From Oryzias latipes (taxonomy: Eukaryota > Chordata > Actinopteri > Beloniformes > Adrianichthyidae): a stretch of DNA of 64,000 nt. The stretch lies in contig NC_019862.2 of the NCBI RefSeq assembly GCF_002234675.1, forward strand, positions 17,569,514 to 17,633,513, given 5' to 3'. Below the pieces are notes generated by a model. The model worked only from the letters and a program-made list of their open reading frames with translations, made no database searches and was not told the DNA's origin. The translations under genes were made by a program, and so were the position numbers. Shown one piece after another: positions 1 through 64,000 of this stretch. Position 1 is the first letter of the stretch. Every line of letters starts with the position of its first letter.

Positions 1-60
1 GCTCTCTGTGAGAAGTGCTATATAAATAAAGATTACTTACTTACTTACTTTGGCTCCCTG
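1..60 (+). repeat. LINE/SINE-like 3' tail with (TTAC)n
   Basis: The first bases resemble the 3' end of common fish retroposons (a stretch like GTGCTATATAAATAAAGATT), followed by a short TTAC microsatellite. Only the tail lies in the window, so the family cannot be fixed. The 60-620 interval after it is AT-rich, and I see no gene in it. Confidence 0.4.
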
Positions 61-624
61 GAGCTTCCGTAGCGCTAGTTACACACGACGGCAATGTTCT
101 CGCTAATTTTTCACAAGTCTGAGCAAGCACACAAACTCCGTGAGCTGTCCCATGGACCACTGTAAGCAACATCAGACCTTCACACTAAGACACTGAAGAC
201 ATTGCATCCGTCCAGGTTAAAGTTTGTCAAAAGAATTAAAATGATCACATTTACATTTCTGTAATAAGACTTTTATTTAAGTGCACAGATTTTCCCTGTC
301 TCTTTTCAAAATGAGTATGAAAGTCCTCCTTCTGGAGTCAGGGCGGGGCTCCTGCTCTGGACGAATGGAGACGTGCATCTTTTAGAGATAAAAACTTTAT
401 TCACATTTAAACTTTCACATCTTGCGCAATGACATGTTCCTGTAACTCTAATATATAATTACTAGTAGTGATAATCCAAAGTCACTCCCACAAATAATAA
501 TTATGCCGTGTTTATTAGCATATACTACTCGTGGTTAAAGCATTTCATTATTAAAATTCATAATAAATTCATATCAAATGAAACTAGAATAAGCTAAAAA
601 GAACAGAGAGAAAAAAAATTCACC

Positions 625-2160
625 TTAATTTTCCCGTCTGTCCTTCTCACGTCTCCAATGATTGTACACCTTGTCCAGGTCGATGGCCTCGTCTGCTTGC
701 AGCTTTGACTTTATGCGCATCAGCTGGTCCAAACGATCCACTTCAAGACGATTTCTGGATGCTGTTTTGATCCGATTCATTAAACTAAATCCTCTTTCAC
801 AATCTGCGCTGGATTCTTGAAATGAAGAAGAAAGAAAGAAAGAAAGTACTACTTCCTGTCACACACCTAGGTGTGCGAAATTTGTTCTTCGCAAATGTAG
901 CACAAATATCCACAAGCTGTGAGATGTGTTTTAGCTAGCTCCTTACATTTTAGTGTCGCAGCCACCATGTCTGAAAATCTACTGATTGACCCTTGTTTCA
1001 GTTTTTGCTTCCTGATGAACTTGAATTCAGGAGATTCACTGTTAATGACCTCCACAGAATGTGGCCGGTGGAGAATGGCCTCATACTTCTTTGGCAGTGT
1101 GTCAATGTCTGCTGCTCCGTACTCAAAACTGATGTCTGAGCTCAATGCCTCAATGTCCAATGCAGACCACTCCTTTAACTCATCCTCTGGAAAACGAGCA
1201 TCCAAGTGATCACAAAGCTTACGAATAAAACGAAGGATCTCACCAGTATCTCTGCCATCAGCTGATGAGGCACTCATCACCTCTTTGACACGGTCACTTC
1301 CCCCAACATCCTTTCCCTCTGTCAGGTATTGGAAACGCAGCTTCTCAATTTTTGCTCTTGCAACGCGGTGTCCTTCCAGCACAGTCAGGTTGCGTTTTTG
1401 AAAAGAAAGACATAGATGTGCCAGCTCGCCCAAAACATCTCCCAGAGCAGTGAGAGTAAGTTTGAATTTTGGATCTGTCAGCTTTTTGTAACAGTAATTT
1501 GCCACAGGATCTCCGTTTTCACTGGATTCTCTCTTGAAATATTCTTCCAGCACTGTGTAGCTCCTCAGAACAGCTTTTACTACAGCTTGGTCCCGTGACA
1601 ACCACCGCTGAATGACAGTGTATCCTCATCTAGAATCTTTGCTAGCTCTTCAAATTTTCCCCTCTTTACAGTGGATCTAGAGAAAGTGGAATAAACCATT
1701 CTAAAAAAAGTTTCCACGCCACGCATCGTAAATGCTCAAAATCCTCTCTATGGGCCACACACTGTTGCTCAGTTAGGTGTGGTATTTGCTGCTTTAATGA
1801 AGCTGCATCTCCGTTGTGCTTTCCTAACATTACTGAGGCACCATCGGAGGTCAGCATCACCATTCTCTGCATATCCAGCCCATGCTTGGTGTAAAACTGA
1901 CGTATTGCTTGCACAATATCCTGAGCGGTGCACGATCTCAGCTGGATGATGCCAGCAAACACAGTTGGTTGAAGTTTTTTTTCTCTCTGTATTTAAAATA
2001 CAGGACTAGCATTTTGTGTATTATGTCTGTGCTCTCATCTACAATCAGGGTGTGCCAAGGAGCATTTTTAATTTCACAAATCGTCTCATTCTGCACCATT
2101 TGATGTGAGATGTGATCATGAATTTGTTGAACTGACAGCATAGAGGCGTTCATGTTGATG
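625..2160 (-). pseudogene. Decayed hAT transposase (KIAA1586/ZNF862-like)
   Basis: Minus-strand pieces together resemble the catalytic and dimerisation parts of a hAT transposase of the type related to vertebrate KIAA1586/ZNF862. The N-terminal piece (about 2153-1938) has an IVDESTDI-like first catalytic motif and VLYFKYRE. The next piece (1962-1666) has MLTSDGASVMLGKHNG and CVAHRED. A long open piece (1601-867) follows. The C-terminal piece (about 820-625) reads SSADCERGFSLMNRIKTASR, the hAT dimerisation signature, and ends in a stop at 625-627. Frames change near 1740, 1610 and 830-860. The last break coincides with a (GAAA)n tract and might once have been an intron. The frame breaks make it non-functional. 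No terminal repeats or target duplication were identified. Confidence 0.8.
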
Positions 2161-2199
2161 GCTAGCAGGATATTGTCAATGAGAATTTTAACCTGCTGG

Positions 2200-2640
2200 A
2201 TTTATTTATGAGTGACAGCTCCATCCTCTGCTCTCGGTCTTTGGTGCTCTCTCCCAACAATGTGCTGATCCCCATTCCCATCTTACTGTTATGGTTTACA
2301 GCTCAAGAACCCAGATTCAGAGTAATACTTGATGCAAAAGGCCAAGTTTGAAGACTGTTTAATAACAGCACACCAGAATCAAGGAGTAGCACACAAAATG
2401 CTCCAACACAGAGATACAAAACAAGTTGGCTTAAATAGACAGACAACCCAATGAACTAAGAAGGTCCAGCTGTGGACTCTAGCAGGAAGCACAGGTGAGT
2501 GGGCGGAGCAAGAGGGAGAAGCCACGGCAGACCTGCACAAGATCACACAGTGAAAACCAAAAACAAAACAAGCAGAACGTGTCACGTACATCTTCTTACA
2601 ATTTCCACTGCTTTCAAATGAGTGTGCAATTGCGCACACG
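2200..2640. other. Gene-free interval, unclassified repeat-like DNA
   Basis: No coding signal was recognised. The interval separates the hAT relic from the L2 scrap and may be part of an old unclassified transposable element. Confidence 0.3.
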
Positions 2641-2796
2641 GGCAGCTAAGAGGGAACAGTGATGGTGGGAGTCCTTGATGATGCGTTTGGCTCTGCTCGT
2701 GTAGCGAGAGCTGGCAATGTCCTCTAGGCTGGGCCGGGGGGAGCCGATGATTTTCTGGGCCGAGTTGATCAACCCCTTACCTGTAGTGTGATGCAA
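2640..2796 (-). pseudogene. L2-type LINE reverse transcriptase C-terminal scrap
   Basis: The minus strand encodes a short peptide with AQKIIGSPRPSLEDIASSRY and RAKRIIKD. This matches the region just after the RT domain of fish L2 LINEs; compare [19 protein letters not shown] in the longer L2 at 11,330-12,679. Only about 50 residues remain. It ends shortly before the 5' flank shared by all three zinc-finger copies (about 2810 onwards), so it probably inserted at the edge of that duplicated block in copy 1. Confidence 0.6.
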
Positions 2797-3203
2797 TACG
2801 TCAAGATTCTCTTGTGTGTAGAATGAAGTTATAAGAAGGTTTTAGGGTTATGCTTCAGAGAGCATAAAGATACAAAAAAGTCCATAGAGCGCAAGAGAAT
2901 GAGCAGGAAAATTTAGCAAGTGGTAAAATATGAAAACTCCTTTTAAAAAGCATGTTGTCAATTTGACTGCTATGGTAAATCCAGAAGAGTTACCTGAAGA
3001 CCCAGATTTCTAATGGGTTTTGAAATGAGAATGATAAAACAATGTTATCAAGAAATATACAAGCATTCAGGAACCTATTGATCCGTAGTTCTTTTTTAAC
3101 CTAATTGTGATGTTGCTAATGTTTAAAGCAGTCAAAATGACCGCCTTGGGTGTTCTTGTGTTGATGCACACAAACAGTTGTTTTTGTGTTTTTGTCTCTG
3201 TAG

Positions 3204-4331
3204 TTCTACCCCAATATTATCTGAGGAACTTTCTGGTGAAAGAGGAGGATGCTGAATCCTCCACAGATAAAAGAGCAACAGGAGGAGGTCTACACCAGCC
3301 AGGATGAGAAGCATCTTGATCTGAAGCAGGAAAAGGATACCTTGATGGTGACTCCTACATCTGAGGACAATGACCATAATGAGGCCGATCTTCACTGTCA
3401 GCAGCTGCTAACTTGGAGCTTTGATGCAACTGATGGTCAGAGAAACGAAGGAAGAGAGCATGGAGAATCTAAACCAACTACAGATGGAGAGACAAACCCA
3501 CTGAAAAGAGATGGGAGGAGCAAAAGTACTGTCAGAAATGTGGACAGCTGTCACAGATCAGATCAGTCTGACACTGAGTCAGAGAAAATGTTAGAAAAAC
3601 ATGCTATTGAAAACAATTTAAAGGAAATAAATCTGGAAGAAAATACAAGAATCATAACAGTAGAGAAACATTGTTGTAAAGAGTGTAGAAAATGTTTTAC
3701 AAATGCCAAAAGTTTAAGGCATCACATGAAGATCCACAAAGAAGAAAAGCCTTTTTCCTGTGAAGAATGTGGGAGACGTCTTACTCAAAACAGCACCCTC
3801 ACTAAGCACAAACAAGTCCACACAAGAGAAAAGCCTTTTTCCTGTGAAGAATGTGGAAGAAGTTTTACGGAGAAAAGCAACCTCACTCGGCACAAGTGAA
3901 TCCACACAGGAGAAAAGCCCTTTTCCTGTGAAAAATGTGGGAGACGTTTTACTGAGAAAAGCAGCCTCACTAAGCACAAACGAGTCCACACAGGAGAAAA
4001 GCCTTATTTCTGTGAAAAATTTGGTAAAAGTTTCCCTCTGAGACGAACCTTAGATGTTCACATGAGAATCCACACGGGAGAAAAGCCTTTTCTTTGTGAA
4101 GAATGCGGTAGAGGTTTTACTGAGAAAGGCAAGCTCACTAAGCACAAACGAGTCCACACAGGAGAAAAGCCTTTTTCCTGTGAAATATGTGGTAAAAATT
4201 TCACTTACAGACAAACCTTAGTTGTTCACATGAGAATCCATACGGGAGAAAAGCCTTTTTCTTGTAAAGAATGTGGTCGATGTTTTACTGAGAGAAGCCA
4301 CCTCTCTCAGCACAAACAAGTCCACATGTGA
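3204..4331 (+). pseudogene. C2H2 zinc-finger gene copy 1, terminal exon, disabled
   Basis: This is the third paralogue of genes A and B. Acceptor TCTCTGTAG ends at 3203, and the exon opens with the same [15 protein letters not shown] segment. A one-base insertion near 3252 (gctgaatcctcc against gcagaacctcc in A) shifts the frame. The acidic linker and first fingers then run in the new frame until TGA at 3897-3899, where the paralogues have an arginine codon (HK-stop-IHTGEKP). The same frame continues for five more fingers to the stop at 4329-4331. One of these has lost a zinc ligand (EKFGKSF, Cys to Phe), and early linkers are degraded (HKEEKP, HTREKP). Exon 1 is not in the window and, by the spacing of A and B, would lie left of it. 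It is most likely a pseudogene. A short truncated protein cannot be excluded. Confidence 0.85.
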
Positions 4332-5480
4332 AGAGCTTTTTTCTTGTGAAGAATGTGGGAGCATTTACATTGGCAGAAAAAAAAACTAACTTTCACATGA
4401 GAAGGAAGATGGACTGTGATTGTCCATCTAGAGATGGCAATAACAGCAGCAGACCCTGTATTTTTTGTATATAAGTCATATTTCTCTTGTATGGTTAACA
4501 CTCGGGTTCCCTTTCATTTTTTTATAGTGAATATTTATTTTCTTTTATTACTATTCTTCCTTTCCAGAATATTTGGTCTAATTGGGGTTAAAATTCTTTA
4601 CTTGACACAGTGGATTTAATTTGAAAGTCAGCTATAGTTTGATGGTCAATAATGAGAAATTGAACAAGATGAAAGTAAAATATATTAATTTAAGAAAATG
4701 TTTCTTTGCTGTTGAAGAAATTGCAACACAAAAAAATAAAGTTTTCAAAAGTTGGAGACGGGCTTCAATGGGAAGCAATTTCCAACTGATCCCCATGTTA
4801 AGAATTTTCAACTTTACTCCAAAAATAAATGTATGAAAAAGTAACTCTGGTATTAAAATTGTTTTTATTGCTTTATTTTCTATTCAAAACAGCTGGAGCA
4901 GGAGTTAAATTTGTGCAAAAATTGAGCTGATTTGTTTTTCTTTCATTGTCCTTTTTTAAGTTTCTGGTGTGGATGGAAGTTTTTTTCACCCATTATTCAA
5001 AGCAATGTGCAATTATCTCTTGTAATTGTCAAATGCCTTTTGCAATTGGAAATTCAATATGGAATATTACAATTCAATGTTACGCTTTAAATCAAATATT
5101 AAATAAAAAGAATATCAAGTTACTACCGAGGTCTGCATAAGAACATCTCTGAAAGCACACCACGTTCAACATTGAGGCAGATGGACTACAGCAGCAGAAG
5201 ACCCCACTGAGTGCCAATCCTGTCAGCTAAGAGCAGGATACTGAGGCTACAATTCACACAGACTCACCAAAATTGAATAATCGAAGATTTAAAAAACTTT
5301 GCCTCTTCTTCCCTTCTTTTCTTTAAAAAAACAAAACACACAAAAATGTTACCTGGTCTGATAAGTCTCCATTTCTGCTGCTGTGGTAATGATGAGGAGA
5401 CACGTCTTGTCTTCTGAACGTGAAGTTTTATTCACTCAAATGCTAACTAAATAAGGCTGGCAAAATCATCATCATATATA
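4332..5480. other. 3' flank of zinc-finger copy 1 with Tc1 relic
   Basis: This flank aligns with the regions after exon 2 of A (27.2-27.7 kb) and B (48.4-49.0 kb), including an AATAAA-bearing AT-rich segment near 5100. From about 5125 to 5300 it holds a plus-strand Tc1/mariner relic. The same relic is found in A and B, but here it is uninterrupted where A and B carry a LINE. No other gene is seen. Confidence 0.6.
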
Positions 5481-7082
<1,602 letters not shown>

Positions 7083-7095
7083 TATATACACAGAA

Positions 7096-7326
7096 CAGTT
7101 AGACCACGCCCCAAGCAGCTGCAAAAACTGTTGGATGTGAAGCCCAAAGGTAAGGGGCTTCACACACCTGGCCATTTGGGCTGGCAACCAAAATGTCCTC
7201 TAGATGGATGAATACGAACCCGAGATCATGTAGCACTGAGTCCATAAACCTTTGAAAAGTCTGGGCTGCACTTTTAAGACCGAAGGGCATGCGCAGGAAC
7301 TCAAAAAGTCCAAAGTGAGTGATCAC
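7096..7326 (-). pseudogene. Ty3/gypsy reverse transcriptase fragment
   Basis: The minus strand encodes FGLFEFLRMPFGLKSAAQTF followed by DSVLHDLGFVF and IHLEDILVAS. This is the RT core of Ty3/gypsy retrotransposons, in which the catalytic box is normally YLDD. Here it reads HLED, losing the first catalytic Asp. Only about 75 residues remain, with no LTRs nearby. It abuts the Tc1 on the left and, on the right, a scrap (about 7328-7360) resembling the inverted terminus of the element at 19,865-20,987. Confidence 0.75.
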
Positions 7327-7389
7327 CACAGGCTACGTTCACACTGCAGGCGTCACATGTGGACCCAATTCCGATTTTATATATATAAT

Positions 7390-8496
7390 TACAGTATTTG
7401 TTTCTTTTAGGTAAGGAAAATCACTCTTGCACAGCTTAGTTTTCCTGCTTGTTCCTAACCTTGCTTTCGTATTTCCATTCCAACATTTGTCCTGATTGCT
7501 TTCTCCTGCTGCCAGTTTTTTGCAGAGTTCCACAGGGAGTTTAAGCCAGTACTGATGCATGACCTTAACCTGTTTGGTGAGATCCAACATCTGCAACAGC
7601 ACCCCAAAAAACACATTACTCTCAGCGACAAGATGATCAAATATTTTTGCAGACATATTTTCTGTTTTTTTACAAGTTTAAATATTAAAAATAAAAAAAA
7701 AGTTGTGTGTTGGGTGGTGGTTTATGAGAGCTTTAAAAGTATATACCCACTAAAGTCTTTACTGATGGATTTGTAACCATGACAACATGTCTGCACATCA
7801 ATGTGGTGATTTTCTCTGATTAAAAGGTCAAAGCTTAGAAAACAGCTGCTCTAACAGAACCTTTCATTAAGTCTTATTAAGAAGTAGGAGATAAAGCTGT
7901 GAAGCATTTCTACACATAAGTTGCTTCCTGTTTGACCAATGAGGATTCAAAGACAGGTGACAATCACCAGGATCTACAATGATACCAAGAGAGGAAAAAC
8001 TACAGATTATTTTTGGAAGTTTTTTTTTGTATTTGTTTATATAGTTTTAAAAAATTGCACCTGCTACTGTCAAAGCAGAAAGGAAAAAATCCTGATTTTA
8101 TAAATGTGCACATTACTAATAAGATTCGTGCATCTGAAATTTGACTGAAGTCTATAAATAAAGGTTGTTTAAAAAAAAAACGTCTTTGAAAAATAAAATT
8201 CCAAACATCGCTGGTCAATCCAGACTTCAATATGTTTCATAAAAATAAGAAATGCCAACCTGTGCTTTCAGTCTGAGCCCAGCAGTCGGCGATGGTCTAT
8301 ATTCCAGTGCGGTTTGTTGACTGCTTTTTGTCTTCTGTTCGTGGAGGGCGGGATTTCCTCTTCCAGATTCTTCCAGACTTCCACGTTCGATAGACCTGAT
8401 CGATAGGAAGTGTGGAAAAGCAAGAACGATGACTATGCTGGCATTTTTGATGCTATCGTGGCTGATCTTCTTGATTCAGTATCACAAAGTAATATC
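7390..8496 (-). pseudogene. Duplicated glypican-1 fragment (exons 7-8 and intron)
   Basis: The block aligns with 55,150-56,650 inside the gpc1 gene. Exon 8 is copied at 7460-7590 with the same 131-bp length, an intact frame (VMHQYWLKLPVELCKKL, then QDKCWNGNTKAR) and its TTGCAG acceptor, but the donor has changed from GTGAGT to GTTAGG. Exon 7 is copied at 8260-8395 as 136 bp instead of 138, because two bases are missing in CGAACGTGG (gpc1: CGAACATGTGG), which shifts the frame. No other gpc1 exons lie nearby, so it cannot make a glypican. The copy lacks the MITE and the LINE-like tail that interrupt this intron in gpc1. It carries about 270 bp (7910-8170) absent from the gpc1 intron. It sits between zinc-finger copies 1 and A. 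Confidence 0.9.
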
Positions 8497-8499
8497 TTA

Positions 8500-9060
8500 T
8501 CTGTCAATAAGAGGTTGTTCCAGAACTGTGAAGACTGTTTTAGATGTCGTTTGGCAAACTCTAATCTGGCCTTCCTGCTTTTGAGGCTCGCTCATGGTTT
8601 ACATTTTGTGGTAAACCCTCTGTATTCCCTCTGGTGAAGTCTTCTCTTGATTGTCGACTTCAACACACATACACCTACCCCTGGAGAGTGTTTTTGATCT
8701 GACCAACTGTTGTGAAGGGTATTTTCTTTACCAGGGATAGAATTCTTTGGTCATCCACCATAGTTATTTTTCGTGGTCTTCCAGGTCTTTTCGCGTTGCT
8801 GAGCTCCCCGGTGCATTCGTTCTTTTTAAGAATGTTCCAAACTGTCGTTTTGCCAATGCCTAATATTTTTGCTTTTCTGTCTAATGGTTTTCTTTTGTTT
8901 TTCAGCCTAAAGATGGCTTGCTTCACTGATAGTGACAGCTCTTTGGATCTCATCTTGAGAGCAGCAACAGATTCCAATTGCATACAGCACACTTCAAAAA
9001 CTCTGGACCTTTTATCTGCTCATTGTAATTGGGATAATGAAGGAATAACACACACCTGGC
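8500..9060 (-). pseudogene. Tc1/mariner relic, N-terminal transposase
   Basis: The minus strand reads MRSKELSLSVKQAIFRLKNK, ILGIGKTTVWNILKKNECTG, ELSNAKRPGRPRK and FTTVGQIKNTLQ. This is the DNA-binding half of a fish Tc1 transposase family different from the 5.5-kb element. Sequence further left (8500-8650) resembles the following part of the same transposase but is frame-broken. The right edge carries the element's untranslated terminus. A sister relic with the same left motif (CACACATACACCTACC) lies at 32.0-32.37 kb, consistent with the tandem duplication. Confidence 0.75.
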
Positions 9061-9580
9061 CAACACTCAAGCGTGTGTGTTGGCTCCCCCTCAGGCTGCA
9101 TCCTGCTGGCAGGCTGGGGTCTTCCCTGTTGCTTGTCAAAGCGAGCAAAGAAGAGGTCCAGTGTGTCTGGGAGATCCCTGCCCTGACTGACCTGTGTGGT
9201 GGTTCTGTTGTAGTCAGTCAGAGTCCTGATTCCTCTCCACATGCTGTGAGGGTCGTTGTTGCTAAAGTGTCTCTCTGTCCGTTGTCTTGGGTTGTTTTTG
9301 GCTTCCTTAATTCCTTTTGTCAAATTCGTCCGGGCTGTGCTGTATTCTAGCTGGTTTCCTGACCTGTAGGCGGTGTTCCTGGCCTTTAGCAGCCTTTTGC
9401 TGCTCACAAGGCCGTGCAGCTCCTCTAGCGCTAGTTTAGCATTAGCCTGTGGTGGGATGTCAAGAGCAATAATCTGGGCGATTGAAAACTCCCTCGGCAA
9501 GTAAAGTGGTCTACATTTCACTGCCAGATATTCCAGGTCTGGTGAGCAGTCAAGTCTCTGTGAACACCGACACACACCTG
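9060..9580 (-). pseudogene. L2/CR1-type LINE ORF2 fragment
   Basis: Minus-strand peptide with DLEYLAVKCRPLYLPREFS and IPPQANAKLALEELHGLV (end of an endonuclease domain), then directly ARNTAYRSGNQLEYSTART, LTKGIKEAKNN and FSNNDPHSMWRGIRTLTDY (the segment before RT). The endonuclease centre is deleted between the two parts. No RT catalytic motif remains. The region 9580-9950 next to it holds no recognisable gene. Confidence 0.7.
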
Positions 9581-9954
9581 CAGGTCTTGTCGGGGAATAT
9601 CCTCAGTCGAACTTACTGACGAGTGACCGGCAGTTGGACAGGAAGCGCTGGTTGATGTGGGTTAGCTCTTAGCCTAGCCCGAAAGCTGCCTCTCAGGGGG
9701 GGAGAGGGGCGGTTGGTGAGTTGCCCTCTGGAAGTTTGATCTCTGGTGGAATGTCATCAGGGCAAAACAAGCAGCGAGTCTTTGAATTTCCAGTATTTTT
9801 TCCCCAAGCAAAGTAGTTCGTCTCGACTGTACTCAATCTGAGCATCCACAGAAATAACACAAAACAAAAATACGAACAAACGGACAAACACGATCAAAAA
9901 TCCACGAAAAGATGAAAAGTGCCAAGCCACTGCGTGTGCTCGCGCTGCAATCTT

Positions 9955-10150
9955 ATTTTTTTCCCACAAAATAATATCTCGCTCCCACAAAATAATTAAT
10001 TTGTGCGAACAAAATAATTATTCACGTCATAAGTCATTCATAAAGATAAACATTATTATTTTCCTCGCACAAATAAATTATTTCGTTTGCACAAATTACT
10101 TATTTCGAGGGAAGGAAATATTATTTTGTGGGAGCGGAATATTTATTATT
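9955..10150. mobile_element. Short AT-rich palindromic MITE-like element
   Basis: The outer parts are inverted copies of CGCTCCCACAAAATAAT: forward near 9980, and as ATTATTTTGTGGGAGCG near 10,120-10,136. Inner repeats of AATTATTT and TTTGTGCGAAC lie between them. The length of about 200 bp, terminal inversion and lack of coding capacity fit a MITE. The exact ends and target duplication are unclear. Confidence 0.5.
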
Positions 10151-10237
10151 TTAAACATGTCAGTTTCTGGGCTCAGTAGCAAACAGTTTTCCAACAGATG
10201 TAATTCATTGTTTTAAAATGTGTTTAATAGGTTGGGA

Positions 10238-10291
10238 TTTTTTAATTCAAAAACAACCACAAAAAATGTTTTAGATGCAAGAAATAATGTG
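10238..10291 (+). repeat. 54-bp direct repeat, left copy
   Basis: This segment, with core AATTCAAAAACAACCAC and then ATGCAAGAAATAATGTG, recurs at 10,778-10,831 with few differences. The two copies bracket a Tc1 remnant. They are far longer than a Tc1 target duplication, so they may come from unequal exchange or a local duplication. Gene B has only the right copy (about 33,605-33,661). Confidence 0.7.
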
Positions 10292-10777
10292 CCATTGTCA
10301 TCACAGGAACTTCAAGCTGCTTAGAGATGGTTTTATAGCCTTTACCTTTACGATGTTTGTCAATAATTTTGTTTCTATTGTCCCGGGACAATTCTCTCCT
10401 TCGCTTTCTGTTGTCCACCAAACAGCAGCGTGACTATTTGTCTACCCTTAAATAGGCAGGCAGACTGACTGATTTTGGGTTTGAAAAAAGCTGTGATGTC
10501 AATTAAAAGACATACCTGAGTTCATCATGGCCCCCTGGGCAATTAGTTCTGTCTTTTGTCCAGCCCTATTTCATTAGTTTGTTTTTTTAAATAATTCTGT
10601 TAATCAACAACTCAAAAATAATGGCTGATTTTATTATTTAATTTTCAATAAATTTTAATATATTGTTAATTTTGAACGTTTCAAGTCATTTCAGTGAGCA
10701 TTGTGGGCTTTCTTTCTTTAACTAAGGGGTACCAACAATTTTCTCCACCACTTTAAACATTTTAAAATAATTTGTAT
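10292..10777 (-). mobile_element. Tc1 remnant, N-terminal part and right terminus
   Basis: This is the same family as the 5.5-kb element. It keeps the reversed helix-turn-helix coding part (AACTTCAAGCTGCTTAGAGA...), the untranslated leader and the right inverted repeat ending CTCCACCACT. The catalytic two-thirds of the transposase and the left terminus are missing. Its right part aligns with the Tc1 upstream of gene B (to about 33,590), so it predates the A/B duplication. Confidence 0.75.
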
Positions 10778-11004
10778 TTTTTTAATTCAAAAACAACCAC
10801 AAAAAAGGTTTTGCATGCAAGAAATAATGTGACTTGTGAAGATTTCTTTTAACATTTTTGCCAACAGGCCGAAATCCATTAATATGCAAATTCAATCATG
10901 TATGTAATGACCCTACTCAATGCAGGACCTGTAGCATGCAGGGTGCATTTTGTAAATGGATTGTCAGTCCTCCTGTTGGTGAAGAATTAAAGACATTTCT
11001 ATTT
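10778..11004. other. Upstream flank of gene A shared with gene B
   Basis: No coding sequence. Aligns with 33,605-33,838 upstream of gene B. In B the sequence runs on directly to the promoter-proximal segment. In A it is interrupted at 11,010 by an L2 LINE. Confidence 0.7.
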
Positions 11005-11010
11005 CCAGTA

Positions 11011-12683
11011 GTCAAGTCAAGTAGTCAAGTCAAGTAACTTTATTTGTCAAGATCTACAATGTTGACACATACATAGAAATTGAAATTGCGCTTTCTCTTC
11101 ATCTTCAGTTAAACGGGGAGACACCTTCAAATTGCACAATAAACAAACTATAAATAGAAGAGGCTTAAATATAAATATAAAAAATTAAAGTAAAAAAAAT
11201 GAGGAGAGAATAAAGTGACTAGAGAATAAAGTGACTGAAGTATAGTTACTTAAATTTTTAATGGCAGTAGAGGACTGGTGGAAGGTGCAGACAGTGCTGA
11301 TGAGGTAGGTGACGTATGTGTGTCAGGGATCAGCAGAGCAGGAGGGCAACAGGGCAGCAGGGGGGGAGGGGGGGCAGGGCTGGGAGAGAGTTCAGCTTCC
11401 TGACAGCCTGGAGGAGAAAACTGTCTCTGAGTCTGCTGGTCCTGGCCTGAAGACTGCGTAGTCTTCTCCCAGATGGAAGCAGACTGAAGGAGCTGTTGGA
11501 TGGATGGGTGGGGTCAGCTGCAATGCAGAGGGCTTTTCGGGTCAGGCGGGTGTTGTAGATGTCCTGGAGGGAGGGGAGGGGGGCACCGATGATCCTCTCA
11601 GCTGCCCTCACGATGCGTTGGAGGGACTTCCGGCAGGACGCGTTGCAGGCGCCATACCACACCGTGATGCAGCTGGTGAGGATGCTCTCCACGGCACCTC
11701 TGTAGAACGTGTGCATGATGGGGGGAGGGACTTTTGCTCTCTTCAGTTTACGGAGGAAGTAGAGACGCTGCTGTGATTTCCCAGCTAGTGATGCGATTTT
11801 CTCGGACCAGGAGAGGTTTTCTGTGATGTGCACAGCCAGGAACTTAGTGCTGCTCACTCTTTCCACCGTAGTGTTGTTGATGGTCAGAGGAGCATGCTGA
11901 GTGTGCACTCTCCTGAAATCCACCACCATCTCCTTCGTCTTCTCCACGTTCAGGAGGAGATTATGGTCTCTGCACCAACCAGCCAGGTGGCTCACCTCAC
12001 TCCTGTAGTTTGTCTCATCGCCGCTCCTGATGAGACCCACCACTGTGGTGTCGTCAACAAACTTAACGTAACTGTTGGAGCTGTGTGTCGGAGCGCAGTC
12101 GTGGGTCAGCAGGGTAAAGAGGAGGGGGCTCAGCACACATCCTTGGGGAGCCCCCGTGTTCATCATGATAGTACTGGATGTGTTGCTGCCGACTCGCACT
12201 GCTTGTGGTCTCCCCGTCAGGAAGTCTAGCAGCCAGTTGCACAGAGGTGTGTTGAGCCCCAGCTGAGCCAGTTTGTGAGTGAGCTGCTGGGGGATGATGG
12301 TGTTGAATGCTGAGCTGAAGTCAATGAACAGCATCCTGACATATGAGTCCTTAATCTCCAGGTGAGTGAGTGCGGAGTGAAGAGCAGTTGAGATGGCGTC
12401 CTCTGTTGAACGGTTGGACCGATAGGCAAACTGAAATGGGTCCAGGGAGGGGGGCAGGGCAGACTTGATGTGCCGCATGACTAGCCTTTCGAAGCTCTTC
12501 ATGATGATGGGGGTCAGAGCAACCGGACGGTAGTCATTAAGGCAGGAGGGAGATGGCTTTTTTGGGACGGGTATGATGGTGGTCGCTTTGAAACATGTGG
12601 GGATGACAGCCTGACTCAGAGAGATGTTGAAGATGTCTGTGAAGACATCAGCCAGCTCACCCGCACAGTCTCTCAGCACCCGC
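11011..12683 (-). mobile_element. 5'-truncated L2 LINE in gene A upstream region
   Basis: Flanked by the 6-bp direct repeat CCAGTA (11,005-11,010 and 12,684-12,689). Gene B has the uninterrupted site (TTTCCAGTAATTCC near 33,835), so this is an insertion specific to A. The 3' end, at the left, finishes in GTCAAGTCAAG tandem repeats, typical of L2 elements that end in short repeats instead of poly(A). The element is 5'-truncated within ORF2. It lies about 300 bp upstream of the gene A start codon. Confidence 0.9.
11330..12679 (-). CDS. L2 LINE reverse transcriptase, truncated ORF2, open frame
   Basis: An uninterrupted 449-codon frame. From the start, [20 protein letters not shown] and [19 protein letters not shown] form the fingers of [15 protein letters not shown] is motif A with its catalytic Asp, and [16 protein letters not shown] is motif [13 protein letters not shown] is motif C, with FVDD in place of the usual FADD but both Asp present. 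The thumb and [17 protein letters not shown] follow at the C-terminus. The endonuclease domain is missing because of 5' truncation, so the element could not mobilise itself. The listed start is simply the first ATG after the truncation. In an intact element, the protein would reverse-transcribe its RNA at a nicked target. Confidence 0.85.
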
Positions 12684-12836
12684 CCAGTAATTCCTTAAGG
12701 AGGTGTGTTACAGCTGCACTTACTTGAGTGATAAAGATGCTGTTAAATAAATGGAATGTTTTGAGAGGTATGTGTGTAATAAAACGTGTGATAAAAATAA
12801 CAATCATCGTTTTGTGACGTTGTGACATATTCCTCT

Positions 12837-12850
12837 CCACTAGGTGGCGG
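12837..12850 (+). promoter_or_regulatory. CTCF-like motif upstream of gene A
   Basis: CCACTAGGTGGCGG matches the core of the vertebrate CTCF consensus (CCANYAGRKGGCR). It lies 127 bp before the ATG of exon 1. The same 14 bases are kept at the same place in gene B (33,989-34,002). The motif match is seen directly. Binding is inferred only, and a short GC-rich motif can also be a conserved promoter element with another function. Confidence 0.5.
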
Positions 12851-12977
12851 TAAATAGCCGTAACCTTATTTTCAAGCAACTATTTGGAAAATTGGTAGAA
12901 GAAGAAAAAGCTGCAGTCCATTCAGAGCATGTTTTCGTCACTTCGTCCACGTGAGTTTCTGTGCCGCTGCAGTAACA

Positions 12978-13149
12978 ATGTCTTCAGATGAGTTTTCTAA
13001 AGACTTTATCGACGCCGTGTTAAGCGATGCTGCTGAAAAAATAATCAAACGCTTTGAAGAAACCAGCGTTCACTACGAGGAAGAGCTCCGTCGACAGAGC
13101 AGACTGCTGGAAGTCGTCCGTGATCCACAGACACAACCTCAAACTTTAC
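12978..13149 (+). CDS. Zinc-finger gene A, exon 1 (N-terminal domain)
   Basis: ATG at 12,978 in AACAATG opens a 57-codon exon ending in TTAC|GTGAGT. The peptide begins MSSDEFSKDFIDAVLSDAAE and continues with KIIKRFEETSVHYEEEL and a basic RRQSRLLEVV segment. It is probably a short helical or coiled-coil protein-interaction module. Many teleost C2H2 genes have such an N-terminal exon followed by an acidic linker and a finger array, all in one large second exon. Phase 1 at the donor matches the acceptor at 25,855 exactly: 172 + 1301 bases give 490 codons plus stop. The alternative, a separate 60-residue gene, is less likely because of the perfect donor and the paralogous arrangement in gene B. 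Upstream lie a CTCF-like motif and, further out, an L2 insertion. Confidence 0.85.
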
Positions 13150-13288
13150 GTGAGTTCATTTTTGCTTTCATAACGATGGAGTATTAGAATCACCATAGAA
13201 ATTAAATTAAGATACGAGACGTAATTTACAAGGGAAAATTAGCTATGTGACTAAAAATTTTAAAATTCATTGGACTTTCCCGACTAAA

Positions 13289-15850
13289 TTAACACAAAAC
13301 AATAACTCCCCACACTTTAATTAAAAGCGGAAGTATATGCAACGGAAGTGCTTTTATTCAGAAATTTCCACTGCCTAAAACATCAGTAATCACGTCTCAA
13401 TGCATGGTTCATAAAATCCGTTCAAAGATTATTCTGCAGCAAATCTGCTGCTTTGTCTGAGAGCCGTCTGGGTGACAGCTGCTTCTGTGTCTATGTGACC
13501 CACTTTAAATAGGGACGAGACTACATTTTTAATGGATTTACCTGATTCTTATGTCATTGGAAGGGGCTTAAAGGCTTTCCAATGACATAAAGATCATCCA
13601 GATAGCTCAAAGAATGAAAAAGTTATGCCACTTTAAAGTGTGCAAATTTGGTCCGATGAATCTTCTCCAATTAAACAGCAAAGTTGGACAATTCAGGTGA
13701 CCAAAAACAAGGACGAGAGGGTTCAAAGTGTCATAACTTTCTTTTTGTTTGTCCGATTCAAGAAAGGGAGGCATCATCACAAAGCTAATGAAAAGAACTA
13801 CAAATCTTCTGTAAAATCTATATTTATTTCCATATGATCACATAATCATAACTTTTCTTATGTTTTTTTTTTAACTTGTCCTGTCCAACGGCTGGGCAAA
13901 CAGATGAGAGCTGAAGGCTTCTTGTGTTGGATATATTTTACTTTAACAACAGGGGTTATGAATCTTCTGACACACCAGAGGTATGTCTGAATAAACCCCT
14001 TTTGTAATCGAGGACAAACTTTATTCTTTTTTATCAAATTTGAAAATCTTTGTTTTGGACCGGACGAAAGGGGGAGGAAGAGAGAGGGATGGTATCTTCA
14101 GTTTGACCTAAATCAAGTACAGGACCACGGAATCTGGAATTAAGAGGAATAAATTGGAAAAAAAAAATGTGTAAAACATGCCCATTCCTCAATGGTGGAG
14201 CATCTGCGATGTTGCCACCCGGCACTTGCCACCTATTTCAGCAGTAAATGCAACTGGTACCCCAGGCTTCAGTGAAACCTTCTTTGGAGCCATGTTGTAA
14301 AAATCTGAAAGCACAGAAAATATAAAATATGCACAACCAAGTGGCAGATCCAATTTTAAACAAAAATCAAATGTGAAAACACAGGATGTTAAAAAGTAAA
14401 AAGTGTTTACAGTCTGAAGAAATATAAAAATCATGAATAAAAATACTATAAAATATTTTTTTAAGTTCTTGATTAGTGTTAATTTAAGAAAAAAAAAACG
14501 TTTAAAAAGCATTTAGTTACATGTCCTCCTGGATGTTTGTAAACAATGGTAGCAGCCAATCGGCTAGCTAGAAACCGACCACGTGACCGCGAGGCTGGGC
14601 TCCAATCTAATGTTTGAAGGCCTAAAAACGATCGACAAAAATCTCAGTAATCCAACGATCAAATAACATTTAACTGTTGTTGATTCGTAAAAATAAGTCT
14701 TGCAAGTCATTTCGAGCTGATTTTATATGATGTTTATAGACAATAAAAAAATCACGAAAGAGTATTGTAAGCCCTTTAAACAAAATACTTTTCCATCATG
14801 GCGGAGCCGGCGGACATTCACAAGGCGGACGGCGTGATTAAAAAAGGTATCGCAGAGATTGTATGGACGTCAAAGACAAATATGTCGACTATGTTTTCAA
14901 AAGATTTGCCCAACTTTAGGCAACCTCCCGATTAAGTACTTTTAGTTAGAAGAGAGACTGGTTGCCGCAACTGCGCGCCCAGTCAAACTCGCTGTTGTGG
15001 CATTGAGTTCCGCCGGAAGCGCTGCGCACAGTCGCCTCCCTACAAAGCCTCACTGTCTGGCAAAAACCCCATAGGGGAAAATAAAAACAAAAATAATATA
15101 ATTCAACCCTTTTTATTTTTATCCTTTTTCTATGAAAATAAGAAATTTCGGTTCGTTACAGTTTGAAAGATATTCACAGATTCAGACTTCCAGCCTCAAT
15201 GACTCTTCTGATAAACGGTTAAATGCGACAGCAAGCATCTCAGTTATGTTACATTAACACATAGAGTGAAGTAAAAATCTATTTCTAAAAAAAAAAAGTT
15301 TTTTCTGCCTTTTTTATGACAAGTCTTCTCTTCCAGACGGCTGCCAAGGGACCGTCACCAAAGTGCACTCTGAGCAAAGACCATTCTGTAAAAATCAATA
15401 ATCTCTCAAAAACAAATAAATGTTAGAGTATGTCAGAACATTACTTTGTTAGCTTCAGTATCGTTAGAGCTGTTAAACATTTTTGATCAAATATGATCCA
15501 CATTTAAATAAAATAAATCTAAAAAAATAAACAAAGCGAAGTTATGACATAATCTTTGTTGTAGTAGGACAATAGGGTCATGATTAGTCAGTGTAGAATA
15601 ATTGGTGACAAGAGCTTCAGTACCTTCATCGCTAGTGAGACCCTTTTTTTATGATTCATATCTCTATTAAAATGTGAAAAAAAATTAAACAATAAATAAA
15701 GATGGACTTTCTCCCAAAATATTGATTGTAGCATGAAAATGCTGATGAGTCTTCATCAGTCTTCTTCAGTACCAGTTCATATAAATGTACACATATATTC
15801 ATTTTTGAGAGAGATTATTTATTTATTTACAGAATGGTCTTTTGCTTAGA
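13289..15850. mobile_element. Truncated fold-back element, interrupted copy
   Basis: Aligns with the long-armed palindromic element of gene B's intron (40,766-42,149). The left arm starts internally at AACACAAAACAATAACTC and runs to 13,508. It resumes at about 15,046 (GCCTCACTGTCTGGC) and continues past the palindrome centre into part of the right arm (TACAGAATGGTCTTTTGC near 15,830). A 1.5-kb insertion splits the left arm. The outer part of the left arm and most of the right arm are lost. Confidence 0.65.
13509..15042. mobile_element. 1.5-kb insertion with TAGGGA-type inverted ends
   Basis: Gene B has the contiguous sequence CACTTTAAAGCC where A has CACTTTAAA|TAGGGACGAGACT ... GTCGCCTCCCTA|CAAAGCC. 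The ends are inverted (TAGGGA-G-GACT pattern). No transposase is recognisable. A minus-strand peptide starting MAPKKVSLKPGVPVAF (about 14,290-14,190) is of unknown origin. It includes a 14-bp perfect hairpin at 13,549-13,590. Probably a non-autonomous DNA transposon. The target duplication is ambiguous (TAAA against CAAA). Confidence 0.55.
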
Positions 15851-17305
15851 GTTTGATCGATTCGGCAAATTATTGCGATAGTTCATTTGGCAATACTTCA
15901 AAATGCTGTCAGGACAATATTGATTAAATTATTTCTGAGCGTCCTTCAGTGTCTGACTCTTGTTGTCCACTTCACCCTCCAACCGCTAGTTGGCAGCAGA
16001 GCACACAGAGCCTCTTTGAGCTGCACCACACCACACAAGACAACAGGAAGACTGCAGCCAGAGGCAGCTTGTTCTGTTGTTGTGAGACATGAACTACTTC
16101 GTTTTTACTTGGGATGGATACCAAACAGTAACTCTGAGCCATGTTGCTACCAGCAACATATAAAAACGAGGATTGTGGTGCTTTTTAGCGGCTCAGATAA
16201 ATACGAGAGAAGCATGGCAGCGGCTAATAGGCTAATGCGCTTAGCATCGGCTAAAATGCTTTCGGCAAAGCGGGCTTAAGTTCTGCAGAACCTCCCAGCA
16301 ATAGATTCTAGTTTGGCGACCTGATGGATCAGGGGGATCTGTAAAGCGCTCTGAAAAAAAAGGCAGACGTGGCGAGGAGCGTTACCAGTTGTGTGAGAAG
16401 CGTGGCTGTTAAAGTGCAGCAGTCAGAGGCAGAGCAGACTGATATTATGTAAACAAAGCACCTTCTTTGTCACATTAAAGCAACTTTCCTTCATTCTGTC
16501 ATGCTGCCTCATCATCACCCTTTGTTGTTTCTGGAAAGAGTCTGTGTCCCCCCCCCCCTTCCTTTATTTTTAAAGCATTCAGCTTCCTTAACCGTTTAAA
16601 AGTAATGGAGAAGCTATATTTAGCAATGTTGGAAATAAACAGCATTTTATTTCCCAAATAGAAACTTATTGGTTAAGGCACATTCATTCTTTGTTTTTTC
16701 TTATACTGAAAAATATTTAGTTGTGGAAATCAGACAATGTTGACTGTTCCCTTTCTATATTTTAACTCACCAAAATAAAAGCACTATGAATTTGCTCTGG
16801 TAAACAACTTATTTATGAGATACAGTTGCTGTGCTTAACATTATGATCATTAAATAAACTGAATTTGACCATTTTATTACATTTGCATGCATAACGTTTG
16901 CATGTTCTCCCCGAACATGCGTGGGTTCTCTCCGGGATCTCCGGCTTCCTCCCACTGTCCAAAAACACGCTTCAGAGGTTAATTGGCAACTAAATTGTCC
17001 ATAGGTGTGAGTGTGAATGAATAAATGGGTGTGTGATTTTGGACATTCTACCCTGTGACAGACTGGCGACCTGTCCAGGCCATCCCCTGCCTTCGCCCAC
17101 AAGTGGCTGGGATAGGCTCCGGCAGCCCCATGACCCCGAAAGGGACAAAACGGAATGAATTTGACCATTTTATTACAGTGTAAGACATTGAAATTCATGT
17201 AGAGTTTTTTTTAGAGTCATATTTTTTAAAAAAAAGAGTAAATATGTTTCAGTAAAATATCGGGATACGTATCGTATCGCCAGACTCTTGCCAATACACA
17301 CCCCT
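15850..17305. mobile_element. Unclassified interspersed repeat carrying a SINE-like insertion
   Basis: The right end matches a common fish repeat terminus (GCCAGACTCTTGCCAATACA then CACCCCTA). The left part (GATAGTTCATTTGGCAATAC) recurs inverted near 17,800 and 43,200. A 130-codon plus-strand frame at 15,887-16,279 has no recognisable domain and is probably chance. The interval is missing from gene B's intron. Confidence 0.4.
16882..17155 (+). mobile_element. SINE-like repeat with 22-bp target duplication
   Basis: The body reads GTTTGCATGTTCTCCCCGAA, then GGTTAATTGGCAAC, CTGGCGACCTGTCCAGG and GGCTGGGATAGGCTCC, the widespread fish repeat found behind a tRNA-like head. It is bracketed by direct repeats beginning TGAATTTGACCATTTTATTA (16,860-16,881 and 17,156-17,177), which fits LINE-driven retroposition. 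Part of the head is missing. Confidence 0.75.
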
Positions 17306-18400
17306 AGAGCAGGCAGGAGGAAGAAAGCAGCGTGAGCACGTGGAGGCGGGGTGTCTGCAGCTGTGAACCATTTACATTTGCGTCAGAGCGCCCCCTACTA
17401 TCCTGTCAGTTGCTGCTACGATGTCCGTATGTTTCCGCTATCTGTGTTGAACAGGTAGAGAGGCGGGGGCGGGGCTTAGACTCACCGCTTATGATTCCAG
17501 ACCCGCAACAAACTATCAGCTGCTTCCTAATAAAAAATAGTTGTCATCCTTAAAATTCATATAATTTATCGGGTTTATAGAAACAACATTGGATCTAAAG
17601 AAAATAAATAAATAGAATGGAGTCTGCATCAAAGTGAATGTGTTTCCATCATGTCATTCATCTTAACTCTGAGTGTTTGACAGAAGGAAGTCTATTTAAG
17701 GTTGTGGGAAATGGACAAAAGATCAAAGGAAACGCAATGCTCATAAAGAATAAAAATAATTAAATAAATATCCAGACACTATTTTGAATCAATACAAGTA
17801 TTGCCAAATGAACTATCAGGATATATCGGCAAAAACATTTTTCTAACACACCTAGTGTTGCGGCTCCCTGTGCTTTCATCTCAGTGGGAAACTGATCCAA
17901 ATGGTTCTTTGAGAGGTAAAGGTTGCCGACCCCTGCCCTACCCAAAAGTAAGACGATTCGATCTCTGAGGCACAGCCTTTCGCTCCTTGCTGGTGTCCCG
18001 CATTTCATGAGGTCAACCTAGAGCCAACCTCAGCCTTTGAGTTTCACCCACAAAAACAAACAACATCCCAACTTTTGCAATGATGGATGTGCATATTGTG
18101 AATTCGTACAAAAGTGTTTAGCCGATAACAGCTAGCTCTGCATAGAAAGTTGGTGTGTGTGGGTGTTAACCTGGGGGGCGGAGCTGGCAGCGCAATTTCT
18201 TGCTGGAAGGGGCTGTTCCTCAATTTCATTTGTATGAATGTGAGAACCCGCTCGTTTTTGTGGATTGGGAGGGGCTGGTGCTCAGAGTGCAGGTTTTTTG
18301 TGGAAAACTCAGAAATTCGTTAATGGATAGAAATACCACTTTGGGGTTGGTTTTCTGTGTAAAATTAACATAATTTACTTAATTTCCTGAGGAAAATAAG

Positions 18401-18418
18401 AGGGGGGGGGGGGGGGGC
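18401..18418 (+). repeat. Poly-G run
   Basis: About 17 consecutive G bases. Gene B's aligned position (43,811-43,820) has only a short GGGGGCGGC, so the run expanded in A or shrank in B. It could also be a sequencing or assembly artefact. Confidence 0.8.
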
Positions 18419-18589
18419 AGCATAGCTGCCAGCAACAGAGAGGGGCTGAACAAACTGATCGTCTGGCTCTGTAATCGGGTGAAAAATTAAAATGGACACT
18501 GTAGAAGCAGTGATCCAGAAAAGGACTTTGAATAAACTAGTATTCTTTGTGGATAATCCTGAACAACCTTTTCATCCTGTACTTAACGC

Positions 18590-18790
18590 CAGTGGAGATC
18601 CCTTTCTGATTTAGTTGGTTTGCCCACTTAAAAAGACATTATCATTCTATACTTTTGATGGTAGATGTATTCTAACATGGAGAGACAGAATATCAAAACA
18701 GCAATCCAGAAAATAACTTTAAAGAATTTATTTTAAAATTATTGATGGAAATAAGTATTTGATCCCCACTGAAGAGGATTAGGGCCATGG
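18590..18790 (+). mobile_element. Left terminal repeat of a split Tc1-like element
   Basis: Contains CTGATTTAGTTGGTTTG, GATGGAAATAAGTATTTGAT and CCCCACT. It is the inverse of the segment at 24,490-24,715 (GGGGATCAAATACTTATTTC to TCTGACTGTA). The two ends lie 6 kb apart because other elements have filled the space. In gene B the matching Tc1 runs from 43.9 to 45.8 kb and still has transposase sequence. Confidence 0.65.
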
Positions 18791-18814
18791 ACAGAGAAAA
18801 AAAAGGGCATAGAA

Positions 18815-18914
18815 AATTCTGACTTTATTCTCAGAATTCTGACTTTGATCTCAGAATTCTGACTTTGATCTCAGAATTCTGACTTTAATCTTAGAATTCT
18901 GACTTTAATCTCAG
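18815..18914 (+). repeat. 20-bp tandem repeat, five units
   Basis: Five back-to-back units of AATTCTGACTTTGATCTCAG with substitutions at positions 13-14 and 17. Units start at 18,815, 18,835, 18,855, 18,875 and 18,895. Confidence 0.95.
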
Positions 18915-19864
18915 AACTACGGAGGCCTGTAAGCCACTTCCTTCAGTTAGCTTTAGCAGCACTGTGGAGTCATACATGCTGAGTGGAACTAACGAAAATG
19001 TCCTATTTAAGTTTCTTGTTGCGTGCTGACGTTTACCAGGAGGCCCTGTGTTAACAGCACAACAGAAGGTGAGTAAAAAAAAGATTTATTTTGAATTTTT
19101 TAATGAAACAGCGACACACTTATGCTAGCATTTTGTAACTGTAAAACGTCTTTTAAAACGTACATATGCTGTTGAAATATCAACATCTATGACAAACAGT
19201 CTCACGGATGCAGTTTTGTTGTTTGCATTCAACTACCTGATCATCTCATTTCTGGAGATTTAAAGAGGTTTTACGTTCTGAAAATACTACCGGACTTTAA
19301 ATATATCGGACAGATTGTTGTGTTGGGTGAATAATAAAAAAGTATGGGTGACTGTACAATGGCCACCGATCTTTATTTTGACTTTATTACAATATTTAGC
19401 TCTCAGGCGTCCTGTCACGTCATTTTATATCTTTTTTATCGTCTTATTGGCCGGCATGCAGGACGGTGCCCCGTTTAATAAGTAACTATTTTCATGACAT
19501 TTAATACCATACCACGCAGATTTGCTTCCTTTACATTTGCGTGAGAGTGTAAAGGAGGCGCAGGTTACTGAAGTCACATGACACGTCGGAGTCATGTGAC
19601 TGGATACGCAATCCAAGGCAACCGTCATCTCTTCCTCGAAGAGTACAGACAGAAAAAAACAGCCATATGTTGATTATTTTTAACAACCACATTAGCGAAG
19701 CTAACATCACGTCTGTCAATTCTGCTACAATGTTTACAGAGAATATGCTTTAATTTTTTGGCAGGTGTAGTTTTGAGAGTTAGGGACAGTTTCAATGTGA
19801 CGTCATCAGGTAGTTCTCCAAAATAAATCTGATAATTGGCTCAATGTAGACCAGGGTTTTCAAA

Positions 19865-20987
19865 GGCCGCATTTACACTGCAAGGTTCAAGTGACCCAAT
19901 TCCGATTTTTTTCCTCTCATGTGGCACAGATCGGATATAATCGGTGAATGTGTAAGCAGGACAAAAGCGCATGTATTCCGATTTTCTCAGATCGGATACA
20001 GGCCTCTCTCATATGTGGAAATAAATCGGAAACGAATCGAATACGTGCATTTGCGTGCACCATGTAAGCAGACAAATCAGATATTCCCAAGTAAATGCAA
20101 GTCGTACCTCAGTGACGTCAATTCAGGACACCACCAACTGAGATCACATGACTCATTAAAGTGCTTTTGTGCGCTGATTTTGCTGTCAGCATGTTACCTT
20201 TCAGCCTCAGGCTTCAGACCGTAGTCGGAAACCGCTGTTATGTCCGGTCCGGACGCAAACGGTAACTAATAAAGCGGGACACCATTGCTATGGAACAGGC
20301 TAGAAGCCGTTTATTTCTTTGGGGGGCGTGTATGATAAGGACCGTGTGTGTGTGTGCACGTGCGCGCGTGTGCGTTTGTGTGTAAGGAGAGGAGAGCGGG
20401 TGCGAAGCGGGGGAGTGTCGGAGAACCGTAAATTAAAAATAAGGTGTCTCCCCCAAACGTTTTGGAGTCTTTCTTTAACCCACTCTGGAGGCTGAGGGTT
20501 CAGAACGGAAAAGTGAACCCCGAGGAAATCTCCCGTGCGTTTCTGACTACGGTCGGAAAAGAGAAGTCATCGTGCAGGAAAGGTTCAACACTTGGATCAA
20601 ACAGTTAGTACAGCACGTCTGCAAACACTTCCTCATTCAAAACTCAGAGAGAGCACATGAGCCGGCCGAGCAGCCCCCCTTTTTCCTCTCCAGCGTATCC
20701 CCTCTCCTGCCTCATCCTGACCTGGGGCGCCCAAGGCAAGGCCTCCTTCCGTCGCTGCCTCTATGACAACAGCAGTCACTAAAGTCTGAAGGAGGTCCGC
20801 GGAAGGCGGAAATGCTGCTACGTAGTCTTCGGAACGTCTACGTTTGATAGTTTCAGCATTGTTTAGTGTAAATGCAAAAATCGGATACGGGTCACTTTTA
20901 AAAGATGATGTAAGCGGGTCGTCAAAAAAATCGGATATAGTCAGAAAATCGGATATGGGCATCAAGACCTGCAGTGTAAATGCGGCC
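19865..20987. mobile_element. Non-autonomous DNA transposon, GGCCGCATTTACACTGCA ends
   Basis: The left end is GGCCGCATTTACACTGCAAG and the right end is its inverse, CTGCAGTGTAAATGCGGCC. Subterminal repeats of CGGATA/TATCCG motifs (ATCGGATATAATCGG, TCGGATACGGGTC, TCGGATATAGTC) occur on both sides. No transposase is recognisable. The 123-codon minus frame inside (21,004-20,633) looks like a chance frame. A terminal scrap of a related element lies at 7328-7360. The superfamily is undetermined. Confidence 0.7.
20339..20384 (+). repeat. (TG)n-like microsatellite
   Basis: GTGTGTGTGTGTGCACGTGC followed by GCGCGTGTGCG, an imperfect alternating purine-pyrimidine tract inside the 19.9-21.0 kb element. 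Confidence 0.8.
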
Positions 20988-21429
20988 AAAGAATGCATTT
21001 TCACAGTCTATTTGGAAGCACCTGATTTCTCCCAGGTGTCAAATGTTGTCAAAGGTTTGCACACAGCAATATGGAAGCTCCATGTTGGTGAAAGTTCTCA
21101 TTTATCCGGGTGATGTCTTGAAATTGAGTCTTGGCATCTGGATTTCAAATCTTTGTTGAGAAAAAAAAAGATGGAACACCACATGCCAAGAATTAATTTT
21201 AAGACAAAGAAGATGGTTATTTTCTTATATTTTTACTGTGACAACAAGTAAAACTCATTTACTTTTTAAAAATTATTATTATTAATTTTTTTTATGCAGA
21301 TTGACCTTGATGTCATCGCTTTGGAGGATGATGCAGCTCTGGGACAGAGACAACACACACAATCACCATTCACACACTTTACATTAATCAACTATAATGA
21401 TACAAGTTTTTTGGAGTGATGGAAGAAGC

Positions 21430-21560
21430 TGCAGAAAACCCTCTCTGCATGCAGGTGAACATGCTAACTTCACACAGAAAGGACCCTTTTGGGATTTGAA
21501 CCAGAGCCCTCTTGCTATGAGGCACATCTGCTAACCAGTCATTGTGCAGCTGTGACAAGT
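21430..21560 (-). repeat. SINE head (tRNA-like), reversed
   Basis: Contains TTCACACAGAAAGGACCC, TTTGGGATTTGAACCAGAGC and TCTTGCTATGAGGC. Its reverse complement resembles the fish repeat head with a tRNA B-box-like GGTTCGAATCC core, here decayed. The same unit occurs at 54,740-54,885. Confidence 0.5.
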
Positions 21561-22542
21561 ATATTTTGAAAATAAGACCATTCTAAGTTGGAAGCAGTTA
21601 TTAGAAACAATATTAATTTGAGTTAATTGTTTCAAGCATGGTCAAATGGAACATGGTTCCTTCAACAAAGGAACAGCACATATATAAAGAATAGAGCTGT
21701 GTCGAATTTCTCATCACCGCGATGATGAACCAACAGGGGGCGTGGTGTCGCGGTTAACCGCAGCCCCCCCCCAAAAAAAATCCCCCCGCGGCCGCATCGG
21801 AAATACATACAATTACTTTGTCACCTTTCCGGTAGCCGTGAAGCCTGACACCCGTGAAGAACGCGGGGCAGGAGGCTCCGTCTTTGTTTATACAGACACG
21901 TAACGTTACGCTGCAAAAAATAGTTCACAGACAAAACATGTAGTGATTTTCATGGAAATCTAACAGCGCGCGTTCATGTTTGGTGTTACGGAGTGAAGGA
22001 GGACAGTAATACCCCCCCTCCCTCCAACACAAAATCCTCCGGTGGGCGGCCGTGTCGCGCACTTAAGAACGCACGCAGCTTGTAACGGAAATGAATACAA
22101 TGGAAATGAACAATTAGAAAGCAGTAAATTTGTCGTATTTCCTTGCGAGACGGAAACTTCTGTTGTAGAATAAGGATGTGTGCTTCTGAAAGCGCGCGCC
22201 TGTTTGTGTAACTGTAAAGGGAGCCGGCGTGCCACGTGCAACCAGTAGCGGTTTTAGGCACGGGCCATACGGGCAATCGCCCGGGGCGGAAAAATGACGG
22301 AGGGGCGGCGCCAGCGGCTCAGCTCTTGTAAAATACTTTATGCATCACTATTGGTTTACTTATATCACAGAGTTTGTAACAGCCTGAAACCTGGCGGCGC
22401 CCCCGCCCCGCAGCTGCGCTCCCTCCTGTCTTTGAGAAGTAGACGCAAATGTGTGTGAGAAGGAGTAGGGAGGGGGCGCGGGGTGAAGAAGGAGAAGGGA
22501 GGGGGCGCGGGGTGAAGGGTGCAGGCTGAAGGCCCGTACACA

Positions 22543-23206
22543 CCGGGACGAATATTCGCCAGGCGTTATTCGCCAGCGTTTTTCGCCACGTTTTTTGTGT
22601 TCACACCCAGGCGATTTTCTCTGACGGTGAGCCGAGCGAACATGCAATTTCATTCCCTGACATTAGATGGCGCTTAATGTAAACAGAAATACTCCTGTAC
22701 ACAAGGTGGCGCTGCGCAACTTTACGCTTCTTAAAGTCGCTTTTCACTCAGAAGAAGATAGCAAGTATTTACGCGCTTGTCAGAATAATACAAAGAAAAC
22801 ATGAATATTTCAAGCATCAGTAGCTCCAACTGGTACTTGGTAAGGGGATATTTAAGAATGTCCGTCATTATTTCTTTGCGGCAGTGTTGACGCTACTTGG
22901 CGTCTATCTTCTTCGCTGGTATGTGTGCTCAGCAAGGCAGTTTTGTGTTTGAGCGCCCCCAAGTTGTGTTTTACTGTAACTTCAGAAGCTCCAGACACGT
23001 GTGCAAAAGCGCCATTCTCATTGGTCGAATAGATTTCGACGCGATGCGTCGAAAAAAAAAACGAACCCGAGGCGTTTTTTTTTTTTTTTTTTGACGCTTT
23101 GTCGCGTGGCGTTTTTTCACGTCGGTGTGCACACTCTCATTGGTGCCCTTTGTTTAGTCACGAGGCGTTAAACGTCGGCGAAAATCGCCGGCGAAATTCG
23201 TCCCGG
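22543..23206. mobile_element. Nested element with CCGGGACGAAT inverted ends
   Basis: Left CCGGGACGAATATTCGCC and right GGCGAAATTCGTCCCGG are inverted. Subterminal TTCGCC/GGCGAA and GGCGTT motifs repeat many times (for example AGGCGTTATTCGCCAGCG and CGTGGCGTTTTTTCACG). It is GC-rich against its surroundings, with no coding frame recognised. Includes a T-run at 23,076-23,092. Confidence 0.6.
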
Positions 23207-23877
23207 CCGCGGCTCAGTGCTTGATGAAAAAATAAAAATAAAAATTGCGGCTCTATGTAGCGAATTGGCGCCCCTGGGTGCAGCTGCACGCGCTCCTTCT
23301 GGAAATGTTTGACGAACGGGGGGGGCTGCGGGTATAAAAAAGGTATAAAAAAAATCATGCTTTTTTGGTTAGTTTTGTGTGAAATGCCCAAATAAAAAAT
23401 GGGAAAACAAAAAAAATTCTTCACTTAGATGACAGTTGGTTTAGTCGACAGACTTGATACCTATGTCAGGACATTTATGCTAAATGCAAAAACATCTGAA
23501 ATATGGAGAAAAAAGGTCAAAGCTGGTGCCCAATTTAGAAAGAAAAGAGAAGAAGAGGAGAAAACAGACAAAGAAAAGGGTATTATTGCATAGCTAGATG
23601 CACGTTTTCTAAATTCGAATGCTACCTGCCCTACAACAACAACAACGTTGCAGAGGAAAAATCTCTTGTTTGGTCTATCATGACCAAAACTGAAGTAGGC
23701 CTAAATATTGCAAATAACGTCATTTTTAAGATATTTATTCTTAAATGTTTGCTCTGCCTTAACTTGTAACATTAGTTATGATTCGTGTGTCTGTCTGCTC
23801 TGCTGTAACACAAAGTTTTTGTTGTGTTTTTTTGTTGTATATTAGTTCATAATGTTAAATAAGCTGTGATGGTAGCA

Positions 23878-23879
<2 letters not shown>

Positions 23880-23907
<28 letters not shown>
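23880..23907 (+). repeat. (CTG)9 trinucleotide repeat
   Basis: Nine uninterrupted CTG units following TAGCATG, inside the hAT relic and intronic in gene A. Confidence 0.95.
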
Positions 23908-23908
<1 letters not shown>

Positions 23909-24489
23909 AGCTTTTCAAAACTCCAGTTGATCAAGTCATACCTGAGATCACTAATGTCTCAGGAGCAACTCACTAACCTGCTGTTGTTAGTATCAATCAT
24001 TCAGGGGGGGAGCAGATTTCATATGATGACGTTATTGACAAGCTTGCATCAGGAAGGCCACAAAGGCTAGGTTTTAGTTAGTGTTTTCTGTTCTTAGTGC
24101 TGCAGTTACATTTATTCTAGTGTATTATTAGTGTGATTTGTAGTTTATAATATTTATTTCAGATTATTTGTGTTTATTAAATATTTCCTAACTGTATTTT
24201 CAGTTACAATAAATGGACAAAGTGACTCTATTGGGGGGGGGGAACCGCCACTTTCATACCCAGCATCTTGCTAATGTTTTTGTAGCACACTTCAGATTTG
24301 TGCAGGTCAACAATCCTATCTCTGAGGTCCTGAGAGAGTTCTTTGGTCTTACCAATGTTGGAGGGTTTGGAATCTGATTCTTTAAACAGGTGTCTCTCCT
24401 ACAGGTGATTAGTTAGAACAGGTGTCTTCAATCAAGGTAACAAGTTGATTGGGAGTGTCTAACTGGTCTGTGAAAGCCAGAACTCCTAA

Positions 24490-24715
24490 TGCTTAGTAGG
24501 GGATCAAATACTTATTTCTGTCAATGAAATACAAATGAATTAATATAAAATTTTAAAACTATATGCTGGATTTTTTTATTTGATATTTTGTTTCTCTATG
24601 TTAGAATATGTTTAACATTAATAATGTAGAATGATCATGTCTTTGTTAGTGGACAAACCAACTAAATCAGCAAGGTATCAAATACTTTTTACTCTGACTG
24701 TAGCCTTCTAGTCCT
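24490..24715 (+). mobile_element. Right terminal repeat of the split Tc1-like element
   Basis: Begins GGGGATCAAATACTTATTTC and ends near TTACTCTGACTGTA. It is inverse to 18,590-18,790. The preceding 24,250-24,480 (TCTTTGGTCTTACCAATGTT ...) is the element's reversed subterminal part, shared with gene B near 45.5 kb. Confidence 0.65.
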
Positions 24716-25239
24716 GATTCATGATTAATTTCAGAACGAGGCACGGTCAGTGATCCAATAAGCTTGAATCATAGGCTACTAATCAGCTCGAAACTAGGCG
24801 AATTGTTCAAGTGATTTGGAAAAGGTTACCAAATCCTACATTCAGCTCAGACACAGAGAACTATGAGACCAGGCTTGCCGCTTCTTATGAAGGAAGGGAG
24901 TGCACAGCTCCCATTGACTGTATAAATCAGGAGTCGGCAAGCCTAAATGTCCCAAGAGACATATTGGATTAAAAAAACAAATCCATCTGGAGCTACAAAA
25001 AGCTGAAAGCCTTAGAAGAAGGCAGTACAGGCTGTACATCCATATTAGCCTACTAACCACTCACAAAGCTGTTTTTTTGCGCTAGCAAAAAAAACAGTTT
25101 TTTTCCTGCACATCTGTTGCTCTGTGTGTGAGTGTTTGTAAGTTTGAGAATTTTCGATCTACTAATGCAAGCCAGCATTAGTAGGATAGTTTATCTTAGG
25201 AAGGAACTACTGATGCACAGAAAATATAAAAAACACCGG

Positions 25240-25510
25240 AATCTGTCATGTTATTCCATCGGAGCTTAGGCGGAAATACCGGGGATGCCGAGCTGGTCGT
25301 AAACACAAGGCGAAGCTGAAGGCTAAGGCGGGTAACTGGCAGCGTTTCAAACCATTCATCCCCTCCGTCATTATGGGAAACGTTACGCCCTGTCCAACAA
25401 GACAGACGAGCTTACTGGACTGATCAGGACACAACGCTGCTACATGGATGGCAGCCTCCTCATCTTCACCAAGACCTGGCTAACCAGCTATATGCCGGAT
25501 CTTAACGTGG
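25240..25510 (+). pseudogene. L2/CR1-type LINE endonuclease N-terminal scrap
   Basis: Plus-strand translation gives LRRKYRGCRAGRKHKAKLKA, RFKPFIPSVIMGNV, and then after a frame change SNKTDELTGLIRTQR and FTKTWLTSYMPDLNVD. This corresponds to the start of ORF2 in fish L2/CR1 LINEs, before the endonuclease (usual form NVQSLENKLDEL ... FTETWL). It is absent from gene B. It lies 340 bp upstream of the gene A exon 2 acceptor. Confidence 0.65.
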
Positions 25511-25829
25511 ATCTTAACGTCAGAGAGCATAAAGATACAAAAACACCAAAGAGCCCTGAGAGAATGAGAAGGGAAATTTAGCAAGTAGTAAAACGAAAAA
25601 TCCCCTGTAAAAAGCATGCTGTCAATTAAACTGCTATGGTAATACCGGGAGAGTTACCTGAAGACTCACATCTCTAATGGGTTTTGAACTTAAAATGATA
25701 AAACGATGTTATCAAAAAGTCCCTAAAATAAATATGGACCCATTGATCAATAGTTCTTTTTTAACCAAGTTGTGATGTTGCTAATGTTTAAAGCAGTCAA
25801 AATGACCTCCTTGGGTGTTCTTGTGTTGA

Positions 25830-27155
<1,326 letters not shown>

Positions 27156-27683
27156 AGAATGTGGTCTACGTTTTACTGAGAGAAGTAACTTCACTCAGCA
27201 CAAATGAGTCCACAAGTGAAATGCCTTTTCCTGTAAAGAATGTGGGAGCAGCAGACCCTGTAATTTTGGGGCACGAGTCACATTTTTTTTGCATGGTTAA
27301 TACTTGGTTGATATCAGTTTCCTGACACTCTTTTTAATTTACTTTTTAATTTTTTTTATAGTGAACATTTTTTTTCTTGTATTACAATTTTTCCTTTGCA
27401 GAATATTTAGTCTAATTGGGGTTAAAGTTCTTTACTTGAAATGGTGGATTTAATTTGAAAGCAAGTTGTAGTTTGATGTTCAATAGTGAGAAATTAAACA
27501 AGATGAGGGTAAAATATATTAATTTAAGAAAAACATTTTTTTTACCCATAATTCAAAGTAATGTGCAATTCTCAATTGACAGTTCAATTTGTAGTTCAAT
27601 CTTATAATTTTCAAATGCCTTTTGCAATTGGCGATTCAATATGGGAAATTACAATTCAATGTTATACTTTAAATCAAATATTA

Positions 27684-27689
27684 AATAAA
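27684..27689 (+). terminator. Candidate poly(A) signal, gene A
   Basis: AATAAA about 530 bp after the stop, in an AT-rich segment conserved after all three zinc-finger copies (about 5100 and 48,978). This is motif evidence only. Confidence 0.35.
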
Positions 27690-27699
27690 AAGAAAATCA

Positions 27700-28345
27700 A
27701 TTGAATTTGAAATTGTCATGTGTTTTTGATACCATAATTCCCATTACAAAGGAAGTTTGAGATTTCCTCTCCAACTGTTGTGTTAAACCTAAGACCTCGA
27801 CCGCTGGCTGTCTGCTGGTTATCCAGAAATTCTATCTCATCTCCTTTTGATTACCTGGATCAGGTGTGCTTGGCCAATAAGGAGCTTCAATGGCAGGTTG
27901 ATTGGATAAAATGTAGGACACCGGCTCTTGAGGCCTGGATTCTGTCCAACTTATTAATGCAAATTTCTAATCAGCCGACAAATGGCAACAACTCGAAGCA
28001 TTTACCGGTAATCATATTGACATGGTAAAGATGATATGCTGCAGTTAAAACTGACCATCAGAATAGGAAAGAAAGATGATTCAAGTGACTTGGTTTTTGG
28101 TGTCAGACGGGCTGCTCTGAGTTTTTCAGAAATTGCTGATCTACTGAGATTTTCACTGACAACCATCTCAAGGGTTCACAGAGAAATGGTCTGAAAAAGA
28201 GAAAATATCCAGTGAGCAACAGTTCTGTGGGCGGACATGCAATGTTGAAGCCAGATGTAATAGGAAAATGGTCAGACTGGTTCTAGCTAACAGAAAGGCA
28301 ACAGTAACTCGAATAACCACTGGTTACAACTGAGGTCTGCAGCAC
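27700..28345 (+). mobile_element. Tc1/mariner relic, 5' half (gene A flank)
   Basis: Contains CCTCGACCGCTGGCTGTCTG, ACATGGTAAAGATGATATGC and CAGACGGGCTGCTCTGAG. Translation has SGVRRAALSFSEIADLLRFS-like helix-turn-helix sequence, then STVTRITTGYN. The element continues at 30,890-31,210 after a LINE insertion. It is too mutated to be active. Confidence 0.65.
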
Positions 28346-28349
28346 ATTT

Positions 28350-30890
28350 GTTTTTTTTTTTTTGTTTTTTTTTTTACTTAAGTGAGACAATAGAGGAAAA
28401 AAACAACAAACTAAAATATACTGGAAAAACAGATCTGACAAACACAGACAGCTACCACTACTAACATACAAAAACTGAAGGGTAAAAATAAATAAATAGG
28501 AAAAGTGTGAGTGTGTGTGGGTGTTTGAGATGTAAGGACAACAAGAGAGAATTCCATCCACAAACTTGAATTTACCATCATACATTCTGCTAACTATACA
28601 TATTTAGCGCTACATTATTATTTATATATTTGTTTATTTAACAGATGCAGTGCACATTTAAGGCATGGCTGCAATGTGCCAGAATTAGCCGAAAGGCTAT
28701 TTTCCAGCTGTAGAAAATATACATGTACAATAAACAATCTTTTAAAATACATAAAACATGCACAAAGTGAGAAACACAAAAACAAAAGACACAAAGGTGA
28801 CAGATCAGACAAGGAGGGCTAGGCATTAAAATCATCAGCCAGAATATTTTTACGATTTGTCTTGGAAAAGAACATTGCAACCCCTTTGTTTACATTGAGA
28901 CTTAAACTCGACTGTTCCAACAATTCTGCAACATGTCCCATCATTCTGGTGAGATTCTCTGCCACCTCAGATGTTTTTTTTGCCATGTGCATAAATGACA
29001 GTATCATCAGCATACATCTGAATGAAGACATTTGAACAAACAGAAGGGAGGTCATTAATGTAGAGCAGTGCTTCTCAAATAGTGGGGCAGGCGATGCCAG
29101 GGGGGTGGCGGTTTTAGGCTCAGGTAATACGGGCAATTGTCAGGTGTGCAAATTTAACCTGGGGGCGGCGGTGACAGCGGCTCAGTGCTTGGAAAAAAAA
29201 TCTGGTCCACTATTCGGTTCCTATTGTCTGTTCTATCAGAGTTTGTAACAGCCTGAAACCGTGAATCCCCGTCCCTGTAGCTGCACGTTCCCATCTCCTG
29301 TCACATGCGGCTGCGCGAGTGAGAACGAAAGGGGAGGGGTGGTGTTGGCTCTGTCTGCCAGGTGAATCGGGGCACGCGGACCACTGCTAGAGCTGCCTGT
29401 TGCCCAACACCAGGATCACCGCGTGCCTTTAGATTCCTCACCTCATGCTAAAAAGTCATTCTTTATGAACTATTGTAGAAATTTTGATGACGTCTTTATT
29501 TTCCATCTATCTTTTCTGTGTCTGCCTGTGGTTTAGTTGGTGTCAGACAGACAGAAAGACAGCAGTAATGCAGGAAAACAGCTGCACTTGATGAGATCAT
29601 GAATAAACAATCATTTAGAAAAAAAATATCGGAACAAAGTTTTTTATCTATTTCTTCAGACTAAAAACGTTAAATATATTGGTGCTGCTGTGTTGATGTT
29701 TCAGATCAATTTACATTTATTATTAATTACTAATTGAATTTTTTTTTGTCAGCATCAAATGGTTCAGTTGGTCAAAATGTTTCTAGTTTAAATAAGGAAT
29801 GACAGATTTTTTTTTATTTCAGGCACTTTAAGCTTCTTTTCCTTTTTAGACTATAATAGGGTTTCTGTGGTTAAAAGTTAATATTTGTTGAAAGTGGATT
29901 TATGTTGCTTTTTCTTTTGTTAGTGTTAAAAGATACAATTTTAGGTAGACGTACACAAATTTTATAGATACTAACCTAATATATTGTCAACGCGCGCATA
30001 TGTGTGTGTGGGGGGTGGGGGTCAGGGGGGGGGGGGGGGCGCAAAACATTTTCTTTTTCCTAGGGGGGGCTGGCAAAAAATAATTGAGAAGCACTGTTGT
30101 AGAGAGAGAAAAGAGGCCCTAGTATGGAACCTTGTGGAACACCTGTAGAGATATGGAGAGGAGGGGAAAGATGATGATTTATCCTGACTGACAGATCTAT
30201 TTGATAAATATGATTCCATCCATTTTATATTTTTCAATGAAAAATTAAATTTGGTTACTTTAGTTAGTATTTTTTTATGATTGGTTGTGTCAAAAGCTTT
30301 TTTCAGGTCAAGAAACACAGCCCCAACTACACCACCCTTATCAAATAGAGATTTTATGTTTTCTTTGAAAAAGCAGTTAGCTGTCTCTGTTGAGTGCCGA
30401 GCTCTGGAACCAAACTGCATTGGATGAAGAGAAAAAGATGAATTGTTGATTAGATCATCATATAGATAAATAGGAAAGGCTTGAGACAAATATAACTATG
30501 CATTCATCATATTCTTGATACTAGAAAAGTCAGTAGCAGTAAAAGTCACAGAGTAGAAATAATCCTCTTGTCATTATTACAAAAAAAGATAATAGTAATC
30601 TCAGATAAAACTTAATGTTCGTCTAGGAACTCAATGAAAGCTGACCATACAGATGGTGGTCCGGTCGTGTCAGTGGGAGAAGGTAATGAATTGGCTAAAG
30701 AAATGTATTCAAGAAACAAGTTTTTTCCATATAGATAGGTTTATGGTGTTCTTTGATTTCCAGCTCATGAAGATGTTTTTTTAGCAATTGTTATTGCAAC
30801 AAGAATAAATTTGTTCTTAGACGGGTCAAGATTCAAATGTGATAATTCTGAAAGGTCTCCTAATATACACAGTGACGGTGATAAAGGCAG
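28350..30890 (-). pseudogene. CR1/jockey-like LINE relic (shared with gene B)
   Basis: Reversed coding pieces include QFGSRARHSTETANCFFKEN and VVGAVFLDLKKAFDTTNHKK (RT motif A), near 30,490-30,100. LTRMMGHVAELLEQSSLSLN and VNKGVAMFFSKTNRKNILAD follow near 29,000-28,820. It inserted into the Tc1 relic: copy 1 has the uninterrupted site (GAGGTCTGCATAAGAACATC near 5130), and GCAGCAGAAC appears at the junctions. A hAT element (29,066-30,096) later split it. Many frame breaks. Confidence 0.7.
29066..30096. mobile_element. Non-autonomous hAT element inside the LINE
   Basis: Starts CAGTGCTTCTCAAATAG and ends AATAATTGAGAAGCACTG. The 8-bp flanks are ATGTAGAG and TTGTAGAG (7 of 8 match). Gene B keeps the empty site AATGTAGAGAGAGAAAAG at about 51,232. 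It includes sequence like the CAGTGGCGGTTTTAGG family near 29,095 and a G-run at 30,025-30,040. No intact transposase. Confidence 0.85.
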
Positions 30891-31210
30891 CAGAACATCT
30901 CTGAACGCACAACTTGGGCTGCAGCAGTAGAAGACCACACGGTGCATATCCTGTCAGCTAAGAACAGGAAACTGAGGCTACAATTCACACAGACTCATCA
31001 AAATTGAACAAATAAAGATTAGAAAAACATTGCTTGGTCTGATGAGTCTCCATTTCTCCTGCCACATTTTGATGGTAGGATCAGATTTTGGCATCAACAA
31101 CATGAAAGCATGGATCCATCCTACCTTGTATCACAGCCTACCTGAGTATTATTGCTGACCTTGTCCATCCCTTTATGACCACAGTGTACCCATCTTCTGT
31201 TTGCAAATCC
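30885..31210 (+). mobile_element. Tc1/mariner relic, 3' half (gene A flank)
   Basis: GCAGAACATCTCTGAACGCA, then CATTGCTTGGTCTGATGAGT and CAACAACATGAAAGCATGGA. This corresponds to the LWSDESRF...QQHESMDPS region of a fish Tc1 transposase. It continues the relic at 27,700-28,345. Most of it is deleted in gene B, where the flank resumes at CTACCCATCTTCTGTTTGCA (51,505). Confidence 0.65.
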
Positions 31211-31562
31211 CCTTTCACATATTTCCAAACTTCAAGCAAAAAAGACAAGGCTGCTCTATTTTTAGAATTAAAAGGATGTGAAGAAGATAAAAAGGCTTAA
31301 GTGGATAGCATCTTCCGGTACTTTGACCAGTGTGCGACTCATGGATGGATTAAAAACACCTCAAAAAAACTTTCAGTTCTTTGGAGGAAAAATGCTGAAA
31401 TCAAACACAGTTCGATAAATGAAATGTGTGATTTAAAAACGTAAATGATTAAAAACTAGCTCAGATACAAGAATGTGAAAATGTGTGCAGGTAACATAAC
31501 ATTTGTGTAAATCCAAAGTTTTTTATTTGTATCATCACAGAGTCCAGAAAGGCATGCTCAGT

Positions 31563-31986
31563 TCAGAAACACATCAGCCCAATTAACCCAATTGAGCATG
31601 CATTTCGCTTGTTGAAGACTAAACTTCAGACAGAAAGGCACACAAACAAACAGCAACTGAAATCCGCTGCAGTGATGTCCATGAGTTCAAGACTTCAGGC
31701 TGCCATTGCCAACAAAGGGTTTTCCACCAAATATTAGTAATGACCATTTTGTTTTCAGTTATTTCATTTGTCCAGTTACTTACGAGTCCATGAAATGAAG
31801 GGATTGTGTTTAAAAAATGCTTTGGTTTTTCACATTTTTATGCAATTTTTTTGTTCTACCCAATAAAAGCTGAAAGTCTGCACTTAAATGGCATCTGAGT
31901 TGTTTTATTTAAAATTCACTGTGGTAATGTACAGAAACAAAATGAGAAAGAATGTGTCTCTGTCCAAATGTTTATGGTCCTGACTG
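31563..31986 (+). pseudogene. Tc1 transposase C-terminal relic and terminus
   Basis: Plus-strand reads INPIEHAFRLLKTKLQTE, NKQQLKSAAVMSMSSRLQAA and IANKGFSTKY-stop (to 31,737). The catalytic Glu of DLNPIEH is retained. About 18 residues (the KAWQSIS segment) are deleted. The terminus AAATGTTTATGGTCCTGACT ends at about 31,986, followed by (TGTA)n. It is the same family as the N-terminal relics at 8.5-9.06 and 32.0-32.37 kb. Confidence 0.75.
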
Positions 31987-32011
31987 CATGTATGTATGTA
32001 TGTATATACAC

Positions 32012-32365
32012 ACATACACCTACCTCCTGGAGAGTGTTTTTGATCTGACCAACTGTTGAGAAGGGTATTTTCTTCACCAGGGACAGAATTCTTTAGTCAT
32101 CCACCATAGTTGTTTTTCGTGGTCTTCCAGGTCTTTTCGCGTTGCTGAGCTCCCCAATGCGTTTGTTCTTTTTAAGAATGTTCCAAACAGTCGTTTTGCC
32201 AATGCCTAATATTTTTGCTATCTCTCTAATGGTTTTCTTTGGATCTCATCTTGAGAGTTAACAGCAACAGATTCCAATTGCATACAGCACACTTCAAAAA
32301 CTCTGGACCTTTTATCTGCTCATTGTAATTGGGATAATGAAGGAATAACACACACCTGGCCAATG
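32012..32365 (-). pseudogene. Tc1 transposase N-terminal relic (sister of 8.5-9.06 kb)
   Basis: Reverse strand encodes a decayed GKTTVWNILKKNKRIGELS and RPGRPRKTTMVDD segment, with the untranslated terminus at its right. A stretch coding for SLSVKQAIFRLKNK is deleted compared with the 8.7-kb relic. Confidence 0.65.
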
Positions 32366-32512
32366 TAACAGCTGAGAAGCCAAATGTCCCATTCGTTTTG
32401 GTTCCTTAACAAGTGGGAAGCACATATGCAAACTTTTATAATTCCTACACCGCTCACTTGATCTGGATGTAAATACCCTGACATTTTGCAGTTAACCCAC
32501 ATCTTTTTTGTT

Positions 32513-33268
32513 TCATTTGAAATCCATTGTGGTTTTGTGATTTCGATCCAGAATGCCTTGATAATCTTGAGATTTTATTTTACCTTGCACAACTTGCACA
32601 ACAAGATACCCTGTGCCAGATGCAGGAAAGCAGGCCCAAAACAGAACTGAGCCTCCTCCATGTTTCACAGTAGGGACGGTGTTCTTTTCGTTGTATACTT
32701 CATTTTTGAGTCTACGAACATAGAGCTGATGTGCCTTACCAAAAAGCTCCAGTTTTGTCTCATCTGACCAAAGGACATTTTCACAGAAGCTTTGTGGCTT
32801 GTCAAAATGCATTTTTGCTAATTCCAGTCTCACTTTTTTATGATTTCCTTTCAACAGTGGTGTCCTCCTTGGTCCTTTCCAATGAAGTCCACTTTGGCTC
32901 AAACAACGACGAGTGGTGCGATCTGACACTGATGTACCTTGATCTAGGAGTTCACCTTTTATGTCTTCGGAGGTTGTTCTGGGTTCTTTGGATACAGTTC
33001 CAACCATCAGTCTCCTCAATTTGTCATCAATTTTCCTCTTCCGGCCACGTCCAGGGAGGTTGGCTACTGTCCCGTGGGTCTTAAACTTCTGAATAATATG
33101 TGCCACTGTCGTCACATGAACTTCAAGCTGCTTAGAGATGGTTTTATAGGCTTTACTTTTATGATGTTTGTCTATAATTGTGTTTCTAATGTCCTGGGAC
33201 AATTCTGTTCTTCGCTTTCTGTTGTCCATGTTCAGAGTGGTACACACCTTTTCACCAAACAGCAACAT
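32513..33268 (-). pseudogene. Tc1 transposase, 3'-truncated
   Basis: A 251-codon frame related to the 5.5-kb element: [46 protein letters not shown] and LWSDETKLELFGKAHQ, with the first catalytic Asp and canonical DETK kept. The frame leaves the transposase after DYQGILDRN at about 32,548, so the second Asp, the Glu and the left terminus are missing. The right inverted repeat extends to about 33,590. Located 0.9 kb upstream of gene B. Confidence 0.85.
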
Positions 33269-33988
33269 GACTATTTGTCTCCCTTTAAATAGGCAGAATG
33301 ACGCTGTGATGTCAATTAAAGGACATACCTGAGTTCATCATGACCCCCTGGGCAATTAGTTCTCAGTCTTTTATGGAGGTACCAACATTTTTTTCCAGCC
33401 CTATTTCACTAGTTTGTTTTTTGAAATAATTCTGTTAATCAACAACTCAAAAGTTGATTTTGATTATTAAATTTTCAATAAATTTTAATTTATTGTTAAT
33501 TTTGAACGTTTCAAGTCATTTCAGTGAGCATTGTGGACTTTCTTTCTTTAACTAAGGGGTACCAACAAATTTGTCCACCACTTTAAACATTTTAAAATAA
33601 TTTGTATTTTTTTAATTCAAAAACAACCACAAAAAAAGGTTTTGCATGCAAGAAATAATGTGACTTGTGAAGATTTCTTTTAACATTTTTGCCAACAGGC
33701 CGAAACCCATTTATATGCAAATTCAATCATGTATGTAATGACCCTACTCAATGCAGGACCTGTAGCATGCAGGGTGCATTTTGTAAATGGATTGTCAGTC
33801 CTCCTGTTGGTGAAGAATTAAAGACATTTCTATTTCCAGTAATTCCTTAAGGAGGTGTGTTGCAGCTGCACTCACTTGAGTGATAAAGATGCTGTTAAAT
33901 AAATGGAATGTTTTGAGAGGTATTTGTGTAATAAAACGTATGATAAAAATAACATTCATCGTTTTGTGACGTTGTGACATATTCCTCT

Positions 33989-34002
33989 CCACTAGGTGGC
34001 GG
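33989..34002 (+). promoter_or_regulatory. CTCF-like motif upstream of gene B
   Basis: CCACTAGGTGGCGG, identical to the motif upstream of gene A and 146 bp before the gene B start codon. Binding is not shown. Confidence 0.5.
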
Positions 34003-34148
34003 TAAAAAGCTGTAACCTTATTTTCAAGCAGCTATTTGGAGAAGTGGTAGAAGAAGAAAAAGCATCAGTGCTTATTGTCCATTCAAAGCATGTTGTTAGT
34101 GCTTTTCGTCACTTCGTCCACGTGACTTTCTGGGCCGCTGCGGTAACA

Positions 34149-34320
34149 ATGTCTTCAGATGAGTTTTCTAAAGAATTTAACGACGCCGTGTTAAGCGATG
34201 CTGCTGAAAAAATAATCAAACGCTTTGAAGAAACCAGCGTTCACTACGAGGAAGAGCTCCGTCGACAGAGCAGACTGCTGGAAGTCGTCGGTGATCTACA
34301 GACACAACATCCAAGTTTAC
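34149..34320 (+). CDS. Zinc-finger gene B, exon 1 (N-terminal domain)
   Basis: ATG at 34,149; donor CTTTAC-equivalent GTTTAC|GTGAGT. The encoded MSSDEFSKEFNDAVLSDAAE, FEETSVHYEEELRRQSRLLE and VVGDLQTQHPSL differ from gene A at only a few residues (for example D to E, I to N, R to G). The exon length of 172 bp and phase equal those of gene A. Joined to 46,696-48,368 it gives 614 codons and a stop with no frame break. The promoter-proximal sequence is also conserved with A but lacks A's L2 insertion. Confidence 0.87.
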
Positions 34321-34424
34321 GTGAGTTCATTTTTGCTTTCATAACGATGGAGTATTACAATCACCATGATAGAAATAAATTAAGATACGAGACGTAATTT
34401 AAAAGGGAAAATTAGGTATGTGAC

Positions 34425-37400
34425 TCAAATTTTAAAATTAATTGGACTTTCTCGATCATGTAGGCTAGTTGGTTGTTTTTTTTTATTGAACAATTGCAAT
34501 TTTATTAGAAAATTTGCTTTTGTGAATGTGGAATTTAGCCATAAATTAAATAATAACATGTTTATGCAAAAGAAAGCATCTCGATATTTGACATCAAAAC
34601 TATGAAAACCAAATAGTATGTTTTTATAATAAAGTTGTAAATCAGCAAAAATAGAGTTGGAGATAAAGTTTTTCCAAAATTTGTATGTGAATTCACAAGA
34701 CCAGAATAAATGGGCGCAGGTTTCAGGTTGTTTCTGGCAGAAAGTACAGTTAGTGTTTATGTTAGCTTTAAATTTAGTTAAATAATGTTTTGCTGGATAA
34801 AACCTGTGTAGAAGTTTAAAAGAGATTTCTTTGACTTTATTTGTTAAGAAGTATTTTTGTGGTAAAGACCAGACTTTTTTCCATTTAATGTTAGAAGTGA
34901 AATTAGCCCAATAAGAGGTAGCCGATGGAACATAAACTAAATTATCTTGGAACAAAGCTCTGATTTTTGAGTTCAACTGTTTAGCGGAAGTGAAGCAGAA
35001 ACTACCCAGAGGGGATTTGAGCACATCAGGAGGATGAAGAGTCAGAGGATGAGCGCTGTAGAAACCCCTGAATAACATGCAAAGCCCAGACGGGACGGCA
35101 TCAAACACTACTGCAAATTCTTTGGGAGTTATTGGTATTTTATACTGCATTGTGAAATCTGAGTAGTTATATAATAATCCAGGTTCTTTGAATAATTGAT
35201 TGAGGAAAATTATACCATTATTAAACCAGTTACTTAAAAACAGAGTTTTCCTTTTATAGACAATATTACAGTTATTCCAAATAGTACAACTCTGTGGAGT
35301 AAAGTTTTGTTTGTAGATCAGAGCCCAGGCTAAGAGAACCTGTTGATGAAAATTTGACAGTTTCAAAGGGATTTTTGGAATTCTATAGTTACAGCATAGC
35401 AGGAAGTTAAGGCCTCCTACCTTTGAAAATACAAAATGTGGAATAAAGTTCCAGATAGATGTGGGGTTATTGAGATATTTCTTAATCCAGATTACCTTGA
35501 GTGTATTGTTAAGGGCAGTGAAATCTATACAATTTAAACCGCCTTTATCAGAGGTATTTAAAATAACTGATTTTCTGATATAGTGGGTTTTATTTTTCCA
35601 TAGAAAGTTATACAACATTCTATTAATTGCATTGCAGACTGTGTTATTAACCTGTAGAGATTGAGCCGCATAAATTAAACGAGAGATTCCTTCTGCTTTT
35701 GTAAGCAGAACTCTGCCCTTCAAAGATAGATCTCTTTGCAGCCATTGGTTTAGGGTTTTTTGGGTTTTATCTATTATTGGAGAGAAATTTGTAGAACATC
35801 TGGATTGCATATCTTTGGTAATTTGAATGCCAAGGTATGTTACAGATGTTTTTACAGGAATACCTTGGATAGATGTAAGCAAACAGTTTTTAAATGGCAG
35901 AATTTCACATCTATTTAAATTAAGGGTAAGTCCTGAAGCTTTAGAAAAGGACTGGATGATATTAATCGCCACAGCTACTTGTGAAGCGTCTCGGAGAAAG
36001 AGAGCAGTGTCATCTGCTAGTTGACTTATGAACATTTCCCTCTCAGCCACAAGTAAACCTTTTAATGGGCTGAGTTTAATATGTAGGTTGAGGAGTTGAA
36101 CAGAAAGATGAAACAGATAGACTGACAAGGGGCATCCCTGCCTTACCCCACGTTTCAAGAAGAATCTAGGAGAAGTTCCGCTGGCGAGTTTTATAGAACT
36201 ATTACTATTGACATATAAAGTTTGAACAGCATTGCAGAAGAATTGACCAAAACCAAATTTATTTAAGGCAGCAATAATAAAATTGTGTTCTAAAGAATCA
36301 AAGGCTTTATAAAAGTCTAGAAAAAGAATGAGACTGTCATCCTGCACGAGTTCTGAGCAATCAAGTATGTCTAAAATTAATCTAATATTGTTTGAGATAT
36401 GACAATTCTGCATAAATCCAGACTGATTTTCATCAATAATTGTATCTAAGACAGGCTTTATTCTATTTGCAAGAATCAAAGCCAATATCTTATAATCACA
36501 ATTCAATAAGGGGATTGGTCGCCAGTTATCTAAGGAAAGAGGATCCTTTCTCGGTTTAGGGATCAAGGTAATCAGTCCTTGAGATAACGTGGGAGGGAGT
36601 GCACCCTTGTTAATGGTTTCTTCAAAAACTTTTAATAAAAATGGGGCTAAGTTGTCAGAAAACTGTTTATAGAACTCGGCAGTAAGGCCGTCTGTTCCAG
36701 GAGATTTATTTATTTTCAGATATTTTATAGCATCTGTAACCTCATTCAAAGAGATGACATCATCACAACAGACTCTGTCGGCTTCACTCACTGGAGTAAT
36801 ATTATTGACAGTGTTAAGAAAGGTAAGGGCAGATGTTGAACAATAGTTGGAAGAATAAAGTTTACTATAAAAATCAGAACAATATTTTGCTATGGTACTT
36901 CTATCATCAGAAATGACCCTATTAATATTTAATTGTGAAATAGAATTGCTATTGGACTGGTGTTTCTCTAGCCTGAAAAAATAGGCAGAGTTCTGCTCTC
37001 CTTCTTCAATCCACCTTCTCCTGGATCGGATAAACGCTCCTTCAGCTTTGCGTTTATAAATGTCATCTAACTTGTGTTGTAAGTCTATTAAAGCTGTTTT
37101 ATCCGTTTCATCTAGGACATCTGTTGGCTTAGATGTAAGAAGAGCAATCTTCTGTATTACATCTGTCTCAACAGCTCTTCTTTTTTTTGTTAAGTCAGAG
37201 CTATATTTTCTAAAAAATTTACCAAGTTCGTATTTCAAAAGTTCCCAATTATTACAGAATGAGTGTTCAGCTAGTGCTTTGTTCCAATAAAGTTTAATTA
37301 AGCGATGAGTTTCAGAAATCACCTCCAGATGCTCGAGAATGGTACTGTTTAATTTCCAGTATGAAGCTTTAGCTCCAGAGGAGCTCGACAAAGGGACAGT

Positions 37401-38099
37401 TAAATGAATTGTTTTATGGTCTGAAAGCGGTGTGGCATGAATAACTGTTTTAACATTTTTTAAGTCTTTAGAAGTAAGCCAGAAATCAATGCGTGAGTGT
37501 CTGGTCTGTGATTTGTTACACCATGTATAAGCTCTTTGGTTTGGATGCGAGTCTCTCCAAGAATCAATTAAATCTAATTTTTGTGCAAACAACTTTATAG
37601 GAGAGTTAGAGTCTGGACTCCTGGGAGGCCATCTATCCATAGAATTATCAAAAACTGAGTTAAAATCCCCTCCAAATATTATAAAAGACTTTGGGTATTT
37701 AGACAGCCAGTGCAATAAACGTGTTTCTAGTCTATTGAAGAGAAGATTATTTTCTGTTTGGGAGTTGAAACCGTACACGTTGACTAGAATAAAGACGGAA
37801 TGGGCTACTTCAAGTATTATAAAAATGTAATGACCATCTTTATCGCTGTCAGATAGCAAAACTTTTCCATTGAATCTGTTTTTGAGAATGCAGACACCAG
37901 CAGCTCGCTCTGTACCATGTGACATCCACACATCATTTCCCCACTGTGACCTCCAAAAAGATTTGTCTTGTTCAGTTGAGTGGGACTCTTGCATAAAACA
38001 AAGATCTGAATTAAACTGCTTACAAAACAAAAAAATGGCTTTACGTTTAACATTGTTTCTTAAACCTCTCGCATTTAAAGAAATAATGGATAAAGACAT
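34425..38099 (-). CDS. L1 ORF2 protein: endonuclease and reverse transcriptase
   Basis: A 1,224-codon frame from ATG at 38,097-38,099. The N-terminal AP-type endonuclease has LSIISLNARGLRNNVKR, CFMQESHST, FGGDFNSVFD, RIDFWLTS and LSDHKTIHL. RT follows: NWRPIPLLNCDYKILALIL, LFLDFYKAFDSLEHNF (motif A), KRGVRQGCPLSVYLFHLS (motif B) and ISQLADDTALFLRD (motif C, LADD). A Cys/His cluster, CTFCQKQPETCAHLFWSC, lies near the end. Catalytic residues look complete. Near 34,540 the frame shifts: the alternative frame gives the expected KFHIHKSKFSNK tail with a stop overlapping the A-run. The open frame instead reads through the A-run and target duplication into flanking DNA, adding foreign residues. The family's usual 3' UTR seems absent. 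Confidence 0.9.
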   Translation of the reverse strand: MSLSIISLNARGLRNNVKRKAIFLFCKQFNSDLCFMQESHSTEQDKSFWRSQWGNDVWMSHGTERAAGVCILKNRFNGKVLLSDSDKDGHYIFIILEVAHSVFILVNVYGFNSQTENNLLFNRLETRLLHWLSKYPKSFIIFGGDFNSVFDNSMDRWPPRSPDSNSPIKLFAQKLDLIDSWRDSHPNQRAYTWCNKSQTRHSRIDFWLTSKDLKNVKTVIHATPLSDHKTIHLTVPLSSSSGAKASYWKLNSTILEHLEVISETHRLIKLYWNKALAEHSFCNNWELLKYELGKFFRKYSSDLTKKRRAVETDVIQKIALLTSKPTDVLDETDKTALIDLQHKLDDIYKRKAEGAFIRSRRRWIEEGEQNSAYFFRLEKHQSNSNSISQLNINRVISDDRSTIAKYCSDFYSKLYSSNYCSTSALTFLNTVNNITPVSEADRVCCDDVISLNEVTDAIKYLKINKSPGTDGLTAEFYKQFSDNLAPFLLKVFEETINKGALPPTLSQGLITLIPKPRKDPLSLDNWRPIPLLNCDYKILALILANRIKPVLDTIIDENQSGFMQNCHISNNIRLILDILDCSELVQDDSLILFLDFYKAFDSLEHNFIIAALNKFGFGQFFCNAVQTLYVNSNSSIKLASGTSPRFFLKRGVRQGCPLSVYLFHLSVQLLNLHIKLSPLKGLLVAEREMFISQLADDTALFLRDASQVAVAINIIQSFSKASGLTLNLNRCEILPFKNCLLTSIQGIPVKTSVTYLGIQITKDMQSRCSTNFSPIIDKTQKTLNQWLQRDLSLKGRVLLTKAEGISRLIYAAQSLQVNNTVCNAINRMLYNFLWKNKTHYIRKSVILNTSDKGGLNCIDFTALNNTLKVIWIKKYLNNPTSIWNFIPHFVFSKVGGLNFLLCCNYRIPKIPLKLSNFHQQVLLAWALIYKQNFTPQSCTIWNNCNIVYKRKTLFLSNWFNNGIIFLNQLFKEPGLLYNYSDFTMQYKIPITPKEFAVVFDAVPSGLCMLFRGFYSAHPLTLHPPDVLKSPLGSFCFTSAKQLNSKIRALFQDNLVYVPSATSYWANFTSNIKWKKVWSLPQKYFLTNKVKEISFKLLHRFYPAKHYLTKFKANINTNCTFCQKQPETCAHLFWSCEFTYKFWKNFISNSIFADLQLYYKNILFGFHSFDVKYRDAFFCINMLLFNLWLNSTFTKANFLIKLQLFNKKKQPTSLHDRESPINFKI

Positions 38100-39704
38100 G
38101 AAGTTGAAATAGAAAAAAAGAACAAAAACAAAAGATATTTAGACCAAAGAAGAAGAAAAAAGAAGTTGAGTTAAGGATTTTTGGTCGCTTAGGAACAGAA
38201 AGAGGATAAGAACCTGCAAACCATTACAAAAAAAGCTGTGAACTAAGACGCTAACAATAACTATTTCCTTATGAAATAACGCCAAAGTGATGGGCGTTAT
38301 TAGTCCCATCTTACTCATAAGAGTAAATGTTTGAAGAAAAAAATAAATAAAAATAAAACCCACAATGCTGCTACTTGATTCACATTTAAGTATAATGTAA
38401 TACTTAAAATAACATAATGTTAAATCAAAAACAAAATTAAAGCAAGATAATAAAAATTAAAATAAAAAGTAGCAGCTTGAATGCAATAACTTATGAGCTC
38501 AAATAAAATCAAATTTTAAGCAACAGTATCATCTTTTACAAATGTGGAAAATAGCAAAAAACGTTCAAATCCAGATTTCACATCTGCAGCCTTCGTTAAG
38601 GCGGCAGGATTTCTTTACCATTCACAAAGGCATGTCCTCCAACAAAGAAGGCCAGCTTGTTCTCCCTCCTGGCTTTCTCCACGGCCGGCCACAGTTTGTT
38701 TCTCCGTTCGCGGTCCTCACCAGACAGATCCTCCGACATCCTCAGGTTGTGTTCTTTCAGGAAGGCGGACTTCTTTGCGGTGCGCCAGACAGCATCGCGG
38801 TGAATCCTCGCAGTAAACTGGATGATGATCCCTCTCGGTTGGTTGTTGTTCGGTCTCTTCGGGCCGAGTCTGTGTACTGTATCCACAACATCGGGGAGTT
38901 TGTCTTTCGCCTCCGGTCGAACAGACTGGCAGATCTGGATCACTTCTTGCCGCACGTTCTGATTTTCTTTCTCAGCCAAACCGCGAAGTTTCAGATTCCA
39001 GCGGCGGGAGTAGCTTTCGAGCTGGGAGATCCTTTTTTCCTGTGTTTCCACGATTGTTTTATATTTCTCCAGTTGTGGCTCAGCGTGGACCACTCTGTTC
39101 TTCATGTCACTAATTTCAGTACAAACGACATCAACGGAGCCTTTTACAGCTGAGATTTGCATGGAGTTCTCCTGCACAGCTTTATTCCTCTCAGAGATCT
39201 CTCTGGAGTTGCCGCTAATTAACTTTTCCAGAGTGTCTGACCTCGACTTTATCAATTGTGTAAGTTAGTAAGTTTCTGTGACTTTTCTCAGCTTACCAGC
39301 TGGGGAAGCAGTGGGTGTGCAGGGAAGAGCAGGAAAGTCTTCTTCTTCCATTAGGAATGGTTCCGAAACTGTAGTTTAGTTGAACATGTAGTCATGCATT
39401 GAGTCAATTAATTTGACTTTAGCATCAGTAGTCTTACTCGACGCAGACGGCTTTGCAGGATGGCTAACGTTAGCAGGTTTGCTAACAGAGCCAACACTCG
39501 CTAGCGATTTCTTGAGTTCCGTCTTTCTCTTCTCTGCTTTGCTCATATTGCTTTGAGAACTATGCAAAAAGTATAAAGACATTGGAAAGAAGTAAAAAAA
39601 AATCAAGAAAGGGTCTTTGCTCACCGTGTATTATTACAAAAAACAGTTAGGTTTGCAGAGCTTAGCCAAACGCGACTGTTCAGAGCGCCATCTTGGTCAC
39701 CCCC
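34477..39704 (-). mobile_element. Nearly full-length L1-clade LINE
   Basis: A 5.2-kb minus-strand element bracketed by the 15-bp direct repeat AGGCTAGTTGGTTGT (34,462-34,476 and 39,705-39,719). The 3' end has an A-run directly after an AATAAA. The 5' end reads GGGGGTGACCAAGATGGCGC, with a YY1-like CAAGATGGCG also found at the start of mammalian L1 elements. ORF1 and ORF2 follow in order, separated by about 500 bp. Absent from the aligned position in gene A (near 13,270), so it inserted after the A/B duplication. It lies antisense to gene B's transcription, 160 bp after the exon 1 donor. Confidence 0.93.
38596..39546 (-). pseudogene. L1 ORF1 protein with two nonsense codons
   Basis: Frame from ATG at 39,544-39,546 (MSKAEKRKTELKKSLASVG). 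TAA at 39,376-39,378 and TAA at 39,265-39,267 interrupt one otherwise continuous frame, which includes MEEEDFPALPCTPTASPAGK between the stops. After them come a coiled-coil-like stretch (TLEKLISGNSREISERNKAV ... QEKRISQLESYSRRWNLKL), an RRM-like core (NLKLRGLAEKEN) and a C-terminal domain (RDAVWRTAKKSAFLKEHNLR, RRNKLWPAVEKARRENKLA). In L1 elements ORF1 protein is a trimeric RNA-binding chaperone. Downstream start codons might still give an N-truncated form. Confidence 0.88.
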
Positions 39705-39786
39705 AGGCTAGTTGGTTGTGAGCCGCTGTGGGTACCGGATGTTCTCGGGTTGCCGGATGTTCTCGGGGTCCTTCGGGGTCCTTCGA

Positions 39787-39836
39787 CCAATGATGACGTC
39801 ACACTATTTGATTGGCTGCAAGTTGCCACGACCAAT
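39787..39836 (+). promoter_or_regulatory. CCAAT/CRE cluster
   Basis: CCAAT at 39,787-39,791, palindromic TGACGTCA at 39,794-39,801, ATTGG (reverse CCAAT) at 39,811-39,815 and CCAAT at 39,832-39,836. Such spacing is typical of NF-Y plus CREB/ATF promoters. It lies inside the inverted-ended element, and no downstream gene is recognised. Motif evidence only. Confidence 0.45.
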
Positions 39837-39849
39837 GAGTTAACGTTGC

Positions 39850-40450
39850 TAAGTTTTTTTTAAAACTTTATTGACAATTGCGGTATCATACATTAATAAG
39901 TACACTAACATTAACAACGAACAATAACAATGTACCGGTAATCAATATTGCCTCGAAGATCAGTCACCATTGCCAAACATAACATATTAACATAAAAAAT
40001 AAAGAATAGTGGGGAAAAAAGAAACAATGAACATAACACATAAATAAATAAAAACATAAGTAAAATAAAATAAAGGAACATAGAAAAAATCTAAAAAGTC
40101 TAATACTAGTTAGGGGTACTCGTGAAGTTTGTATTTCTAAACAAAACTAAGAAATTTCAAGCCATTCTTCTTTTTCATATAATGAAGTGATTGAAAGTAA
40201 AAACAGAGCTCTTTATTAAATGTTATAAAAAGTAGTTTGGTCTTCAAAATTTTATTTTTGTGTATATAAAACTTTCCTTGCAATATCAGGATATTAAGAA
40301 CTGTATTTTCTGGTCTATATGATACCACACCGGATAGAACATTTTTTGAGTGTAAATGAAATGGCATTGCAATTTTGGAAGAATACCAGAAGCAGAACTC
40401 ATCCCAGAAATTTTTAATAATTCCACAGTTAAAGAATTTGCATTGCAGTT
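39850..40450 (-). pseudogene. 5'-truncated L1 ORF2 3' end and 3' UTR
   Basis: Minus-strand QLQCKFFNCGIIKNFWDEFC, FHLHSKNVLSGVVSYRPENT, GKFYIHKNKILKTKLLFITF and NKELCFYFQSLHYMKKKNGL, ending in a stop at about 40,137. This is the C-terminus of an L1 ORF2 from a different subfamily to the 34.5-39.7 kb element. About 280 bp of 3' UTR follow to a T-run at 39,850-39,857. Confidence 0.8.
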
Positions 40451-40765
40451 GTAACTTGACCTCACCAAGATGGCGGTGCTCTCCTCCCATAAGGAACCAC
40501 GTGATGTCTCCTCTAGTGATATAACTCATTGGAAGGACCCCCGAAGGACCCCGAGAACATCCGGCAACCCGAGAACATCCGGTACCCAAACCGCCAGCTA
40601 CATCCTCTGACTAAGCTTTTCAGAGCAGTTATTATAAAAACTCTATTTGATGTCAAATCCAAATGATTCATACTACTAAAATGATTTTTGAAACAAAAAC
40701 AATCCCTTTCGTGTGTGGGTGTGGTGGTGGGTGGTGAATTTCAAATGAACAACATTTATTTATTT

Positions 40766-42149
40766 TACGGTGGCCCACAAACACTTTAGATCTCGCAACA
40801 ACAACACACTCATAACAACACACAAAAAATTAACTCACAACACGAAACAATAACTCACAACACTTTAATTCAAAGCGGAAGTATATGCAACGGAAGTGCT
40901 AGTTTTATTCAGAAATTTCCACTGGCCTTAAAAATCAGTAATCACTTCTCCATACATGGTTAATAAAAAAAAAAAGATTCTTCTGCAGCTTGTCTCCCGC
41001 TTTGTCTGAGAGTCGTCTGGGGGACAGCTGCTTCTGTGTCTTTCTGTGTCTATGTGACCCACTTTAAAGCCTTACTGTCCCGCAAAAACCTGAGGGGGGA
41101 AAATAAAAACAAAAATAAAATTAGGCTACCCTTTTTATTTTTATCCTATGAAAATAAGAAAATTATCAGTTCTTTAAAGTTTGAAAGATATTCACAGATT
41201 CAGACTTCCAGCCTCAAAAATTCTTCTGATTAATGGTTAAATGAGACAGCAAGCATCTCAGTCATGTTGTATTAACACAGAGAGTGAACTAAAAATCTAT
41301 TTCTAAAGAAAAAAAGTTTTTTCTGCCTTTGAGAAGTGTTCTCTTCCAAACGGCTGCCAAGGGACCGTCACCAAAGTGCATTCTGAGCAAAGACCATTCT
41401 GTAAAAATCAATAATCTCTCAAAAACAAATAAATGTTAGAAAAAATTAATACAATAAATAAAGATGGACTTTCTCCCAAAATATTGATTGTAGCATGGAA
41501 ATGCCGATGAGTCTTCTTCAGTACCAGGTCATGTAAATGTACACATTTATTCATTTTTGAGAGATTATTCATTTTTCAGAATGGTCTTTGCTTAGAGTTT
41601 GCACTTTGTTGACGGTCCCTTGGCAGCGGTTTGCTGCATCAATATGATTGAGATACTTGCTGTCACATTTGAAAGTTTATCAGAAGAGTAATTGAGGCCG
41701 GAAGTCCGAATCTTTAAATATCTTTCCGACTTTAGCAGACTGATTTTTTTCTTTCTTATTTTCATAGTGATAATAATAAAAAGGTTCCCTAATTTTATTA
41801 TTATTATTATTATTTTCCCCTCTCCGGTTATTTAGGGACTTTGAGCCTTTAAAGTGGGTCACATAGACACAGAAACACCCAAAACCGTCTGTCATTCAGA
41901 CAAAGCGGGAGAGAAGTGTGAGAATCTCTGGACGGATCTTGTGAACCCTTGCCCAGTGGAAATTTCAGAATAAAAGCACTTCCATTGCATGTATACTTCT
42001 GTTTTGAGTTTAAGTGTTGTGTTGTAAGTTATTGTGTTGTGAGTTATTATTTCGTGTTATTTTTTTTAGTGTCATGATGAATTGTAGTGTGTTATTTTGT
42101 GTGGTGTTGCGAAACCAAAAGTGTTGTGTTGCCTTTCTGGGCCACAGTA
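40766..42149. mobile_element. Complete 1.4-kb fold-back element, about 0.6-kb arms
   Basis: The ends are TACGGTGGCCCAC and the inverse GGGCCACAGTA. Long stretches match in inverse order, including ACTCACAACAC.../...GTTGTGAGTTATT, GGAAGTATATGCAACGGAAG / CTTCCATTGCATGTATACTT, ATGTGACCCACTTTAAA / TTTAAAGTGGGTCACAT, and GACCATTCTGTAAAAA / TTTTTCAGAATGGTC. The palindrome is centred near 41,470. No coding capacity recognised. A broken copy lies in gene A's intron (13,289-15,850). Confidence 0.8.
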
Positions 42150-42429
42150 TTTTTTCTTTCTTAAAAACACACTAAAAAATCTGGCAAACAGAAAAGGAAT
42201 GAAAATAAATGCAAATGAAGAAAACTATTTTTCATAATCTAAATAAAAGGCAGAAATCAACAGATTATTTTCCTAAAAAGGCCTACATCATGCTCTTTTT
42301 TAGCCTTTCAGAGTAATTTTTATCCACATATATGATAATATATTACTTTTGGCACACTATGGAATGATTTTTATAATGAGATATTGGTTATTTTCGCTGC
42401 ACAGTTTCCCTACCCGAGGGGTCGGCAAC

Positions 42430-42500
42430 CGGCGGCTTCAGAGCCGCATGCAGCTCTTTCATTCTTGTGCTGGGGTTCTCTGTGTTTTTGTAAAATAACT
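42430..42500 (+). repeat. hAT-type terminus fragment
   Basis: GGGGTCGGCAACCGGCGGCT then AGAGCCGCATGCAGCTCTTT is the terminal motif of a common fish hAT family. No matching opposite end was found. A related AGTCGGCAAGCC terminus is shared by A and B at 24,931 and 46,032. Confidence 0.55.
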
Positions 42501-42687
42501 ATCATGTTCTAAGATTGTCATGGTGCCTTTAACACGTCAGGTAGTGCGAGCGAACAGAAGGAAGAGACCAGCGTGAACGCGCGGAGGGGGGGTGTCTGCA
42601 GCTGTGAATGCCCACCAGAGTCTGTTAATGGGATGGAAAGTTCTTCTAAAAAGACAGTTAGTGGTGATCTCTCTAAGGGCCCCAAAA

Positions 42688-42691
42688 AAAG

Positions 42692-42722
<31 letters not shown>

Positions 42723-42724
42723 AC
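42688..42724 (+). repeat. Poly-C then (AC)n microsatellite
   Basis: About 17 C bases followed by ten AC units. It lies in a block shared with gene A (17.3-17.5 kb), where this insertion is absent. Confidence 0.9.
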
Positions 42725-43976
42725 AGACTAAAACCACCAATTTCCGTGTAAAATTACTTAAATTTGCATCAGGACGCTACTATCCTGTCAGCTTGCTGCA
42801 ACGATGTCATTATGTTCCACTATCTGTGTAGAACACGTTGGAGGGGGTGTTGCACGTGGGGGAAAACAATGAACAGGTAGAGAGGCGGGGGCGGGGCTTA
42901 GACTCACCGCTTATGATTCCAGACCCCGCAACAAACTAACAGCTGCTTCCTAATAAAAAATAGTTGTCATCTTTAAAATTCATATAAATTATTGGGTTTA
43001 CTGGATCTAAAGAAAATAAATAAATAGACAGGAGTCTGCATCAAAGTGAATGTGTTTCCATCATGTCACTTATCTTAACTCTGAGTGTTTGACAGAAGGA
43101 AGCCTATTCAAGGTTGTGGAAAATGGACAAAAGATCAAAGGAAACATCATGCTCATAAAGAAAAAAAAATAATTAAATAAATATCCAGACACTATTTTGA
43201 ATCAATACAAGTATTGCCAAATTAACTATCAGGATATATCGTCAAAAACATTTTTCTAACACACCTAGTGTTGCGGCTCCCTGTGCTTTCATCTCAGTGG
43301 GAAACTGATCCAAATGGTTCTTTGAGAGGTAAAGGTTGCCGATCCCTGCCCTACCCAAAAGTAAGACGACTCGATCTCTTAGGCACAGCCTTTCGCTCCT
43401 TGCTGGTGTCCCCCATTTCATGACGTCAACCTAGAGCCAACCTCAGCCTTTGAGTTTCACCCACAAAAACAAACAACATCCCAACTTTTGCAATGATGGA
43501 TGTGCATATTGTGAATTCGTACAAAAGTGTTTAGCCGATAACAGCTAGCTCTGCATAGAAAGTTGGTGTGTGTGGGTGTTAGCCTGGGGGGCAGAGCTGG
43601 CAGTGCATACTCTTGCTGGAAGGGGCTGTTCCTCAATTTCATTTGTATGAATGTGAGAACCCGCTCGTTTTTGTGGATTGGGAGGGGCTGGTGCTCAGAG
43701 TGCAAGTTTTTTGTGAGATACTCAGAAATTCGTTAATGGATAGAAATACCACTTTGGGGTTGTTCTTGTGAAAAATTAACATAATTTACTTAATTTCCTG
43801 AGGAAAATAAGAGGGGGCGGCAGCATAGCTGCCAGCAACAGAGAGACTGAACAAACTGATCGTCTGGCTCTGTAATCGGGTGCAAAATCTCTCCATAGAT
43901 TTTCAATTGGACTGAGGTCCAGAGACTGGCTGGGCCACTATGGTTCCTCTTGAGTCACTCCTTTGTTGCCTTAGAT

Positions 43977-45034
43977 CAGGGGTCGGGAACCTTTTTGGCC
44001 GAGAGAGCCATAGACGACACATATTTTTAAATGTAATTTTGTGAGAGCCATACAATATGTTAAAACTAAAAATACAAGTGAATGTGTGCATTTTATGTCA
44101 TTTCAACACTTTTAAAGTACAATAAGTCTGTGGATTCTTTTTTAATAACATTGTTATTGTAGCGGACTGAGTTGGACTGGGTGGCTGTTGGGTCACGTTC
44201 TAAGTTCCGGGGTTCATTGAAAGCATCAAGCAGAGATGCTGGTTGGCCCTCAGTTCTGTCGCTCAGCCTGTTGTTGGGGAGTTTGGACCAATGGGGTTCA
44301 GCTACGGGCCGAATAAGGGAAATAGGAGGGCTTGTGTGGGAGCGAGGGAATAAAAAATTTGGGAGAGCGCTCTCGGCGGGAGAGATTCCGGAGTTGCATA
44401 ATAAGGTATACGCCGTTGGTTACAGCCTGCAGTAAGCAGAATAAAGAACCTTAAAAGAGGTAAAGTCTCCGTGCCTCAGTGTGGAAATGAGACACTACAT
44501 TATGCTATTGCTAATAAATGATGAGGGTTTCTTACCATTAATGCGACTTCTGGTGCTGCGTGGTGGTTTTGCTGATGGTCGTGTCTGGTTGATACGTGGT
44601 GAGTTTAAACTTCATGCAGGCGTTGAGACTTCCATCCGTTAAACGTGATCGTAGGTTGGTATTAATGTTCTTTAGATGTGAGAAAGACTGCTCACATGCA
44701 AACGTGGAGCCAAACATTATCAGTACAGCAATACTCACACGTTGCAGTGTGTGGGACGTGACAGGCAGCGTGTTCTAATCAGAGCACCGCCTCACCTTGC
44801 GGCCTGCGCCCACTACCCCTCCCCTTTTTTATTCTCAAAGACGGGAGTGCGCATCTGCCGGGACGGCTTTTCACAGGTTTCAGGCTGTTACAAACTGGCA
44901 TCGCATCGCGCCTGAGAGGGACTGGTCTAATGAAACTTTTTTTTAAAAATAATAATTAAAGATTTGTCTGCGAGCCAGATGTGGCCATCAAAAGAGACAG
45001 ATATGGCTCATGAGCCATAGGTTCCCGACCCCTG
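43977..45034 (-). mobile_element. hAT element with 8-bp target duplication
   Basis: Termini CAGGGGTCGGGAACC and GGTTCCCGACCCCTG. Flanks CCTTAGAT (43,969-43,976) and CTTTAGAT (45,035-45,042) match at 7 of 8 bases. Minus-strand 44,738-44,538 encodes MFGSTFACEQSFSHLKNINT and LRSRLTDGSLNACMKFKLTT, the C-terminal dimerisation region of a hAT transposase. The rest of the transposase is missing. A solo LTR sits inside it. Confidence 0.88.
44158..44499 (+). mobile_element. Solo LTR nested in the hAT element
   Basis: A 342-bp unit beginning TGTAGCGGACTGAG and ending GAGACACTACA (TGTAG...CTACA ends), flanked by TTAT on both sides (44,154-44,157 and 44,500-44,503). It contains a TATA-like AATAAAAAATTT near 44,347 and a poly(A) signal in CAGAATAAAGAACC near 44,440, in the order expected of an LTR on the plus strand. 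No internal retrotransposon sequence remains, so LTR-LTR recombination is likely. Confidence 0.75.
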
Positions 45035-46695
45035 CTTTAGATGCTTTGGGTCATTGTCATGTTAAAAGACCCAGCCACGGCCCATTTTCAGCTTCCTAGC
45101 AGGGGGAAGGAGGTTGTCTCTCAGGAATGCACATTACATGGCTCCATCCATCTTCCCACTGATGCGGTGTTGTAGCCCTGTGCCCTTGACAGAGAAACCC
45201 CCACAAAACAGAATGTTTGCACCTCCATGTTTGACGGTGAGCACAGTGTTCCTGGGATCATAGGCAGCATTTTTCTTCCTCCACACATGAAGAGTAGAGT
45301 TTAGGCCAAATAGTTAGATTTTGGACTCATCTGACCACAGAACCTTCTCCCAATCATTTTGTGCATCTTTGAGGTGATCATTGGCATATTTTAGGCGCAT
45401 CCACATGTGCCTTCTTAAGCAGGGGTACCTTTTAGGCACTGCAGGATTTTAATCCATTGCGGCGCAAAGTGTAGGCCAATTGTTTTCATTGTGACTTTGG
45501 TCAATCTGTCTGATTCTTTGAACAGGTGATTAGTTAGAACAGGTGTCTTCAATTCAGGTAACAAGTTGATTGGGAGTGTCTAACTGTTCTGTGAAAGCCA
45601 GAACTCCTAATGCTCACTAGGGGATCAAATACTTATTTCTCTCAATGAAATATAAATAAATAAATAAATACAAAATGTTAAAGCTATATGCTGGATTTTT
45701 GTTCTGATATTCTGTCTCTCTATGTTAGAATACGTTTAACATTAAAAGTATAAAATGATCATATCTTTGTTAGTGGGCAAATCAACTAAATCAGCAAGGG
45801 ATCAAATACTTCATGATTAATTTCAGAACGAGGCACGGTCAGTGATCCACTGAGCTTGAATCATAGGCTACTTGTTGATACTAATCAGCTCGAAACTAGG
45901 CGAATTGTTCAAGTGATCTGGAAAAGGTTACCAAATCCTACATTCAGCTCAGACACAGAGAGCTATGAGACCAGGCTTGCAGGTTTCTCAGGAAGGAAGG
46001 GGGTGCACAGCTCCCATTGACTGTTTAAGTCAGGGGTCGGCAAGCCTAAATGTTCCAAGAGACATATTGGACTAAAAAAACAAATCCGTCTGAGGCCGAG
46101 GCTGCAAAAAGCTGAAACCCTTACAAGAAGCCAGTATAGGCTGTACATCCATATTAGCCTACTATCAAAATGTCTTGATAAGACAAATACATAATGGGCA
46201 TTCGTGATTAAATGTTTATTTTCCCTGCAGGGCATCCCAGAGAGGACACACCACGTGACCAAAATAGTCCCACTTTAGAGCCCTGTTTTCTTTTTACTTG
46301 TCATTGTCATTTTTGTTTCTCTTGTGCGTAGAATGAAGTTATAACAAGGTTTTACCTTCAGAGAGCATAACGATACAAAAAGACCATACAGCCCTAAGAG
46401 AATGAGAAGAGAAATTTAGCAAGTAGTAAAATGAGAAAAACCCCTGTAAATAGCATGCTGTCAATTAAACTGCTATGGTAATCCCGGGAGAGTTACCTGA
46501 AGACTCACATCTCTAATGGGTTTTGAACTTAAAATGATAAAACAATGTTATCAAAAAGTCCCTTAGATAAATATGAACCCATTGATCCATAGTTCTTTTT
46601 TAACCAAGTTGTGATGTTGCTAATGTTTAAAGCAGTCAAAATGACCACCTTGGGTGTTCTTGTGTTGATTTGTTTTTGTGTGTTTGTCTCTGTAG

Positions 46696-48368
46696 TTCTA
46701 CCCCAATATTATCTGAGGAACTTTCTGGTGAAAGAGGAGGATGCAGAACCTCCACAGATAAAAGAGCAACAGGAGGAGGATGAGGAGCAACTTCATCTGA
46801 AGCAGGAAAAGGATACCTTGATGGTGACTCCTACTTCTGAGGACAATGAGCACAATGAGGCCGATTTTCACTCTCAGCAGCTGCTCACTTGGAGCTTTGA
46901 TGCAACTACAGATGGAGAGACAAACCCACTGAAAAGAGATGGGAGGAGCAAAAGTACTGTCAGAAATGTGGACAGCTGTCACAGATCAGATCAGTCTGAC
47001 ACTGAGTCAGAGAAAATGTTAGAAAAACATGCTGTTGAAAACAATTTAAAGGAAATAAATCTGGAAGAAAATACAAGAATCATAACAGTAGAGAAACATT
47101 GTTGTAAAGAGTGTAGAAAATGTTTTACAAATGCCAAAAGTTTAAGGCATCACATGAAGATCCACACAGGAGAAAAGCCTTTTTCCTGTGAAGAATGTGG
47201 AAGAAGTTTTACTGTGAAAAGCACCCTCACTAAGCACAAACGAGTCCACACAGGAGAAAAGCCCTTTTCCTGTGTAGAATGTGGAAGAAGTTTTACTGAT
47301 AAAAGCAGCCTCACTAAGCACAAACGAGTCCACACAGGGGAAAAGCCCCTTTCCTGTGAAGAATGTGGTAAAAGTTTTACGGAGAAAAGCAGCCTCACTA
47401 AGCACAAACGAGTCCACACAGGAGAAAAGCCTTTTTCCTGTGAAGAATGTGGTAAAAGTTTTACTGATAAAAGCAGCCTCACTAAGCACAAACGAGTCCA
47501 CACAGGAGACAAGCCCTTTTCCTGTGTAGAATGTGGAAGAAATTTTACTGATAAAAGCAGCCTCACTAAGCACAAACGAGTCCACACAGGAGAAAAGCCT
47601 TTTTCCTGTGAAGAATGTGGTAAAAGTTTTATGGAGAAAAGCAAACTCACTAAGCACAAACGAGTCCACACAGGAGAAAAGCCTTTTTCCTGTGAAGAAT
47701 GTGGTAAAAGTTTTATGGAGAAAAGCAAACTCACTAAGCACAAACGAGTCCACACAGGAGAAAAGCCTTTTTCCTGTGAAGAATGTGGTAAAAGTTTTAT
47801 GGAGAAAAGCAAACTCACTAAGCACAAACGAGTCCACACAGGAGAAAAGCCCTTTTCCTGTGAAGAATGTGGTAAAAGTTTTACTCAGAAAAGCAACCTC
47901 ACTAAGCACAAACGAGTCCACACAGGAGAAAAGCCTTTTTCCTGTGAAGAATGTGGTAAAAGTTTTATGGAGAAAAGCAAACTCACTAAGCACAAACGAG
48001 TCCACACAGGAGAAAAGCCCTTTTCCTGTGAAGAATGTGGTAAAAGTTTTACTCAGAAAAGCAACCTCACTAAGCACAAACGAGTCCACACAGGAGAAAA
48101 GCCTTTTTCCTGTGAAAAATGTGGTAAAAGTTTCCCTCTGAGACAAACCTTAGATGTTCACATCAGAATACATACAGGAGAAAAGCCTTTTCTTTGTGCA
48201 GAATGTGGTAAAAGTTTTACTGAGAAAAGCAACCTCACTCAGCACAAACGAGTCCACACAGGAGAAAAGCCTTTTTCCTGTGAAGAATGTGGTAAAAGTT
48301 TTACTCGCAGACAATCCTTTGAGGTTCACATGAGAATCCACACGGGAGAAAAGCCTTTTTTTTTGTAA
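46696..48368 (+). CDS. Zinc-finger gene B, exon 2 (linker and 15 C2H2 fingers)
   Basis: Acceptor TCTCTGTAG at 46,695; joined to exon 1 it gives a 614-residue protein. The linker begins [20 protein letters not shown]. It lacks about 14 residues present in A ([14 protein letters not shown]). Fifteen C2H2 fingers follow, all with intact Cys and His ligands and HTGEKP or HTGDKP linkers. Fingers 7, 8, 9 and 11 have the same MEKSKLTK helix, 10 and 12 the same TQKSNLTK helix, and 3, 5 and 6 a DKSSL helix. Finger 13 (PLRQTL) equals gene A's fingers 6 and 8. As in A, an extra T in a T-run near 48,356 ends the protein (FFL-stop) before one more finger. Likely a nuclear DNA-binding regulator; target unknown. 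Confidence 0.94.
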
Positions 48369-48977
48369 AGAAATTGGTCTACGTTTTACTGAGAGAAGTA
48401 ACTTCACTCAGCACAAACGAGTCCACATGTGAAATACCTTTTTCCTGTAAAGAATGTGGGAGCAGCAGACCCTGTAATTTTGGGGCACGAGTCACATTTT
48501 TTTTGCATGGTTAATACTTGGTTGATATCAGTTTCCTGACACTCTTTTTAATTTACTTTTTAATTTTCTTTTTTTTAAAGTGAGCATTTTTTTTCTTGTA
48601 GTACTATTCTTCCTTTGAAGAATATTTAGTCTAATTGGGGTTAAAATTCTTTATTTGAAACAATGGATTTAAATTGAAAGTAAGTTGTAGTTTGATGGTC
48701 AATAGTGAGAAATTAAACAAGATGAAAGTTAAATATATTAATTTAAGAAAATGTTTCTTAGCAGTTGCAGCTATTCCTTGTTGTTTTTCTTTTATTGTCT
48801 TTTTTTTAAGTTTCTGTTATGATTGGATTTTCTTTTTACCCATAATTCAAAGTAATGTGCAATTCTCAATTGACAGTTCAATTTGCAATTCAATCTTGTC
48901 ATTTTAAAATGCCTTTTGCAATTAGTAATTCAATATAGGAAATAACAATTCAATGTTATGCTTTAAATAAAATATTA

Positions 48978-48983
48978 AATAAA
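48978..48983 (+). terminator. Candidate poly(A) signal, gene B
   Basis: AATAAA (a second one at 48,966) about 610 bp after the stop, equivalent to the candidate after gene A. Motif evidence only. Confidence 0.35.
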
Positions 48984-48999
48984 AAGAAAATCAATTGAA

Positions 49000-49640
49000 T
49001 TTGAAATTGTCATGTGTTTTTGATACCATAATTCCCATTGCAAAGGAAGTTTGTGAATTCCTCTCCAACTGTGGTGTTAAATCTAAGACCTCGACCGCCG
49101 GCTGTCTGCTGGTTTTCCAAAAATTTTGTCTCATCTGCTGTTGTTTACCTGGATCAGGTGTGTTTGGCCAATAAGGAGCTTCAATGGCAGGTTGATTGGA
49201 TAACATGTAGGACACCGGCTCTTGAGGCCTGGATTCTGTCCAACTCAATGCAAATTTTTAATCAGCCCACAAATGGCAACAACTCAAAGCATTTACCGGT
49301 AATCATATTGACATGGTAAAGATGATATGCTGCAGTTAAAACTGACCATCAGAATAGGAAAGAAAGATGATTCAAGTGACTTGGTTTTTGGTGTCAGACG
49401 GGCTGCTCTGAGTTTTTCAGAAATTGCTGATCTGCTGAGATTTTCTCTGACAACCATCTCAAGGGTTCACAGAGTAATGGTCTGAAAAAGAGAAAATATC
49501 CAGTGAGCAACAGTTCTGTGGGCGGACATGCAATGTTGAAGCCAGATGTAATAGGAAAATGGTCAGACTGGTTCTAGCTAACAGAAAGGCAACAGTAACT
49601 CGAATAACCACTGGTTACAACTGAGGTCTGCAGCAGAACT
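49000..49640 (+). mobile_element. Tc1/mariner relic, 5' half (gene B flank)
   Basis: Same relic as at 27,700-28,345, with matching ACATGGTAAAGATGATATGC and CAGACGGGCTGCTCTGAG segments. It ends at GAGGTCTGCAGCAGAAC, where the shared LINE begins. Confidence 0.65.
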
Positions 49641-49649
49641 TCTCTTTTT

Positions 49650-51490
49650 TTTGATCAATTTTTATTTAAGTAACAGAGAAAAAAATCTCAAACAAAAATA
49701 TACTGGAAAAACAGATCTGACAAACACAGAAAGCAACCAATACTAACACACAAAAACGGGAGGTAAAAATAAATAGGAAAAGTGTGTGGGTGTGTGTGAT
49801 GTAAGGACAACGAGAGAGAATTCCATCCACAAACTTGAACTTACCATCATACATTCTGCCAACTATACATATTTAGGGCTACATTATTATTTATTTATTC
49901 GTTTATTTAACGGGGACAGTGCGCCAGAATTAGCCGAAAGGCTATTTTCCAGCTGAAGTCCCCGGACAGGTGTTAAAATCGTCAACCTAAAAGTGCGGAG
50001 CATGAATTAAATAAATTAATAGAAAATATACATGTACAATAAACAATCAATTAAAATACATAAAACATGCACACAGTGAGAAACACAAAAAACAAATACA
50101 AAAGACACAAAGGTGACAGATCAGACAAGGAGGGGCAGGCATTAAAATAGTTCAATGTAGACATGTTTGTTGTGATATGAACCAGTTTTTAACTGCTTTT
50201 TAAACAGTGTAGGTGGTGAGGTCTCTAACCCTTGTGCTATCCTAGGCACTTTAACATTGGGAGTTGGGTCATCTAGACCCACTAGACAGTGCTCTGAACC
50301 TTTTTTCTTCAAAGATTTGTGAACCTCACTGGTGTCCATGGATTACATGAAATCTTTCCACCTTTATCCACCTTTGTCATGGTAGGGAGAACATGTCAAT
50401 GCAAGGGTGGGGTTATCTAAGATGGCACAAGGGTTAATAATGTGAGGAACTGAGTTCCACTCTTGTGCTGCTGTTACGGAGAAGGCGCTCTGGCTGAAGG
50501 CACTTTTCCGCAAAGGAACTATACAGTCTTGACGAACCGACCCTCTTGTCACTCTTTGGGAGTATGATCTTATTTTAACAAACTGACTTAGGAGGGGATG
50601 ACAGTCCATTGATGATTTTATAAAGCAGGCATAGTTCTGTATACTTAATGTTCACCCAACTTAACAGTTTGTGTTTTTGTAAAATGTCACAGTGATGATG
50701 TCTTAATGGTTTTTTATCCAGTATTTTAATTGTTTGTTTATAAAGTGAATCCAGAGGTTTTAATGTTTTTTTTTGACTGCGACCAGGTAGTGAGGCAGTA
50801 CGTCATGTGGGATAAGATCATTGCAATCATGAACAGTGTAGCAGCTTGCAGTGACAGATTTGCCCTAATAAATCTAAAACTAGACATGTTAAACTTAATA
50901 CGGTTACATACTTTCTGGATTTGAGATTTAAAATTGAATGTTGTATCAATTAAAATGCCAAGATATTCGAATTTTTCAAGAACTTCTATTTTCTTTTCTG
51001 CCACAAAAACATCAGCCAGAATATTTTTACAGTTTGTCTTGGAAAAGAACATTGCAACCCTTTTGTTTACATTGAGACTTAAACTCGACTGTTCCAACCA
51101 TTCTTCAACATGTCCCATCATTCTGGTGAGATTCTCTGCCACCTCAGACGCGTTTTTGCCATGTGCATAAATGACAGCATCATCAGCATACGTCTGAATG
51201 AAGACATTTGAACAAACAGAAGGGAGGTCATTAATGTAGAGAGAGAAAAGTAGAGGCTCTAGAATGGAACTTTGTGGAACACCTGTAGAGATATGGAAAG
51301 GAGGGGAATGATGATGATTTATCCTGACTGACTGAGATCTATTTGATAAATATGATTCCAGTTAGCTATCCCTGTTGAGTGCTGAGCTCTGAAACCAAAC
51401 TGCATTGGATGAAGAGAAAAAGATAAATTGTTGATAAGATAATCATATAGATAAATAGGAAAGGCTTGAGAAATATAACTATGCATTCAT
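49650..51490 (-). pseudogene. CR1/jockey-like LINE relic (gene B copy)
   Basis: Reversed frames give LTRMMGHVEEWLEQSSLSLN, EVLEKFEYLGILIDTTFNFK, SQIQKVCNRIKFNMSSFRFI and ILSHMTYCLTTWSQ (after RT motif C), then LSQFVKIRSYSQRVTRGSVR, VTAAQEWNSVPHII and PPTLFKKQLKT (C-terminus). Equivalent to the 28.35-30.89 kb relic. A 207-bp MITE interrupts the C-terminal part. Motif A and upstream regions are largely deleted here. Confidence 0.78.
50228..50434. mobile_element. 207-bp MITE, ACCCTTGTGC ends, in the LINE relic
   Basis: Ends ACCCTTGTGCTATC and GATGGCACAAGGGT are inverted, with TA on both sides. The LINE sequence reads continuously across the site without it. A second copy lies in gpc1 intron 7 (55,922-56,123), about 90% alike by eye. 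No coding sequence. Confidence 0.85.
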
Positions 51491-51499
51491 ATTTTTGAT

Positions 51500-52727
51500 A
51501 CTACCCATCTTCTGTTTGCAAATCCCCTTTCACAAATTTTCCAAACTTCAAGCAAAAAAGACAAGGCTGCTCTATTTTTAGAGTAAAGCAGATGTGAAGA
51601 AAATAAAAAGGATTAAGTGGATAGCATCTACCGGTACTTTGACCTGTGTGCGACTCATGGATGGATTAAAACACCTCAAAAAAACTTTCAGTTCTTTGAA
51701 GGAAAAATGCTGAAATCAAACAGTTTAATAAATGAAATGTGATTAAAAACTAGCTCAGATACAAGAATGTGAAAATGTGTGCAGGTAACATAACATTTGT
51801 GTAAATCCAAAGTTTTTTATTTGCATCATCACAGAGTCCAGAAAGGCATGCTCAGTTCAGAAACACATCAGCAGGTAAATGTGGGCAGAATTTGGCAGCT
51901 ATCTTTTATGTACACAAAACGGAACAGATTTCAGAGTGGATCATGTCTGTTTTGTGATGCCTCTATTTTGACAAAGAAACTTTGGTTTAACCTTCAGTTC
52001 ATCCCATGGCGTGGATTTGTCAGTGAACACAACACTCATCATCTTGACCTTTTTATCTCTGTGTTGACGACACATTTCAGTTATTTTTTTATGTTTATCT
52101 CAGGCAGGCGTGTACACAGTTTCTCCGTCACTGCTTGTGTGTGCTTGTTTTGAGAAGGCTCTTATGTAACTACTTCCAAAAAAAACAGCGAGCTGTCAAA
52201 AAATCATCAGTATCTTTTTGAACATGGAAGTTTTTTTAACACTTCATTACATTTTTTGACATTTTATGTTGAATCATCCCCAAAAAATGTTTTTTTTTTA
52301 GCCAACATTTCCCAAACGACAACATTGAAGGTTATGAGTACATTCATGGCTCCATGTTGTGCCAGTCTTTAAGATAAATGTACACAAACATTCACAGCGT
52401 ACACACATTTTTTTGTTGGATTTACAACTTTGACTCAAGTTGTAAAGAAAAAAAATAGAAAAACATCCCCAAAACACGTTACAAATAAGGGCACCTGCTG
52501 ATTGCACCGCTGCAGCTAAAAGGACATCATCTCCGTCTCCCCTGACAACCTCATCGTTTGAACAAAAGAATCCATCAGCAAACTCTTTCTAATCAAAACT
52601 CGCAGTCGCTCGTCTTAATTAATGCGAATGTCCATTAGTTGGCTGAGATGTCTTTCTTAGAAATACATTTTTGGCAAAGTAATGTTCCAGTCTTTTCCCC
52701 TCAGTCCTGACAGGAGGCAGCGGCCCA
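51500..52727. other. End of duplicated flank and gpc1 3' region
   Basis: The first part, to about 51,860, still aligns with gene A's flank (31,190-31,590). From there to 52,727 the sequence is unique in the window. It probably holds the 3' untranslated part of gpc1 (minus strand), but I could not place the poly(A) site. No other coding sequence recognised. Confidence 0.5.
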
Positions 52728-52909
52728 TCATCGCTGAAGCAGCAGGATAGTCACAGGTGGGAGGAGGAGGAGCAGGCTGACGGTGGACCTTTGAGGCGCA
52801 GAGGCACCGGCTGGTTTGCTGTCTGGTGTAAAGGTGTACAGTCCTGGCCTGCTGAGCGCGCACAGACCACCTGAACACACGCCGCTTCCTGAGCCGCTGA
52901 TGTCATCAC
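52728..52909 (-). CDS. gpc1: gpc1 terminal coding exon: SG cluster and GPI signal
   Basis: Acceptor CTTCTAG precedes an exon that completes the Ser codon of exon 9. It encodes DDISGSGSGVCSGGLC, the Ser-Gly heparan-sulfate attachment cluster next to the Cys pair seen in GPC1, then a spacer. It finishes with a hydrophobic tail (STVSLLLLLPPVTILLLQR-stop) that should be the GPI-transamidase signal. The stop is TGA at 52,728-52,730. The tail is shorter than in mammals. GPI anchoring would put the proteoglycan on the outer plasma membrane. Confidence 0.93.
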
Positions 52910-53424
52910 CTAGAAGATCATTAAAGCAGAAATATATGCGTTTGCTTTAGGGACGAGAAGATTAACTTTTCTTCTTTGTAGGAATGTTTTTTACAAGCTT
53001 GATTTTATAAGTCACTTATTTTCGTAACAGCGCAAAACCTTTAGATCTATTCACATTATGCAAAAACTGTCAAAGAACTGAGCTTCAGAAAATGACAAAA
53101 AAAGACTTGTAATGGAGAAATAACTGTTTTCTTTTTTTCTTTTCTTGATACAGAATCTCTCACATCTTCATAACCTTTGTCTGCAGTACAGCATAGTACA
53201 TCACAAACAGTTGTACTACAACAGTATTGCATACAGAAAAAAATAAATATTATTTTTAATTTTCAATTATAAAATCACACTAAAATGTCAGATTGTAACT
53301 TCTTTATTTGGGTGGAGAGGGGGTGTCCACTCCTGTGCACTAGTATTTGTAGTAGATCTCAGATCTAATGTTTCAAACAAACAAATATAAATGGCGTAAG
53401 ATGACCATAATAAAAGAGACCCAC

Positions 53425-53600
53425 TTGCATCCTGGAAGTCCACATCGTTGCCGTCCAGAGCGTTTTTAAGCCTGCTGCTCATGATTTTGAGCTGCATGAT
53501 CTGCTGCCGTATATTCATGTCAGGCTTTGTGATGTCCAGCTCCACCTCAGGGTTGTTGATTTGATTGGCTAAACCGTCACCCATCACCTCTGGCAGGTAT
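53425..53600 (-). CDS. gpc1: gpc1 exon 9: conserved C-terminal core
   Basis: Between a CATTCAG acceptor and a GCAA|GTGGGT donor (a weaker GTGGG donor). It encodes [51 protein letters not shown] and DVDFQDAS. This stretch is nearly identical to vertebrate GPC1 and decides GPC1 over other glypicans. It forms helices at the end of the folded core just before the attachment stalk. Length 176 bp, with phases fitting both neighbours. Confidence 0.96.
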
Positions 53601-55208
53601 CTGAATGCAGATGAGAAGAATCATTGAGTTGGCTCAAGTTAAAGACTGATTAGATCAGGGGTGGGCAAGCTTTTTCACTTGTGGGCTACAAAGGGTTCCC
53701 AAATATGACAGAAGCAACAGAGGCATGGCGTGTTTTTGTAATCGACCTCATAATATAGAATCTTGATAAAAACATGCTGTAATTTTGATTGATTTATATA
53801 TATATGTATTTTATAAAGGAACACTTTGGAGGTTTTACTGACTTTCCGACTTGGAAAACACACATGAACGTCAGAAAAACAACACATCTTCCATGTACCG
53901 GTAATTTCACCAAATGAATGCACAATAACTTTCTGCACCCAAACAAAGGTCAATTTATCACCAGCTATGGGGACACACCAGCATTACAGGGAAAAAGAGT
54001 TATCAATATCATTTATTTCAGTTTGGCGTCCCAGATTTAATAGTTTGACTGGCCCCCGGACTGAATTTGCTTTAACACCAAAGGAAAAATAATATTTTTA
54101 TTTTTATTTTTGTGCTGCTACAAAAATATTTGAGTAAACAGAATATTTGCAACAATGTTATTTTAACTTATTTAGCTATTAGGAAAAAAAGTAATAAAAA
54201 GATATCAGTGAATAAACATCCTGCAGATTTTACAATTCTGTTCAAAATATAAAGTATATCAACACAACTTCACTGCACTGGAAAACGTTAACAAACACAA
54301 AACATTCCGGCTCCTGGTCTAAAGTAAAAAGAGGGAAAACTTTATAAACTTGAATAGAACGCTATCATTTTGGATCATTGTGTCTTTTGCATCCAAAAAG
54401 TGGCTCCAACACATTTGAAATATCTTGTCCTTGATCTGAACTTAGAATCTATTAAAACAGGAATGAGGGGAGAGCTCTTCTGAGTTCCTTTTCTTTTGAA
54501 TTCCAGAACCTGTCATGGGTCATTAGAGCTGTCTTATAAAAAACAGGGAGTCATAAAAAGCCTTTTGAAGTTCCAAAAGGGAGCTGTGTAAAACCTGACT
54601 AATGGAGTTTAGTGAATAAAACTTGGCAACTCTTTAACACTCCTCTCACACTCCCTGGCCTTTACGATGCAGGTTTTGAGGTTTTTACAATGTCACGTTA
54701 ACACATTTTCTTCTAATCATCTTTGGATTAAAACGGATTTAAAAGGGCGGAAGCTGGAAAGATCGCATGTGTGCACGAGGAGAACATGCAATCTTCACAC
54801 CAGAAAGGTCCAAACCAGGATTTGAACCAGGGCCTTCTTGCTGTGAGGTGATTTTGTTAAACACTACACCACCACGCATCATATTTTCAATTAATTTAGT
54901 GACATTCAATATTCACAAAAACACAGCAAAGCTCATATATTTAATAATTAAAACAGCCACATCTCCACCTCTCATTTAGATAAAAAGAACATTTCATTTG
55001 TTTTTCATATATATACATATATATATTAAACAAAGGTCCTTTGTAACCATTCTTGATCAAACCTATCATTAGAATGCAATAAATCACTTAAAAGTTAAAA
55101 CGATGTGCAAGACAATTATTGCATACAAGTCATTCTGCCGTGCATTTAAATACAGTATTGGTTTCTTTTTAGGTAAGGAAGAATCACCCCTGCACAGCAT
55201 TCACTCAC
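53601..55208 (-). other. gpc1 intron 8 (1.6 kb) with repeats
   Basis: Contains a hAT-like terminus (CAGGGGTGGGCAAGC at 53,656), a reversed SINE head at 54,740-54,885, and AT dinucleotide tracts near 53,795 and 55,005. No further exon seen. Confidence 0.75.
54740..54885 (-). repeat. SINE head (tRNA-like), reversed
   Basis: TTCACACCAGAAAGGTCC, CCAGGATTTGAACCAGGGCC, TTCTTGCTGTGAGG and ACACTACACCACCACGC. The reverse complement carries a decayed tRNA B-box-like motif (GGTTCAAATCC). Same unit as 21,430-21,560. Confidence 0.55.
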
Positions 55209-55339
55209 CTTGCTTTCGTATTTCCATTCCAACATTTGTCCTGATTGCTTTCTCCTGCGGCCAGTTTTTTGCAGAGTTCCACAGGGAGTTTAACCCAGTA
55301 CTGATGCATGACCTTAAGCTGTTTGATGAGATCCAACAT
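55209..55339 (-). CDS. gpc1: gpc1 exon 8
   Basis: Acceptor CTGTTGCAG and donor GCAAG|GTGAGT. Encodes LDLIKQLKVMHQYWVKLPVE, LCKKLAAGESNQDKCWNGNT and KAR, in line with the GPC family segment ending DDRCWNGMARGRYLPEV. Two of the 14 conserved core cysteines lie here (LCKK, KCWNG). It joins exon 9 as [10 protein letters not shown] in the correct phase. A copy of this exon, with an altered donor, is found at 7460-7590. Confidence 0.93.
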
Positions 55340-55397
55340 CTGCAACAGCATCCCAAAAAACACATTACTCTCAGCAACAAGATGATCAAATATTTTT

Positions 55398-55469
55398 GCT
55401 AAGCTAATTTATGTTTTTGATGCTAAGCTAATTTATGTTTTTGATGCTAAGCTAATTTATGTTTTTGAT
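55398..55469 (+). repeat. 24-bp tandem repeat, three units, near gpc1 exon 8
   Basis: Three identical units of GCTAAGCTAATTTATGTTTT plus TGAT, starting at 55,398, 55,422 and 55,446. They lie 59 bp upstream (in gpc1 sense) of the exon 8 acceptor and are absent from the duplicated copy at 7.65 kb. Confidence 0.97.
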
Positions 55470-55779
55470 GCAAGTTTTTTAAAAATATTTTCAAATGTTT
55501 TTCTTTTCTTTTACTCATTTATTTATTTACTTTTGTTGCAGTTGTTGTTTTCAATTGTTTTTGTTCCTAAACGGTTGTCTGTTTGGTGTGTACTTTTTTA
55601 CTTATTTATTTTTGTATATATTTACATATGTATTAAAAAAAGTGGATCACATGTTTACAGTTGATCACATGTTTTGCAGTGGATCACATGTCACTTTTGC
55701 AGCTGGATTTATTTACTGTGAATGTCATATTTGATCTCCTTTTTTGCTGTAATTTCTGAATTTCGTTCTTGCTGCCACA

Positions 55780-55835
55780 GATAAGTGAATTTCCCCATTG
55801 TGGGATAAATAAAGTCATCTGATCTAATCTAAAAA
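55780..55835 (+). repeat. LINE/SINE-like tail in gpc1 intron 7
   Basis: GAATTTCCCCATTGTGGGAT followed by AAATAAAGTCATCTGATC is the usual 3' tail of several fish retroposons. Absent from the 7.7-kb copy of this intron, so it arrived after that duplication or was lost there. Confidence 0.55.
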
Positions 55836-55921
55836 AATACAAAATATTTTCAATTTTTTACCAAGTCTAACTATTAAAATTAGAAAAAGTTGTGTTTTGG
55901 GTGGTGGTTTATGAGAGTATA

Positions 55922-56123
55922 ACCCTCGTGCTATCCTAGGCACTTTAACATTGGGAGTTGGGTCATCTAGACCCACTAGACAGTGCTCTGAACCTTTTTT
56001 CTTCAATGATTTGTGATCTTCACTGGTGTCCATGGATTACATGAAATCTTTCCACCTTTATCCACCTTTGTCATGGTAGGGAGAACACATCAATATAAGG
56101 GTGATCTAAGATAGCACAAGGGT
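55922..56123. mobile_element. 202-bp MITE in gpc1 intron 7
   Basis: Ends ACCCTCGTGCTATC and GATAGCACAAGGGT between TA dinucleotides. The duplicated intron at about 7738 reads straight through (ATGAGAGCTTTAAAAG), giving an empty site. Same family as 50,228-50,434. Confidence 0.88.
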
Positions 56124-56406
56124 TAAAAGTATATACCCAATAAAGTCTGTGCTGATGGATCTGTAACCATGACAACATGTCTGCACATCAATGTGGTGAT
56201 TTTCCCTGACTAAAAAGTCAAAGCTTAGAAAACAGCTGGTCTAACAGAACCTTTCATTAAGTCTTATTAAGAAGTAGGAGAAAAAGCTGTGAAGCATTTA
56301 AGTAAATAAAAACCAATATGTCTTTGAAAAATAAAATTCCACATGTCGCTGGTCAATCCAGATTTGAAAATGTTTCATAAAAAAGTTTGACAAGAGAAAT
56401 TCCCAC

Positions 56407-56544
56407 CTGTGCCTTCAGTCTGAGCCCAGCAGTCGGCGATGGTCTATATTCCAGTGCGGTTTGTTGACTGCTTTTTGTCTTCTGTTCGTGGAGGCCGGGA
56501 CTTCCTCTTCCAGATTCTTCCAGACTTCCACATGTTCGATACAC
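56407..56544 (-). CDS. gpc1: gpc1 exon 7: variable loop region
   Basis: Acceptor TCGATCAG and donor CACAG|GTGGGA, 46 codons in phase 0. Encodes VYRTCGSLEESGRGSPGLHE, then a basic, Ser/Gln-rich stretch (KTKSSQQTALEYRPSP) and LRLKAQ. It sits where mammalian GPC1 has VIQGCGNP and a poorly conserved loop. The Cys of TCG is one of the conserved core cysteines. Sequence conservation is low, but position, phase and splice sites support it. The copied exon at 8260-8395 has a 2-bp deletion. Confidence 0.88.
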
Positions 56545-57367
56545 CTGATCGATAGGAAGTGCGGAAAAGCAAGAACGATGACTATGCTGGGATTTTTGAT
56601 GCTATCGTGGCTGATCTTCTTGATTTAGTATCACAAAGCAATATCTTTTAAGTGCATCTTAAGTCCCACAAAAATGTATTTCCCATTGTCAGTGACATGA
56701 ATGTACATTTATTTCAGCTTTGTTCAAGTGTTTGGTAAAAAACATTAAACATGCAACATGAAAGTACACTATAATTTTAATTAAAAAATCAAAAGGGGGA
56801 AATGGGAATACTAAAAAGAATAGAACAGGATAACATCTGCTCTGCTGTACTTCATAATTCAAGAAAATACCAACATAAAAACCAGAAAGACAGCGCCCCG
56901 AAAAATGAAAGTTTGAAGATCATTTTTCTAAACGTCCACTAGATGTCATCACAGACTAATTTAGTCTCTAGGTTTTCCTCGAAAATTGTATTTTTGACCT
57001 TTGCAGATGTCTGGAGTTCATAACCTGATCAAAGTCTGATACTATGAGTTTTGAACATCTTTTTTTTTGGCAACATTTCAAAAGGGCACTGAATTGTAGG
57101 TTATTATTATCTACGAACAATAAGTATTTCAATAAAAGGGTAATTATTTTATATAAAGTACGGCTTTTACTTTTTTAATTGACTAACACCATATTTTGAA
57201 CTTCTACTCAATAATCAAAACATTTTTTTTAGATGTATGCTTTATATATTTTTAGACGTATGCTTGAAAAAGTATCTAATCTCTAACAAGGAGTAGATGT
57301 GATTTTATTCCATGACCTTGAAGCTGGGGGAAAAACAGCAATAATTAGTCTCTTCCCAATGTCTTAC

Positions 57368-57498
57368 TTTGGTTGTGAAGGTGTTCATGTTTTCCTGCAG
57401 GTAGTGCACGGCCTCATAGATTCGAGCCGGGATGGAGGAGAGAACCGCATCCAGACTGGGCTCTGTGCTGAAACTGGACACCACCTCAATCATTGTGT
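57368..57498 (-). CDS. gpc1: gpc1 exon 6
   Basis: Acceptor TCTGTTCAG and donor ACCAAA|GTAAGA. Encodes (D)TMIEVVSSFSTEPSLDAVLS and SIPARIYEAVHYLQENMNTF, then TTK. Helical core region, matching LDSMVLITDKF...ALQDNRDTLTAK of GPC1. The phase of 2 bases plus 43 codons fits both neighbours. Confidence 0.93.
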
Positions 57499-57717
57499 CT
57501 GAACAGAAGAACAGGGACAGAAACATTTTAGAAACCCCCTTGCATTTCCCAGGTATATTTATTGTACAATTAAGGTCCCATACAATCTGGAATTGTTGAT
57601 AGCTTCTACTTTTTTTAAAGTGATCAAACAGAAACACCAAACATGCTCCATTTAAGCCTCATCCACCAAAATACAAATAGATCTATAAAAGTTAGAAGGA
57701 TTCTGGATTTATCTGAC

Positions 57718-57883
57718 CTATCAGATTGTCCCACTCTGGGCTCAGGTCAGCCTGGTTGGCCAAACAACCCTTCATGACGTTGGAGCAGTAGTTGAAGCAG
57801 GGTTTGACAGAAGACAGGCCATGGCAGTGGGGGCAGTAAACCAGCTTCATCAGAGCCTTCAAGCACTCTGGACCCAGAGAGAC
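57718..57883 (-). CDS. gpc1: gpc1 exon 5: cysteine-rich glypican signature
   Basis: Acceptor GGTACCAG and donor GATAG|GTCAGA. Encodes [40 protein letters not shown] and [15 protein letters not shown], with six of the conserved core cysteines. This is the family signature segment (compare LVYCAHC and [13 protein letters not shown] in mammals). The disulfide-bonded helical core presents growth factors and morphogens such as FGF, Wnt and BMP ligands together with heparan sulfate chains. Confidence 0.96.
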
Positions 57884-58492
57884 CTGGTACCACCATGGAC
57901 ACCAACAGAAGAGAGGCATGAATGTGTTTAGTGTGACAGTAGAGGGCAGTGTAATCACATCAGTTTAAAAAAGAAACGGTAAACTGGGGGATTAGGAAAA
58001 AATCTCTGTGGTTCTTTAAAATGGATTGTTGGGAAAGAAAATAGAAATATTATAAGGTTTAAATAAAGAAAAGAGCCTTTAGAAAAATGCCTGCAGCTCA
58101 GGCTAAAGGCTAATTTAAAATAAGTTAGACCCAAGAAATGTTCTAAGACTTTCTTCATCTGAGATCTCATTTTCCCACCCACAGTGTGACAGCTGTGTCA
58201 CATTTTTGTTTAGGTTTTGTCATTTTTTTTGGTGATTTTTGTGTATCCAATTTCTGGGGTGGAGACATTTTGGGTGTGACTTCCCTGCAAGCCACTATAT
58301 CTGCTTCCTGGGAATTAGCCCAGCAGATGTTTGACACACACCAAAACACTCGCACAAGTGAATTCCCATCACTTCAGGGGACATTATAAACACATTATAA
58401 ACACTTCCAATGGTGTCGGTGCCCCCAGGCCAGTAACACCAGGTTTGATTTATGTCTTTCTGCACGAGGAACACAAATATAAACACACTCAC

Positions 58493-58666
58493 ATTAAGAA
58501 CCTTATTGACGACTTCTTCGCTGATTGACAGCGCCTGGATAAATGACCTCGCTGTGACATAAGCCCGGATCACCTTGGCCTTCATGTCTCGTGAGACATC
58601 CCCAAAGGGTCTCAGCGTCTCCTGTTGCTTAGCAACACATTCAAGATAATCCTCTGATAGACTGGC
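58493..58666 (-). CDS. gpc1: gpc1 exon 4
   Basis: Acceptor TTTTTGACAG and donor CTTAAT|GTGAGT, exactly 58 codons. Encodes ASLSEDYLECVAKQQETLRP, FGDVSRDMKAKVIRAYVTAR and SFIQALSISEEVVNKVLN. It aligns with the DDYLDCL...LRPFGEAPRELRL...ARSFVQGL section of GPC1. Contains one conserved cysteine. Confidence 0.95.
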
Positions 58667-58968
58667 CTGTCAAAAAGAGATGACAGCGAACACAATAAAG
58701 GAGAAATATGGTTTTCCGCATGCTATTAAAAGGGACACTGCATACTTTCGATCCCCTTCAAACCATAATAGTCTGGTTGGATTTCTAAATAATGTCAGGT
58801 TTAAAAATAAAGCCCTCGATCTGTCATGTGTCTTTGTAGGGCAGATAATAAGGGTAAAAGCAAGATGAATACACACAAACAAGCTTTTTAAAAATTAAGC
58901 TAAATTCTTTACCATTTTTCCAACCAATTTATCTCCAATCTTGATTTTTGTTAGTCACTGTTCCTTAC

Positions 58969-59186
58969 ATCTGTGTTGGCAGAGATTTTGAACTGTCGTT
59001 CCAGCAGGCGGGACCAGAAATCAGACAGGCTCTCATCCAGGCTGAGAGATGACCCCTGGTAGTACAGATAGAGGTCTGCATAGAGATCCGTGTACAGGCG
59101 AGTGTTCTGCGAGTAAAGGGCCCCGAGTGGAGTCAACACCTGTTCCAGGGAGCCCTCAGAATGGCCATGCAGGTCAGTGAAATAGG
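58969..59186 (-). CDS. gpc1: gpc1 exon 3
   Basis: Acceptor CCCCCTGCAG and donor ACAGAT|GTAAGG, 218 bp. Encodes YFTDLHGHSEGSLEQVLTPL, GALYSQNTRLYTDLYADLYL and YYQGSSLSLDESLSDFWSRL, then LERQFKISANTD. It matches the GPC1 helical segment ending in FWARLLERLF. Mammalian GPC1 carries this and the next segment in one larger exon as far as I recall, so an extra intron here would be a fish feature. That comparison is from memory. Confidence 0.94.
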
Positions 59187-59459
59187 CTGCAGGGGGGAGA
59201 GGGAAGAGGAAAAATCACGGAGAAAGATTTAAACAAAAAAGAAGAAATTTGGAGCAAGCTTGACATATATAAGACTTTATCTGGGTTTATTTTGTGTCAA
59301 CTTTGATTCTGTTTTTACTTTTCTTCTCAAGATTTCTTAAAATGTACTCTGGAAATTAGTATCAACAGTTTTATAATATTAACAATTTATCTAATATGTT
59401 TGAATATTTTTATTTTTATACGTATGTTTCAAGGGTATAAAGTAGTTTTTTCTTTGGGC

Positions 59460-59640
59460 TTGCCACAACGAAACAGTTTTCACTGATTCGCACAGGTGGT
59501 TTGGGAGAGAGTTTTACACCGGATGTCCTTCCTGTCACAATCCTGTATTTTATCCAGGCTGGGGGCCAGCACATGGTGAACCAGACTCTGGCCCTCTTAT
59601 GACTACATAGTAAAGTAGTGGCGCGGGGGGTCATACCCAA
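59460..59640 (+). repeat. Fish interspersed repeat fragment in gpc1 intron 2
   Basis: TTTACACCGGATGTCCTTCC and TGTATTTTATCCAGGCTGGG resemble the widespread fish repeat containing GGATGCCCTTCCTGAC and TTTATCCAGGCTTGGGAC. Partial, no target duplication recognised. Confidence 0.5.
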
Positions 59641-60327
59641 AGAGATTTCTTCATGAAGGAAGCAAGCTGGTCTAGTGTGTCATATACTGCCATCTGGTGG
59701 CACAACCTAGAAATAGCAACCAACTCATTCTATCCAATGAGCTTTTGTTTTTTTACTCCCTCTTTATTTTTAGCACCTATTCTGTTTTCCATCATTATCG
59801 TAGTAATCTGACTCTGTGCTTCCCAGCTGCTGACGCCGCATTATCACTTAAAGCATTTGCTTTTATCGCCGTGTTGTGGCACTTCTCAGTCCTCGTCCTC
59901 CCTTTGTTTCTCTCTGTCTATGGTGTGCAGTGATCTGCACTCTCAGCTCCTCAGTGGGTCAACTGTTCATTAGCTGAGCTAGCCACTGCCCCGAGGGACA
60001 CCCCTCTGTTTACAAGTGTGTGCGTGGACAAATGCAAGTGAGTGTGCCTGCTTCCCCTGAGATCAGTGGGACGGCTTATCACATTTCATTGTGTCTGGCT
60101 GACTCTGCTCTCATTATAGCACCCAGTCAGGGGTCCCCTTGTCGCACAGGACACACACACAAACCCCTATTCACTCACACACTCATTTGCTGTCTGCTGT
60201 TGGAGCAGAGGTTGCAAACGAGGGGCCAGCGGCTGCAAAAAGAAAACCAACCTGGCTAAAACACAACAAACAAATGTCACTTTTTTGCGTGACTATGCAC
60301 TTAGACACAAATATAAAGCAAACTCAC

Positions 60328-60486
60328 AGCGAAAGCTTGTTCGGAGAGTGTTCAAAGTCGTCTGCAGGGACCTGCCGGCCTTTCTGATCTGTCCCTCTGT
60401 CTCTTTGGCACTCAGGTTGGCGAGCCTCTCCTCCATGCTGCTGGTACAGCAGGTTTGACCCTGAGGACACATCCTGAGCTGTTCAC
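60328..60486 (-). CDS. gpc1: gpc1 exon 2: N-terminal CPQG motif
   Basis: Acceptor GCTGTACTAG and donor TTCGCT|GTGAGT, 159 bp. Encodes (G)EQLRMCPQGQTCCTSSMEER and LANLSAKETEGQIRKAGRSL, then QTTLNTLRTSFR. CPQG-TCC with three cysteines is the conserved glypican N-terminus. Thirteen of the 14 expected core cysteines are now found in exons 2-8, leaving one for exon 1. NLS in LANLSAKE is an N-glycosylation sequon at the place of human Asn79. The nine exons seen encode 490 residues plus part of one codon. Confidence 0.95.
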
Positions 60487-63400
60487 CTAGTACAGCGGAA
60501 GACACAGAAATACATGCCAGTTCTTAGACTTATACATTTGCAAGCAAGACATATAAACTTTAGTCAAAAATTGAAGAAAAAGACAGTGAAAGATCATGTA
60601 GATTTTTTGTCAATGTATGTTTTTAATTCCCTTTGTCTGTAATGTTTCATAAACATCACACACATAAGGGGTCCAAAACATGTGACTGTTTAAGTAAACT
60701 TTATGCAATCATAATTTTTTACTTTGGATGTGAACAATATTTATTATGTGTGGTGACATCAAACTTTTTTATGTTTAGATAGTTGGAAGCCTGATTTCTA
60801 TCAAAAATTCATAAATCTGTGCATACATGGGTTTCTAAGCAAAAAATTAATATTTCACAAAATAAAAGTTTGATCATTATGCTCAAACATAAAAGTATTG
60901 TTAGGAAACTAAGACTCTTTTTATTCTCTTAAAAATCTACTGGTATTAGTAGAATTTGGAATCATATTTTCTTGCAACATAAGCATGCTACATACTTTTT
61001 TCTTTTTTTCTTTTTACTTTTTTCCATTCCTGTATAAACTTTTGATCTGAAAAATACTTTACCAGTAAAATAGAGCATTCTGAAGGGCTTTATGGAATTT
61101 CTCATGGTCAGCTTAAGGTAAAGTTGTCGAATAAGATAAAATCCTATGGTGCAAAGAGTCTCAGCAATAACAAACGTTTACATTTTTAACGTTAGTTTTT
61201 GCATACTGTGCTATAAAATATGCATTTTGTTATCATTTTTTCTGACATAACATGGATGGAGAGAATTGCATCATAGAATCTCATCCATGTATTGACTAAG
61301 TCACAAACAAAAGGAATATAATTGCAATTCATTAAAAATCATTTTGTTGAAAAATGCATTTTTTTCTGAATGCTTTCGGCTATTACATTTTTATTTAGTT
61401 TTCCCAACAACACCCAACAGTGTACTAAAAAACAGGAAAACTAAAAGAAATTTTTTTTTGCTTTAAAAACATATTTAATGGCAATAAAGAGACGTCAAGT
61501 AAAATAATCACAGACAAATGTCAGCTCAAAAGAGAGATTTCAAAGAATTTAGTGGAAGCTGTTAATCTTTTGTTGCAAAAACTACACAGTGAACACTGAT
61601 AGTAAAGTGTATGCATCACAGATAGAGAGCTAAGACCTGCCAATAACACTTTTATATTCTGCTTGGGAGCCAAAGTAAAAATACAAACTGAAGAAAAACG
61701 TAAACATCAACCATGTTCACCAGACAGGCCAGACAGAGGTGTGCGGCATCAGTGTCTTGCCAGATAAGAGCCCTCGAGATGTGTGTGGTCATGTCTACAA
61801 AGGTTAAGAGTACAAGTAAGTACCCCGCAGCTGTGTGCTTCACTGCTTCCCCCGTAACAGTTCCTGGAGTGATGACTGGATGTATGACTCTGTGTGTGCA
61901 AACGTGTGCACGTGGGTTGCAGGGCAGAATTTGTCCACCATGGTAAGTGGAGCAGAAAAGGAGATGCCTTCATCATCCCTGCTGCATGAATCTTTTATTG
62001 CCGCTTGCTGGTGGACGAGTGTGACTGTGTGAGGTGTGACAACAGTTTGACAGACGAAAAGTGGCAGCTGTGCTGCAGGAAATGGTACCTCGCTTTTGTT
62101 GTTCGAATCTCGTTTTTCAGGATATTTAAAGTTGTAGATTTCTGGTTTTTACTCATTTTCAGTCAGTCCTAACATGTTACGACAACATAGGTGCAAGGGT
62201 TCACAAGTTTTGTATAATTTTCTTTGTTTTAGTGATGGTTTTCTTAGAGTAGATTAACGTCGCTCTGTTTCCATGCTTTCAACCTGTTTTTATTTTGTTC
62301 TGTGGTCCTCCACATTTTTTATCCTTGTTTAATAGGCTGTAACATTCTTTTGCAGACATAACTAAACCAAGAACAGGTGTGATAGCTGACTCTTAAGCTG
62401 GACTGAACAGAGCCATATGTAAAGAAACTGCACAGAAATATCTAAATATAAACCAAAAATGAAACCTTCTTAGGGGCAATTGCAAAATGATAAGTGGTGT
62501 AGAAGTAAAGAACATTTTTCTTCCTTTAAAAGTCACACTCTGTTGACCCATTCACACACACATTCAAATACCCATTGCTGCAGATCTCCCAGGCATGGCG
62601 CTGCCCAGGTCTGTCAGTGTCTTGCCCAAGGACACTTTGATAAGAAGACAGCTAGAGTGATCATGTGATCAAAGGTCAATTACTTTTCTTCCATTCAAAC
62701 AGTAACAGATACATACAAACAAGACCGAGTCACCCAATGTTGGACATGAAAGCAAAATAAACGGATTGCAGGAATAGACAGGCAGATGAAACCCTAGCAA
62801 CAAACGCAGTGATGAGCATTAAATTAAGGCAGATTTGGTGCTGTAATCAGATATGAAGCGGCAGCTGTAGCATGAATTCTTTTAAGTTCCTGCTCTCTCT
62901 GTTCATGTGAATTTAGAGTGACAAGGCTTGGCAGCTGCTCTGATGTTTCAGGTGCACAAAAATCTTTTTTACTTAAAAGGTAATTTTCTTTCTAAAAAAG
63001 ACTTCCTTGACTGTGAGGTTCTTAATCACCACCCTGGCTCAGTGGCATGTATAAACTGTCAAGCTTGTTTAGGTTTTTGCACCTGGACTGAATTTCTAAG
63101 CTTGGAAACAAATATTTTAACATGTACTCCTCAGAATTCATGAATTCTGGTTCTGACGTTAGGTTTAGCGGGTTTATTATTTAGCCTTGCAGTACTTTGG
63201 AACAAATCTGAGGAAAACTACCCTGACCTATATCCAGATCCAAGAGTACAACCTGAATGACTAACCAGCCAAGAAATAGAGTGACAGAGGGGTGTATTGC
63301 TATTTTTGGCTTTGTCCACAGTGAAGGACCAGTTGAATTTTACACCTTCCCTAACTTGTACTCCTATCCCGATTTAACCCAGTCACCATCGAGCTACCGC

Positions 63401-64000
63401 ATCAACGCTGCATGGCCTGTTAGACTCAGTCTGGTTGGGTGTGGATTGTATAAAAATGTTCACACCTCCACCTTGTTTTCATATTGCACCAGAGTGAGCC
63501 AAAGCACCTGGAAGTAATCCATAGTGTCACCAAATCACTGCAGCTCTACTGATGAGAAAAGCTTCTATTGAGAAACAAATCTCATTTGTCAGTCGAGCTT
63601 TCATTCCCTCAGGGGTCAAACTAATGGCAGCACTCTCCAAGTTTGCAAAATTTCACGAGTGCAGAAAGGAACCAAAGTTCTTTGCAACACAAGGTGCGTG
63701 CAAACTACCAAGGTGAATGATTTGCACCTTCACACGTTTAAAGAAATTGTTTTTTAGAGACATCAGAGCCAGCTGTCATAACCGTTTTATAATTTAAATT
63801 TCAAGAAAAACAGCCAATCAACTGAGATCTTATTCAATTAAAACTTGTAACATTAAGCACTGACATACAGATTATGAAATTATTATCAATTATGGGTGGT
63901 ATTCTTATTTTGTTTACTTCTCATGTAAAGACAGACTTGGGCTTCCACACACAACTCCAAATAGGTTTGCAAAAGAGTTATGATTTATTCCAACTTTCTT
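60487..64000 (-). other. gpc1 intron 1 (partial), no exon 1 seen
   Basis: I find no signal-peptide exon in this stretch, so exon 1 most likely lies beyond the right edge. It is AT-rich single-copy-looking DNA with one repeat scrap (62,540-62,690). The short frames here, on both strands, have no recognisable domains. Confidence 0.65.
62540..62690 (+). repeat. Fish interspersed repeat scrap
   Basis: CAGGCATGGCGCTGCCCAGG and GTGTCTTGCCCAAGGACACT resemble part of a widespread fish repeat (TCTTGCCCAAGGACACTT). Partial and without recognisable ends. Confidence 0.45.

Follow-up and report, generated by a model that had tools for sequence, protein, structure and literature searches.

A partial copy of glypican-1 between zinc-finger units

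The DNA analysed here, a stretch of 64,000 nucleotides from Oryzias latipes to which we refer as the window, contains an array that we read, from its sequence, as three zinc-finger units (U1, U2 and U3), followed by the glypican gene gpc1 on the minus strand (Table 1). When translated, gpc1 exons 7, 8 and 9 give a better match to solved glypican-1 (E 1.1e-41) than to glypican-2 (E 2.9e-20), and Pfam Glypican matches were found, in gene order, at 58951-59214, 58295-58669, 57692-57964, 57305-57658 and 53288-53620, with the score of the piece at 57305-57658 being slightly under the curated cut-off. A putative last coding piece at 52.7-52.9 kb, recognised by eye, ends at 52731, and an exon at 60.3-60.5 kb was likewise recognised by eye, without database support. 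Counting the visible exons, and assuming one more upstream of ~60.3-60.5 kb, leads to the exon numbers 7 and 8. The right-hand edge of the array, at 51872, is separated from the putative stop codon of gpc1 by ~0.86 kb, and the array thus borders gpc1, as had been proposed.

A BLAST comparison of the window with itself yielded 53 matches, from which those of at least 60 columns were used. It shows 7388-8498 to be a copy, at the DNA level, of 55144-56647 within gpc1, on the minus strand. Four colinear, same-strand blocks join the fragment to its parent (identity 86-95%, best E 5e-131), at an offset of 47.8-48.4 kb. The block limits are those of the self-comparison, and a whole-length alignment places the middle of the intron wrongly. 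The original prediction held that gpc1 exons 7 and 8 with their intron are duplicated about 48 kb away at 7390-8496, in the same orientation; the copy is real, with better limits at ~7388-8498, and the intron is duplicated in part. Its account of the exons also stands, exon 8 being open and of the parental length and exon 7 carrying a 2-bp deletion. The exon 8 copy retains a Pfam Glypican match (E 2e-10), whilst two of the four substitutions in the exon 7 copy change an amino acid when read in the parental frame; together, the exon copies carry 8 changes over 267 bases, five of them amino-acid-changing.

Intron 7 of gpc1 holds two stretches absent from the fragment, 55419-55843 (~430 bp), through either gain in gpc1 or loss in the fragment, and 55920-56125 (206 bp). 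Conversely, ~260 bp of the intron copy are absent from gpc1, through either gain in the fragment or loss in gpc1. This fragment-only stretch has a terminal AATAAA and a run of A, resembling a retroposon tail, and could be an insertion. The 206-bp stretch is a MITE-like element with a further copy at 50226-50437. In gpc1 its right border is TTAA and its left border ATAA, and the fragment is uninterrupted at this site, with a single TTAA; the simplest order of events is therefore that the copying preceded the insertion of the element. Both ends of the fragment lie inside gpc1 introns, which amounts to two gpc1 breakpoints instead of the single one originally supposed.

Judged by its sequence, the fragment is a dead, unprocessed, partial pseudogene of gpc1, unprocessed because intron and flanking-intron sequence has been kept. 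A retrocopy is ruled out by the presence of the introns. Its coding capacity is disabled by the 2-bp deletion in exon 7 and by the lack of partners, as a sequence search of positions 1-51872 found no copies of the remaining gpc1 exons. The exon changes and the frameshift would fit a loss of constraint, the numbers being small, and the fragment appears to be a passenger, with no function indicated. Gene capture by a transposon is unsupported by bounding repeats (Helitron-type ends carry no such repeats). Phage records held no match to the sequence, and among the matches listed in a literature search there was no account naming this locus. The fragment should be annotated as a pseudogene. Mis-mapping of gpc1 reads, about which the original prediction had warned, is possible but a minor risk, as none of the 1012 exact 100-mers is common to fragment and parent and the longest exact stretch is 81 bp.

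Table 1. Features of the window, with positions counted from its first letter.
Feature	Position	Strand	Description
Block 1, fragment / gpc1	7383-7669 / 55144-55418	same strand	87% identity
Block 2, fragment / gpc1	7655-7730 / 55844-55917	same strand	86% identity
Block 3, fragment / gpc1	7733-7909 / 56123-56299	same strand	95% identity
Block 4, fragment / gpc1	8171-8498 / 56309-56647	same strand	90% identity
U1	2807-5118	+	copy 1 of the original prediction; oldest zinc-finger copy with flanks; in-frame stop in finger frame
Reverse-transcriptase remnant	7092-7345	-	degraded; left of fragment; RVT_1 E 2.3e-4, under curated cut-off
gpc1 fragment	7388-8498	-	intron 8 (part), exon 8, intron 7, exon 7, intron 6 (part)
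Exon 8 copy	7460-7590	-	131 bp, the parental length; open; 4 substitutions (3 amino-acid-changing)
Fragment-only stretch	7910-8170		~260 bp in intron-7 copy, absent from gpc1
Exon 7 copy	8260-8395	-	136 vs 138 bp; 2-bp deletion (frameshift); 4 substitutions
Truncated Tc1-like transposon	8499-9063	-	right junction; transposase-frame pieces reach the gpc1 joint
U2	8663-31578	+	copy A with upstream spacer; colinear with U3 save insertions and gaps
U2/U3 junction stretch	31579-32007	+	no strong spacer-1 match (best E 2.7e-4, 69% over 75 columns)
U3	32008-51872	+	copy B with upstream spacer
Source gap	51873-55143		3.3 kb; gpc1 exon 9 and putative last exon
gpc1, part seen in window	52731-60523	-	outermost exons at both ends recognised by eye
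Parent stretch	55144-56647	-	gpc1 introns 8 to 6
gpc1 exon 8 (parent)	55209-55339	-	
MITE-like element	55920-56125		206 bp, gpc1 intron 7; 20-bp terminal inverted repeats, 90% complementary
gpc1 exon 7 (parent)	56407-56544	-	

Divergence among the zinc-finger units

Once the finger repeats are masked, colinear blocks align 2.8-31.6 kb with 25.5-51.9 kb in a chain, broken by gaps and insertions, several of which are transposons. Homology between U2 and U3 extends from 8663 to 31578 and from 32008 to 51872, respectively, with its start inside a Tc1-like element. Between the two units, the junction stretch at 31579-32007, which we take to be the C-terminal end of a Tc1-like transposase, gave no match in a Pfam search. 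The K2P distances of the flanks were 0.144 for U1-U3 (94/720) and 0.138 for U1-U2 (87/696), over three flank blocks per pair, and 0.056 for U2-U3 (312/5813), pooled over 12 blocks among which the divergence is uneven (0.8-10%, p 3.5e-6). The U2-U3 count omits the finger arrays, the finger-gene coding start at 25830-26356, the Tc1-like part at 10287-10754 and the LINE-region blocks at 28828-29065, 30098-30218 and 30374-30523.

We also observed several local features of the array. The U1 finger frame (3240-4341) is interrupted by an in-frame stop, 219 codons into the stop-to-stop frame, and U1 may be a pseudogene, given this stop; the finger frames are open in U2 (441 aa) and U3 (591 aa). At the finger-gene coding start (25830-26360 vs 46675-47150), U2 and U3 differ at 5 of 475 bases, against 6-7% in the nearest flanks, which either purifying selection or gene conversion could produce. 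In the spacers, 10755-11010 and 33585-33841 show 2 differences over 256 positions, with neighbouring blocks at 3.4% and 4.7%, a near-identity attributable to local gene conversion, constraint or later exchange. A LINE at 34425-39264, in the spacer between U2 and U3, has a 1237-aa open frame with endonuclease and reverse transcriptase (Pfam) and an upstream 222-aa frame without Pfam match, and is possibly a recent insertion.

Junctions of the fragment and the missing 3.3 kb

The fragment lies between copies 1 and A, as predicted, and its right end (gpc1 56647) is close to the left edge of a zinc-finger unit, with 8498 being 164 bp from the left edge of the U2/U3 homology. The chance of a random spacer-1 site falling so near a unit edge is 0.8%, by a crude, after-the-fact estimate. 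The truncated Tc1-like transposon at this junction has Pfam matches that are all under the cut-off (3.1e-4, 0.079 and 0.011), and its part at 8663-9063 matches 32008-32363 in the self-comparison. The Tc1-like element of spacer 2 reaches no further than 32008 and has no counterpart of 8499-8662, so that the joint 8498/8499 is not comparable with its parent and a further change has to be assumed. Close on the left of the fragment are a second, different Tc1-like element and the reverse-transcriptase remnant, presumably gypsy-like.

No repeats were found at the two ends of the fragment in 7090-9070. A 17-nt inverted pair (7092-7108/8772-8788, 76% complementary) spans the fragment at a distance, and a 14-nt exact direct repeat, CACACACCTGGCCA, at 7161-7174 and 9049-9062, also spans the region at a distance. 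The Tc1-like elements to the left and right have no mutual match among the matches listed (at least 60 columns). A transposase cut site was considered at the left end, where gpc1 TACAGTATTGG resembles one end of the Tc1-like element at ~7088, and was dropped because the opposite end of that element has a different sequence.

When the source gap 51873-55143 was compared with 1-51872, there was no match at E 1e-3, bar one of 71 bp at 21453-21522. Under two scoring schemes, no remnant of it was found at the U2/U3 junction, and matches to the U1 tail were weak (best E 0.007-0.01, ~62%). Among these, 54911-54989 matches 5252-5334 (63%, E 0.01), at the position expected of a remnant of a former tandem copy; judging by the sequence, this match is probably AT-rich noise, because the same query also matches 7034-6927, on the opposite strand, at a similar E.

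Age of the fragment

Over four blocks, the fragment introns differ from gpc1 by a K2P distance of 0.077 (41/564; 95% interval 0.053-0.101), which is below that of U1-U3 (Fisher p 9e-4) and U1-U2 (p 2.6e-3). Relative to pooled U2-U3, the fragment looks slightly older (p 0.066). With another aligner and the zinc-finger flanks alone, the fragment (48/548) and U2-U3 (44/531) were similar (Fisher p 0.83), and U1-U3 (100/625, p 2e-4) and U1-U2 (84/593, p 5e-3) again exceeded the fragment. After removal of CpG-type sites, the comparison of the fragment gave p 0.008 with U1-U3, p 0.15 with U1-U2 and p 0.55 with U2-U3. The divergence check proposed in the original prediction thus places the fragment nearer the younger U2/U3 event than the older founding one.

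The exon changes were compared with expectation under different dates and rates. At the U1 date, at least 18.8 changes are expected even with gpc1 itself unchanging, versus the 8 seen (P 0.004 or less). Taking the pooled U2/U3 date instead, and letting gpc1 exons evolve at 0-0.3 of the neutral rate, one would expect 7.4-9.7 changes, or 14.9 if those exons were unconstrained (P 0.04). From the intron divergence of the fragment itself, the expectation is 10.2-13.3 at a rate of 0-0.3 (P 0.31-0.09) and 20.4 if unconstrained (P 0.002). Viewed by themselves, the introns would be compatible with the U1 date as well, provided that those of gpc1 had barely changed (39.7 differences expected vs 41 seen). 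Overall, an age for the fragment close to that of the U2/U3 duplication, and below that of U1, is favoured, with moderate statistical support.

Origin of the fragment

In the copy the order is fragment-U2, versus U3-gpc1 in the source, with one orientation throughout. In a plain tandem copy, the gpc1 piece would follow its unit rather than precede it. We infer that a single event produced both the fragment and U2; taken whole, the reading of a dead passenger gpc1 fragment, produced together with U2 and with swapped order, has in our judgement somewhat less than an even chance. The copied stretch would have begun in a Tc1-like element, taken in the spacer and the zinc-finger gene and ended in gpc1 intron 6, and its ends would have been joined, gpc1 56647 to the Tc1-like element, at what is today 8498/8499. 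A point between 51872 and 55144 would then have served to open or enter the joined copy, which would have come to lie beside its source, with the gpc1 tail ahead of the zinc-finger unit. The swapped order is what one would expect of a circular intermediate, and also of a template switch during replication. The narrower proposal, that U2 was made via a circular intermediate that swept up two gpc1 exons and that the gpc1 tail dates the event, is conceivable though rather unlikely; if true, the growth of a zinc-finger array through a circle would have left a minor natural scar here. The one-event reading is weakened by the 3.3 kb missing from the copy and by the adjacency of copy and source, and also because the U2-U3 divergence is uneven and the U1-U2 contrast is lost on removal of CpG-type sites.

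A stepwise history is a serious alternative, if still a doubtful one. In it, the gpc1 tail would have been put before the next unit by a tandem duplication that reached as far as gpc1 intron 6, the first copy would have been mostly deleted, and a second tandem duplication, ending at 51872, would have given U2 and U3. These are common events only, and tandem growth of zinc-finger arrays is common, which counts for this history; however, three of them are required, two being duplications of near-equal age, and the left end of the second must fall by chance within ~165 bp of the fragment. The deletion would explain the 3.3-kb gap, and the weak match at 5252-5334 is where a remnant would be expected, but no strong remnant of 51873-55143 lies between U1 and the fragment. 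Tandem duplication with partial deletion is also named, in PMC7188851, as able to mimic the permuted pattern.

Independent insertion of the gpc1 piece into spacer 1, via break repair or a transposon, is improbable, since its position at the unit edge would then be due to chance, at the ~0.8% of the crude estimate above. The ends of the fragment carry no repeats, the two short ones spanning it only at a distance, and the flanking Tc1-like elements do not match each other among the matches listed. Filler DNA is nonetheless plausible, as the right end enters a truncated Tc1-like element and as both a reverse-transcriptase remnant and a second Tc1-like element lie close on the left, and the agreement in age with U2/U3 is approximate only.

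The original prediction took the fragment to be the gpc1 breakpoint of the founding, U1-forming duplication, in accordance with its position between copies 1 and A. We consider this very improbable, as the divergence of the U1 pairs (K2P 0.14) is almost double that of the fragment and the exon changes are too few (P 0.004). The intron divergence alone would fit were the gpc1 introns frozen, and without CpG-type sites the U1-U2 contrast is not significant; yet the MITE-like insertion after copying implies that gpc1 intron 7 was not frozen. An assembly error or a misplaced gpc1 haplotype is scarcely credible, given that intron K2P of 0.077, a frameshift, no MITE-like element and non-gpc1 flanks would be unexpected of a misplaced allele.

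Origin in one event with U2 therefore remains our preferred, tentative reading, and the age of the fragment points to the second duplication rather than the first as the one that extended into gpc1. The fragment is of interest as a datable marker of one step in zinc-finger array growth, and the swapped order makes the mechanism testable, as a circle or template switch vs serial tandem events.

Comparison with known systems

Permuted duplications with the same order change have been published, and in PMC7450558 and PMC7188851 swapped block order is taken as the mark of a circular intermediate. As in the cSDPs (PMC7450558) and eccDNA-mediated duplications (PMC7188851) described there, the order at the locus is swapped with orientation kept and the right-hand joint lies inside a repeat element. 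In contrast to the cleanly opened circle of the PMC7188851 account, which leaves no gap at the opening point, here 3.3 kb (51873-55143) are without counterpart in the copy. The pairs in the PMC7450558 account are non-tandem, whereas here the copy adjoins its source, the U2 homology ending at 31578 and U3 beginning at 32008. The joints here, moreover, are not resolved to the base, their parents not being intact within the window for a comparison of microhomology or indels. The circle-mediated cases published in PMC7450558 and PMC7188851 are human, with cattle cited there, and the present one is from a fish. Because of the 3.3-kb gap and the position of the copy beside its source, we withhold classing it as circular; by analogy, the event may work like a circle-mediated duplication.

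The fragment resembles unprocessed (DNA-duplicated) partial pseudogenes, with introns kept, two exons only, a frameshift and no sign of an mRNA intermediate, and there is no essential difference from them. Tandem C2H2 zinc-finger gene clusters are a known system, and the array shares with them its tandem finger-array units, with similar coding sequence and more diverged flanks; the difference is that here a piece of the neighbouring gene lies at a unit boundary.
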